Source: Diadema setosum (taxonomy: Eukaryota > Echinodermata > Echinoidea > Diadematoida > Diadematidae). From it: a stretch of DNA of 64,000 nt. The stretch spans positions 24,399,472-24,463,471 of the forward strand of contig NC_092696.1 in NCBI RefSeq assembly GCF_964275005.1, given 5' to 3'. Of the stretch, positions 1-64,000 are shown piece after piece. The notes beneath the pieces are model-generated. The model searched no databases. It was not told where the DNA came from and worked only from the letters and a program-made list of their open reading frames with translations. Position 1 is the stretch's first letter. Every line of letters begins with the position of its first letter. A program made the position numbers and the translations under genes.

Positions 1-660
1 ATGAGTTAGTACATTGATGACTGTAGTTTCAAGTTTGTTCATGGCAGAATCAGGGGTGCCCCCCTTGGGTCCCAGGGGAGGGGGGTGGGAGGGGTCCTAA
101 TGGGGCCTAAATTGTACATTTTCATCTTCTTCTTGAGAACCCCATGACCCATTTTCACCAAACTTTGCAGGTAGCATCCCTAGGGGGTTAGGATCTCAAT
201 TTGTTAAAATGGGCACCATGCCCCACCCAGGGGGCCCCCAGGGGGGCCCAAACCCCCCAAAATGAAGGAATCTTCAAAAATCTTCTCTAGAATCAGAAGT
301 TATAGAGCTAAGATAATACTATGAGTGAGTACATTAATGACTGTAGTTTCAAGTTTGTTCATAGCAGGTCCAGGGGTGCCCCTCTTGGGGGGGGGGGGGG
401 GGGTTGGGAAGGTCCAAATGGGGGCCTGAATTGTACATTTTCATCTTCTTCCTGAAAATCTCATGATGGATTTTCGTCAAACTTGGCAGGTAGCATCCCT
501 AGGGGGTCAGGATCTCAATTTATCAAAATGGGCACCATGCCCCACCCAGAGGGTCCCAGGGGGCCCTAATCCCCCCAAATTAAGGAATCTTAAAAAATTT
601 GGGCCCTTATTGTACATTTTCACCTTCTACTTGAGAATGCCTGGTCAAATTTTAGTAGTG
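1..660. repeat. Two tandem units of about 320 bp
   Basis: The block starting at 1 is repeated from about 321. Both copies share the stretch around 'gactgtagtttcaagtttg', a G-rich tract, and a later stretch around 'ggtagcatccctaggggg'. The copies have drifted but align throughout. The array probably continues off the left edge. It lies in or before a GNPTAB intron. No coding sense was recognised. Confidence 0.8.
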
Positions 661-1611
661 CTGTGAATTGTTCAGATTAGTGACTGCGTGAAAGGTGAAC
701 ATGCGATACTCAGGTGAGCGCTAGACCCGTGGGTCTCTTGTTGAACAATGCAACTGAATTTAGCCATTAGCAACACTATGAACTATCATGCAAATTGTTC
801 CAATGAGGAAGTACAGTTGCTGTTCTAATGTAGACCCATGTAGTGATGAGATTATTGTTTTCATGTAATGATATGTCTTTCCCCCTTAATACCTCTCCTA
901 CCTCTGACTGTCTCAGGCTAATTTCAATCAGTATTAGCCAAGGCCAATGCTCTTCAACTTTTCTTTTGTTCAGCAAACTGCTGTACATTCTAAGAGCCCC
1001 ATGTGACTCCAGGCAATTCTGCCCCTTGGCAGTCTTTGTGACATCAATAGGCCTTCCTCCATATCTCATACATATTTACTGTTTTTCTGAGCAAGACTAT
1101 TCTATTACACAAACCCATTAAAAAAAATGATGTGAGCCATGGCATATTAACCCTTTGCAAGATTTATAGGGGAACACACAACAAAAAGAGGGAGTGAAGT
1201 GCACAGAACACAGCATTTCAGTGTCCGAATGAGTTACAGTGTGTGTGCTGAGTATGCCAAGAGATTAGCCAACTGATGGGGAAACTACACCTTTGATAAA
1301 GCAAACAGTCATTGTTACCACAAAGCCTGATTTTCTAAGCATCACTCCACCTGGTTGAGCTGTATTAGACTTACTGAACCACATGTTCTTGGACCTAAAA
1401 ACTGCCTGGCATTCCACTTACTAAAAACAGCAACTTTGCATTTCAGGGTATACTGGTGTATGAGTTGTCCTCTAGTATGTGATATTAAGGCCACATTGTC
1501 TTTTTGTCCACATGATACTCTGTGCAATGAAGTGCTGCATCCTGTAAGTTTAGAAATAGGGTAATGAGGGGACTTAAAGGGACTGAATGACAATATGTGT
1601 TTTATGCTCAG
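661..1611. other. Intronic sequence, nothing recognised
   Basis: This stretch precedes the first visible GNPTAB exon. Medium-length open frames occur on both strands but none resembles a family I know. I looked for the GNPTAB exon that should come before 1612 and did not see it, so it probably lies left of the window. Confidence 0.5.
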
Positions 1612-1697
1612 CCTCAAGTCACCAAGGATCTCCTGATGCATTGCCCACCACTGATTGACAAGATGCAGGGAAGTGTCAAAGGTCAAACCATGTACAA
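1612..1697 (+). CDS. GNPTAB: GNPTAB exon (first in window)
   Basis: The acceptor is 'tgctcag' before 1612 and the donor is 'gtaagt' at 1698. It reads [20 protein letters not shown] and onward to TMY, plus two bases of a split Lys codon. Human GNPTAB has a similar stretch (VTK, NC, DKI) just before the conserved 'EEIAFKM' block. Identity is lower than in the later exons, so this exon rests on position, phase and the partial match. Confidence 0.8.
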
Positions 1698-4600
1698 GTA
1701 AGTGTCAAAGGTCATATCATATACACTCAGCAAAAAAAGAAAGTAAACACTTTTTCCAGTTAATATTTTTCATAGAAGATTTTGATAAAAATCAAGGTGT
1801 CATATACCATATCAAAGATTATTTCATTGGCTATCAGCCTGGTAGGTTTATACAAATGGAAATTTTATGCACGAGTGAACACATTTGTTTTTGTCCTCCA
1901 GGGCACAAAAGTACAAATTGCAGAATTGGACATATTGAAATTCATTTGCAAATGCCCTCCAAGATAGCAAATGATAACAAAAGAATAATTTGACACAATG
2001 AGAGACATGAATGAAACAGCAGAAATAAGTTTCCGTTCCCTTGTTTCCCTATATATTCAAAACAGACACATAGTGGGAAACTGAAGGTGGAACATACACT
2101 TTTTGTAAGCATTTTCCATCAATTCAAACTTTAAATGACATAGGGAGTAAACTGTAAAGGTGATAAAATCGACAGAATTTCTTCATTTTACCCTTTAAGT
2201 AAGTAATTCAAGAATGCACGAGACAAATTCAGGAACCAAATATCATTTAAAATTTTCTTAATTTGGAATAACGTTTCAAATTTAACTTTCTTTGTTATTA
2301 TAATTTTCCTCCTATGTCTTTTGACTGCGGATTTGACGGAAGATTATTAATTTTCCTCCATTATTTTTTTCTTGCCTTTCTTTATCATTGGAGGGTTACA
2401 GAGACATTACTGAGATCATAAGTTGATTTCTGCAAATTAATTTACATTTCTATTGTGTTGAATTTGTCTTTTGTTTTCATTATTATATGGAAGAGCAAAT
2501 ACGCTTGAATAATAACTTGTCCATTAGCAATTTTTATGCCTCCGCCACGAAGTGGTGCCGGAGGCATTATGTTTTCGGGTTGTCCGTCCGTCCGTCCGTC
2601 CGTCCGTCCGTCCTTCCGTCCGTCCGTAATGAATTTTGTGGACAGCGTAACTAAAAAAACCTTTTGAGGTATCCTAATGGAACTTGGCATGTATGTGTAT
2701 TGGGGGTGAAGTTGTGCCTATCAACTTTTGGGTGCACATGCTCAAGGTCAAAGGGCAAAAGGTCAAGGTCAAATGCTCAAAATTTCACTATTTCCCCCAT
2801 ATCTATGCAATGCCTGAAAATATTTTCTTGAAACTTAATGTATACATGTATTACCCCATTAAGACTCTCTGGTGAAAGTCTGGGGTCATGAGATCAAAAG
2901 TCAAAAAGTCAAGAAAAATTTAAAATTTCACTTTTTTCTCCATATCTTGGCAATGGTTTAAGGTATCTTCATGGAACATAGTGTGTATGCATGTACTGAC
3001 TGGTAGTCAGGGGTCAAAGGTCAAGAGCAACACTTCAAAATTTTACTATTTCCCTCATATTTATGCAATGCCTGCAGGATTATTATTTTTTTAACTTGGT
3101 GTATGCATGTATAACCCAATAGAGATTCTGTGGGAAGTTGTTTTTTTTTTTTTGCCTCAAAAGTTAAAAGGTCAAAGATCAAGTGAAAGTGCTGAACTTT
3201 ACTTCTTCCTCCATATCTCGGAAGTGGCTCAAGTTATCTTGAAACTTAGTACATACTTATGCATGCTCTGCCTGACAGTGATTCTCCTATAAATTTTAGA
3301 GTCAAAGGTCAAGGGTCAAAGGCCAGATGAAAATGGTAGCAATTTACTATTCAGTACAGAAATTACACTTTTTCTCCGTGCCTTGGAAAATTACTCAATG
3401 CATAAACTTTTGAAGGGTCAAAGTCAAGTAAAAGTTCTAAAATCACCAAATACATGCTCTCCCATTCATCCAATTAAACCTAGGTCAAGGAAGGTGAACA
3501 TTCAACACATTTGTGACCATCATGTCATTTTAATATTTTGCCAATTTTGTGAAAATGTAATCACACATTGTCCACATGTACTATAGACCTGTTACGAGAA
3601 TCATGCATTATGGTGGAGGCATACCAGTCGCCATAGCGACATTTCTAGTTACTATTGTGCCTTGGAAGAGAAAAATGAATGTATTCACTCATGCGTAAAG
3701 TCAACATTTTCATTGACCTACTCGGTGGATAGCTAATTAAATTACCTTTAACATGGTATATAAAACACCATTTTTAGCCAGATAGTCTATGAGAAAGATA
3801 AACTTGAAAAAGTGTTTACTTTTTTTTTTTTTGCTGAATGTATATTTGTTTGCACTCAAAGTGCTGTGTAACGGTGCACCAAGAAAAATTGATTAAAAAA
3901 GTTTCAAATTTAAACACTACTTGATTTTACAAGTGCAGAATGTTACAAAAATGATATTTAAGTGTTTTTAAGATAAATTTTGGTCTAACTGCCTCTTTCA
4001 GGTTTACTGTCTTATAAACTCGATCCTTTTATCGTATCTCAAGCAGAGAAAAAGTGCATGTCTCTACATTGCATCTTTTTTAATCAAGTGCTTCTCCGCT
4101 GTAATCTTGCTTTGCCTCCTTTCAGATATGAGTTAATGGGCGAGGATGAAATTGCCTTCAAGATGATTCAGACTAATGTTTCCAAGGTCATAGGTCAACT
4201 GGACGACATACGCAAACATCCGAAGTAAGTCAGCTCATAGTGACATGTTTGCCATTCAACATTTGACAGTATGTATTGGAATGACTTACGGATACAGTAT
4301 CTGCAAGTGTTAGATTACAGTCTTTAAATCGTATATTGTGAGTCGTTGACTGTGGAAAGTCTGCTTATTATGATGTGCTAGAAAACACAGCAAAACCAAA
4401 ATATCAAATGCCGATAGTTTTCATGTTACCAAGCATGCCAGACAATTTATTGAGCTCATTGTTTACAAGTGGTTCGCTTACACTATGTAGAGTTTGATAC
4501 AGGAAATTGTGGTAGTGTGCAGGAATATACAACGATAATGATCTTATATATGTAAAAGTACTCAGCTACTGGAAAATGAGTCTGAACTCAAGTATCACCT

Positions 4601-7600
4601 GTTGATACAATGTTGGACATACTGACAAATCCTGGACCCACAATGACATGTGTTATTGATTGTTTTGACATGGAAACTGTGGAAATTTCAGGGAAATCTT
4701 TATTGCTGTTCTCAGAGAAAGTGTTCATGGAAAAAGAAATGTCATCATGTTTGTCATTTCTGTTGATGGCTAAATGAAATCCTTTGAAATATTGATTTGG
4801 GAATTATTGTTGTCATCAATTGTTGATAGAATTATCCACATTTTCTACTTGCCTGTCGATTTCCTTACACCTAGTTCATATTGATCATACCATGTGAGCA
4901 AGAGTTATAAAAATTGTATAGCAGTGACTTGGATGCACTGGGAGGGGTTGATAAATGGGGGAGAAGTTAGTATGATGACTGTGGCCTCCCATGGCGTTCT
5001 ACTACTGTAGTGCATGTAAAGAATGCTAGAAATAAAACCCCACCAAAACACAAAAGCTTGATAACTATGACCACATCTCAAAGATTTGTAGCAGATCAGA
5101 TAGACTTGCCTTTACATTATTATCACAGTATCTGAAATTATAGCATGCATCTATAAATTAAGGATCAAGACCTATTCATTTTGTCATTACATGAAAGAAA
5201 TCAAAATATATGTATATTCAGATTGTATGTGTGTTCGTAGAAAACAGTTTATGACCCTAACAGCAGGAATGATAATGGACAAAACACAATTTGGAATGTG
5301 CAGTTTTGAAATGTAATCATAAAATTGAACCTCAATCGGGAAAAACCTTTCCTTAAATCAAATTAAATTGGAAGGAATCTGTAAGCGAAATGATGTCTGT
5401 CAAGCAAAGAGTTGTTTCTTGAAATGAAAATGTAAAAAAAAAAAAAAATTGTTGACAAAATTGGATCCCTATATAGGACTGAGAGGCACTCAGTAAAGTG
5501 AATCTTGACTAAACTTTTTCATGTTTATTTTGTTTTAAACTTTCTTTTCTTGCAGGAAATTTGTCTGTTTGAATGACAACATTGATCACACAAGTAAAGA
5601 TGCTTACATGGTCAAGGCAGTACTTCAAGACTTCTACGAGTCTCTCTTCCCAATACCCTCTCAATTTGAGCTTCCACGCGAGTACAGAAATCGCTTCCTT
5701 CATATTGATGAGTTACGAGAATGGTAAGTACTTTGTAAAACACAAATTGCTTCTTGGTTGTTCATGTAATGGTAACCCAGTATCCTTTCACTACCGATGA
5801 GCACTAACCACTGTTGGATGGGATATGGGGTGGGGGGTGGGGGAAGGGCAATACATGAGTTCCTGCATGCACTCAAATATGTGCTCATGTATCCTTAAAA
5901 CCAAGAACAAAATAAAAAGAAGAGGAAAAGCAGTTAAAGCAGAATAATTTTGAGAACCTATGTGAAATGGAATGTAGTCCTCTGTTAGTCACCAATAGTG
6001 GGATTATTTACTCTTGCCCTGAGGGTTGTGGCATATCTTTTATAATAATACTAATAATGCATGCTGAAGAAAATTGTCTTCATCACACATACATACAAAT
6101 GTAGGTCATTATTCTAATAGATTAGCATTAAGTGCAGAGGGATGCCTTTGTGGCATTACAAACCATTCACCATGTATAAACAGTGATGATGGACTTCTTT
6201 CTTGAAGACAGGGTAGGCCAGTGGCGAATTTTCTCTATTTTGCTGGACAGAAATTAAATGTTGAAACACATGTATTTTTGGTCTTCACATGCAATCAGTA
6301 AACTCCAGCTGCTACGTGGAAATAGTTTTAATGTTAACGTGTTTTATTCTCATAATGGAGGAGGTTTTGAGGCACTCGTGAGAGTGAAGAGACTTGACAT
6401 TTTTGCAGGCTGGAAGGCTTACAGAAGACTCTCTCTTTCTATCCTTGCAGGAGGAGATATCGAGACTGGTTAAGATTCTGGACCCACCTGTCATTAGGAG
6501 CTCTTATCACTTTTAGCATCATCTCCTTCTGTTCAAGTCATGTAAGTATACATGTCAGTGATACCTCAGAAAGAATTTACTCATTTTATCTCTTTTTTAT
6601 ACATAGAAATAAACATAAATGCAAGAAATACTTGTCAAATGATTAAAAAAAAAAATCAGTACTTAATGAGACAAACTGCATATATATCAAAGTGAAAGGT
6701 GTCCATCTCATGTCTTGGTACATCTTTAAGTTGTTGATGATATGTGACTGTGCATCACAAAACTAACAAAAAGTCACACACCTTGATTTTACGTAAAGAC
6801 TCAGAATAGGCAGAATGGGTCGACCTAATCAAAGTTTTCCATATTTTCTGAAAGAGCCTTGGGATCATAAAATGAATGGGAAATTGTGTTTCTAGCAGTT
6901 TTTCTAGCACACTTCTTTTTTGTAGAGTAGTGTGATTAGGTATGTCTTAAAGGCCTCTTCATTTCTTAAGAACCTTTTACACAATTGACCATCAACTCTA
7001 ATTTCTTTTGAAAGGATAATGCTACTGCTTTGAAAGTTAGTGTTAGTCATGTATAGAATGTGTTAATAAGGCATGCTTGCTTTCAGCTTAATCTGATAAT
7101 CTCTTCCTTATTGTTGCTATGGGGTTTTACATCCTGATTTTTTTTTTTTTTGTCCCATTCCTTGGCAAGAGCACGGTTTGGTAGAAATTAAGTGCCTAAA
7201 TAGACCCTATACTTCAGAGCTTCTTTTCTTAGTATACACTTGTCCAAAGTGTGTGCTTTCTGTCCAATATTTAGATAGCTTAGGAGAGTCAATTTGAATT
7301 AAGTTATACATCATTCTAAAGTTTAGAGTCTGCTCTATTAGCATTTGCCCTAAACTGAAAATTAATATCTGGTGACTTTTTGTTGGTTTTGTGATGCAGG
7401 GTCACATATGTTTTTTTAGTTTTGAGTTTTGAGTACTTGATGACAAGCTAAAGCCAGGATTCCTTTTGGATGAATGTCTCTCATTATCCCTTCAAAATCA
7501 GCTTAAAATTTTCAAGTTCAATAAAAAGAAAAAAAAAAGTCTTTCAATGTGATACCTGGAAGGTGCCCTAAACATCTGAATGGTACTTGAGGAGAATCAA

Positions 7601-7947
7601 GATATGCTTGACTGTGTATCTTACTGTTAGGCCTGTGCTTTGTTGTAGGTCAAAGTTATTGTTTCTTCCTCCACATGTAACAGACAAATTTGATTAAAAT
7701 ATCGAAGCTTACAAAGTAGCTGGTACCTGGTATGGTCACATACGAGTTCATACCTACTGTGTTGGAATTTCAAGCTACACCAGTTTAGACAGAACTGATG
7801 CTTGGATTTTGTGGCATGAGTGATCTATTACTTTATATGTTTATGCCCTTGTGTATCTCTCCCCAGTTATTAGCGCTAAAACGGCGTTGCTTTGGCAGAC
7901 GGCGATGGAGAGGAAGTGGTGTGGCAGAAACGGTACAGCATGTATAA
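1612..7947 (+). CDS. GNPTAB: N-acetylglucosamine-1-phosphotransferase alpha/beta subunit, C-terminal part (five exons)
   Basis: The coding pieces are 1612-1697, 4126-4224, 5556-5723, 6451-6541 and 7867-7947. They total 525 nt, giving 174 residues plus a TAA stop, with all junction phases consistent and GT-AG borders. The protein follows the end of vertebrate GNPTAB closely: 'GEDEIAFKM', '[20 protein letters not shown]', '[19 protein letters not shown]', then a Trp-led transmembrane segment and a basic cytosolic tail. In the family, the Golgi enzyme adds GlcNAc-1-phosphate to mannose on lysosomal hydrolases, the first step of the mannose-6-phosphate tag. The precursor is cleaved by the site-1 protease, and this piece belongs to the beta subunit. 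The human tail carries a dibasic ER-exit signal, and an Arg-rich stretch (GRRRWRG) sits at the equivalent place here. The 5' exons are outside the window. The gene converges on the ZNF143 gene. Confidence 0.95.
1724..3840. mobile_element. Mariner-type element with long diverged inverted repeats and a nested insert
   Basis: The left end starts 'cactcagcaaaaaaag' after TA and the right end finishes 'ttttgctgaatg' before TA. Similarity between the arms continues inward for roughly 130-150 bp (left 1724-1870, right 3690-3840) through 'agtaaacactttttc' and 'catataccat'-like blocks. A TA duplication and this terminus suit the Tc1/mariner group. No transposase is present. A Helitron-like element occupies the middle. 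The whole lies in a GNPTAB intron, just 26 bp after the donor of exon 1612-1697. Confidence 0.75.
2531..3648 (+). mobile_element. Helitron-like non-autonomous element with core repeats
   Basis: The element starts near 2531 with a 'tgcctccg...cggaggca' hairpin and a (CCGT)n tract at about 2581-2630. It holds four degenerate units of about 110-155 bp, each with 'ggtcaaaggtcaag'-like and 'catatctatgcaatg'-like parts, and ends with the hairpin 'gtcgccatagcgac', four bases, then CTAG followed by TT. A hairpin just before CTRR at an A/T target is the Helitron 3' signature. The 5' limit is not certain. A relative lies inverted at 37831-38572. Confidence 0.6.
4126..4224 (+). CDS. GNPTAB: GNPTAB exon
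   Basis: The acceptor is 'tttgcctcctttcag' and the donor 'gtaagt' starts at 4225. It reads [17 protein letters not shown], then [16 protein letters not shown]. This is the most conserved block before 'KFVCLND' in GNPTAB. It begins with the last base of a split Lys codon and ends with two bases of the next split Lys codon. Confidence 0.97.
5556..5723 (+). CDS. GNPTAB: GNPTAB exon
   Basis: The acceptor is 'tttcttgcag' and the donor is 'gtaagta' at 5724. It encodes [20 protein letters not shown], then [20 protein letters not shown] and [16 protein letters not shown]. It nearly matches the human protein position by position. Length is 168 nt, and the last Trp codon is split with the next exon. 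Confidence 0.98.
6451..6541 (+). CDS. GNPTAB: GNPTAB exon with C-terminal membrane segment
   Basis: The acceptor is 'tatccttgcag' and the donor is 'gtaagt' at 6542. It encodes [12 protein letters not shown] followed by the hydrophobic run [17 protein letters not shown], the C-terminal transmembrane helix of the precursor. The human equivalent begins RAYRDKLKFWTH. Confidence 0.97.
7867..7947 (+). CDS. GNPTAB: GNPTAB last coding exon, cytosolic tail and stop
   Basis: The acceptor is 'ctccccag'. It reads [20 protein letters not shown], then ETVQHV and TAA. The human tail begins LIALKRKIFPRRR, so the junction and the basic cluster are conserved, while the last ten residues are not. Confidence 0.95.
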   Translation, partial: LLALKRRCFGRRRWRGSGVAETVQHV

Positions 7948-8444
7948 CCTCACCCAAGCCCTGAAGTATTCTGTGAGGAGACTGTGTGTGCTTACTGTCT
8001 CATAGCAATCAAGGGTGTTATACCATTACTACACTGCTCTTTCTGAGTGATCAATATTTGGAGAAAATTCTTTCTCTTTTCCCCTCTTCCTCCTCCCCAC
8101 CCCCTTTAAAAATATGGTCATTTGTTTTGGAGAAATTACAAATTCCACCTGACCACATTAAATGATTGTGCCTTTCAAATAGAATTTTTGAGGGAACATT
8201 GTTAATCCTAAACAAGGTTGTATGACAGCAATATTCTCGATTATATACTAGGCAAATACCATCCATAGTAAAAAACAAAATGTGGTTTTAAAACAGAAAT
8301 GAGATAACATGCTAAATAGCGTGAAGATTTCTGATCAAAAAATGTCAGCTAGAGCCTGACTCATCATCAAAATACAGTTGTATCACATATTTGAGTTTGA
8401 CTCTTGTATGTGGTTCAGTAATATCCATTTGTTGTATTTATATA

Positions 8445-8651
8445 CTGTAAAACGAGAAATGTTCGCGTGCATTTTAATTTCGCGAATTTCGCGAGCGCGA
8501 AGATTCGCGAAATTAAAATGCACGCGAAAGTTCTTTTCTACACTATATGCATTGAATACCAGTTCCAGTTCGCGAAAATTTCATGCCGCTAAAAAGGCCG
8601 TCGGCTACAATACGCGAAAAATTCATGCCGCGAATATATCATGTTTTACAG
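8445..8651. mobile_element. MITE with CTGTAAAAC ends and TA duplication
   Basis: The ends are CTGTAAAAC and GTTTTACAG, each flanked by TA (8443-8444 and 8652-8653). The inside is rich in TTCGCG/CGCGAA and folds on itself around 8465-8530. The composition resembles the pair at 35352-35575 and 39450-39673, but the ends differ after the first bases. Confidence 0.75.
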
Positions 8652-8792
8652 TATGTGGAGCTGAGTAATTAAATACCCTTGATTACAAATACCTGTGGCA
8701 CATCAAAGTCCGTTTGTGTGTGTTTCAGCACAGCTGCATGATTTGCCTTTCTTCTTTCTTCACATTTATTTGTTTCCATGACTTTATCATTT

Positions 8793-8881
8793 CGTCTGTT
8801 GAGAATGAGAAGGGCGTTAAGTTGTCTTGAACACCATGGGTTTTGTGACAACTTAAACGCCCTTATCATTCTCAGCCGACG
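8793..8881. repeat. Short inverted repeat (hairpin of about 40-bp arms)
   Basis: The left arm 'gagaatgagaagggcgttaa' and the following 'gttgtc' pair with 'gacaacttaaacgccc' and 'atcattctca' on the right. The ends cgtctgtt and agccgacg also nearly pair. It is probably a small fold-back element. No clear target duplication was seen. Confidence 0.6.
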
Positions 8882-9355
8882 ATTTGTGATTGCATTGATT
8901 TCATATTCATTTGCCACTTTTGAATTGATTTTGTCATGGCACTTTTTATGTTAAAACACTTTTTACGTGTTATTTAGTCATGATTCATGTCATCATGTAA
9001 AGAGTAGAAGACCATTAATACTATGATGATGCGATTGATTTTAAACATTGTTGCTTCTAAGCTGACAGTGCTGTTGCACATGTGCATGTGAAAAGCAAAT
9101 AGAGAAATACTGCTCATCAAGACAATGTTAATGGTGCATGGAACAAGTTTGTTTGTCTGTGCATTAGTGTTTGCTATACCATCAAGCTGACTGTACAACA
9201 CAATGAAGTATGTCTGATGTGTGTAGAGCAACATAAAGAGAATTCATATTTATAGAGTATATACTGGTGGTGAAATTTCAATTGCCAAATAAATGAAAGA
9301 GTGTTCTAAAGATCACAGTGGTATGATAATGTGTATGCATGTAGAGGGGCATGTA

Positions 9356-9598
9356 GGATGCGCTGTGGCATAGTGGATAAGACTCCCGACTTCCGATCGG
9401 AGGACCCGAGTTTGAGTCCTGCCCAGTGCTTACGTCCTTGGACAAGATGTTTTTACCCACCATGTCCCTATCGACCCAGGTGTATAAATGGGTACCTGGC
9501 AACGCTGGGGTAATAATAGTGGCAGGGCCCTCTGGTAGAGCAGTGGCAACACTGAAGAGGCTTCCCTGGATAAATAAGACGTTATTATTATTATTATA
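9356..9598 (+). mobile_element. tRNA-derived SINE
   Basis: The head 'gctgtggcatagtggataag' resembles a tRNA D-arm and A box, and 'gagtttgagtcctg' is a degraded B box. A body with 'gacccaggtgtataaatggg' follows, a module shared by many invertebrate SINEs (MetaSINE-like, inferred). The tail is (TTA)n at 9580-9598. A piece of the same body is found at 16886-16931. Confidence 0.8.
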
Positions 9599-11275
9599 GT
9601 AATATTATTTGATGATTGGCGGATGCTAACACAGTCACCAAGTGGGCATTGGTCTGTTGCTGATGAAACTTACTGATAGCCGATTGCTGACCTCAGAATA
9701 CCTTTGGGGCAATCTTCAAATGTAGCCTACTTGTCTGTGGTAGCCTGCTATCACAATCTTCAAACTTGTTTGATGAGGGTAGCTGATATCAGAATTGTGG
9801 ATACTGGGTGTTGTGGTAGTAAAAAAATGGAAAAAAAGTTCAGGCATTATCCTTTTTTTTCCTCAGAATTCCTAAGGCTTCATATGGCCATTGCTTCAGA
9901 AGGTCTAGTTAACCAGGTGAATTTAACATTTTGATACGTTACTGAGTTTACATACCGACTTCTTCTTAGTTGTTTTCCAAGAGCTTCATGAGAGCTTGTG
10001 AGAATTGCCACCATCTCTAGGAGAGGCAGCCTAGAGTTGTAGTTGCCATGACAACTGCTAGACATGACTTTATTAACTCTACTTGCTCTTGATTTCCCTT
10101 GCTGTTACAGATTGTCAACATGTAGAAGCAGTCCAAGACTGACACAGGGTCTCTACAGATTGTGTGTGTTTTCATCCATTGGCAATGACGTCAACTGCCC
10201 ACTCCCTATGATAGGCCAGTGCTCTGTATTCACCTTGTCTGTAGCATGCACCTTAGAGAGGATTTTTTTCTCGTTATGTGCAAACCTTAACAGTAATAGC
10301 TGCAAAAATGTGCTATTTCTTCATGATGTTTGGAAGCGCTGCACAAACAATGTTATTCCTGTCACACTCAGCAATGTGTAGAAAAGACCTGGCACCAACC
10401 AAGGATGAATCAGCATAGTGGAATTCTTATTCCTGCAGTCTTTAGAAATATGCAATTTACTCCTAGCAGAGGCAAGGATGAGCCAAGAAATGTTGTAGGA
10501 GAGGAAGGCTACATGTATTCCTTGTACCTTGAATAGAATGCCTTCAAATAAACAGAAAAATAGACCACGTGCAGGTAGGTTTTGTCCTAGTATAGAAGGT
10601 AAGTGTGGGAAGTAGACCTTGTTTGCACAGTAGGGTCTAAGACACAGCATTTATTTTTTGTAAGCTCTGCCCTCCAAGTTGATTGCTCTCTTTCATTTTT
10701 GTTTTGTTTCTGTAGATATCATGCTTTTAATTCTGAACAAGACTTGTATGGAATTTTTTAGAAGAAAACATCCAGTACCTTGAAACTTGTGTGGACGTAT
10801 GAGCAAGGATTAGAGAAACTGTTGTATATGTCAGTAGGGGAATCTTGTTATGACGAGGTTGTCTTGATAGCCATACTTTCCTCACCATCAGGAAATCCTT
10901 GTTTACATGTATCTGTGCAGTAACAAAATAAAAAGGGGGCAATGTGGAAACCTTTCATGCACCCTTATGTTATAAGATAAGACTGTTGATTACAGTGATT
11001 CAAGATAGGAAGCATTATGCTAACATATGGTACAATTACTATAATCCCGAGAAGACTTACAGTACCTTAATCTATGCCTGTAGTTTTCATGAAACATTAT
11101 ATCGTGTTATGCAAACTCAGCTGTGCTAGCAAGGCTCCTTACCACTGTCTACATATTCTCTGACCATGCCTTCTCACCACAGCATTATGATCATGGGTAT
11201 GGCTTCATACGTCATTCATTAGTGCCCCTCGGGCACCATTGCCAAACTTGTGGGCATTGAAATTAGGAACTCCTG
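9599..11275. other. Intergenic or UTR sequence, no gene seen
   Basis: AT-rich sequence with overlapping short open frames on both strands and no recognised domain, RNA or repeat family. It may belong to a long GNPTAB 3' UTR. Confidence 0.4.
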
Positions 11276-11420
11276 GGGCCCGTTTCATAAAACTTGTCAT
11301 CAGTGACAAGTCGTCAAGATGTGACAAGCTACTGAAATCCTTGCATCTGATTGGCTGAGAGCAAATTTGTCATAGAAATGTGGCAGTTGTCACTGATGAC
11401 AAGTTTTGTGAAACGGGCCC
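11276..11420. mobile_element. 145-bp MITE with GGGCCCGTTTCA ends
   Basis: The ends GGGCCCGTTTCATAAAACTT and AAGTTTTGTGAAACGGGCCC are near-perfect inverted repeats, and the arms continue through 'gtcatcagtgacaag'. CTG flanks both sides (11273-11275, 11421-11423) as a 3-bp duplication, which suits the PIF/Harbinger relatives. No open frame. Confidence 0.85.
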
Positions 11421-11984
11421 CTGGACTGCTCATATCTCATTCATAATGTATCTATCCAATCATTGATTGAATCAAGCAATGAAAGACAAGAGTGTTTCAT
11501 ACCAGTGGAAACACATAGGTACACGTCATACAGGCATTAATGGACATAAACCCATTTTCTACAGGAACATGTGCTTTTCTTGTGGGTACATTCACACATT
11601 TATTTGGGAATACAAGTCCTATTAATAACCTGTTAAGGACGAGTCCTGAGTAAACTTGGGCAGGTGTCTATGGAAAATGCGTGTTGTAGCAAAATCAGTC
11701 CGTCCTCAACGGGGTAAGAGGTCAGAAATCTGTTGGTCCTTAGCCGGCTCTGACATGGTCCCACTTTTCCGAGTTAGTTAGTTGCTCTTTTACCTTCACA
11801 TTCAGACTCTTGCTGTTTTTGTTCTGGTCCTCAGAATTACTTGTAATGAGAGAGTTTACATTGCCTTAGGTTTACACAGGCATGGTCCCCCTCCCCTCCC
11901 CCCCCCATAAATTGTACAAGCAGATTCTTGCTGAGTTCAACCTTGTTATAACAGGATTCCCTCTGAACATCAATGCGTTTTTTA

Positions 11985-12521
11985 CACTGAACTCTATATA
12001 GTGGAGGGGGCCCTGTGCGTACTTAGCGTGCACTACACACCGAAAAGCCACTACGCTCGTGTTGCACTGTGGGTACAAGTTTGAAGCCACTGGAAGTGCT
12101 GGCGGGTGGCAGTCATTTTTGGACTTTGCTATGGGGCACCAATAAGGTGCCAAGTGTTACATGGCTATTTTGTTACGAAATGAGTAATTTTGTCTACAAA
12201 ATGGCATTTTGAAATCAGTCTGTTGAAGAAATGTTCATTTTGTCATAAAACCAGTTGTTTTGTTAGGAAATGTTCATTTTGTCGATTTAAGAGCCATTTC
12301 ATAATAAAATAGCCCATGCAATACTTGGCGCCCCATAATTTACACCAAAGTGACTTTCCACTGAGGAACGCACGCTTCTTCTGCGTACCCTCTGCACAAC
12401 AGTAGCGTATAGTAAAGTGAGCGGGGCCTAAAGGTGGAGTCCTAAAATGGCAGCACCAACTAAAGCAAAGCGCTGGCTTCAAGCACTGTGCGTAACGTCT
12501 TTTCCACTATAGAGTTCAGTG
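11985..12521. mobile_element. hAT-like non-autonomous element
   Basis: The ends are 'cactgaactctata' and 'tatagagttcagtg', an inverted repeat of about 20 bp. The flanks gTTTTTTA and TTTTTTTA make an imperfect 8-bp duplication. CA...TG ends and an 8-bp duplication suit hAT. Inside, 12164-12310 holds a weaker inverted pair around 'ggctattttgtt', perhaps a nested element. No transposase. Confidence 0.65.
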
Positions 12522-15500
12522 TTTTTTTATGATTATTCTATGATACTTCAGTAGTAAATTATGTTTGTGCAAATTTGCAGATTAGTGTATTATTTTGCCT
12601 ATGTTGTCATATATTGCAATACAGCATTACTGTTGTCTTGATGAAGTTCACATTTTGTTTTTTTTGTTGTTTTTTTTTGCAAAGAGCAAGAATTAATGTG
12701 GATGGATAATTTGTATGAAGAGTTTGTGAAGAAGGAGCCATCATTCCCAATGCACTTCAAGGATTTTTGTAAATGCCAACATGCATGTTATATACCCCCA
12801 CTGTGGCCTGAAATAAGATTCCCATTAAAACAACACCAATTAAAATTGATGTTGGTATGTCATACACATGAATACTTGGTCTGTATTACAGACAGGTGAA
12901 GTGATTGTTGTAGGAAAATTGATAAGAATGAGTAGGACATGCAGGAATTGAACCGTGAATGAAACGGGGAGGAATGAACAACTTTGACACGGGGCAGCTG
13001 TGAGGAATTTTGAAAACGAGGTAACATGATACAGTGTTTCGTGTAGATGGAAAAATAGCAGTTTCTATTGCACAGTCTGAAGGTAGTATATTCTGTGAGC
13101 TACAGTCTGTATGTAAGTGAAAGAGAGAGCTTTTTCAATGGAAGTGGTGGATCCTTGCCCTGTAACTACGTATGTCCTCTTTTTAGCTTCAGTCATTTCC
13201 ATCTTGGCACAGTGTTAAGTATAGATCATGTTACTTGTCACAGTAATTTGGCAGTGAACATGCTCTTAACTCAACTCTTTATTTTATTATTATTCCAGTT
13301 CCACATATCAGACTATTTCATTCTTCATACAAATGTCACAATGTTATTAGGGAATGAGTACAGTACTGTGATTGGCCACTTGAAGCTTTCATGATTTTTT
13401 TTTCCCTGCGATGGCTAACATGTAAATGAGGGCTGCTACATGTGTGTGATTGGATGGGATCAGTGGGCTAAGCTTCATAGTGCATTTTGAGAGGTTGGAG
13501 AGATTTTCCTGCCTCTCACTGACGGGTGATAGTCAGTTTAGAGTCAAGCTGAGATTGTGTGTCGATGCTGATGAGCACATTCTGTATTGAGAGAAGAAAA
13601 AGAAAAGAAAAGAAAAACCAGTGACAGTAAGAAATATCAAATTAAATTCATATTTATGTATACAAAAATGATTTCACTTTTGCGTGTCTAATTTCCCTAT
13701 TTATGTAGTTTGTTGTAGTACTCGGTGAAGGAAATTGTTGATATAGGATAAGAACTAACTGGCTGAACATCTCGAAGGGTAGTTGTAGACCAAGACATTT
13801 ACATGAGGTGTATTTTGCTCTTTCATAGCTTTTTTTTCCAAGGCTGTAAAATTAGTTCTCTGTAGTTAACCATAATCAATTGGTAATAGCAATTTTGTTT
13901 AGTGTGTACTTCTTGATACAGACCGACCTTTGTGTAACATAGTTGTTTTATCATCTTATTATTATTTTTTTTTTTTAACCAAAAGGTTATGAATTTTACC
14001 ATAAAGTTATCCATCATTGGAAAGACTCCAAAGGAAGTTTGCTCTGGTCTGTATTAGAGACATAAATCATAAACTTAATTTACAGAGCTCACTCAAGCTA
14101 TGATATTATTTTTTTTTTCTGCAGATGTTTTAGATGAGATCATTAGAAACTGGTTGTAGCATTAAATGAGATGATCAACTCTTAGCCTGATTTAAGCCAG
14201 GATTTGCTATTATTTTCACAAGGAATTTATTTCTGTGTGAAGCACATGTATCATTGGTATACAATTCATGCAATATCTCTCAGTATGCTTATTCTTATTG
14301 TTGAAGATTAAATGTTGAACTCGAACTCATATTGTTAGCATAGGTTAATGGCTGCCCAATATGCTGAGAAGTGTTCTATCCCACCTATTAGACAGTAATT
14401 GTATTGTGTATGCCTCCTCATGACATGTAGGACCTACAGCAAAACTTTGACATATACAATGTAACAGTCACACACACATCACTAGCACTTGGTTAGCCAC
14501 ATCATATTTCAGTTGTAACAAAACAATTGTGTCTTTAAGTTAAATTATGGAAAAACAATGTATTATGTTATATTGTATTTTGCTATGCACCCTGTGCTGT
14601 ACTTCAAAAGAAAAGTTGTTATGTATAAGACCTGACTAAATGTTTGTTCTTATGAATGCTGCCAGCAAAACAGTTACAATGTATGAGTTGAGGTTGTGAA
14701 CATTTCCGTTATAGCCGAAAAGCATGAAGTTTATGTTGCATTATGTTTTGACTGAATGATGGCACCAAGAATCAGTTTGTTGTATTACATAATGGTGAAT
14801 TGCACAAGGGTGCCAGTATTAGTTTCCAGTTTTGTTGCTTCCAAGTTGTAAAACTTAATTCTTAGCTGCTTTTAAGAATGTGGCCATAGCTTTGTTTTCA
14901 TATCACATTAATAGCAAGGAGGTAAGCCAACTTTAATGATTTTTTTATTTTTATTATTATTATTATTATTATTATCTTTTTTTTTACTGTTGAATCCTGC
15001 ATAACTTCTTAGATGAATAAGAAATTAATGGACATGTCATTCAAGCTTTGGTCAGCATTAGCAAATGAAGCAGTATCTGTATTCATAGGTACATGAGATT
15101 AGTTATTGAATACATGGATAGCTTGCTGATGTTATACATCAAAGGACTTTGTGACAAATGAATGATTGCAAACTCATTGAATACTTGTGTGTGTGTTTTA
15201 GGTTTAGTTGTTTTTACAAGTGTGATTGAAAGTTTTGACACAGATGTTATTTTTTGGTGCAATGACTGTGTAAAATATATACATGTATGTCTGAATGATG
15301 TCACTTCATGTGCATATTTGCCTTTCTGTAGGGGAAACATTGTTCCAAGTCAATCCAATTGCTTGTCTGATAGACATACTAAATATTACCTACGCTTCAT
15401 GCACTCCCTCATATTTGAATTATATAGTATCACAATGTACTTTGTTTGGCTGTTTCTATCAAATCACCACATATTCAATCTGTTGTGAGTATGCATGTTG

Positions 15501-16180
15501 TATGCAGGCTTGAAAGAGTTTGTGGGAATGGTAATTCCCTGCACTTCATATTGATGAAGTTTGATGATCATGAAGTAGGAATGTAACTGGTGTTTGAAAC
15601 TACACCTTAAATGGTCGTGTTGTTCAAAAACAAACATATCCTCACACTGTTTTGTGTAAACACACACACAACACATACACAACACAACAAACACATACAC
15701 ACTCTTTCATGCTTAAGTTGTGGCAGTGTGTATGTAAATGATGTGTAGGCCAAGTTTATAATGATGTATAGTCAAGTACTCAGAATTTATTCATTTTGGG
15801 CATTTCATTGCTATCTCTCTCTTTTCCAGTGGTGAAAGGGGGAAACTGTTTTGTGACTGTTAAGGTCAAGGTATGAGTATATATGAAGATATAACTGTAT
15901 TTATTCAGTTCGTTATGTGATTATTGTATGACATCTGTGATTTGTTATAGGTCACCACTGCATTTGACATTTTCATATTTTTTTTTTCTATAATGTACTT
16001 GAAATTTCGTGAATGACTGTGCTTTCATCATTGTACCATACAAGCAAGGGATGTACATATTCTTTTCCTAATAATAAAATATTCTATAAGATAAAAATGC
16101 AAATGATCTGTGTACTGTTCTTTACTTGTGAATGAAACCAATGTATGCACACTTAAAGATGTACAGTTTTTTATAATAAT
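12522..16180. other. Intergenic or long 3' UTR, no gene seen
   Basis: AT-rich sequence with an (ATT)n tract near 14945-14975 and a CA-rich tract near 15661-15700. An AATAAA lies at 16073-16078 and could end a long GNPTAB transcript. Open frames up to about 108 codons here look like chance. Confidence 0.4.
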
Positions 16181-16885
16181 GGTGATCCCACTTTAGAGGG
16201 CTACCGTTTCATAATTGTCTACTATGGAGACTGCAATGTTGGATGTGAGGAAAGAGGAACTCTTCGTCTTCCTTTGGTACCAAATTGTGTTGACAGATGT
16301 CACGCATGACTGAGCACATTAACTTTAAAGACAACAATGACAAGTTGCACTTTTTTCCAAGTTTGAGTGTTAACATGAAGGAACATTGAATGTCTTACTG
16401 AAATGGATAAGATCTGTCAATGAGTGGTCAAATGAACAGGCCAGCCTGCATGACTGCAGGTTAGTGTTGAGGGTTTCCTCTTACCTTCTATGGTCCATAG
16501 CTTTCAACATGGCCACCTGCCCTTTCAACACATAGCTCGCAGTGACGGACATGTCTTGAATGGATCTCACCACCATATCAGGGTTGTTGCATAAGGCAGC
16601 TGCTTTGTGGTGAATGCAGCTCTTGGAGATAACAAGGAATCACCACATACACCTTGTTCTTGAAGTAGCCTCAGAGAAAATAATCACAAGTTTTGAGGTC
16701 TGGTGATCTCGATGGCAATTCAGTGTCATGGTTGAGGGTAACGACTCTTTTATGGAATAGAAAGAGTTCTCTTTGACAATTGTGGTTCACGACAAGACGA
16801 TGAGCTGGAGCACCATCTTGAATTAACCCACCGCTGAATGTTCAGTGAGCCTGTCGTTCAAAGTTTTCCTCCAGTTGCGATACCA

Positions 16886-16931
16886 TGTTTTTATCCACAA
16901 TGTGCCTCTCGACTCGGGTGTATGAATGGTC
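16886..16931 (+). mobile_element. SINE body fragment inside the transposase remnant
   Basis: The 46 bp include 'ctcgactcgggtgtatgaat', matching the body of the SINE at 9356-9598. An 18-bp near-copy flanks it (16868-16885 and 16932-16949, both starting CCTCCAGTTG), consistent with retroposition. Confidence 0.65.
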
Positions 16932-17286
16932 CCTCCAGTTGTGGTACCACATTTCCATTGAGCATATGAAGGTACATGTTGCCATTTACATTCCCTTGAG
17001 GGAAAACTGGTCTGATAAAGTAGCCACTCTCACAAAGGCCAACTGACACGGTCCACTATGCTCTGTTCATATTCACATCAAAGTTAGCATCTGGGGGTGT
17101 CCTGCAGGGGCACATTCAATGACATTATGTGAGTTCACCTTGCTATCCATTTCAACGCTGGCCTCATTGCCAATAGACTGTTTACATAATTTATTACAAT
17201 TTCTGGATGTTTCCAACAGCCTAGCAACAAAGCATTTCATTCACCTGTTCCCTCCAAGGAAGTTCCATGGGCAGGGATTCACTTAA

Positions 17287-17579
17287 GGCGTTTTCACATC
17301 AGCCCGATGTTTTGAAATAGCGCTCTATTTTCTGCCTTGGGAAATTAACCTGATCAAGAAATAGCGTGCTATTTGATAATGTGAATACAAATTAGCAGCT
17401 AATTGATCGAGAAAATTTCTCGAGTCTAACGCAGGAAATTAGCAGGATAATTAATGCGAACTAGCGCGCTGTTTGATAATGTTCGGGCTGATGTGAATAG
17501 GAAATGAAATAGCGTGCTAATTTGTGATCGCGAAAAATATCTCGAGCTTGGATTTTTATCGGGCTGATGTGAAAACGCC
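17287..17579. mobile_element. 293-bp Harbinger-like MITE
   Basis: The perfect 20-plus-bp terminal inverted repeat begins GGCGTTTTCACATCAGCCCG and ends with its complement. TAA flanks both sides (17284-17286, 17580-17582), the usual 3-bp duplication of PIF/Harbinger. The inside is rich in 'aaatagcg' and 'ctcgag' words. It interrupts the mariner-like transposase remnant. Confidence 0.9.
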
Positions 17580-18530
17580 TAATGTTGTTGCTTGGTATGG
17601 CAAACTTCCGGCAAGCTTTGTGGTTGTAAAGGGCAACTTTTGTGAACAAAGCATGCATAAAATCTGAATACATTGCAGAACTGGTCTATTACAAGATTCT
17701 GCAGAAATTTGCATCTCTGTTCGTGCAGGCTTTCAACTATCTGGAGAATTTGTCTTCTAGGAAAAACAAGTGTACCCTCTAAGGGTGCATATGCAAGTCC
17801 AGTCTTGTGATGTGATTAAATGTTGCCGAAGCTAATCCCAATCCATTTCTCCTTGAACTTGTTCCCCTTGGATGTTACTTGAGCTGCTGCCTTGCTGCTT
17901 CAACGTTCTGTGAGGATTTTCCAGTGCACTTTCTCCCAGAATTGCCCTTGTTGGGATTCAGACTAGTACCATGCTCTTTTTACTTTCTATTGCCCAGATT
18001 GTCTTAAAGATGGTGGTTCACCATCGTTCCCCGACAGCCTCACGAGTCTGTTGCAGACTCCCAGTCTCATAAAATTTAGTAACAACAAAATGCTCTCTGC
18101 TCGACTGTAAGCTAAACCATTTTGTGATTTTTGCATAAACACACCCACTATGTCCATACACTTTTCTACACCCATTCACAACATGATAATACATCAGTAA
18201 CTACGTTTCAGAACGGTCATGTTCAGTCAATTCAGTCACAATCAATTTGGTATGTAAGTCTTCTAATGAATAATTTGTTTGATTGAAAGACAAAAAAAAA
18301 AATCAAATCATTCAACAGATGTCTCACATACCCCAGACATGCATGACATTTAGTGAAAAGACTTCTATTCCTGTGGTGACAACATGAACTTGGGTTGAAT
18401 GTCTTTGTGCAAGATCTGGAAGTTGGAAAAAGTGCATTTCTGCATTGCCTTATTCAAGAACAATAGTCTCTCATCAATGAGTGTGATGAGTGTGATCAAT
18501 GAGCATGTTCTAGGCTCCACCAAAAAGGCT

Positions 18531-18924
18531 AAAATTCAGGAAGAGTTTTCTACACTCAGTACAACCCCTGTATGGCATTCCCCAGAGCTGCAGGATAGAA
18601 GCCTGGTCAAAACATCTACAGGAGAAACCCCATAACCTCTCTTTTGAGCCAAAGGAATCCCTCCCAACAGGTGCCAGTGAGCCATGGCAAAATTGGTGCT
18701 GCCTGAATCGCCTTAGAACCGGAGTTGGGAGATGCAAAGCCCTGATGCAGAAATGGGGATACAACCATGATGGATCCACAGAATGCGACTGCGGGGAGGC
18801 TCCCCAGACAATGGAACACCTACTAAACTGCACCCTGCTACCACAACCTTGTACATCACATGATCTCCACGATTACACCCCATGTGCCAGAGCCTGTGTT
18901 GTGCAGTGGCTGGGAAAAGTGTAG
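18531..18924 (+). pseudogene. 3' end of a non-LTR retrotransposon (LINE) ORF2
   Basis: An open frame ending in TAG at 18924 reads EPWQNWCCLNRLRTGVGRCK, ALMQKWGYNHDGSTECDCGE and APQTMEHLLNC. This matches the region after the reverse transcriptase of jockey/CR1-type LINEs (LNRLRTG.GRC, C.CG....M.HL...C). The frame is closed upstream near 18520, so only the last about 130 codons remain. A typical 5'-truncated insertion. Confidence 0.85.
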
Positions 18925-19370
18925 CGACACGAGAGAAGAATGAGTGTGATCTGGACGTATTAATGTAGTATCAATGGGAAGAAGAAAATATTTTGGTGTT
19001 TTTTGAGGAATAATGCCTAAAAGTTGGATTACCTTTTTTTTCTATATACACTGTACAAACCTCTCCACGGGTCTATTTCATAAAGACATTGAACTTACTG
19101 TCATGATGCAACAAAAGCAGTTGCAGTAGAACCTTATCACAAAATGATTGGATATAGCAAAATTCTTATATGAAGAACATAATTCTGCATGTCCTAACTC
19201 TTTGTATTTCTTTGTTTTTGTACCCTGATACAGTATAAAGAAACCCGACATCTACAAGGTAATTGTCCTGTTTTCTTTTAGGTGTTTGTCATAACACAGT
19301 TTCCCTGCACTACAGCACAGATACCTACAGCTGATGGGTTGGTATTCCTGGCTACTGCCATGGCATATAG

Positions 19371-19615
19371 TCACTGGGGTGACAAGACGACCTATCTACA
19401 AAATGTTAATTGTTCAGGAGAGTAGTAGAACATGGCAGCCAAAGCACTATATCAAATGGAGAGCCTTTCCTTTGACATGCCATGGTCGATTCATTTATGG
19501 GATAAGACAGCTAGGATTTGGACAGGACATCACTTCACTGATTATCTGACTATTACTGTATTCCAAAAGTCATTTTCACCAAAATTTGAGACAAAAGGTC
19601 TTGTCACCCCAGTGA
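19371..19615. mobile_element. MITE with TCACTGGGGTGACAAGAC ends (copy 1)
   Basis: The left end 'tcactggggtgacaagac' is complementary to the right end 'gtcttgtcaccccagtga'. The inside matches, in reverse orientation, the element at 55935-56190 (shared 'gacatgcc(a/g)tggt' and 'ggatttggacaggacatcac'). Superfamily not assigned. Confidence 0.8.
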
Positions 19616-19689
19616 TGATAAACAATCATAGCAACTTAAAACAAATTTTAATCTCTTCATGGTCAGATACACTGTAGATCAACTGAAAA

Positions 19690-22600
19690 AAAAAAAGGAA
19701 CACATAAACTAAATCAAATTTATAGAAGGATCGTAATATATTTCATCATCCATACATTTCCTCTTTAAATACTCAGAAAAGAGTTACATACACTATCTTC
19801 ACAGATCATTTACATAAAAGAATACTCTCACATATACACAATAAACAGTAATTTCATTACAGAGGTTTTGCTCTTTACATTACAACAAACAAACTGCACA
19901 CAAGTTGAAACTTAACAAATCTGTAGAATTCTTTCTCTCTGTGCTGGATGCTTTTACAATGCCTTACACACTATTGACCTTACCATTCCCTTGCCAAAGG
20001 GGATATACATGTCAAAAAATAGAGTGCAACTGGTAAGACTAAAATATTGCAAGTAATGAATTCATAAACAAAACTTCAAAAAGTTGGCATGATGTAATTA
20101 TATAATCAGTGTTTAAACTTCATGGAAACTGGACAAACTGGCAACATAATTTGCAAAATCATGACAAAAACTGTCACACCTTTCTACTATTGAATTCCTA
20201 CCAAGGGTGGTATTTACAGTGCTATCTAGGGCTCCATATCAAATGACTTGGAGCCAAAGGTATTAAGTTAAGATGTATGTGATGAGCACATCAGGTTAGT
20301 GCCATGACCTTGGCAATGAAAGATAAAACACCTGCTGTTGGAAGGAGCAAACTATTGTTCCATGTTAATCAATTCACAAACTGCCATCATGCCTTAAAGG
20401 TACATTATTGTAAACAGGCTCTACTTGGTACACCATATATGCACTCACCCATTCAATGCTTTCTCATTATGAGAGTGACTATACAGCCTTATGTATGAAA
20501 AGATCAATCCACGTGTTTTTGCACCAAAGTGCAACCCATATATGTGGTATTTGAAAGACAAGAGCTGATACAATGTCACATTCTCATGCAAGACACCAAA
20601 AACACACACACATATACACATACACACAGTAGGTACACACAAAGCTGTGTCAAGTGGAAGTCACGTTGTACAGGGGACAGAATTTTATCTAGCTAAATGA
20701 TGTCACTGCCTGACATTTTTCCCATACTCAAATGGATTCTTACTACAAACATCTTCTCTGCCCCCCCCCCCAAAAAAAAACAACATATAAAAACAAACAA
20801 AATTAATAAACAGTAAAAACACTTGTTTTGTTAAACAAAACTTGTTACAAAATATTTTGTTGAATAACAGAGAAACAAGAACAGGTGACAAGATGAAATA
20901 GGAGAGAATCTCCAATTGGTATCATTGAAGTCACATTGTGATAGTCCAGAACCCTTTAGTGTTCACATCATTACCACAAAGCATTAGTCCCAGACTGGGT
21001 AATACACAGCCAGGAGCTACTGGCTGTGCTATCCCTTAAGCTGCTTGTTACTCATGTCTTGCCATGCCACCTTTTTGGGTTGGATTATGAGTCAGTCCTG
21101 CTGGTGCATAAAGAGAGTGGGGAAAAGTAAAGGGACTACTGACCCCTATTTCACCTGTTTACTACCATATTCTATAAGATCTTCAAAGATATTTCCACAT
21201 GGCCAATTAAGCTCCCACTAGTAATAAATGAAGACTGACATATCAAGAATTTAGAGCACAAATGATCACACATTCATGCACAACTTCAAATTTTCAGCAG
21301 TCTACTTGTATGCCAATATCTTAATCATTATTTTTTTTTGTATTTTTAAAAATTCCCATTCCCTCACTAGTCTAAACTGGTGAATCAGTGGAATTGACAG
21401 TGAATACTTCTACACACATTATTTGCTGGCACAACCCTGCAATTATTGAATAAGTGCCAGATCGGGGGAAAGAACATATGGTATTAAATCTTGCCAATTC
21501 AAATTCAGAGGAGGGATATCTTAATTTCATTGCAAAGACATACAAACAAAGCACAGTATAATTCATCTGCAGAAAACTTCACCAGCTGCTACTGAACGTT
21601 GCTGCTTACTACAATGAACTGCTAATACACTGAAAATACCACTATTGGGACATAATACGTACATGTTACTGTAACGTACTCAAATTCAGTGTTTCTTTTC
21701 CTAAAGCCTAGTAGTGCACCATTTTATCCACCTGCTCCCTCTCACCAAAATTCTTATGCAAGAATTTGCTTAATATTCATAAGATGTTCATAGAGAGGGC
21801 AAACCTCCAGCAAGCTTCGTGTTTTTTAAGGCAATCTCTTGTGAACAAGGCCTGCACAGAATTTGATAACATTACAGAAACGGTCTACCTACCACAGCTG
21901 GTGTGGTAGCGCATATTCATTAAATAGTCACAAAAATATCAGTCATTTCATTGTTTCTTCTCTCTGTAATGCAGAGTAGAGCATCTCATCCCATTTTTTT
22001 TTTAAACTTGTCTCAGCATATTATTTCTGAACTAAACATATTATCAAGTGGATATGAATCAAAATTCAAACTTTGGAAACACATGAACTCATCAAACTTG
22101 CGCTTCAAGTATTTGTTCAATTACCACTACCACCACAAATCAAGCACCAAAATCTCAAATAAACAGCAGCTGCACAATATTTTCAGCATATGGAAGTCTT
22201 GCACATCTCTTTGCTGTTATTTCAGATGAGATGTCTTCCATAAGACATGCATTAAAGCCAAGCAAATGAATTCACCTTCACTCATCTGGGTTGGACATGT
22301 TTCATTTCCCCAAGGGATAGGGTCAATTATATTCACCTCCCAGCAACACTATCTCCAAATAGTCATTTTAGTGTAGTGATACTGTATCTCAAGATTTACA
22401 GTTATTTCTGGCACTGTCATCAAACTTTGTGTTCATTCACCTACCTCACACTACTTTGCACTTTTTGCCTAATCTTCTGTAGTCTTGAAGATAGTGGACA
22501 CGATGAGTAAAAGATTCTGACAGGGGGAGGTCAAAGGTTATGTACTAGGTAATGATCACTGTTCTCTCACATCCTTGATGAGAGTTTAAATCAGGTGATA

Positions 22601-23152
22601 CACCAATATACAACTCTCTTAGAAATACCACAGGTACAGTACTATATAGATAAACACTTCACTATCCATTCATTCTTAAATGAAAAAAAAAAAATGCTGA
22701 GACAATTCCTTGTGATGAATCTATTTCTCTTTTGCTTACATCACTTTACTTCATATCTTGTTAAATCTTCAGACTTATGCAATTGAAACAATATTTTTAA
22801 ATGACCAAGGTGACACATTCCATAAATTACATGAAAGCAACGTCTTATTGCATGTTCTTTTTCACCTTGTGGTGATCAATTGAACAAATTTGAAGTTCTG
22901 ACTTGCATGTATACCTTACATCTGACCATCCACTTGGTAACCAAGCAATAAATAACCAACATTTCTGTTTCAAGACGTGAGGACATGATTATCACCATGA
23001 CACAAATTTAGGCAATGCTTGATGTGTCTCCCTCCACATGGTCTGTGTCAGAAGATATGGCTAAACACACTGACCACCGTACATACACAGTATGTACTGT
23101 TAGCAGGATGATCACAGCTGTTCCTTTAACCTTCCATCCCCTTCTCCTACCA
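19690..23152 (-). other. ZNF143: ZNF143 3' flank and probable 3' UTR
   Basis: No coding match. Starting from the stop and moving left, no AATAAA was seen on the minus strand before about 19700. A variant ATTAAA lies at 19647-19652, which would give a 3' UTR of about 3.5 kb. Contains a mariner-like fragment (21697-21905), a CA-rich tract near 20600 and poly-C/A at 20760. Without transcripts the end is unknown. Confidence 0.3.
21697..21905 (-). pseudogene. Second fragment of the mariner-like transposase family
   Basis: This aligns with 17210-17286 plus 17583-17700 of the first remnant ('caaacctccagcaagcttcg' against 'caaacttccggcaagctttg', then 'ttgtgaacaa'). It has no insert where the first copy carries the 293-bp MITE. 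Confidence 0.7.
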
Positions 23153-23281
23153 TCATGTGTGGAGAGAAGCAAGCTCCGCCTCTTCCGTCTCTGCAGAAAG
23201 ATGTGAGCTGGCTGTTCCATCTTCCTCCTTCTCTCCCTCCTCACCCTCAGTTGTGCCAATGGCCATGACTTGTTGCAGTTG
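23153..23281 (-). CDS. ZNF143: ZNF143 last coding exon
   Basis: The acceptor is 'tccatttcag' (reverse strand). It reads [20 protein letters not shown], then [22 protein letters not shown] and TGA at 23155-23153. An acidic end like that of vertebrate ZNF143 and not otherwise conserved. Confidence 0.85.
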   Translation of the reverse strand, partial: QLQQVMAIGTTEGEEGEKEEDGTASSHLSAETEEAELASLHT

Positions 23282-26200
23282 CTGAAATGGAAGATGTAAA
23301 TTAGAAATGGCATGGGTGAGAGTAAGACAGTCTTGTCAGAAGACAGATACAACCATCTACTGGTGCTGATAGGACAGCACAACACAGCCTTGTTACCTGT
23401 GAATGAATTACTTCCATTTGTCTACATCATCACATTTTCTTGACTTGTTAACAGACTGCATGGAATTGCCTTATAATCCGTGTCAAAACATGACAGCAGG
23501 CTTGCTTAAGTCGTCAAACAGCAATTTACCATTTCTCTTTTTCCATTAAATTTGAGAGAAATTTTGAGGTAAATAACATCAACTTGCATCCATGAAAGAG
23601 GCATAAGACAATGTCTCATACTTGAGTGTATGCGTCATACTGTCAACCTTAGTGTCACCCTAGAGCTATCCTCAGACAGGAAATAGATCAGCAAGACTGG
23701 AGTGAAAGTTGGATACAGTGATAACATCTTGTTAAGAAGATGACAAATGGCACAAGAAGGAGACATAAACACCGGTCACCATGTAAACAGGTTTTAGAAC
23801 AGGCCCCTAAAGACATTATGCATCACTGATCTGGAGTAGATCATTTCATGCTGTGAAGCCAGGATCCTATCAACTAACAGTCAAAGGGCTATCTCTGGTT
23901 CCCAGAAACCCTAAACAACTAAAGACCTCTGCATCCTATGTAGCATTGGTCCACCACCCAGCAGACTAGCAGTGTTAGCAGAGTCTGACTTCTCTACCAA
24001 ATCTTCAATCCCAAACCTGTTTGTATGAGACTCAAATCAAAATGGGCACAGCTTTACCCACTCTGTCAAACCCAGTCAATGATAAAAGGATAACTCTATG
24101 GTCATCTTCACCTAGTGAACACGTAAGACAAAGACCCACAAACCTGATGAAGAAGTGGATGTCAATGTAGACTGTGACTGTAGGACAATCTAGATATTTG
24201 ACTACCATCTGGTATGTCATTATCTATGTATTTCTAAAGTCTTTGAAATTTTGGAACATTTCCACAGTGAGAGGCTTGGCAGAGGTCTGGCTAATGTGGG
24301 TTCACCTTGCAACAAATTCTGTCTAGGATGGAAATGAAAGTGAACTTGTCAATATATGCAAGTGAAATTAACAACCAGGGGTGTTTTTAGCTGCACATAG
24401 TGACTTTGTAGACATTTTAATGACACTGTATATGCCTGCACCACATCTGCCCACACACTAGTACGTCGATACACATCTAGCGGACTGTACTACATGGAAG
24501 AAGAAGAAGAAGAAGAAGAATAAGAAGAAGAAGAAGTGGATGAGTTCTTGTTTTTTTTGGTTTTTTTTTTAAAAGAAAGAGCTCATCCAAGAAGAATTTA
24601 ACACATCACAAACCCCAAAGACTGAGAGATGCCAAAAGCCCAAAGCTTGATCACATGTGTAACACTGGACTGGAGAAGTGCAGTGACCTGAGAGAAAGAG
24701 AGAATCAACTTACCATATCAGTGAGATTGGTCAGGTTGGTAAGTGAGCCATCGGACACTACCTGCAGCATGGTGTGGTTGCCAACAGCAGCCTTCATAGC
24801 GGCTAGAGCAGCATCACGATTGAGAGCAGACACCATGGTCACCTGACGTGTGTGCCCATTGGCATCCTGGAGTATCAGTGTCTTTGGGTGGTTCTAGAAT
24901 AAGAGCACAACATTAACAATGAGGATATGAGAAACTTTGTGGGTCACGCTTTTCTATCTATTCTGATCTATTACTTAGCATGTTGTTCAATGTGGTACTA
25001 CAATGAATGCACAGATGAAGACAATGATCTATGATCTATATCATCTACTTTTGACAAAAAAGCATATCATGATGTGATAATTCAAAGTCAGAGTATAGTG
25101 CTGGAGTTACACAAAATGACGAATGTAAAAACAAAAAACATAAAAAAAAAATGTCGGAAAAAGAGGGCAGTATGAGGACATTAGACCTCAATGAGGGAAA
25201 GAGGCAGTGTGAGGACATCAGATCTTAATGAGGGAAGGAGGGCAGTATGAGGACATTAGACCTTTGAGGGAAGGAGGGCAGTATGAGGACATTAAAGGCA
25301 TAGTTTACCATTTGCAGATGAAACAAAAACCCAGCATTAGTGCTTTAAACTAGTTCTAAAATGCGAGTTAGGGATAGAAACAACCACTGTAAAAAAACTG
25401 AATCTGTATAATCGATGTGAAGTATTGTTAAATACACAAATTGTGAACAATAGTTATAATAAGAATACTTCCAGATTAAACCGTCTACAGTTACGGTTTA
25501 TTGAGAAAAATACTGATATCTCCTTATATTTTAGGCTTTATTGCCAAAATCTTATATGGTAGGTTGTTTTGTGATACAACAGACCTACACATATGCATCA
25601 AATGTGATATCTTGAACATTTTTAAAATCACTGCTCCCAAAGGTAAAGTGGACCTTTAACCTCAGTGAGGGAAAGAGGCAGTGTGAGGACATTAGACCTC
25701 AGTGAGGGAAAGAGGGCAGTATGAGGACATTAGACCTTCATGAGGGATGGAGGGCAGTATGAGGACATCAGACCTTAGTGAGGGAAAGAGGGCAGTATGA
25801 GGACATTAGACCTTCATGAGGGATGGAGGGCAGTATGAGGACATTAGACCTCAATTAGGGCAAGGGGCAGTATGAGGACATCAGACCTTAGTGGGGGAAA
25901 GAGGGCAGTATGAGGACATTAACCTCAGTGAGGGAAAGAGGGCAGTATGAGGACATTAGACCTCAGTGAGTGAAAGAGGGCAGTATGAGGACATTAACCT
26001 CAGTGAGGGAAAGAGGGCAGTATGAGGACATCAGACCTCAGTGAGGGAAAGAGGGCAGTATGAGGACATTAACCTCAGTGAGGGAAAGAGGGTAGTGTGA
26101 GGACATTAACCTCAGTGAGGGAAAGAGGGCAGTATGAGGACATTAGACCTCAGTGAGGGAAAGAGGGTATTATGAGGCCATTAACCTCAGTGAGGGAAAG

Positions 26201-29200
26201 AGGGCAGTATGAGGACATCAGACCTCAGTGAGGGAAAGAGGGCAGTATGAGGACATTAACCTCAGTGAGGGAAAGAGGGCAGTATGAGGACATTAGACCT
26301 CAGTGAGTGAAAGAGGGCAGTATGAGGACATTAACCTCAGTGAGGGAAAGAGGGCAGTATGAGGACATCAGACCTCAGTGAGGGAAAGAGGGCAGTATGA
26401 GGACATTAACCTCAGTGAGGGAAAGAGGGTAGTGTGAGGACATTAACCTCAGTGAGGAAAAGAGGGCAGTATGAGGACATCAGACCTTAGTGAGGGAAAG
26501 AGGGCAGTATGAGGACATTAGACCTCAGTGAGGGAAAGAGGGTAGTATGAGGACATTAGACCTTAGGGAAGGAATGAAAGCAGTATGGAAGCATTGGGCA
26601 GTGTAGAAGATATACTTTAGGGTATGATAGCACAAGATCTTTACAAGGGCATCTGCAGGTATGGTGACAAGAAAGCAGAACGAGGACATGAGGGTTATAT
26701 GAAAGCATCTTGATAATATTGCATGTCTTGCACTCCTTACCAGTGCCGTAGTCTGCACTCCATCTGTGAGAGTAGGTGTGACTAGGCTGCCTGCAGAGGA
26801 ACCCGGATTGCTGAGTGTTACCGTGGCAATCTGATACTCTGACTTTGATTTCTTACTGGGGGGAGATCCCAGGATTGAGACAATGTCTGGTCTGTCACCT
26901 ATTTAACCAAAGTAAGACCAATCAAAGACATGCAGAAATAAGTCATCTGTCAAATGAAGTCATGATTTTATTACAATATAATGGATTGCAAATGTATTCC
27001 CTGGTCTTCATTTGAAGAAATGAATGCGAACTCCAAAGGTTGGAATGCACTGGCTCACGCCCTGTGGTATAACTATCACTGCAAATATTTAAGACTGGGA
27101 GAACTCATAATCAATGTACATTTACCTTCCATAATAGTTCTTTCCTTGCCAGGTACAATTATAAATACTTCTATATTTAGGGTATGTGTCTTTGGAGGCA
27201 TCATGAGCATCAGGGAAAGGGACTTTAGAACTAATAAATGAAATGTCCACATGTGTATTGCGACAAATGATAATTTTGGTCACACTGACCAATACATCAT
27301 GGCACTTCTCATGTCACTGTACTTTCTTACAGTAATGTAAACCTCACCCTGAGTGATGGCTATCTCTAATCCATCAACGAGGGCGTCTTCCCCATGTGCC
27401 TGCCGCTTGTGCATGGCCAGTGTGGAGATCTGCCGGTAGTTCTTGCCACATGATGAACACATGTAGGGTTTAGAATGTGTGTGAACCACATGGTGCTTGT
27501 ACAGGCTTGAGTATTCTGTGAAGCGCTTGCCACAGCCAGCAACAGTGCACACGTAGGGTTTCTCACCTGTAGACAAATGATGAAAATCAAACAGAAAGAG
27601 TGAAGGAGTTGTTCAAGAGACTAACACATTATTAAGAGTGAAGGAGTTGTTAAAGAGACTAACACATTATTGTTAGTAGCCAGTCTCACATTTATATCCA
27701 GTAAACCTTTGTATCTCACAAAATCCATCATGAACTATGATCAACACAATACCATACAGTGAGTCACTAAATGGTGTCGTAATGACCTAAATTCTGGATT
27801 ACATTAAGTTTATATTTAATGTTCACTGTGTTCTTTATCCAGATATTTTCATAATATTCTCACAATATTTTCACAAGTGACTTTAGTAGCATGAAGTGAG
27901 ACTGCTCATATAAATGAGTGACAATAGTTTTAGCTTTGATGAAGAGGGCAAGCCTTTTTCCAACAATTCTCTTTAATTCATTAGTGGAAAATTGAGCAAA
28001 AAAATTTGGATTCCATCGTGATTTGAACCCGAGACCTCCGGATTGCTAGCCGGTGCTCTACCCACTGAGCTATAGAAAGCCCTAGTTCAGTTTCGTCCCA
28101 GAAACCCTAAATTCTCAATGCTTGAATGGTTGGAAGCTATAGAAGTGTGTTTGTGTGTGACACACACATACACACTTGAACCTGGCATAAACCCGAAGGA
28201 TAGTTCAACTTGGGGATAAATGCGAGGGATAAATGCAAGTTCTCTTTATTTTTTTTTTCACAAATCTTGGCAGTACCAGTAGATGGCACACTCAATATAA
28301 GACATTTGCTAGGCTGCTGATCTCTGTTGTTAAACCTCTTAACATGCTAAAATTCCTAGACACTAAATGACAAGTGTGGAACAGACTGTGTTTCTGCAGC
28401 TTCATAGATGATTTAAATTCAAGTAAAATACATGACTTTTTATTTTCTTTTATGTCAAAGGCCCACAGTTAATGTAGTACTGTTAAAGCTCTTATTTTAA
28501 GGAGGGTTTGATTTTTGTAAATTTCATGAATCACTGTTCTGTTGGGCCGCGAATTTAACAGGATACAAAAATATTGCTAATGGACAGGCATTAGTGCCTT
28601 TATGATAGCCTTGGTGACACATCAGGAAAACATCTCGTTAAAATGTCTGTGACCTCCTAATTCGTGAAAATATTTGTACATGAAAAAAAACCCCACCTTT
28701 TACAGTATGACATATCTCCTTTGGTATAAAAAAGAACCACCTGAACAAATGCAGTACACAGGAAGGTCAAATGAAAGTATATCAGGTCTTGAATCGGATT
28801 TTGATAAAATTTGATGAGCTGGATGCAGACTGACCTGTATGAATCCTCATATGGTTCTTGTAGTTGGTGGCACTAGCAAAGGCCCTACCACATCCTTCCT
28901 GAGGGCAGATGTAAGGTCGCTCCCCTGTGTGGGTTCGGATGTGCACCTTGCGGATATTAGATGTGGTGAAGGCCTTCTCACAACCCTCAAATGGACACTT
29001 GAACGGTCTCTCACCTGCCAGCAAGAAAAGTGAGTCATGAGAGAAGTTTCTTGTTGTCCTTGAAAGGTTAGTGTAGATTTTATACTCCATCATTTCTACA
29101 ACAGATATATGGTGCTATACAAATGCTGTGGATCATCATCATCATCATTTGATTTTGCCAAGCTTCAGCTTGGCAAAGTCAAATCAGACTAAAACCTCCT

Positions 29201-29210
29201 ATACAAATTT

Positions 29211-29250
<40 letters not shown>

Positions 29251-32200
29251 TTATTTCTCATATACACACAATGTTGTCAGAATTCTAAATGCAGACCAGA
29301 CTGCAAAAGGCATTGACAAAAATTGAAATTGGGTTATTATACTTTTCCTAATGAAAATGGGTTGAGATGTCAATATCTTTCATATCAGAATAATTATCAA
29401 TGTAATCATAATTGAGGAACATGAAAATACACAGAAAAACACTTAAAAAAGTCTTTAATGCAAGGACATAATTACTGCAAAACTTTATTCTTTGATAAAG
29501 GGTGGGGGTCCTGCCTGACTACCTGTGTGTGTTCTGGTGTGCTTCTGCAAGTCTCCTGATGTCTTGAACCCTTTACGACAACCTTCATGTGAACATCTGT
29601 ACGGTTTCTCTCCAGTGTGAACACGTGTGTGACTCTTCAAGCCATAGCCTGTAGCAAATGCCTTCTCACAACCAGGGTGTTCACATTTGTATGGTTTGAC
29701 GCCACTGTGTGATCTCTCATGAACCTATGAAATATATAGAACAACTCGACTTGCAAAATCAGGTTATACAATACGAAGCAAGGCTTTAAGTAAAGAAATT
29801 GCAGCTATCTCAAACTTTTTCAATGGATCTCAATTGAACAACCTACATCAAATGGTTTAGAAGAGAATGCAACACATTATTACAATGCCATGTCAGAGAC
29901 ATCTAAATATTCAAATACTTTTTCTTGCCCTTAAACTAATACAGCCATGTGATAACCCTGCAACAATGCAATTTACAAATCCTTGTTGTTGGGAATAATC
30001 AATAAGGTAACAATCATTCACAAAAACACTCAAAACCTGCCTACAATTCCTATTAGGGCTCGCTGTTTGCTCAGCCCCCCCCCCCCCCTTTGCTGTTGCT
30101 ATTTCACTCTTTTCCTTTCTTCATCCCTCTGTTGTTCCTTATCTTGCTTGATCTTGCCTCCTTATTCATCCTTTTCCCTCTATGTTGCCCCCCATGGTCC
30201 TCAGGATCATTACTGACCCTCCTCTGCCTTTTGTCTGTCCACCCTCCTGCCCAAATCCCCTCCCTTCACCTGTTGGGCTCCTTGCCCATGACCTCCTACC
30301 CTCTCCTTTTGTTTTCTTTGTTCTGTGCCCCTAGCTTGTCCCTGACTGTTCTTGTTGAGTGAAGTCCTTATATGTGATTGCTTTCCCTGCCTGTTTGTCA
30401 TTATGCCTTTGATGAAGATTCTGCTAGGATCGAAAGCTCCGGCCCCTTTTGACTCCACTTTACTCAATAAGCCAGTTCGTAATTAGCTCATGGGCACGTT
30501 GGTACAAATGACCTTTCTTTTTTCTCAGTTGGTTAGGCACTTCAATCATTTTCAAAGAGACATTATGGGTACTGGTAAGCTTGCCCGACGTAATAATTCA
30601 TGAAATTCGTGTTCAAACAATGAATGAACTTGCATAGACCAGGTGACCAGAATGGTCCGTCAATCAAGTCGGGAAGCATCCATTTCATTGTTTTGCACTG
30701 AATGCATTAAAAAATTGTTTTATTCATATTGCCAAATACCAGGTTTGCTGTCAGGTGGATGTACTGGCAAGCAACATGTACAAGGATTGCATGAATAATC
30801 ATTGTATGACAGATGCTTATCTCAGTGAATTTAAAAACCAACTTGCCTCTTGGTACAAATGACCTTTTTCTGCTCATGCGCAAAGTGGAACTACGAACTG
30901 GCTTATTGGCTTGCCACTTTTGGATAAGCAGTTTTCAGCAGCTTTTTTTTTTTTTTTTTCTACACTAAAGATAAAGAGACAACAAACCTTTAAATGATGA
31001 GATGCTGTGTACATCCTGCCACATCCTTCATGCCGACACTGGAACGTCTTGGTTGTTAGTACCTCCACTTTGTTAGGCATCACTTGGCCTACAGATCCTA
31101 CTGTTACTCTCATTGGCTGATATTATAGAAACAAAGAAAGCAAAGAACATGACACAGGGAGAGATAATGAAGGGAAGAAAGGGACAAAGGGGGAGAGAAA
31201 GGGGTGGGGAGATGGAAAGAGAAAGGAGACAAGAGGGTGAGTGGAGGTGAAAAACCCTTCCATGAATTCCCATGTTACAATGCAATACTGCCCTGTGAAA
31301 CAATTAGTTGTATTTTGCTCTTCATCTTGTCTTTTGAAATTAAAAACTGCACTTTTTTTTATAACATCTTGTTATGCAGTTTGCACTGAAAGAAATACAT
31401 CACATTAATGTGAATAACATAAAAAACATGTGCAATATGGAAATGTAACTAAAAGCACATCTCTCTTCAGACATAGTTTAGTACATGATAAACACAGCTT
31501 TCCTCTCTCAAACTGATATTATGTCTGTAATGAACCTTGTACCAAAGGGTTCCATGACATTTGCTCCCATGAAATACTGGCACATTAAGCCAAACATAAA
31601 TTCTACCAACAAACATAACCTTAACCCTAAACCTAATCCTCACATCAAACTAAATCTAAAACCCATCACAACCCTAACCCTATTAAAGGCAAAATTTACA
31701 ATTTGCAGATGAAATAAAAACCCAGCATTAGTGCTTTAAAATAGTTCTAAAATGTGAGTTAGGGACAGAAACAACCACTGTAAAAATTTGAATCCATATA
31801 GTTGATGTTAAATACATTGAAATACACACAATGTGAACAATAGTTATAAAAAAAATGTTTTCAGACTATATGGTTTAATGAGAAAAATACTGATATCTCC
31901 TTATATTTTAGACTTTATTGTGAAAATTTCATCTGGTATGGCATTTTATGATACTACAGACCTACACATATGCATCAAATGTGATATCTTGAACATTTTT
32001 AAAATTACTGTTCCCAAAGGTAAACAGGACCTTTAAAGTCCTTGGAGAAAACAAGACCGGAGCAAATTGTGACAGGAGTGAATGTTGTGTCACTGTACCA
32101 ATGACACAAACATTATTTTGAGCTAAAGCTGGCAATGAAAGGGCTCACTTGTAAATCACTTACTGATGTGAAATCATGCTCTCCTGTTGTAAGCTGCAAT

Positions 32201-35200
32201 GCACCTCCTCCTTGCTCTCCAGAATTCTGCATTAGAATGATATCAACTCATAAATCAAGAGTTGAAATTCTGTCCCTGTGAAAAGGAGTCCTTATGATAT
32301 GACTACATGTATGCAACACATGATACATTACAATTATCATGTAAAACCCAACAACTGTATGATGTGCAATATTGATATTCATTCAAAACTATAATGAAAA
32401 TGAAAGTAAACTGACTAAGTGTGTACCACTCTGAACATACTTCAGAGGTAATCTAAACATTTCTATCTGAAGTCTGATGATTAGTAAAACCACTATTTCA
32501 CACAGTTTGGCATATTAAAGAATATATTGTAACACAGTCATGCACAGAATACATCAGTCCTTTCAGCATGGTGGATCATGGAAGCATATACCGCCTGACA
32601 GTCAATACTTTATGCATTTCACTGTTATATCAAGTATTATTGCAAAATATTTACAAGACGGTGATCATAACAAAATGTACCCCAGTTCAGGTTGAATGGA
32701 TTTGACAGTAGTCACATAAAACAATGACTCCTGTATACTTTTTATTTTATTTCATTATTATTATTATTTTTTTTTTGAGGGGGAGTGGATTCACTTAGAC
32801 TACTGGTGAGGCTAACCTGAGCTGCATAATGCTCCAAAACATTGAGTGAGCTTGCATCCATTGGGTCATCTGAAGGAAAGGCACCTAGAGTGTGGAAACC
32901 AATGACAGGGATAATGTGGTCAAAATGTTGTGGAACGTGATTCACATCATTCACTTGGGTCCCATGTGTTCAGAACTGTTTTCTTTACAACAAGGCAAGT
33001 GCCAAAATGTGTCTCGCCCTTGTGGTGACCATCCACTCCCCAAGGGACATCTACCATCCAAGTTTGGTCACAAACGGACCTATGGATCAAAAGTTATGAC
33101 CCATAATAGAAACGTGCCATAAAAACATAACATTGGGCTCTAAAAGTTTGTTGACCCATGCTTGTGACCATTGACCTTGTGGTGACCATCCACTCCCCAA
33201 GGGACATCTACCATCCAGGTTTAGTCACAAATGGAGTTATGGATCAAAAGTAATGACCCATAATAGAAACGCGCCATAAAAACTTAACATTGGGCTCTAA
33301 AAGTTCGTTGACCCATGCTTGTGACCATTGACCTTGTGGTGACCATCTACTCCCCAAGGGACATCTACCATCCAAGTTTGGTCACAAATGGAGTTATGGA
33401 TCAAAAGTTATGACCCATAATAGAAACGCGCCATGAAAACTTAAAATTGGGCCCTAAAGTTCGTTGACCCCTGCCTGTGAGCTTTGACCTTGAGGTGATC
33501 TTCTTATATGGTAAAATGTGAAACTTTGTATGACCCCTCTTCCTTCGAAGTTTGATTGCAATTGAAGCCCAGAGCAAAGAGTTATTGAAGTTTTTGTAGT
33601 GTTACGGACAGACGACGGACGGACGGACGATGGACGGACGACGGACAGACGCCGCAGGCGATCCCGTAGTCTCCCCTCACCTCCGGTGAGCTCGACAATA
33701 AACTAGTTGTCATGGAAAAGCACAAGAAGACTGTAACAAGTATTAGGGCACGACAGATTCTTTGTTCTTCTGTGACTATGCAGTCCAGTTCATGCTCTAC
33801 ACACATTATTGCACAGGGGACAGGGCATCAAGGTCTACATTCTAAGACAATTTATGTTCTAATTATGTTCAAGCACTGTCGTGGAAAAACATGTTAGGTC
33901 GAGGGTGCTTTACCTAAATAAGGCACATAGGGTAATCAAGGGTATAATGTCAGCTAATATGGCATCTTTTGATACCCCGTAAGATAGGTGTTCTTGTAAT
34001 GTGACTTTGCTTTTACTGTTTTCATAATTGTTAATGGTATTGCACTATATACTCATCAATTGATAATGAAATAAAAATATGAATACTTCTCTTGTCTTCT
34101 TCACTGCCACACAAGTTTGACTGCATGAAACTGCAGGAATCCTAAAATGAGGAATTCTGGTCTTGACATGACTACAATAGTTGCCTTGAATCTTAAAACC
34201 TCAAATTGTCTGGTTCAGTGTTAGACTGCATCACAAGCTATCATTGCAAAAAGGTAAAAAGCACAAATTATGGACAGATCCATAACTAAGTCATTGCTTA
34301 CTACAGCACCTATAGAGGAGACACATATATGAATAAGAGCTATCCTTCACTTGACCCTTTAGTCACAGAAGAAACAAACATACTTTGAGATTGGTCAAAA
34401 TCAGTGACGTGCGTCTGAATCAAGGCTGTTGTTCCATCTTCAAGCTGCACAGCTTGGACACTGTCACCATCAACTGGAATAAAGGAAACGACAATTAGTG
34501 TAGTCATTATTATTTGTAATGGCTGGTAATGGCACTAATTATTGTGGGTTTAACAGGTCAGACAAATACTTCACATAGAAACAGGAATTTTACAATACAA
34601 GTTGTCTTTATCAGTATCATTTACAATCATCACAATAACAACATTACAATGTTTAGTAACTCTGTAAGGAAGTTGACTTGCAGTACAAGTGCAGGTGTGA
34701 TATAGGAAGCTGACACTCCAAAAGAAAGATGAGATTAGGTAGGTTACGGGAAAGAGAGAAGTAGTGATGGTGTTAAAATGATTTGTCCTCACAGCAATGT
34801 CCAATATCACATCGTACTTGACCCCTTTAAGAATTAAAATTCTATGATGGAATGAATCCTACAGAAATGGCTGGTGAATTCTGGCTAAAATCACAAGGGG
34901 AGAGAATTTCAATGTCAGTAAATGATCTATCAGGGCAATAGAGAGACATTGCAAGAGAGTCAAGTTAATCAAAGAGCTGTAAAATCTCTCTTTAACCCTC
35001 ACTTGTTCTCATGTGCCTATCAAAATTGGTTTGTTTGCATTAATAACATAAGAGGAGTTTTGTGCTCTCATATGAAAAGGAGAGAAAGTAAGCTTTTCTG
35101 TCATCCTCATTGGACTGAATATTGGATGAATGAATGACATTGAAGCTGTCTAAAACTTATTACACATCAAATTTTTAAATGATATGAAGCTTGGTCTCAA

Positions 35201-37123
35201 CCCAAGGCAGCCTCAGACAAATAATTGTACACAAATTTTAGCAAATCAGGAACCCTGATAATACAAGCACTTGATGCTTACTGATCGACTGTGGCATCAA
35301 GGTGCATGATACTGAAATCTCAGTCACTCAATCTAGTTTGTGACCATAGTACTGTATACGCCATATATTTCGTGAGTCTAAATTTTCGCGAATCGGGAAT
35401 TCCCGACGATTTCGCGAGTGGTTAAATTCGCGAGTGTGGAGTCCTGTACTGAACGGAAAAATGTACACGCGTACGTAACATTCACATCAGGGTCAGAGTC
35501 AATAATTTCGCGAATAGCATCCGACTCACGAAATTCGCTAAAATAAAAACCTCGCGAAATATTTGGCGTATACAGTATATCTTTTGTCAAGATGCCACAC
35601 TTCTCTCACCTTTAGCGTTGGTGCGTAGGATGTATGCTGTAGACCCATCTTCCAGTTGCACTGCTTGACTATCTTCAAACCCTAGGAACCAACAATGCCA
35701 TTTTAAACATTCACATTGATTTTTGCACAGTAGCATTCTAAGTCATTAAATTCCATTATTCCAGTGTTTAACATTCAGTTTCATTGTTCCAGAGTTCATC
35801 CTTACTGTCAAGAAATCTACTTGATTCATTCAGGCATTTACTTGATTTATATTAATTCTTGCTAACTTTAGCACAATGTTGCCATGTTAATTAATGCCAA
35901 TCTCTCTAAACTCAGGATGATTACCAATCAACAATATACATGTGTCACTGACTATAAAGAATGCTCACCTTTCCCACTGAGGTTATGAATGAATGCTGTA
36001 GTTCCATCTTCCAGTTGAACAGCCTGTCCTTCCAGGAGACTACCATCAGCTGGGCAGGAAGAGATGTGATACAATATATCACAAGATATTATTTGAATTT
36101 TGGCAATTTTCTCCATTTCCTCTAAATTGATGATCGCCAGTTGCCATTTGTGCAATCATCCCTGTTGGTCACTTGCTACATCATTATTTTAGTGGCTGCA
36201 GTCTGCTGATGACATAATGAATTAAAGCTTCTATGGATAAACACATGCATGCCAACATGTACCAAGTGATCTCCCCCCCCCCCCCTCTCTCTCTCTCTTT
36301 CTCAATGTACAGACACCTTGAGGGATTTTTGGCTTTACCACACATCAGAGAAGACATTTTAGGCATCTGAAATATATTTAAGTTCACTGGTTGTTACTTC
36401 ACAAATCTACTTTGTAAAACAGTTTGCATCTGTATCAACAGGAAAATTACATACATGCACACAAATGGATACCTTTTTGTTGTATTATGGCTGTGGAACC
36501 ATCAGTCAGCTGGACAGCCTGCAGGTTGGTAGATTCTTCCCCAAGACTTAACTTTGCTTCTTCCAAAATGGAGGTTCCAGCCACCACACTGGCTGATTCA
36601 TCATCCTCTGCCCCGACCTCATCCTCTGTCTTCAGGAGACAACAAAACAGTATAGTATCAGTTAGAACAATGGGAGTACTGGTCTTATATGGAAGTTGCC
36701 CTCAAAATGACATGCATGATTTTAACCAAAATATTGAACTGTCACTGTGATCTAATTTCACATTGTTTTCTGCATGAAAAGTGCAAATAGACTTGAAAAC
36801 ACAGGAAGTGTCAAGAGCATGACATTGTAGGACTTAAAACATCAATTCACATTTGCTTCATTCTTTAATCAGAACAGGCACTAAACTTCGTCAGTGGACT
36901 ATCCTCATTTTATTTGTCTAGCAGAATGATTGGCTCTTAACCAAGCACTCTTGGCCACTAGTCTTTGCTTCTATAACCTACTAGTATCACTTACTTCAGG
37001 ATGTATCTGCAGTTGACCATCTTCTCCATCTGATGCCTGTGAAAGGAGCATTCCAATCACCTCCCGGTCCTGACCAACCTCTGACTCGACATCATCCTTT
37101 TCCATCTCTAAATCTTCATCCAT
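23153..37123 (-). CDS. ZNF143: Zinc finger activator ZNF143/ZNF76 (Staf), complete coding region in 14 exons
   Basis: In transcript order the coding exons are 37123-36995, 36629-36473, 36049-35969, 35681-35610, 34473-34384, 32869-32817, 32226-32164, 31116-30988, 29724-29523, 29014-28835, 27566-27348, 26898-26741, 24893-24714 and 23281-23153. They sum to 1842 nt, 613 residues and TGA, with every junction in phase. Human ZNF143 has 638 residues by memory, so the size fits. Residues about 79-176 hold four '[13 protein letters not shown]' repeats, the Staf mRNA-promoter activation motif. Residues 242-443 hold seven zinc fingers (six C2H2 of CxxxxC type and a last CxxC one) with the Staf linkers. 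The rest is a Ser/Thr/Gln-rich tail ending in an acidic stretch. The family is nuclear, binds Staf sites (core CCCANAATGC), and activates snRNA, tRNA-Sec and many housekeeping promoters, with a role in promoter looping. Vertebrates have two paralogues, ZNF143 and ZNF76; this may be their single co-orthologue. The start ATG (37123-37121) has a good context (GAGATGG) and follows an open but non-conserved lead. Confidence 0.95.
24497..24540. repeat. (GAA)n microsatellite
   Basis: About 14 GAA units with one TAA interruption, in the last ZNF143 intron. Unstable in length by nature. Confidence 0.9.
24714..24893 (-). CDS. ZNF143: ZNF143 exon 14 (C-terminal activation region)
   Basis: 180 nt between 'ttattctag' and 'gtaagt', phase 0 at both ends. 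It reads [40 protein letters not shown] and [20 protein letters not shown]. The ILQD..G...QVTMVS pattern echoes the 'LISQDGTQHV' repeats in the vertebrate C-terminal region. Confidence 0.9.
25156..26575. repeat. Minisatellite, 37-38-bp unit with higher-order pattern
   Basis: Roughly 28 units of the type 'cctcagtgagggaaagaggg' + 'cagtatgaggacatta'. Unit variants (ttagacc, ttaacc, tcagacc, gtagtgtg, agtgagtg) recur in the same order about 337 bp apart, for instance the 'gtgagtgaaag' unit at about 25965 and again at about 26302. The array is split by a MITE at 25293-25658. It lies in the ZNF143 intron before exon 14. Confidence 0.95.
25293..25658. mobile_element. 366-bp dispersed element inside the minisatellite (copy A)
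   Basis: Ends are TAAAGGcatagTTTACC and GGTAAAgtggaCCTTTA, an imperfect inverted repeat. It aligns over its whole length with 31684-32035 (shared 'cagacctacacatatgcatc', 'gatatcttgaacattttt'). Array units resume on both sides, so it is a clean insertion. Confidence 0.9.
26741..26898 (-). CDS. ZNF143: ZNF143 exon 13
   Basis: 158 nt, acceptor 'gttaaatag', donor 'gtaagg'. It reads [40 protein letters not shown] and [13 protein letters not shown] (the first Gly is split). It includes a Ser-Pro/Lys stretch, SPPSKKSK, that could be a nuclear localisation signal. Confidence 0.9.
27348..27566 (-). CDS. ZNF143: ZNF143 exon 12 (zinc fingers 6 and 7)
   Basis: 219 nt, phase 1 at both ends. Finger 6 is [20 protein letters not shown] (VVH follows) and finger 7 is [20 protein letters not shown] (AH follows), joined by the unusual linker THSKPYM found in all ZNF143/ZNF76 proteins. 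The acidic stretch [15 protein letters not shown] comes after the fingers. Confidence 0.97.
28006..28085 (-). mobile_element. tRNA-like sequence, likely SINE head or tRNA pseudogene
   Basis: Read on the minus strand, 'tatagctcagtgggtagagc' is a good D-arm/A box, the anticodon loop contains TAGCA, and 'cgggttcaaatc' is a good B box. The two acceptor halves do not pair and the T stem has a mismatch, so it is not a working tRNA. It is more likely the head of a SINE. Confidence 0.65.
28835..29014 (-). CDS. ZNF143: ZNF143 exon 11 (zinc fingers 4 and 5)
   Basis: 180 nt, phase 1 at both ends. Fingers [20 protein letters not shown] (RTH follows) and [20 protein letters not shown] (RIH follows), joined by TGERPYI. 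The helix residues TTSNIRKVH and ASATNYKNH are the same as in human ZNF143. Confidence 0.98.
29217..29242. repeat. Poly-A tract
   Basis: An uninterrupted run of about 26-28 A in a ZNF143 intron, perhaps the tail of an old retroposed sequence. Confidence 0.8.
29523..29724 (-). CDS. ZNF143: ZNF143 exon 10 (end of finger 1, fingers 2 and 3)
   Basis: 202 nt; begins [14 protein letters not shown], completing finger 1, then [20 protein letters not shown] (RVH) and [20 protein letters not shown] (RTH). Helices match human ZNF143 ([18 protein letters not shown]). The first linker, HSGVKPY, differs from the usual TGxRPY form. Confidence 0.98.
30470..30903. mobile_element. MITE with AGCCAGTTCGTA ends
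   Basis: Ends AGCCAGTTCGTA and TACGAACTGGCT lie between TA dinucleotides (30468-30469, 30904-30905). A direct internal repeat, 'ttggtacaaatgaccttt', sits near each end. It lies in the intron between ZNF143 exons 9 and 10. Confidence 0.75.
30988..31116 (-). CDS. ZNF143: ZNF143 exon 9 (start of finger 1)
   Basis: 129 nt, phase 0. It reads [40 protein letters not shown] and HLK. The vertebrate counterpart ends CGKLYTTAHHLK at the same residue, so the intron that splits finger 1 is conserved. Confidence 0.96.
31684..32035. mobile_element. 352-bp dispersed element (copy B)
   Basis: Same family and orientation as 25293-25658, with ends TAAAGGcaaaatTTAC and GGTAAAcaggaCCTTTA. It lies in a ZNF143 intron between exons 8 and 9. 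Confidence 0.88.
32164..32226 (-). CDS. ZNF143: ZNF143 exon 8
   Basis: 63 nt, phase 0 at both ends: [20 protein letters not shown] then S. Supported by frame, splice sites ('aatgcag', 'gtaagt') and place between conserved exons rather than by similarity. Being 63 nt it could be skipped without a frame change. Confidence 0.75.
32817..32869 (-). CDS. ZNF143: ZNF143 exon 7
   Basis: 53 nt: [17 protein letters not shown] after a split Asn codon. It matches the vertebrate 'DPDTISALEQYAAKV' block that precedes the fingers. Acceptor 'cttcag', donor 'gttagc' (a weaker donor). Confidence 0.85.
32990..33706 (+). mobile_element. Helitron-like element with three ~157-bp core repeats
   Basis: The unit starting 'tgtggtgaccatccactccc' occurs at about 33021, 33179 and 33335. 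A (GGAC)n/(GACGGAC) tract follows at 33605-33650, then the hairpin CTCACCTCCGGTGAG (33676-33690), 12 bases, and CTAG before TT at 33703-33706. That is the layout of Helitron-derived HINE elements carrying satellite-like cores. It shares its start (acaaggcaag) and core with 50729-51669. No Rep/helicase gene. Confidence 0.75.
34384..34473 (-). CDS. ZNF143: ZNF143 exon 6 (fourth activation repeat)
   Basis: 90 nt, phase 1 at both ends: [20 protein letters not shown] then HVTDFDQSQ. The donor is 'gtatgt'. A multiple of three, so it can be skipped in frame. Confidence 0.93.
35352..35575. mobile_element. MITE with CTGTATACGCC ends (copy 1)
   Basis: Ends CTGTATACGCCATATATTTC and its complement (GAAATATTTGGCGTATACAG), with TA on both sides. 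The inside is rich in TTCGCGA. Copy 2 lies inverted at 39450-39673. Both are in ZNF143 introns. Confidence 0.88.
35610..35681 (-). CDS. ZNF143: ZNF143 exon 5 (third activation repeat)
   Basis: 72 nt, phase 1 at both ends: [20 protein letters not shown] then NAK, with a split Gly before it. Acceptor 'gttcctag', donor 'gtgaga'. Skippable in frame. Confidence 0.93.
35969..36049 (-). CDS. ZNF143: ZNF143 exon 4 (second activation repeat)
   Basis: 81 nt, phase 1 at both ends: [20 protein letters not shown] then HNLSGK. The core [15 protein letters not shown] is identical to a repeat in human ZNF143 as I recall it. Skippable in frame. Confidence 0.95.
36473..36629 (-). CDS. ZNF143: ZNF143 exon 3 (first activation repeat)
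   Basis: 157 nt, acceptor 'ctcctgaag', donor 'gtatcc'. It begins [20 protein letters not shown], an acidic stretch, and ends with the repeat [17 protein letters not shown]. The repeat carries Thr where the others have Glu. Confidence 0.92.
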
Positions 37124-37152
37124 CTCCAACAAATGGAAGCTTTTCTTTGTCT
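36995..37152 (-). CDS. ZNF143: ZNF143 exon 2 with the start codon
   Basis: The exon is 37152-36995 (acceptor 'ggttttgcag', donor 'gtaagt'). Coding from 37123: [40 protein letters not shown] and HPE. The ten codons before this ATG stay open to the exon edge, so an upstream start in an unseen exon cannot be fully excluded, but the putative first exon has no ATG that stays open into this frame. Confidence 0.8.
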
Positions 37153-37435
37153 CTGCAAAACCATGAAAATTTTATCACACATATAAGCAAATCCTGTAAA
37201 TTCTTAAAATGCAAACAAAAACAACAAAGAATAGTTCAAATACCAGTGTCAGAAAATAAAGCAGAGAAGAAAAAGAAAAAGAACACAAATATTAAATCAT
37301 GCAAAAGAGAAAAAAATAGGTAAAGTGTAAGTACAAATGCAAAAGTGAGTAAGAAAAATTCTAAAAAGAAATGAAAGGGAAAATTTGAATCAAGGGATGA
37401 TGGAACAAAACAAGCTTTAAAGAATACATCTACAG

Positions 37436-37607
37436 GGAATAATTTTCCTGGTATCGCATAGCAATTTGCTATGCATTTTGGTGTGACTGCTATACAAAAT
37501 GTAATTTGCATAGCAGTTTCATTACACAGACTTGTATACCATTTTGTTGAAAATGTATGTCCATAGACAAAAATTGCTATTCAATTTCGGGAAGGAAAAT
37601 TACTTCC
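37436..37607. mobile_element. Small MITE in ZNF143 intron 1
   Basis: Ends GGaATAATTTTCCT and its near-complement (AGGAAAATTACTTCC) with subterminal 'atagcaatt' words on both sides. About 172 bp. Family not assigned. Confidence 0.55.
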
Positions 37608-37830
37608 TGATCTAGAAAACGAGTATGGAAGAAATGTGACAACGCAGTGAGAAGTACAGTTGATTACAATGCGATACAGAAGGAGGAATTAACAAAAGCA
37701 CAAAAGAAGTTTTAGTAGGAAGTACTAGGTCATAGAAAAAGGGCAGCAGAAAAAGATGAGGGAGGGAAGGAGAAGTAAATACATGGCAAAGAAGATAATC
37801 AATAAAAAAAAAAGTTTTAACAGGAGAAAA

Positions 37831-38572
37831 CTAAAAATGTTGCTATGGTGACTGGCATATTGCCTCAGCTATATCGCATCATTTCTTTAATGTCTACAGT
37901 ACATCTCGACTGTATGTGACAAAAGTTAACAATATTGGACAGACCTTGACCCTTCACACCTTCGACCAAATCTTTCCCTACAGAATCATTGTGCCGCGAT
38001 GAATGTATTTACCAAGTATACTGCAAGTTTTTCAAGGTATGCAGAAACTAGTGCAATCTTAGAACTCTACCCTGACCTTGGACCCTTCACCTCTGACCTC
38101 ATTACCCTAAAACTTTCCAAGAAAATCACTGTCAGGCAATAAAGGCAATATATGTACTAATTTCATGAAGATATCTCAAGCCATTTTCCAGATATGGATA
38201 GAAATGTAAAATTCAATGGCATTTCACTCAACCTTTGACCTTGGACCCCAAAGCCAAAAACATCCCCTAGAGACTCTTTACCTGGTAAGATATGAACACA
38301 CCAAGTTTCACCAAAATGCCTTTTAAGAGATACAGAGAAAAGAGTGAAATTTTACAATTTGACCTTGACGAATAACTTTTGACCTTGAGCCTTTGCACCC
38401 ACAAGTTGATAGACGCAGCTTCGTCCACTAATACAAACAACACTGTATGCATAGTATCACTGGAATACCTCAGACGGTTCTTAAGTTGCATCATCCATAA
38501 ATTTGATTGGGACGGACAGATGGATGGACAGAGAACCCATAAAAACATAATGCTGGTGCCTCCAGAACAAAA
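37831..38572 (-). mobile_element. Helitron-like element related to 2531-3648
   Basis: On the minus strand it begins with 'ggaggcaccagcattatg' and a TCCATCCATCTGTCCGTCC tract, has degenerate 'ggtcaaaggtc' core units, and ends with 'gtcaccatagcaacattt' then TTAG/TTTT, matching the hairpin-plus-CTAG end of the other copy with some decay. It lies in ZNF143 intron 1. Confidence 0.6.
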
Positions 38573-39238
38573 CAAAAAAAAAAAAAAAAAAAAAGAGAAA
38601 GAAAGAAAACAAAATACAAAAGAATGTGTAAGCTCACTTGAGTCACAGAAAATGATTAACAGACTGAATGACCCAAAACTTCAACAAACATTCCCCATAA
38701 TAAACTATACTGGTAAATAAATTCAAACTACTGTGGGCATATAAGAGAGTAAAATGAGGAAAAACAATGTAGAGGCACGGTTTATATTGAAAGAGAAAGA
38801 TGAGAAGACAAGATGTGAAATATTTTCATCCATAATTATCAAAAGCTCTAGAATCTATAGGTCTTATACTACTAGGTCTAGATTCCAACACATTTAAGTT
38901 CTATCTAGTCACTTCTTGGCAAATAAAGGCAAAAATCACATCAAAGACTAAGAGCCTCAAGATCAAACACAGCAATTGTAAAAGTAGAACATTTCAGAAG
39001 ACAATACACTGTACAAGTAAAGGATGAGAGTGACACTATGTACACGGTGTGGAACTAGGAATGATCTATATGACTCTTAGTCTTAAGAGAGACAGCAGTG
39101 CACCGAGTGTCAGAAAGCTGCAGATAATTTTAGAATCAAATTCTGCAGAATTTGTAGTGCTGTTCACAGTTGCATCTGAATGAATCCAGATGCACAATCA
39201 ATGAATATCACAGGTCTAAAAACACCAAGCTCAAGTTG

Positions 39239-39439
39239 CAGTGGACTCCCATTATAACTTAAAAAAAATGAAGTCCTTGGGACCGGCAGTTTTTTTTTTT
39301 TTCCATTATATCGAAATTCCGTTATAACCAAACAAATAAACAATAAAGAACAAAGAGTGGATAATTTTCCGGCCTGAATTTTTACTTCGTTTTAACTGGA
39401 ATTCGTTATAACCGTGTTCATTATATCGGGAGTGCACTG
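39239..39439. mobile_element. pogo/Tigger-like MITE (copy 1)
   Basis: Ends CAGTGGACTCCCATTATAAC and, complementary, gttcATTATATCGGGAGTGCACTG. CAGT...TTATAAC ends are typical of pogo/Tigger non-autonomous elements. Copy 2 at 56254-56439 is in the same orientation. Confidence 0.75.
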
Positions 39440-39449
39440 TATTAGCTTA

Positions 39450-39673
39450 CTGTATACACTGAATATTTCCCAAGGTTTTTATTTTCGCGAATTTCGCGAG
39501 TCAGGTGCTATTCGCGAAATTAAAGACACATGAAAATATTGACTCTGATCCCCCAATGTGAATGTGATGTACGCGTGTACTCTTCTCCGTTCAGTATGGG
39601 ACTCCACGATCGCGAATTTAACCACTCGCGAAATCGCGAAAATTTAGACTTGCGAAATATATGGCGTATACAA
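39450..39673. mobile_element. MITE with CTGTATACNCC ends (copy 2, inverted)
   Basis: Shares 'gtgaatgtgatgtacgcgtg' and 'ttaaccactcgcgaaatcg' with the reverse of 35352-35575. It sits only 10 bp from the pogo-like MITE. The right end has one change (CAA for CAG). Confidence 0.8.
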
Positions 39674-40284
39674 TATATTATTAACACAGACTCTAGCAAA
39701 CACTAACACTAGAGTAAGCAGCATCAGTGATCGTCAGGAATTTGAGACTTTAAAATGGGAGGTTGAAGTATACTAGGCAGACAAGAAGCAACAGATAGAC
39801 CATGTTACCCCCTGCCATGATGCATGCTGGAGCCTGCCTAACCCAAGAGCACTGTGTAGATCTATATAAAAGCACGGCTGGCACATTTTGAAAAGTGGGG
39901 GCCCAGTTTATCATTTCTGGTGCCACTTCTGAGTTTCATCAGCTATAGAACAAGCAAGCAAGAAGAAAAAAAAAACTTTTCTGGTGCCACTTCTGCCAAA
40001 TTCTGTGTTTCTTCAGCTGACAGGCAAAAAAACAAAAACAAAACAAAAAACAAAAAACTAGAGTCGGAATTTGTCAACACTGACAAATTAGGTGATCCGA
40101 TCTATTTGGAAATCAATGATTTGAGTCCTGATCCCAATAGGCATGACCATAAATGTTTCATCTGCGTTTAGGAGACATTGGCCGTGTGACGTTTGGATTC
40201 TCATTTAGAAAAGGGAGTCACATTTGCCATTTTTGGTACCGAATTCCGTATACACTAACGAAAGTACAGAATGAAGTACAGTAT

Positions 40285-41400
40285 TTTACCTTTGACCCCA
40301 CTTTGCACACCCAAGATGGCATCTGAGCAAAAAGTGGTTATTTTGTGAAATGATTCTTGTAACATGGTCTTTGCGTGTGCAAAATATGGGAAAGATAGGA
40401 CATGTATTCACCAAGATACAGGATGAAACATTTATGACCTTTGACCCTAATTTACATACCCAAGATGGTGTCCGATCAAGTAGTTGTTATTTTATGAAAT
40501 AATGTACTTGACGTGAACTAAACATGTGCAAAAAATGGGGGTGGTAGGGTCTGTTTTTCTTGAGTTATTGCCAAAAAAGTTGAAGAAAGAAAGAAATATC
40601 CAATACGTCGAAGATAAGCTTTAATTTCAACCAAGTTTTTTGACGTGATCCCGACAGAGTATGAAAAAATGGCGGGCACATTTCAGATAGCGCAAAGTCT
40701 CAGCTACAACATATTAAAGTCTGGGAGAAATTCACCGAAGGGTAAGTGAGCTAGTGCTCGATAAAGACAATCATGTCAATTTTCACATATAGAAACATTC
40801 CCTCCCGTAGAGATAACACGTCATAATGAAGATACAGAAAGAAGTACATATGACCTTTGGCCCCACTTTGCACAGACAAGATGGCATCTGAGCAAAAAGT
40901 GGTTATTTTGTGAAATGATTCTTGTAACATGGTCTTTGCGTGTGCAAAATATGGGAAAGATAGGACATTTATTCACCAAGATACAGGATGAAACATTTAT
41001 GACCTTTGACCCTAATTTACATACCCAAGATGGTGTCTGATCAAGTAGTTGTTATTTTATAAAATAATCTACGTGACATGAACTAAACATGTGCAAAATA
41101 CGGGGGTGATAGGGCCTGATTTTCTTGAGTTACTGCAAAGAAAGTTTCAGAAAGAAAGAAATATCTTAATACATCGAAGATAAGCTTTAATTTCAACCAA
41201 GTTTTTCGATGTGATGCCGACGTTGTATGAAAAAACGGAGGGCACATTACAATAGCCCAAAGTCTCAGCTACAACATATTCAAATCTGGGAGAAATTCAC
41301 CGAAGCATAAGTGAGCTAGTGCTCGATAAAGATAGTCATGTCAATTTTCATTTCCAGAAAAACTGCACTCCCATAGAGATAACACGTAAACTGGTCAAAT
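40285..41400. repeat. Tandem duplication of about 565 bp with 148-bp sub-units
   Basis: The blocks beginning 'aagatggcatctgagcaaaa' recur at about 40314 and 40879. Each is followed 148 bp later by a related 'aagatggtgtccgatcaag' block. Periods near 150 bp recall the Helitron-like cores elsewhere in the window. The larger host element (perhaps about 40160-42430, ending near 'gatacttgggtcacct') is not delimited. Confidence 0.8.
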
Positions 41401-42588
41401 TTGACAAGGTTACTTTCAATCCATTTTTTACGAGGTGATGTTGTCATCCAATCAAAATGTTATAAATTATATTTATGAAAGAGCATTTAATAAGCTACAC
41501 AACATACTGAAATGTGGGTGAAAATTGGCGAAGGATAAGTGAGATACGCTCGAGTGAACTTGAAATTTGATGACGTCATTTTGAAAATTTACTTTTATTT
41601 ATTAAGAAATTTGATATCTTTTGATCATTTTTGCAGCATCGCCAACCCATGAAATGAAATGTACAATTCATCAGCTTTTAGAATATGTAAAGAAAATGGG
41701 GGGGTCACCATCCATCCCGACGAGTAAAATCGGATTTAAAATTGGCAGTTTTTTGGCATAGTTGCACTGTATATCACCATTGACGCGCGCGCGGAATTTC
41801 AACTTTGGCCCCGTATAACGTCATATTGAGTCGGATCGACTTGAAACTTGGTAGAATTATTCCTTGACATTTCAGACATCCGATCCGTGTAAAAAAACGG
41901 GAAATTTCTATTGCATATGAGCTGTACGTGCGTATATGCGCGCGCGCATATGCGTCCGTCCAATTTTTTCAATTTTTCAAAAAAATGCTCCAAATGGTCT
42001 GAAACGTGTGCAAAAAAAATTTGAGCTAGATTGGAGCATGTAAATATTTCAACGCGTGCGTACGCGCACGTTTCAAGGGTAAATATGAAGTTTGAGAATA
42101 TGAATAGAATGCGCTTATTTTGAAATACATATATGTGTGACATAAATTTCATTGAAAAATTCCATTCCATTAATGAGATATGAATGAGAATGTGTTTTCA
42201 TATAATGACGTCATTGTGACGTCACGGTCGACTGATCACTATGATTTTATTAGATCTGTCGTCTTTGGGACACGATACATGTATGGTATAATTTTGACAT
42301 TGATAGGAAGAGGACTTTCTGAGCTAACCTCTGCACAACTTTTGAGGAGAAAAAAGAAAAAGAAGAAGAAAAACAAAGAATCAGTACAGATACAGAAGGT
42401 GATCCGAGAGGATACTTGGGTCACCTAAAAAAAAAATGCAGCCAAAATACGGCCCAGATGCAGGACTTCTCGGCTCTGCGGAACATATCCCACTCCCAGA
42501 TGACAAAATACAGACAACCTAGAGTCTATCTTTTTTTAGGTCAAATGTATTCCTATAATATTGCAACAAAAAAAAAGGGGGGGGGGTA

Positions 42589-42680
42589 CAATTTTTCTCA
42601 AACTTTCACTGATGTGTTCTATTATTGCTACATTCTCTCAATCCTTATGTTTATGAAGGTGAACTTATCCTTAAGGCCTA
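42589..42680. mobile_element. End fragment of the TTTAAAGGG fold-back family
   Basis: 'tctcaaactttcactgatgt' and 'gttctattattgctacattc' match the right arm of the 63321-63890 element. Only about 90 bp are left. Confidence 0.65.
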
Positions 42681-42781
42681 ACACCCCTCCTCATAACACT
42701 ACAGTAAAATTTAATTAACACGTTAAAATTTTTTACCTAATGTTACAACAGGCTACATACGATAACTAACTGTGTTACAGT

Positions 42782-43433
42782 TAACTACACGCAGCCGCGA
42801 CAAAACGCGGCTACACCTCTATTCCTTCGCAGACGTTGTCATTTTTCAGTGTGGTTGTGCGACTCCTTCATGAATATCTTTATTAATCGTGGAAAACTAA
42901 AATACAAGGAATTATCGTAATCTATGATAATCATTCAATAATCGATATGCGATTTTTTGTTTAATTACGTCAAAAACTCACCGAAATCTGTGGCTGAAAT
43001 CAGGTTTGTAAACGTCCTTATTGCTTCACTCCTCATCTGCGTGTTATTATGAATGGCATTCACTCTCGTATGCTACAACGTACAACGTAGGTAGTCGGAG
43101 AGGCGCCCTCTAGCTCTCCGACTACCTACGTTGTACGTTGTAGTATACGAGAGTGAATGCCATTCAAATAACACGCAGATGAGGAGTGAAGCAATAAGGA
43201 CGTTTACAGACCTGATTTCAGCCACAGATTTCGGTGAGTTTTTGACGTAATTAAAGAAAAAATCGCATACTGATTATTGAATGATTATCATAGATTACGA
43301 TAATTCCTTGTATTTTAGTTTTCCACGATTAATAAAGATATTCATGAAGGAGTCGCACAACCACACTGAAAAATGACAACGTCTGCGAAGGAATAGAGGT
43401 GTAGCCGCGTTTTGTCGCGGCTACGTGTAGTTA
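42782..43433. mobile_element. 652-bp near-perfect fold-back element, MULE-like
   Basis: Two arms of about 315-320 bp are reverse complements with only a handful of differences (about 98% by eye). They meet at a loop near 43100-43115 (gcgccctctagct). The outer ends read TAACTACACG and CGTGTAGTTA. The direct duplication TGTTACAGT lies on both sides (42773-42781 and 43434-43442), 9 bp and perfect. Long inverted repeats with a 9-bp duplication point to the Mutator (MULE) group. Each arm has its own small hairpin near the end, GTAGCCGCG-acaaaa-CGCGGCTAC. No transposase. It is in ZNF143 intron 1, about 0.8 kb from the first exon. Confidence 0.9.
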
Positions 43434-44088
43434 TGTTACAGTCATCATGGTAGATCTACACACATGGTCTTTTTCAGCTTTTTGAACAACGATTCCTGTT
43501 AAGAATTGTATTAACACATCGCTGACGATTGTTATTATAAATTTGAGCTTGCTGCTGCTCGCGATCTCGTAGTTATTCGATATGCTCTGCTCTGCACGCA
43601 CAGCAGCACAGCTACAGCTAGACTAGGGAACCGCCCCAGCGAAGCATAATACGTACGCCAACGCTGCGGGGAAGAAGAGCTGGAAGCACTCGGTGCAAAA
43701 CCCCCACTCTCGCAGCTTATCAACATTTTGGGAGTTTTTAGCCATTACTCACAACAGATAGCATGTCGACAATTTCTCGGAAAAGCAGACATTAATATGC
43801 AACGATTTTGTCCAGAAAGGGCACAAATCTGAACTTGATTCGACTTGAGAACTGTTCATCTTTTCACCAATGTGACAAGCAGACTATAAAATGTACGTAT
43901 TTAGCAGAAAATAAAAAGGAATGTTGGGATATTTGGCCGGGATTTCTGGGTAAGCCCACGATGCAACGGGAGGAAAAATCCCAAACTTGGCCCGGCAACC
44001 TGTATACTGTCAAGAATAAAACACTCGCTATTTCCCTCAGACATATTATACACGTTTAGGGGCGAGTATGCCGACAACAGCTTCGCTA

Positions 44089-44121
44089 GCATTATGGGAT
44101 TCATTTCCTACAATGCATTTC
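44089..44121. promoter_or_regulatory. Two candidate Staf (ZNF143) binding sites
   Basis: 44089-44098 on the minus strand is CCCATAATGC, a perfect match to the core CCCANAATGC. 44107-44121 on the plus strand is CCTACAATGCATTTC, one base off in the core (T for C). They are 8 bp apart, about 130-170 bp inside the intron after the putative first exon of the ZNF143 gene itself. Binding is inferred from motif only. Confidence 0.45.
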
Positions 44122-44254
44122 ACTCATGATCATTCCAGATCGAAGCCAGAGTGAATTCAGAATCATTGAGATGATAATTCTATGAAGTCTAATCTCCAAC
44201 AAAACCACATGCGGAATCAACAAGTGATGCCGAAACAACCCAGATAAAACCTAC

Positions 44255-44305
44255 CTTAAGCACGAAAAATGGTAACGACGTCTCACCGTTCTAACACCAG
44301 ACGGG
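44255..44305 (-). other. ZNF143: Putative non-coding first exon of ZNF143
   Basis: On the minus strand 'cgtgcttaag' ends at 44255 and is followed by the donor GTAGGT. The stretch is GC-richer than its surroundings, has a GACGTC palindrome, and carries no ATG that stays open. Its 5' limit is a guess based on the NRF1-like site at 44309-44320. Confidence 0.4.
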
Positions 44306-44308
44306 CAA

Positions 44309-44320
44309 TGCGCATGCGCA
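44309..44320. promoter_or_regulatory. NRF1-like palindrome in the ZNF143 promoter
   Basis: TGCGCATGCGCA is a perfect match to the NRF1 consensus (YGCGCAYGCGCR). It stands just upstream of the putative first exon and is common at TATA-less housekeeping promoters. No TATA box was seen at the expected distance. Confidence 0.55.
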
Positions 44321-44575
44321 AATACAACGTCGTATGCATGCTCAGCTACTGTTCCCATGCTTATGTTGCTATTAAAGTCAAGTAAGTGTACTGTATTGTG
44401 CCTGTGCGGGTATTTGTATTATAGCAATGAAATTTAGTACGAAAATTGTGTGAAAACTATGATTTTGGAAGGTATTTTCACTGGGGTTATAAAATACTCA
44501 ACCAATTTAGAAATAATCTCCTACAAGACAATTTTAAACTACCTATATTTTATAGCCACCAACTTCTCCGTCAAA

Positions 44576-44647
44576 TCCTTGGTAGTATAGTGGTAAGTAT
44601 CTCCGCCTGTCACGCGGAAGACCGGGGTTCGATTCCCCGCCAAGGAG
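44576..44647 (+). tRNA. tRNA-Asp (anticodon GTC)
   Basis: The 72-nt sequence folds as a full cloverleaf. The acceptor TCCTTGG pairs with CCAAGGA (discriminator G at 44647). The A box is 'tagtatagtggtaag', the anticodon arm is CCGCC-TGTCACG-CGG type with GTC, and the B box 'ggttcgattcc' is perfect. It matches the animal tRNA-Asp pattern almost base for base. It looks functional and is independent of the ZNF143 gene 250 bp away. Confidence 0.95.
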
Positions 44648-44651
44648 GGCA

Positions 44652-44674
44652 TTTTTTTTTTATTTTTTTTTTTA
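44652..44674 (+). terminator. RNA polymerase III terminator (poly-T)
   Basis: A run of ten T starts five bases after the tRNA-Asp gene, followed by another T run, as needed for pol III termination. Confidence 0.85.
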
Positions 44675-44901
44675 ATTGGTTATGTTTTGTTTTTAAATTC
44701 ACGCATTTGTATCGTTTTCTCTTTTACTTATTACCACTATTCTATTGAATAGATATATACATTCCACAGCTGGCAGAACCGTGGGGGCCGCGGGGGGGCT
44801 CGGGCCCCATGCCCCATACAATAAAAGGATCACTTTGGGCCCCCACACTTTTTTTTTAACCCAGAAGTACGTAAGTGGCACTAAATAGAAATAGTGGTAA
44901 G

Positions 44902-47900
44902 CACTGGCGTAGCCAGGGGGGGGGGGGGGGGGGGCGATGGGGGCGGTCGCCCCCCCTAAGATTTGGACCAAGGAGTTGGGAGGCGGAAAAAAAATGCGTG
45001 TATACTGTATGCATGCACATGAAGCGGGTCTCCTTTGCAGCCTTTCATCAAATAAGATATATTTTTTTGAATATTTCACTCAAAGTGTGCACCAGATCGT
45101 TGAATTTCAATTCAAAATATGCAAAATCTCTCGTGCTTGGGAGGGGGATACCCCCTCCCAAACCCTCCCCCTCTTTGCCGCTTTCCCTAGCTAAGTACAC
45201 TTTTTAGATTAAAAAAAAATTCTGAATAATTCTGAGTGCACAAGACTTTTCACTAATATTCCGAAAACTGAAGGTTCCCTCATGTATAAGGGGAATTTCC
45301 CCTTTTAATCGACCCTTTCCTCCCTCAGCCCCCCCCCATCATTTTTTTTTTTTTTTTGATTACCCAAATGTTGATTCCATCAAATATGCTTATTATGCGT
45401 AGGCCCTATACGAGATATCTCAATTTCAGCCTTAAAAAGATACAAGTACTGTACAAGCTCCATCGGAAGGGAAGAGTGGAGATAACACTCGCCAACGCCT
45501 TCTTCCTGTTCCCCCCCCCCCCCCGCCATGCAAAGAAGTAGACTGTGGCTATACCAAGATCGCTTTATTTCAATTCTAAAAACGCAAAAGCTCCGCGAGC
45601 GGGAGGGGGAATCCCCCTTCCCCCAAGTTCTACCTCACTAGACTTTATACATACGCACAGATGGTGCACATTCGGAATAAGAGCTAAATTCCGTGATTTT
45701 AACACTTCGATGAAAAAGTGTTGCACCAAAAATTTGCACCAGATCGCTGAATTTCAGGTCTGAAAACGCAAAATCACCTTCGTGTGGGAGGGGATATGCC
45801 CCTATCTACACCCTCGTGTGCATGCTTTTTCTGTTTGATTGCTGAACAGACAGCGTTCATGATATTCAGTGTAAGAATTAATACAAGAAGACTAGTGTGT
45901 TTGAGTTATACTGTTTTATAGGCAAATTGTTCAATAATAATCTACAATAAAATATACGGCAACCTTAAACAAGTGGGACTGTTTCAACTCGTTAAAACAC
46001 GCAAAACCATGCATCAAATTGCACCATTTGCAACATCAAAATGCAAAAAGTTCTCACCGTAGGAGGGGGGACACCCCCTCCCACACCCTCCCCTACCCCC
46101 TCGCTCGCTCCGCTCGCTCGGGTTCAGTCGAGTTCGTGATATACAGTGAAAAGAATTAATACAAGAAGTGTATCTAAATTATACCATTTTATAGGCAAAT
46201 TGTTCAATAATAATCTACACTAAAATATACTGCTACCTTAAACAAGTGGGACTGTTTCAACTCGTTAAAACACGCAAAACCATGCATCAAATTGCACCAT
46301 TTGCAACATCAAAATGCAAAAAGTTCTCACCGTAGGAGGGGGGACACCCCCTCCCACACCCTCCCCTCCCCCTCGTTGGCTCCGCTCGCTCGGGTTCAGT
46401 CGCGTTCATGATATTCAGTGAAAAGAATTAATACAAGAAGTGTATTGGAATTATACCATTTTATAGGCAAATTGTTCAATAATAATCTACACTAAAATAT
46501 ACTGCAATCTAAAACAAGTGGGACTGTTTCACGTCGTTAAAACACGCAAAAACATGCATCAAATTGCACCATTTGCAAAACCAAAATGTAAAAACTTCTC
46601 ACCGTGGGAGGGGGGTAAACCCCCCTCCCACACCCTCCCCTACCCCCTCTCTCGCTCCGCTCGCTCGGGTTCAGTCGCGTTCATGATATTCAGTGAAAAG
46701 AATTAATACAAGAAGTGTATTGGAATTATACCATTTTATAGGCAAATTGTTCAATAATAATCTACACTAAAATATATTGCAATCTTAAACGAGTGGGACT
46801 ATTTCACGTCGTTAAAACACGCAAATACATGCATCAAATTGCACCATTTGCAAAATCAAAATGTAAAAAGTTCTCACCGTGGGAGGGGGGTTTCCCCCTC
46901 ACCCTCCCCTACCCCCTCGCTCGCTCCGCTCGCTCCGCTCGCTCGGGTTCAGTCGCGTTCATGATATTCAGTGAAAAGAATTAATACAAGAAGTGTATTT
47001 GAATTATACCATTTTATAGGGAAATTGTTTAATAATAATCTACACTAAAATATACTGCTACCTTAAACAAGAGGGACTGTTTCACGTCAATAAAACGCGC
47101 AAAAACATGCATCAAATTGCACCATTTGAAACATCAAAATGCAAAAAGTTCTTATCACACCCTCCCCTCCCCCTCGCTCGCTCCGCTCGCTCGGGTTCAG
47201 TCGCGTTCATGATATAAAATATACTGCAATCTTAAACAAGTGGGACTGTTTCACGTCGTTAAAACATGCATCAAATTGCACCATTTGCAAAATCAAAATG
47301 TAAAAAGTTCTCACCGTGGGAGGGGGGAAACCCCCCTCCCACACCCTCCTCTACCCCCTCGCTCGCTCCGCTCGCTCGGGTTCAGTCGCGTTCATGATAT
47401 TCAGTGAAAAGAATTAATACAAGAAGTGTATTGGAATTATACCATTTTATAGGCAAATTGTTCAATGATAATCTACTCTAAAATATACTGCAATCTTAAA
47501 CAAGTGGGATTGTTTCACGTCGTTAAAACACGCAAATACATGCATCAAATTGCACCATTTGCAAAATCAAAATGTAAAAAGTTCTCACCACACCCTCCCC
47601 TACCCCCTCGCTCGCTCCGCTCGCTCGGGTTCAGTCGCGTTCATGATATTCAGTGAAAAGAATATTTGAATTATACCATTTTATAGGCAAATTGTTCAAT
47701 AATAATCTACACTAAAATATACTGTTATCTTAAACAAGTGGGACTGTTTCATCACGTCGATAAAACGCGCAAAAACATGCATCAAATTGCACCATTTGCA
47801 ACATCAAAATGCAAAAAGTTCTTATCGTGGGAGGACCCCCTCCCACACCCTCCCCTCCCCCCTCGCTCGCTCCGCTCGCTCGGGTTCAGTCGCGTTCATT

Positions 47901-48221
47901 ATATTCAGTGAAAAGAATTAATACAAGAAGTGTATCTAAATTATACCCTTTTATAGGCAAATTGTTCAATAATAATCTACATCAAAATAAACTGCTACCA
48001 TAAACAAGTGGGACTGTTTCACGTCGATAAAACGCGCAAAAACATGCATCAAATTGCACCATTTACAACATCCAAATGCAAAAAAGTTCTTACCGTGGGA
48101 GGGGGGACACCCCCCTCCCACACCCTCCCCCCCTCGCTCGCTCCGCTCGCTCGGGCTCGGTCGCTTCGCTCCCTCGCAGACTAACCGCCCCCCCTAAGAT
48201 GAAATCCTGGCTACGCCGTTG
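44902..48221. mobile_element. 3.3-kb hAT-like element filled with a satellite array
   Basis: The left end CACTGGCGTAGCCAGG and right end CCTGGCTACGCCGTTG form an inverted repeat. The flanks GTGGTAAG (44894-44901) and GTGGTAAG (48222-48229) are a perfect 8-bp target duplication, the hAT hallmark. No transposase. The inside is G/C-rich near both ends and mostly tandem repeats of about 270 bp. Confidence 0.85.
45950..48170. repeat. About nine tandem units of ~190-280 bp (satellite inside the hAT-like element)
   Basis: Each unit has 'aagtgggactgtttca', 'catgcatcaaattgcaccat', a GGGAGGGG/CCCCTCCC near-palindrome, 'tcgctcgctccgctcgctcg' and 'attataccattttatagg'. Units differ by deletions (some lack the GGGAGGGG part). 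More diverged units with 'gcaccagatcg' lie at about 45085-45200 and 45730-45830, so the array grew from one side. Confidence 0.92.
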
Positions 48222-48229
48222 GTGGTAAG

Positions 48230-49187
48230 GTTATGTATTTTCCACTGAAGACCTTTTTTGTTAGCTGAAAAAACCCTGAAATGGAAGGGAATTGAAGAGA
48301 GATGAGGACCTTTTTTATTTTTTTATTTTTTTGGTTGTTAGTTCATGAAACCCGGAAGTGGGTCCCCCCACTTTTGAAAACACTCTGCTGGCCCTGAATT
48401 TATATGTTGAGATTTCACATATTGACTTGCAAAGAAATAAAGAAACAAACTGGTATAGACACTATAATTCATTACCAGTTTTATATACGTACATTTATGT
48501 TTATGTTTATGTTTATGAGTGCGATGGTACTCCGAATATTAGGCCTACACGAGTGTGCAAATTTAACCGTTCTTTATATCTATTCAACAACTCAAAGCGG
48601 AGTTGAATACAACAGTTAAACTTGCTCCTATCTATATTTGGACTGTCAAACGTATGATAAAACATTGAATATTTGTTATACAAGACACAATATAGGCCTG
48701 GTCTTGACCAAAATAGATCTATTAAGCCTATCTAGGAGGAGAACTAACAGTTTGGCCTAGATCTAGATCTGGCTCATGTCTTTCTGGCAGTGCACATGGG
48801 TGCATGTATGCACCAATGCTTTAACGATACAAAAGTTCAGTGTGTCCTAGGATCTGTTGCACTGCTGGTGCTTGCTTGATTTCCTGTTAAATAGTCGTAT
48901 ACTGCACTAGCTGCCATTGAGAGTGAGCGTGGGGTAGCTGATTCTTCTGAATGTCATGTGACCCGCATTCATCCAATCAGATGGCAAAGATCTATATGTG
49001 TGCTGTATAAATATCTTCATATGTCATGCGGCCTGCATTTATCCAATCAGATGGCAAGGATCTATACATTTATTCTTTTATTTTTTTTGAAATTATATAT
49101 TTCCTTTGTTTTTACTGATATAACGAAATATCTGATGTAAAGAACCAAGTGTCTTGGTCCCAAGGATTTTGTTACATTGAGTTTCCA

Positions 49188-49190
<3 letters not shown>
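48230..49190. other. No gene seen; flank of the hAT-like insertion
   Basis: Plain AT-rich DNA. A short direct repeat, 'atccaatcagatggcaa', occurs at about 48972 and 49045. The G/C-rich stretches just outside the hAT-like element on both sides (44770-44850, 48350-48385) may be two halves of an older element that it entered. Confidence 0.35.
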
Positions 49191-49235
<45 letters not shown>

Positions 49236-49238
<3 letters not shown>

Positions 49239-49482
49239 GAGTTTGTTTGCAAAAACCGATAAGTCCATATTTGCCAAATGGAGATATTTGCGATTAAAGT
49301 TCAAGAAAAATAAAGGGAATATTAAGAAAAATTTTGCTTCTTTTGACCATAACTTCAAAAATATACTTTTATATGTAGTGACCAATATATCATTTAAAAG
49401 GTATTGTTTTGTACTTTTTGACAGAGATCGTACTTCAAAATCTTCGAAAATGGACTTATCGGTTTTTGCAAACAAACCCTTC
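49236..49482 (+). mobile_element. MITE with GAAGNGTTTGTTTGCAAAAA ends in a (TA)n tract (copy 1)
   Basis: The ends GAAGAGTTTGTTTGCAAAAA and its near-complement make an inverted repeat of about 35 bp that continues through 'ccgataagtcca'. (TA)n tracts lie directly outside on both sides, as expected for insertion at TA. About 247 bp, no real coding sense. Confidence 0.85.
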
Positions 49483-49513
<31 letters not shown>

Positions 49514-49788
49514 AGTAACAAAACTGGAACAAAGTTCATGCTGTATCACCAACGGTTTATTTCTGCACACACAGTTTCAAGCATCTCACCGCCCTTTCTC
49601 AAGTGTTGATAAAGGGCGGCGAGACGCTCAATATATTCATATACAGTATAATGCTTGACACTAATTAAACTTCTTCTTTTGGTGGTCCGATTGGGACACA
49701 AACATAAATTTTTCTTTCAAAAGTAGTGGCCTGGCATCTATTTCTGGTGGCCCTGGGTCATAGGGGAACTGCTAATGTCGAGTCCTGA

Positions 49789-49844
<56 letters not shown>

Positions 49845-49847
<3 letters not shown>

Positions 49848-50088
49848 GGGTTTGTTTGCAAAAACCGATAAGTCCATTTTTGAAGATTTTGAAGTACGAT
49901 CTCTGTCATAAAGTACAAAATAATACCTTTTAAATGATGTATTGGTCACTACATATAAAGGTATATTTTTGAAGTCATGGTCAAAAGAAGCAAAAATTTT
50001 CTTATTATTCTCTTTATTTTTCTTGACCTTTAATCGCAAATATCTCCATTTGGCAAATATGGACTTATCGGTTTTTGCAAACAAACGC

Positions 50089-50091
<3 letters not shown>
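49845..50091 (-). mobile_element. Same MITE family, inverted (copy 2)
   Basis: Nearly the same 247-bp sequence in reverse orientation, again inside (TA)n (49796-49844 and 50092-50134). The two copies form a long imperfect inverted repeat about 0.36 kb apart. Confidence 0.85.
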
Positions 50092-50135
<44 letters not shown>

Positions 50136-50149
50136 TTATGAAATTCTCT

Positions 50150-50345
50150 TATATTTTCTCTTCATTTCACTGCTAAGACATCACAAGTTGTTGCAGCCTT
50201 CATATCCAGCAACGCTAGCACCAAAACTGCAAAAATTCATTATTTTGAATGGATAGGTGGACTGTCCTCAAACTTCCCTGATGTGAGCACCAATACTAAC
50301 TGCTGCAGTCACTGAATCCACATGATATATGTTTGGGGAAAATTT
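50150..50345. mobile_element. Old half-copy of the TTTAAAGGG fold-back family
   Basis: 'tcctcaaacttccctgatgt' and 'gagcaccaatactaactgct' follow the right arm of 63321-63890 with many changes. Confidence 0.45.
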
Positions 50346-50728
50346 ACATTTGATTGAATGATTATCTGAGCTGATGTGTGTTTGTGTGTGTTTTCACACA
50401 AGATAACTGAAAAAACAATCCATAATTACTACATATTGCCACATTCAATGCTCGCGAGTTGGAGGATGTGCTGAAGTTAAACTTGTGAAGAATATGCGAA
50501 TCAGTCCGAAATACGTCCATGGCAGTCTTGAACATGACAAAACATCACATCCACTCAGTCAAGAGTTAATGCCTTTAAAAAAAACCAAACAAATATTAAA
50601 ACAAAGACAAATGCTTTGAAGAATCAAATCTAGATATTTAATGCTGATAAAACACTAACTTTCCTTCATAAAACAAAGACGTGACCCTTTAAATATCTAC
50701 AAAACAATTTCACACAAATTTCACAGTA

Positions 50729-51669
50729 AACAAGGCAAGCGCCATAATGTGTCTCACCCATTCGCGTACAATTTCTTGTACGCGAATGGGATATAACAGA
50801 TAAAAAAAAGAGATATAACAGATAAAAAGAGATATAAAGGGGTAAAAATTTATGGCAAAAAAGAAAAGTGCCATAAAAACTTAACATTGGGCCCTTAAAG
50901 TTTGTTGACCCATGCTTGTGACCATTGACCTCATGGTGACCATCCACTCCCCAAGGGACATCTACCATCCAAGTTTAGTCACAAATGGAGTTATGGATCA
51001 AAAGTTATGACCCATAATAGAAACGCGCCATAAAAACTTAACATTGGGCTCTAAAAGTTCGTTGACCCATGCTTGTGACCATTGACCTTGTGGTGACCAT
51101 CCACTCCCCAAGGGACATCTACCTTCCAAGTTTGGTCACAAATGGAGTTATGGATCAAAAGTTATGACCCATAATAGAAACGTGCCATAAAATCGATACA
51201 GCTCGTTATTCCGAAGGCTCTTCAGCCCGAAGATTCGTTATTCCGAAGGTTCGTTATTCCGAATTTCATTTTCGGATTAACAAATCTTTGGAATAACGAA
51301 CCTTCGGAATAACGCCACAAATGTTCGGATTAACGAACCCTTACTCATTTTCGGATTAACGAACCTTCGGAATAGCGAACCTTCGGAATAACGAACAGCA
51401 CCCATAAAAACTTAACATTGGGCCCTAAAGTTCATTGACCCCTGCCTGTGAGCTTTAACCTTGAGGTGACCTTCATATACGGTAAAATGTGAAACTTTGT
51501 ATGACCCCTCTTCCGTCGAAGTTTGATTGCAATTGAAGCCCAGAGTAAAGAGTTATGGAAGTTTTTGTAGTGTTACGGACAGATGATGGACGGACGGACG
51601 GATGACAGACGAACAGACGCCGCAGACAATCCCTTAGTCTCCCCTCACCTCCGGTGGGCTCAACAAAAG
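50729..51669 (+). mobile_element. Helitron-like element, second copy of the 32990-33706 family
   Basis: Same start (acaaggcaag, then aatgtgtctc), two core units of about 156 bp, a GACGGACGGAC tract near 51590, and the 'cctcacctccggtgggctc' hairpin. The terminal CTAG is not kept. A different fold-back MITE (51193-51403) is inserted in it. Confidence 0.72.
51193..51403. mobile_element. MITE of the GTTATTCCGAAGG type nested in the Helitron-like element
   Basis: Ends 'gctcgttattccgaagg' and 'ccttcggaataacgaac' are inverted. The inside repeats 'ttcggattaacgaac'. ATAAAA stands on both sides and may be the target duplication. The host core unit continues after it. Confidence 0.7.
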
Positions 51670-54600
51670 AATCACAAAATCATCTCAATATCTACTTCAT
51701 GGATGACACCAACAAACTAAATAATTCTAGGATTCATTACAAACTACTGATTTATCTCTCAGATACTTATGTTTCAGAGTAGTGATTGGGAGATATTCTT
51801 TGAAAGAAAGATAGACCACACATCAGATCCCCTTAACATTCTGGTTTTTTTCATCCCACAATTCTTCTACTGTACCATCAAAACAATGTGTCATGGTACC
51901 TGGAGATCATATTAAAGTCATGCACAAAACTTTTCCACAAAGATAATATTATTTAGGTTGCATGTTTTCCTGTCTGTCAGGAAAAAAAAAATACATGCAG
52001 AGGATTTCAATAGACAATTCATTCAAGAGAGCAGTGCTGGAGTGCAAGTACCATTGAAAGTAAATAACCATGATAAGAAAGGCCGTATCATAAGACTAGA
52101 AACACTGGTGCATCAATGATGAAAATGTGCTATTCATGACTTGTTGAAAGTGTTCTTTAAGTTGCCTAAAATAGTAAGAAGAAATAATTGGTTGAGGAAA
52201 AAAGAGTAGAGAGAATACACTGCACACCAAAACTCTTGACTCTTGCTTTCAACTGTAAACCCAGGAAAAAACTCACCCACTAGGCACTTGGGTCAAATTT
52301 CTAACCACTGCTGTTACACCCCCCCCCCCCTTGCACACACTATGCCTGTCACATAACCTCTTATACAGTCATGACAGGCTATGTATACATTGATTCAGTC
52401 TTGAGGAAGGGTATGCAATACAGCAAGCCATGGACTTAATATGGCACTTGTCCTTACAAAATGTAAAATGCACATATGATTTTTAATCTATTGTTCTGAC
52501 CAAAGAGAGAGGTGAGTACCATGCATGGTATTATCAGCTGCTCTCTAGGTGACCATAGAGAGTGTGTGTCTCTCTGTCTCTGTCTGACTCTGTTTTAGTC
52601 ATTATGTTTATGATGCAATTAACCATTGACACAAGGTTAGAAATTAAATTCTAGATCATGCTAGTCATAAATACTTTCTATATTACATAATTAATGATTT
52701 TTAACTGCCTGTAACTTACAAAAGAAACTTATGGTAACAAAATAATAAATAATTTGGACTTCTTTACATCAAGATATTATACATCAAGATATCAAAACAA
52801 AATAGTGCAGCCAGCTTGAAATTTGAGGAAAAAGCTAACAATATCACACAAAATTTCACCAAGACATGTTTAGGTCAGCATTGACAAGTCTGACTTTCAA
52901 GGTGCTACACCCAAATAATGATAAGCCAATTGCTCTGCAAATACAATCTACAACATCAATATGAAGACATTGAAGCCAAATAGTCACATCATATCCAGCT
53001 AAATCATATACACTGTATAAATTAGCCTGGATAATGGCAAATTTCAACCAAAGAAAAAGAGTTAAAACTGACATTTGACCCCTGCATTTCACCTGGTTTT
53101 AATTTTATACAACTGTATTTGTAAGATAGATGCCTTCTCACACTACCATTATATGTGCCAATAATAATGAATTCACATAAGACACTTCTTGAGTAATTGC
53201 ATACAGAACAAATTTCAAAATTTGACATGACATTTGACTTGAAATCTTATTGTATTTGTCTAGAATGAAATTATGCAACTGCCTTGTAAAACTACAGCTT
53301 TACATAAACCTTGTAGAGAATAACATCCTTGGCCATACAATCTCACCATGCTAAATTGAATTTTCTTTTTCATTTATCAGTGATTTCAATCTAAACGAGA
53401 TTTTGTTCCATGTAACTTCATAGAAGTGCCCTGTCACCATATATCCATTGATCAAGTTTGATGAAATCAATGTTTGTAGAGTTACAGTGGAAATGAATCT
53501 TTGTTCATTGTTCTTAACCAAAATTTTGATATTTACAATGTACCTCCTATATGCCATAATTCAGTAGGAATTGCACTGAAATAATCTTTAATATTTCATA
53601 TACATGTAAGAGTTTAGTGAACAGTAAATATTTGAAAACCTTTGGGCAATTATCTTTTAAAAAGAAAAATTCTCTTACGAAGTTCAATGGAATTCAATTT
53701 TGTATCTTACTAGTGCCACACAAAGGGCTGATTTCAGACTGACGAACGGATGGACTCATGTAAACTCAAACACTGAAAGCTTAGTTTGGCATCATTTGAA
53801 AGAGATTAAACATAATCATGTACACCGCAATTATTCTATATACATGTACATCCAAAATTGGCACAACATCCCACAATTCAGAGAAAGTTGGATTCCATGC
53901 ACAGCTTACACAATAGAAACAGATAAGCTTTAAAGGATAAATGCTAGCGCATGTTTTGTTGGTTACATGTTTTAAAACTATGTACCCTCTATTAATTGCC
54001 TAAATACACATAATTTGATAATCCACAAGGGCAGGTAGAGTAGTTGTATGAAACATTCATCTTGAATCAATTACAAGATTAGTAAGTGTATACAAGATGT
54101 TGGACACTTTCAATGTTTTAAATCTGGTGTGACTCACTTTGGTCCAACAATGAAGTCAATTCATCATTCATACCTACAACATGGATGAGGCAGTTACAGT
54201 AATATTTTACTGACAGCTAAAGCAGATGTTGCTATAGGAGGTCTATAATAAGTAAAGAACAAATAAAGAGCGTGCATTCATATGACAGAAATTGCTCCTC
54301 GTGAAATAATTCAGGTAATACAGTATCTGGGAAGTGGAGTTACTACATCCTATGGCAGTGTGTGTGCTTATGGAAAGAGGGGGAATGTGCCACTTACTTC
54401 CCAGGGGGTGGGTATTGCACAAGACTCATATCAGGCCTTTCTCACTTTTATTGAAAGAAGAAGTAAATGCATACACAACAGTCTAAAATTAGAGGATATG
54501 CCTAAATTCTGGAACTGACATAGAATGCAACAAATTCTAACATGTTATCTGCATTATCCATGCAATGACTATATAAATGTGAAGACAATTCATATATTTT

Positions 54601-55029
54601 GAAGTAATTGGAACACTTTTCCACCATCAGCATAATGAAAATATGAGCATTTTTTCCCTTTACCAAAATGAATTAGATGCCATTCATACATGAAATGATG
54701 TATGTCTCTGACACTTTATATATTTTCTGGTATTCAAAAATATAAGTCAGGTCAAAAGCCATGTACCAAGATGTACAACTGTATAAACTAATGCATTGTG
54801 AGGAGGTCTACCAAGCACTGCGAATCTTGGCTGGCCAACAGTAGAAAGTCTGTAGCAAATTTAGTCTTATGCAATGTCAAATGAGTCTTGGCTTGTAGAA
54901 GATCAATTGGGCCTATACCAGAGAAACTTCCTGCAGACTAATTCAAGAGATTAATATTGTTTGCTGTATAAGTAACACAATATACTGCCATATGTAAGTG
55001 GTGCACATGTTGATGTACAGAGTGATATG
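51670..55029. other. Intergenic sequence downstream of the nucleobindin gene, no gene seen
   Basis: AT-rich, with a poly-C at 52320 and short chance open frames on both strands. No exon of a known family, RNA gene or clear transposon end was recognised. Confidence 0.45.
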
Positions 55030-55035
55030 TTTATT
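55030..55035 (-). promoter_or_regulatory. Candidate poly(A) signal of the nucleobindin gene
   Basis: AATAAA on the minus strand, the first one after the stop codon, giving a 3' UTR of about 0.54 kb. Confidence 0.5.
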
Positions 55036-55574
55036 CTGCTCCTAGCAGCCACCTGCACACAAACCCAAATGCCACATTCCTCCCAATCAGTAACCTGTGC
55101 TCCATTTCAGAAAAAAAAAAAGTTGCCATGACAGCAACTCTGGCTGCAATGGCAAGTGTCATGGTGATGACAAGAATCCTGCTTCCTGATTGGCTGTTGA
55201 TACTTTGTAAGAGGTTGCCATAATTGCAAGAATTGCTATGATTATAGCATCTTTTATGAAGTGAGACCCAGATCTTGGGCTGTGAGAGCCTTGCATTACT
55301 CCTCAAATTTCAATCTAAACAACAATCTACCTCTCTCATTAACACACATGCCATGCCATATACATCGTTCTTCCCTATTGAATAGTAAAGTTTACCAGTA
55401 CTAAAAACTCAGTGCTGAAATTAGTATTGGTTAATTCCATGAATAAGAAAGAAAAAATACAGTTTTGTTTTTCTATAATGACTAAATTTCCATACCCCCT
55501 CTCAGTAACCACTCTGTACAAGTTTTACATTAAATGCAAGGAATGTGCTCTTTGTGACCCACTCCTGTGGATCT

Positions 55575-55802
55575 CTATGGCTGTTGTGGTTCTTGTTGTT
55601 GCTCTGCTGGTTGCTGCTCTTGTTCTTGTGCTACATTTTGTAGTTGTTGGTGCTCTTTTTGCATTTGCAGCACTTGATTGCCTTGTTGTGGTACAATAAC
55701 TTGCATTGCAGGAGGTTGGGCCTCATGCTGTAAGTTTTGCTGCTGCTCCATGTTTGGTACAATACCTGGGGCTTGTGGTACGCCCTGTACTCCCATATTA
55801 AT
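55575..55802 (-). CDS. NUCB1: Nucleobindin last coding exon, Gln-rich tail
   Basis: Acceptor 'catctcctcag'. It reads INMGVQGVPQAPGIVPNMEQ, QQNLQHEAQPPAMQVIVPQQ, GNQVLQMQKEHQQLQNVAQE and QEQQPAEQQQEPQQP, then TAG at 55577-55575. About 35% Gln. Vertebrate NUCB1 also has a Gln run near this place, but the sequence itself is not conserved. Confidence 0.88.
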   Translation of the reverse strand: MNMGVQGVPQAPGIVPNMEQQQNLQHEAQPPAMQVIVPQQGNQVLQMQKEHQQLQNVAQEQEQQPAEQQQEPQQP

Positions 55803-57923
55803 CTGAGGAGATGAAGAAAGGACGTGGCCGAGGACAGTCAAATGATATTTTACTTATATTCAATTCAAGGCAAGACACTACAGATACAGTGTATGAAAAT
55901 TACAACACACACTTTGAATGACATAACTGGTCTACATATCGTCGCTGGGGTAACAAGACCTTGTATCTGCAATTTGGTGAAAATGACTTTTTTGGATTAA
56001 TGGTCAAATAATGGGTTATGTGATGTCCTGTCCAAATCCCAACTGTCTTACTCCAAAAATGAAGTCACCACGGCATGTCAAAGGAAAGGTTATCCCATTC
56101 GCTGTAGTGCTTTGGCCGCCATGTTTTTTGGCTCTCCTGAACATTTGACATTTTGTAGATACGAGGTCTTGTCGCCCCAGCGACGATATGTAACAGAAAA
56201 TATTTTGACTGAAACATATGACCATATGAATTCTCCACACAGCAATGTTGATACAGTGGACTCCCATTATAACGAAGTCCTCCAGACCGACAGTTATCTT
56301 TCGTTATATTGAAATTTTGTTATAACAGAACAAATAAACAATAAAAATACATAGAGTGGATAATGCTGCAGCCTGAATTTTTACTTCATTGTAACCGGAA
56401 TTTCGTTATAATCATGTTCGTTATAACGGGAGTGTACTGTATGTTACATTATGTAGATGGACCCTAGATGTGAAACTGAATTCCACATAAGATTGACAGT
56501 GTATTGATCGGTAGTTATTGTTGTTGTTTCTCTTTTCTAGAGCATTGGGTAGTTAGCTTGCTATTTCAGAGTAATAAACTTGGCAAGTATCTAGGAAATA
56601 TAATTGTGATAACTACCAGTACTGAGCAATCTACTGGTATATAATGCATTGCATCTCACATGTCTCTATATGATAAAATGTGGGTATCTATGAAATGCTT
56701 TCAGTGTTCCATCATCAAACAAGTGATTTGTGCCTAAAACAGCTACAATCAATCTCATTGAATGCTCCCAGACTTTTGGCATGACATGCTAATTTTCAAT
56801 CTTTGATCTTGTCACATAAATATAGTAAGATCCCAAATGTGTGATCAAAGACATGCATAACTGTTTCACTGTGATACATGAAGTTCACAAAAGTTCTTAT
56901 GGTTCGCACAGATGGAAATCCCCCTCCCCCCCCCCCAAAAAAAAGAAAGTTTAAGAAAGTTGTAAGTTTAATCTAATTGATAGACACTGGAACTTCCTTA
57001 CTAGTAGAACACTGGGCTAGCAAGCAATACAGAAAACTACTAAAGCCTGCAGCTGACTATAATCATTGAACACTACTACAATTATAAGGATGTGTGGGAC
57101 TAGTAATACTGCACGTGAGTGAAAGCTTTTACTGACAGTAAATAATAGTGTAGAAAATCCAGTGTAGATGATGTTTCCTTGCCTTAATTGGTCCCTGGAA
57201 GTAAACTCTATTTGATATCAAGTTTTGAAAAGAGTGGTAAAGTAAAATGGAGGCTTTAGTTTTTATTTTAAGCTAGCTCATAGTATTACACTACACTTCA
57301 CATTTGCTACAAAGACAGATTCAAAATAGTGATGAAAATGTGCACAGCGTAGGCTTGGAAAGTGAGACTTTTATCTACAGAATTGGTATGCATAGCTGAT
57401 GAAGAAGTCTGACAAATGCTCACATACATCTGTAGATCAGTATGGGTATTTCTATCAGTACCTATCTGGTCACACTTTAAAATAATGACCTAGTAATCTA
57501 CTGCTTGCTAACCTGCACTCTTTGTAACTTTTTTCTTTGTCAAAATATGAACCTTGTAATATTTATCCTGCAATAAGGCAATTTGCCTGATACATCAACT
57601 TCAAAAATATATATACATGTACTTCAGATATCCCATGGAGCACAGTCCCTCAAGGTTTCTAGCTGTAAATCTTACACTGATAATATGTGATATATCTTGT
57701 GCAACAGAGTGCATTGGAGTGTTCACGAAAAATTTACAAATCACAGACAGAGCAAGCATCATCTTCACTTGGTAAATCAACATGCAGTAATAGAGGATAT
57801 CAAAATAATGATTAGCACATAATCAGGCATCTGGTTGGCATGCAATCGACTTACACATTAAACGGTTTGCCACCGAGTCTAGTTTTTTTTGAGAAAATAA
57901 ATTACATGCAATGTCAAGAATGG

Positions 57924-57957
<34 letters not shown>

Positions 57958-60900
57958 AACATTCAATTAAATTTGCAATAATGAATGAGTGAGACATAAA
58001 ATAATAAAACATCATACGAAAGATTAACAAAACAATACATTCCACTCTCATGAATGTCTTGTGTGAACTACACTTTGTACTACATTCAGCAGAAAAAAAA
58101 AATGGTAGTTTTGTTATGACAACTTTTTATATTTTGTTTTTCTATTTTGCTATACTACAGTGATGTGACATACAGGCAGTCTTTGTTTATTATGTAATAA
58201 AGAGGATCAAAGTGTGTTAATGCGCATGTGTGTGTCTGAGCATGTGTGGTGTGCATGTAAAGTGTCTGAATGTGTGCACCTGTACGCAAGCTTTTAACTT
58301 TGTCAAATACATGTGTAAGATTGTATTCAAGTCAGAGCCTGTATTTTCCCCCGACGATCATATCATGGCAAACTGAGTAAGCGGATCGCAGTTGCCACTA
58401 CTCATCCACAGATGTGTCAACTGTCTTTGTTGAAAATCTTACAAAATTTGAACAAAGAAATAATGGGCATGCAAAGAGTCACAAACTAGACATTTTCAAC
58501 TGTTCATTTGCAAGCAAGAGAAGAATACAAGAAGACCAGAAGGAGAGGGAAATTTCACCAAAATGCTATGAAAGGCAATAATACATGTGCCTACAATTGT
58601 AACAATAAACCTAACGATAGGTTTGTAATCAAAATTCAACTCACAAATTGCTCTCTGATTCTGATTTTTCATGGTTTTGGTTGTGTTCACATATAAATCA
58701 ATTAGGGAATAATTGGTGTTGATTTACAAAAAAAAAAAAAAAAAAATAATAATCTATTTCATAGAAGACAGGGTTAACTTCTCTCCCACTGGTCACATAA
58801 AAGCAAATCAAAATTAAAGTACAGTGTAAGAGATCATACGCAGAAAACGTCTGTATTGAAACTCACATACACCAACAAATGAAAAAAGAGGGATTGGTGA
58901 TAAGTGTGACTATACCTTGTGTTGCAGTTACTGATGCATGGGCTTTGATTAATATCTTAACTGTAAAACATATGTGCAAAATGGATAGTAGTTGGTTACT
59001 TTACAGTTGAAGCATATCACTTTGACATTATATCTCTATTAACATCAATGACATCTATACTTCTTGGCCTAGCATCTACAAGGTATTATGTATATGATAC
59101 AGAAGCTGTGCTCTGTATTTTGACAAGGAGAATTACTACTTTGAAGTCAAACAAAAATGCTTGACATGTGTAATATGATGTATGTGATTTGTCGTTCCTG
59201 AAATGAAAAATATTCATGTACATTATACATACTTTTCTTACTTGATCTGTGTCAAGTCTAACCTGCACTGCAATTAAAGAACAGTTCTGACAAACTTTCA
59301 GATCATCTCAGGGAAATTATTCTTTACTGTTATGAAAATACACTATTAAGTTTTTTCTATTCTTTAGACTTAATAGCTCACACAGCAAAAGGGAACCCAC
59401 ACCATAAATCTTATTGAAAATGTATACGAATGTTCTAAATTTAGGAAGTCTTTTTCAACACATTCATGGACACTTTAATTCCTCAAAATCTCAAAAGAAG
59501 GACAGTCACAAAACTGTGTAAACTAGGGAATGCTACCCATGTATGTAAGTGGACTAAGTGAATGCCGTAACATATCAGTTAAGTTTGAGGAAATTGGACA
59601 ATCCTTTCTTTTTTTTTGTTTTGTTTTTGTTTTTGTGCAGCTTTTGGTGGATAAGAAGACTGCAACAGTTTGTGAAGTCACTGCAGTATGATATAAAGAA
59701 AATATACAGAGAATTCCACAAAATATTATTTTATATGAAAAGTACATCTTCCCTTGACTTGTTACTCACATATGTTGAGGTTAATACTCCCCTGCTCTGT
59801 GAAAGAGGCAAGTCATGGGTTCTTTCATTCTGCCAGAACAATGAAAATATGTTCAATTCTATTTTCTCATACAGTTGTCATGCACTGACATTACAAACTT
59901 TCAGTCTTCTCATCAAGTGGTGGTGGCACTGAATATAGAAATTCATATCTTTTGAACAAATAGTCCAATCTTCCTCAAACTTCAATGATGTGTTCTACCA
60001 ATATTGCTGTATTTACACTTTTGGTACCTCAATCCCCATCCATATACAATGTATATGTATATCTCACAACTCTCATACACATCTGTAGTTGGTATCTTAG
60101 GGGTTGCGGTAAATATTAGAAGTGAACAGAGACATTTCTGAATTAGAAAAAAAACAACAACTTAATTGTCATTTATTACCTTTCCTTCTTTTGTGTCTAT
60201 AGGAGGAAGTCCTTTTGATAAATCATCCTTGATTTGTTGTGCATGTCCCTTGAAGAGAACAAAGGTCAGATGGCATAAAACAACTATGATGCAGAATATG
60301 CTGATGTTGAGGAGGGTTAGTGTTAATGCATGGCATGATGCTGTTATTACTAAAAACAATATGCTGGTATGGTCCATGCTATCATTCAAAATCAAAACTT
60401 GGCAAACGTTTGGACATATAATCATACACAATGAAGAATTTGTGTTTTTAAGACAGTGAAATATTTATAGGTGAAACACAACCAACAGCAACTGTTTTAT
60501 ATCCCTGATTTGATTCACAATGTAGCTGATCAACTACTCTGTTAAAAAGCCCATGAATATATAAATAACTTAATCAAGTGATCCAATAAATTTGCTCTCA
60601 ACAAACCTACCAACTATACATCAATCTGGGTGCACACTTTTAGCTCATTAAATCACTCAGACGAAATAAAATTGACAGTTCCTCTACCTGGTCCATGGCG
60701 ACTGGTTCTTGTCTTTGAGGCTGCCTGACTTTGACAAAGTTGTCCCCAGCCTCTGCCATTTTCGCTTTTGTTTCCTCCAAAGTCCTCCTCAGTTCTTCCT
60801 GGTATGCATTCAACTCCTCCTCTGTGAACTGATCTTCTTTATTCAAGTCCTGTTCAGGTAGAAAATGATAAATGCTCTTGTCATAGTTCAGTGTCAAAAT

Positions 60901-62205
60901 TGTAGTCACTGTTTAATACTTCACATCACTCTGTTTCTAAATAAAATCTAATCTCTTTCAAATACAAATACAAGTCTTGAGCAAACTAAAGCTGCACTTT
61001 GTTTACAGTTTCATTTTTCTCGTCCTTCTCACTGTCTTCCTACATCCAACAGCCACCGTCTTAACTAATATTATGTTCCTTATTCTTCTCTCCTCCTCCC
61101 CTTCAGCTGTGTGATTTGGTATGGTGGGTGAAGAGAGGAAGATTTCAAGAAACTACAGAAAATACAGAAATATGCTGGCAAGATGACTGGCGAGGTGACA
61201 AATCTGAAACAGGAATGCAATGATATGATTCTGAAACAAGTGTCGCAAATACTAGGAAATGTTAATCACCCCCTTCACCAATGTTACACTTTAATGCGGT
61301 CAGGGAAACGATACAGGTCAATGAAAGCACGGACTTCGCATTTCCTTAATTCTTTTGTTCTTTTCTCAATCCGAAAATGCAATGAAGCACAATACGTGAT
61401 TCAATATTTTGCTACCTCTCAATTCATTGTTTTTGCTATTAAATCAGTCATGTATATCTAAGTTGCAATAATGTGATGTAGGATACGTTAACTCTCCTGA
61501 CGAGTCTTATAGTAGTTATGGTGTGACTGATCAAACGGAGTCAGTCTGTGTGTGTGTGTGTGCGAATGTGTGTATGTTATGTCTGTGTGTGTGCGCGTAC
61601 GTTTGTTTGCCTTCACTTGTATGTATTCAGTGATGTGTATGTATTGTGTCATTATTATATGTCACGACTCGATGTGTTATCCTTCGGAGTAGGCCCTAAC
61701 GTGTGAGTGTGTATGTGTGTGGGTGTGCAAAGATTACGTAAAAGATGCACTCCCTCGGAAAGGACGGACTCCACGTTTTCTTAACTTTTTGTTTTGTTGT
61801 TGATTGGTAAATATAATGAATTGTGATGAATTATAAATTTGTAATGATGTATGTGTTTACTGTATTGTGAGTATAAATTATGCTTGTATAATTGTGTATA
61901 TATTGAAAATTGTATTTATTTATATGTGTACATGTATATGAATATATGTATGTATGTATGTATGTATGTTTATATTCCTTTGTGTACGCCCATATGCCAA
62001 CAAGAAGAATTTCCTAAATGGGCAATAAATGAATCTGAATCTGAATCCTCCTCCTCCTAATCCTCCTCCTCCTCGTCCTCCTCCTCCTCCTCCTCCTCCT
62101 TCCCCCACCACCTACCTGCCATTCACTCTCATCATCAAAGTCTGAAGCTGCAGCTGCCTCCATGAACTCCTCCAAGCTCACCATCTTGTCCTTGTTTCCA
62201 TCAAT
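55575..62205 (-). CDS. NUCB1: Nucleobindin, C-terminal part (four exons)
   Basis: The coding pieces are 62205-62116, 60849-60688, 60248-60180 and 55802-55575 (with TAG). All introns are phase 0, and the total is 182 residues. The first exon holds the EF-hand loop DGNKDKMVSLEE (Asp1, Asn3, Asp5, Ser9, Glu12), matching the second EF-hand of NUCB1/NUCB2 (human NUCB1 DTNQDRLVTLEE). The next has FTEEELNAYQEELRRTLEET, the EEL-rich coiled-coil start seen in nucleobindins. The end is Gln-rich. The family binds calcium in the Golgi and secretory path, interacts with G-alpha subunits, and in vertebrates NUCB2 yields nesfatin-1 from its N-terminal part. Invertebrates usually have one gene, so NUCB1 and NUCB2 cannot be told apart. 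The N-terminal exons are off the right edge. Confidence 0.9.
55935..56190. mobile_element. MITE with catatcGTCGCTGGGGT ends (copy 2)
   Basis: Inverted ends 'catatcgtcgctggggt' and 'ccccagcgacgatatg'. The inside matches 19371-19615 in reverse. This copy has better-kept ends than copy 1. In the last nucleobindin intron. Confidence 0.82.
56254..56439. mobile_element. pogo/Tigger-like MITE (copy 2)
   Basis: Ends CAGTGGACTCCCATTATAAC and GTTATAACGGGAGTGTACTG, with TA on both sides (56252-56253, 56440-56441). Same family as 39239-39439. Confidence 0.85.
56440..59539. other. Nucleobindin intron, no exon seen
   Basis: AT-rich intron sequence with an (AAC)n tract at about 57925-57957, a TG/AT-rich tract near 58225-58280 and a poly-A at 58728-58747. 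I looked for an extra coding exon between 60180 and 55802 and found none; the phases already fit without one. Confidence 0.5.
59540..60060. mobile_element. Old full-length copy of the TTTAAAGGG fold-back family
   Basis: The left part 'gtttgaggaaattggacaat' and the right part 'cttcctcaaacttcaatgat' correspond to the two arms of 63321-63890, with 'acttgttactcacatatgtt' in the middle. Arms are much diverged, so this copy is older. In the last nucleobindin intron. Confidence 0.65.
60180..60248 (-). CDS. NUCB1: Nucleobindin exon
   Basis: 69 nt, phase 0: GHAQQIKDDLSKGLPPIDTK then EGK. Acceptor 'ctcttcaag', donor 'gtaata'. Not conserved in sequence; supported by frame, splice sites and place. Confidence 0.75.
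60688..60849 (-). CDS. NUCB1: Nucleobindin exon, acidic coiled coil
   Basis: 162 nt, phase 0: DLNKEDQFTEEELNAYQEEL, RRTLEETKAKMAEAGDNFVK and VRQPQRQEPVAMDQ. The FTEEEL..Y.EEL core is the family signature after the second EF-hand. Acceptor 'ctgaacag', donor 'gtagag'. Confidence 0.93.
61546..61600. repeat. (TG)n-rich tract
   Basis: Imperfect TG dinucleotide repeats with interruptions in a nucleobindin intron. More TG/ATGT repeats follow to about 61975. Confidence 0.8.
62038..62102. repeat. (CCT)n tract next to a splice donor
   Basis: On the transcribed minus strand this is (GGA)n beginning only about 15 bases after the donor of exon 62205-62116. Such G-rich repeats can act in splicing; that role is inferred. 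Confidence 0.85.
62116..62205 (-). CDS. NUCB1: Nucleobindin exon with the second EF-hand
   Basis: 90 nt, phase 0: IDGNKDKMVSLEEFMEAAAA then SDFDDESEWQ. A full 12-residue calcium loop (DGNKDKMVSLEE). Acceptor 'tttctggcag', donor 'gtaggt'. Confidence 0.93.
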
Positions 62206-63320
62206 CTGCCAGAAAAAGACATTCAAGAAATTACTGTCAACTTTTTCCATTCAATTGATATAATTACAGCACACTCGAACCTGGAAACTGATAAAAACTG
62301 ATCGGTGAAAGCCATGTCACACAACTACAGAATATGTCGACTTCAAGCTTGCTTTCAACAACTGGTATTACAAACAAGTTGTGTACTCTAGATGAGTCTA
62401 TAAGAGATACTGATGGGATTGAGGGTTGTGAGTGTGATTCATTTCTGATGGTTACCATTAAAGTTACACTAATACGGATTCAAATAAGTTTCAAGCAACA
62501 TTTATTGAGATCATTCATTTTTGTACAACTTTGATATTGTGTATTTTGCATGGTATTTTCTTCAAGACAATTCAGTGCCCAAGCCCTTTTCTTAAACACT
62601 TGAATATGATTTCCATAAAAATGTAACTTCATTCAAACAAGAACAAAACTTTGTTTCAATAATTAAGTAGACTGAGTATAACACAAAGACGAAAACTGTA
62701 CGACATCAACACAAATCAAATCTGACAGCACTATTTGTATCTATTCATGTTTGCACCAAAAAAATTTCTAGCAATAAACTCATGGCCACACAAAAAGTTG
62801 CTGCAACTAATACACATGACAAAGCATAATCCCGTCAGAGAATGATTAAGAAAAAAAAAAAAAAAATGATTATGCGAAACAATGACACTCAATGGTAACA
62901 ACAAATAGAAATTCCAAGTCTCATGTAATACTGAAACCAACGACCAAATTAAAACAACAAAACAAAGAAAGATGACATTTTTCCCCCATATCCAGTATTA
63001 ATCAAATAATATTAATAAAATTTCATTCCGCATGTTATTGCAAGATGGCAAGTCACCATGAAGCACTGAGAATAAAGAATGAATGTAACTGCAGAAGTGC
63101 CATAATTACCCTTCCAGGCTGAAAAATCTACCATGACACCACTATTAAGACTCTACCACATTTTGTACAAAACAAAGCATCTAATTTCAAAATGTACTCG
63201 GGTCTTTTTTCTTTTTTTCTTTTTTTGGCCATTGTCAGAATAAGAGTATCTGAAAATTGTAAAACTATGGATAACCGAAAAACAGAGTGGCCAGAAATGC
63301 CAAATAGAGACAACCTTCTC
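62206..63320. other. Nucleobindin intron, no exon seen
   Basis: AT-rich with a poly-A at 62849-62866. The preceding exon, expected to hold the first EF-hand and the basic/acidic linker, was not found here, so it should lie beyond 64000. Confidence 0.5.
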
Positions 63321-63890
63321 TTTAAAGGGACGATAAACCCCAAGAACAATGTGGATTGAGTGAAAGCAGCGACATTAGTAGAACACATCAGTGAAAGTTT
63401 GAAGAAAATCGGACAATCGATGCAAAAGTTATGAATTTTTAAAGCTTTGGTGTTGGAACCGCTGGATGAGGAGACTACTAGAGGTTATGACGTATTAGTG
63501 GACTACAATATCAAGAAAATATGAAGAAAATACTACAAAAATCCATTTTTCATGAAAATTACAAATTCCATCAACTTGATATTGACATATGTTAAGGGTA
63601 GCAATTATTCCCCCTGCTTTCTGAAAGCGGTTGGTCCACTGCTCTTTCATAATTCTAGAAAAGTGAATTTTTGTTGAATATCCTTTATATTTTCTTTGTA
63701 TTGTTTTCCACTCATACGTCATATCCTCTAGTAGTCTCCTCATCCAGCGGTTCCAACACCAAAACTTTAAGAATTCATAACTTTTGCATCGATTGTCCGA
63801 TTTTTCTCAAACTTTCACTGATGTGTTCTACTAATGTTGCTGCTTTCACTCAATCCACATTGCTCTTTGGGTTTACCTTCCCTTTAAAAG
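63321..63890. mobile_element. 570-bp fold-back element with TTTAAAGGG ends
   Basis: The left arm from 'tttaaagggacgataaaccc' and the right arm ending 'ccctttaaaa' are inverted copies for about 180 bp at roughly 90% or better, and remain alignable almost to the centre near 63625 ('gctttctgaaagcgg'). Shared blocks include 'gtggattgagtgaaagcagc' and 'ggaaccgctggatgaggaga'. No clear target duplication. Older relatives are at 42589-42680, 50150-50345 and 59540-60060. Confidence 0.88.
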
Positions 63891-64000
63891 CACCCTAGGG
63901 GCAATCACTTGAATGCTTCAATGCACCATAAATTAATCAAGAAGATGAAAGCTGATGGAATGATATTCAATCCAAGTTTTTATTTCACATGTGCCTGAAG

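Follow-up and report, generated by a model that had tools for sequence, protein, structure and literature searches.

The 652-bp near-perfect palindrome at positions 42782-43433 of the window, the 64,000-nucleotide stretch of Diadema setosum DNA analysed here (C12:24399472-24463471, in a genome of 912.7 Mb and 102 contigs), is an insertion of mobile DNA whose target duplication has been made at many independent sites. We consider that the element is probably a non-autonomous cut-and-paste DNA transposon generating 9-10-bp duplications, and that its fold-back form unites two left ends (LE) of an asymmetric element that begins with TAR-CTACACG-hairpin on the left and carries a different TARC-hairpin on the right.

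Direct reading and an inverted-repeat computation define an outer arm pair (42782-43048/43167-43433) of 267 nt and an inner arm pair (43050-43102/43114-43166) of 53 nt, both 98% complementary. The inverted ends are about 320 bp each: the left arm (42782-43102, plus strand) starts with TAACTACACG, and the inverted right arm (43114-43433, minus strand) terminates in CGTGTAGTTA. Six mismatches and 2 gap positions distinguish the two arms of the window copy (L061), which leave between them an asymmetric centre of 11 nt (43103-43113) that was also compared between copies. A hairpin search located a tip hairpin in each arm, GCAGCCGCG-ACAAAA-CGCGGCTAC with one mismatch on the left (42791-42814, plus strand) and a perfect GTAGCCGCG-TTTTGT-CGCGGCTAC on the right (43401-43424, plus strand), and a perfect direct repeat of TGTTACAGT abuts both ends of the palindrome (42773-42781 and 43434-43442, plus strand). 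The palindrome with arms of about 320 bp, the terminal mini-hairpins and the 9-bp duplication described in the earlier note are hence all borne out. The predicted RNA fold of the whole palindrome reaches -570.7 kcal/mol with 317 base pairs, compared to a mean of -149.8 kcal/mol (sd 7.1) for shuffled controls, none of which (0/20) attains this stability. Tandem Repeats Finder at its default threshold reported no tandem array between 38614 and 45853, and at that threshold the arms therefore show none of the internal tandem repeats of Drosophila-type fold-backs (FB, Galileo, Tetris).

A genome search with one arm, as proposed in the earlier note, returned many copies: a left-arm query of 310 bases gave at least 79 matches, with 40 of 409 candidates scored. 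In a fetched sample of 40 fold-back loci, counting the window's own copy, perfect duplications of 9 bp (21/40), 10 bp (9/40) and 8 bp (1/40) were observed, the remaining loci having an imperfect duplication (3) or lacking two recognisable ends (6). The combination expected of a MITE or fold-back, a short element with inverted ends and perfect 8-10-bp duplications, is therefore present at 31 of the 40 loci, and the 9-bp length first read in the window is the most frequent one but not the only one. Only one pair among these 31 loci (L047/L048) has common flanks and represents a single insertion; the two lie in opposite orientation on C7 and C6, respectively, within a duplicated segment. The copies typically run from TAACTACACG to CGTGTAGTTA, and a second subfamily has TAGCTACACG instead. 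Copies at independent sites thus support the view that the palindrome is a fold-back transposon that inserted here and duplicated its target.

The copies also bear on the age of the family. Two of 652 positions distinguish the window copy from L022. L030, L031 and L032 share exactly the same 659-bp sequence and each sits in its own flanks (L030 lacks a perfect duplication), and the identical 644-bp copies L026 and L027 likewise have different flanks. Such identity in different flanks indicates that the family moved recently. The near-identity of the two arms, by contrast, was rejected as a means of dating: in an alignment of 33 copies, each arm carries its own set of diagnostic states, recurring in most main-subfamily copies, and these arm-specific differences, being common to copies, deprive arm identity of any value as a clock. 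Mean distances were 2.9% between the arms of one copy and, from copy to copy, 2.6% when all arms are compared and 2.1% (minimum 0) when only matched arms are; since the distance within a copy exceeds that between copies, the arms had already diverged in the master copy. The fold-back has spread as one unit, and it is copy-to-copy identity, unlike arm identity, that dates it. The recent insertion proposed in the earlier note accordingly stands, but not on the arm identity from which it had been argued.

The left end is not confined to palindromes. Its 17-base terminus, TARCTACACGNAGCCGC, occurs 483 times in the genome (241 forward, 242 reverse; reversed-pattern control, 0), and the first 100 of these places were listed with their positions. 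We inspected 20 loci with unpaired LE termini, extending about 8 kb inward and holding 21 such termini, for 12 of which the far end is marked by a perfect 9-10-bp duplication. Eight of them are asymmetric elements of 694-756 bp with 9-10-bp duplications, bearing LE at one end and ...GGTCAGGCTA at the opposite end; L090 has ends of the same two types over 1064 bp; L082 is a 2042-bp element combining LE with a third end, TAACTGCGACCAGCCCC; and the micro-elements L074 and L088 measure 49 and 64 bp. A perfect duplication marks no far end for the other nine; one of these, in L080, belongs to a pair spanning 2298 bp whose duplication has one mismatch. The right end GGTCAGGCTA, which reads TAGCCTGACCAGAC when inverted, is unlike the left end beyond TARC, and by eye the two ends of these relatives have only TARC and a hairpin in common. 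Seventeen of the 21 termini, including all eight asymmetric elements and L082, align with the window element, and the alignments mostly extend to about base 301-319 of that element at 85-97% identity. Because the relatives pair LE with a different right end, the parsimonious reading of these sequences is that LE, about 300 bp long, belongs to an asymmetric element and that the window palindrome would be two such ends joined tail to tail. The description of the window element as a pure fold-back thus holds for the LE-LE palindrome itself, but its kin include asymmetric elements. At a further locus (L075), a solitary 25-bp LE remnant is flanked by ACCCCCTCC on either side, as judged by eye, and resembles the scar of a single end. 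No autonomous partner was recognised in the 20 loci of 8-10 kb around single ends, nor, by eye, any transposase-like frame among the 45 longest open frames of the fetched loci, several of which resemble reverse transcriptases.

At the other extreme of size, a search for two LE termini facing each other across 10-40 bases returned 31 places in the genome (control, 0), with relics that span 44-72 bp and mostly lie between duplications. Eight of these places hold one 72-bp sequence with identical flanks, indicating one insertion copied inside a larger repeat, and the 72-bp relic was rejected as proof of mobility for that reason. Flanks were read at 25 of the 31 places, representing 18 distinct sites: 15 have perfect 9-10-bp duplications, L105 has one with two mismatches, and L109 and L110 have none. 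L109 and L110 are palindromes that resemble a single LE hairpin extended outward on both sides, with 0 and 1 mismatching pairs, and they alone present inverted flanks (6 and 9 bp) without a direct duplication; no inverted run longer than 3 flanks any of the remaining 16 distinct micro-sites or of 34 fold-backs. The inverted flanks of L110, a 49-bp LE palindrome, measure exactly 9 bp (GTATAGGCC ... GGCCTATAC), in a setting where 15 of the 18 micro-sites have direct duplications. Palindromy alone does not cause inverted flanks, as five other palindromes with one mismatching pair (L062, L101-L104) have direct duplications.

The six commonest sequence classes account for 72 of 110 LE ends, and in all six a hairpin stem starts at base 10-12, with inner stem and loop sequences that differ; some rarer LE ends fold poorly, and one (L080) has lost the hairpin. 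By eye, the right end and the third end present other sequences, yet also TARC, a few bases and a stem. As far as their sequences reveal, several end types follow this one plan. A structural scan for TARC, a stem and a 9-10-bp duplication recovered 7 pairs, some overlapping, in 249,222 bases, compared to 0 pairs for each of five control tetramers; the loci scanned had mostly been picked for LE ends, and neither the window's own copy nor the LE-RE elements were recovered. It also yielded further end types, two of which have 756+790 and 857+842 occurrences genome-wide (reversed controls, 0). With 100 places listed per scanned pattern, the first 42 Mb of C1 contain 188 listed ends belonging to these two types. 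Of these ends, 116 form 59 facing pairs, defined by orientation and a distance below 1200 bp, and the same listed ends form 6 outward-facing pairs within 1200 bp. Among the ends listed, 27 of the 59 facing pairs span 53-100 bp and 26 span about 580-850 bp. Searches of open-access papers turned up no description of hairpin ends of this sort, a negative that argues only weakly for their absence from the literature. We tentatively suggest, as a possibility that we hold to be somewhat improbable, that these elements belong to a large transposon group in which hairpin-bearing, mutually non-homologous ends (TARC, spacer and stem) replace terminal inverted repeats (TIRs), and in which the hairpins would serve as the recognition feature and drive both the birth of fold-backs by snap-back and the hairpin-to-hairpin deletions leaving scars of about 50-100 bp, which, on extrapolation from the 27 short pairs on C1, would probably number in the hundreds.

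Target preferences were assessed on 61 unique insertions with perfect duplications. In the test for palindromic targets, symmetry around the duplications is near 0.25 at most positions. At the second base outside the 9-bp duplications, the two sides are complementary in a fraction of 0.55 (38 sites), a peak that the 10-bp duplication sites (n=13) do not share. Raw counts over 9-bp duplications show T at position 3 in 12 of 21 and A at position 7 in 10 of 21.

Some of the loci examined contain further elements with hairpin ends. A RecQ-like helicase first exon (L082:863-1153 and L092:870-1172) matches the DEAD profile with E=0.0023, below the cut-off of that family, terminates in a splice-donor-like GTGAGT and has 13 genome copies at 95-100% identity, with a distant match in a 1711-codon open frame at G000:C5:31730451. 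This exon was rejected as a gene of the fold-back family itself, since it sits in another element of 2.6 kb that has the same end plan and is nested at L082 in a fold-back-like copy that has the duplication GGGTACCTC; the RecQ-bearing element has the duplication TACACAGCC in L093 and, by eye, none in L092. Two different hairpin-ended elements lie in tandem at L082:221-2963 and at L088 near 9103-9250, and in each tandem the same 9-bp duplication (GGCTGACCA in L082, GTCTAGACC in L088) occurs three times, between and flanking the elements, as if the second element had inserted exactly beside the first. The word TSD is absent from the portion of PMC12368964 that was checked for tandem insertions with one duplication. 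Furthermore, unrelated elements (the 2.6-kb RecQ-bearing element at L093:548-3115 and a 46-bp relic at L108) are inserted at the same spot, TACACAGCC, which resembles the end of a third element (TAACTATACACAGCC|CAGTCGC) and is a possible hot target.

Several other explanations of these data can be weighed. A local inverted duplication, arising at the window site and involving no insertion, would account for near-perfect palindromy and might recall the two micro-palindromes elsewhere that have inverted flanks, but the window palindrome has perfect direct 9-bp flanks, and near-identical copies occupy many unrelated sites, each with its own duplication. These copies refute that origin for the window locus, and we regard it as extremely improbable. 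The relics could be mobile minimal transposons instead of scars, in which case some 18 bp per end would suffice for transposition, and both the identical 52-bp relic found at four sites (L062, L101-L103) with four different 9-bp duplications and the bimodal sizes of the facing pairs of the other end types speak for this. Nevertheless, the single copied insertion behind the 72-bp relic removes eight places from that argument, and once the 72-, 52- and 54-bp groups are set aside, no two of the remaining 18 places have the same sequence by eye, as independent local deletions would predict. On balance we doubt the mobile interpretation, and the 44-72-bp relics are, judging from their sequences, probably for the most part deletion scars.

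The nature of the mobilising enzyme is a separate matter. The fold-back is likely mobilised in the manner of a MULE, and whether it is itself a non-autonomous MULE of the Mutator superfamily, with hairpin ends recognised by a genomic MULE transposase, we judge to be evenly balanced. The observed duplications of 9-10 bp fall within the 8-11 bp that MULEs make, some of which lack TIRs (PMC6446971, consulted in part), and most fold-backs have been assigned to Mutator according to the sections of PMC4079207 that we consulted. In addition, the MULE domain PF10551 has 27 matches over cut-off in the genome, six of which lie in open frames 623 to 1203 codons long. Against this assignment, no coding element with these ends was read, and no MULE domain lies near them among the ends listed: when the 27 domains were compared with 29 listed ends of one LE variant, only one fell within 100 kb, at 15 kb, and by eye five MULE loci on C2-C4 have no LE end within 10 kb among the first 100 listed. 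The fit to MULEs proposed in the earlier note thus extends to duplication length and to the presence of MULE domains in the genome, but not to a transposase linked to the ends. Processing of the ends as single-stranded hairpins, in the way of Helitrons or IS200/IS605, by a system that is HUH-type or assisted by a helicase, would be in line with hairpins near both ends and with the RecQ-like helicase exon carried by one family of the same end plan; that family, however, is a separate 2.6-kb one nested in L082, and the elements make 9-10-bp duplications, which to our knowledge neither Helitrons nor IS200/IS605 do. Helitrons are marked by the lack of a target duplication and by 5'-TC...CTRR-3' ends, whereas the ends here read TARC...GYTA. 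We therefore consider such a system very improbable.

For a cut-and-paste transposon whose fold-backs derive from asymmetric elements, a sequence of events can be proposed. DNA synthesis would snap back at a terminal hairpin and copy the end together with a few flanking bases in inverted orientation, giving rise to a palindrome. The immediate product would have inverted flanks, and a later transposition would convert it into a fold-back between direct duplications; on this proposal, based on two loci, the inverted flanks at L109 and L110 would be the expected remnant of snap-back synthesis from a terminal hairpin. Deletion between terminal hairpins at the original insertion site may have produced most 44-72-bp relics, and a transposase supplied in trans, most likely MULE-like, would move the fold-back. 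If transcribed, the palindrome could form a predicted stem of about 317 pairs, although no function is needed to explain the element.

The window also contains the minus-strand exons of what we take to be a ZNF143-like gene (about 27.4-36.5 kb), identified by tblastn with a human ZNF143 query. The host gene, with zinc-finger exons and N-terminal repeats, was delimited at 27388-37123 (minus strand) by tblastn, zinc-finger Pfam matches and a start assigned by eye, the first likely coding segment lying near 37.12 kb. Some 5.7 kb separate the recognised coding sequence from the palindrome on its upstream side, which places the palindrome in a 5'-UTR intron or in intergenic DNA; the location in ZNF143 intron 1 given in the earlier note is plausible. 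Other features of the window include a tRNA-Asp (GTC) gene-like sequence (44576-44647, 62.6 bits) 1.1 kb from the palindrome, an inverted repeat at 63321-63888 with 236-nt arms (90% complementary, 96 nt apart), and another at 49192-50135, whose arms measure 322 nt, are 96% complementary and have (TA)n runs at the borders of each arm. Arrays of tandem repeats occupy 45853-48164, 25659-26587, 33018-33498 and 50862-51192, their periods being about 275/270, 38 and 157 bp; by eye, the 157-bp units near 33 kb resemble those near 51 kb.

Searches beyond the genome were also performed. Two pattern scans of viral contigs matched 7 and 6 contigs, with 7 hairpin matches lacking the element's flanks, and BLAST of the element against the 13 viral-contig loci gave no match longer than 18 bases. 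Distant blastn searches with the left arm against phages and with the whole element against plasmids returned no match, five literal sequence strings had no occurrence in the literature searched, and literature searches for sea-urchin fold-backs and for the smallest transposons yielded nothing further to the point.

The origin of fold-back transposons is an old question, and the single genome considered here holds its supposed steps: relatives with asymmetric ends, palindromes of a single end between inverted flanks, LE-LE fold-backs that have spread with direct duplications, and very short scars of two ends. Since long palindromes are fragile and, when transcribed, can form long double-stranded RNA, how many there are matters for genome stability and RNA editing in this animal. 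One suggestion is that fold-backs evolve from different lineages through transposase loss and TIR elongation (as cited in PMC4079207, consulted in part).

Among known systems, and within the parts of each source consulted, the asymmetric relatives recall non-TIR MULEs in having no extended TIRs and in the 8-11-bp duplications of the latter (PMC6446971); terminal hairpins are not mentioned in the portion of that source covered, and no transposase is linked to the Diadema ends. Tm1, a Mutator/Foldback element of root-knot nematodes, resembles the Diadema family in combining fold-back and MITE-like copies, and its duplications are of 8-10 bp, mostly 9 (45/53 complete elements), with no clear target consensus; its TIRs, however, consist of 13-15-bp tandem repeats, unlike the Diadema arm, a single unit of about 320 bp with a tip hairpin, and it has a predicted Phantom-like transposase, whereas none is linked to the Diadema ends (PMC3169594). 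Tetris of Drosophila virilis, tentatively assigned to Mutator, is likewise a non-autonomous fold-back with 8-10-bp duplications and no autonomous copy found, but it has a middle domain and internal tandem repeats, in contrast with the 11-nt centre and asymmetric relatives of the Diadema element (PMC4079207). Galileo of Drosophila shares structural dynamism and copies consisting purely of long inverted ends, and differs in its P superfamily membership and 7-bp duplications (PMC3573991). Set beside these systems, the fold-back is of an ordinary kind; less ordinary are its relatives, with their hairpin ends and lack of TIRs, and the graded series that the palindromes form.
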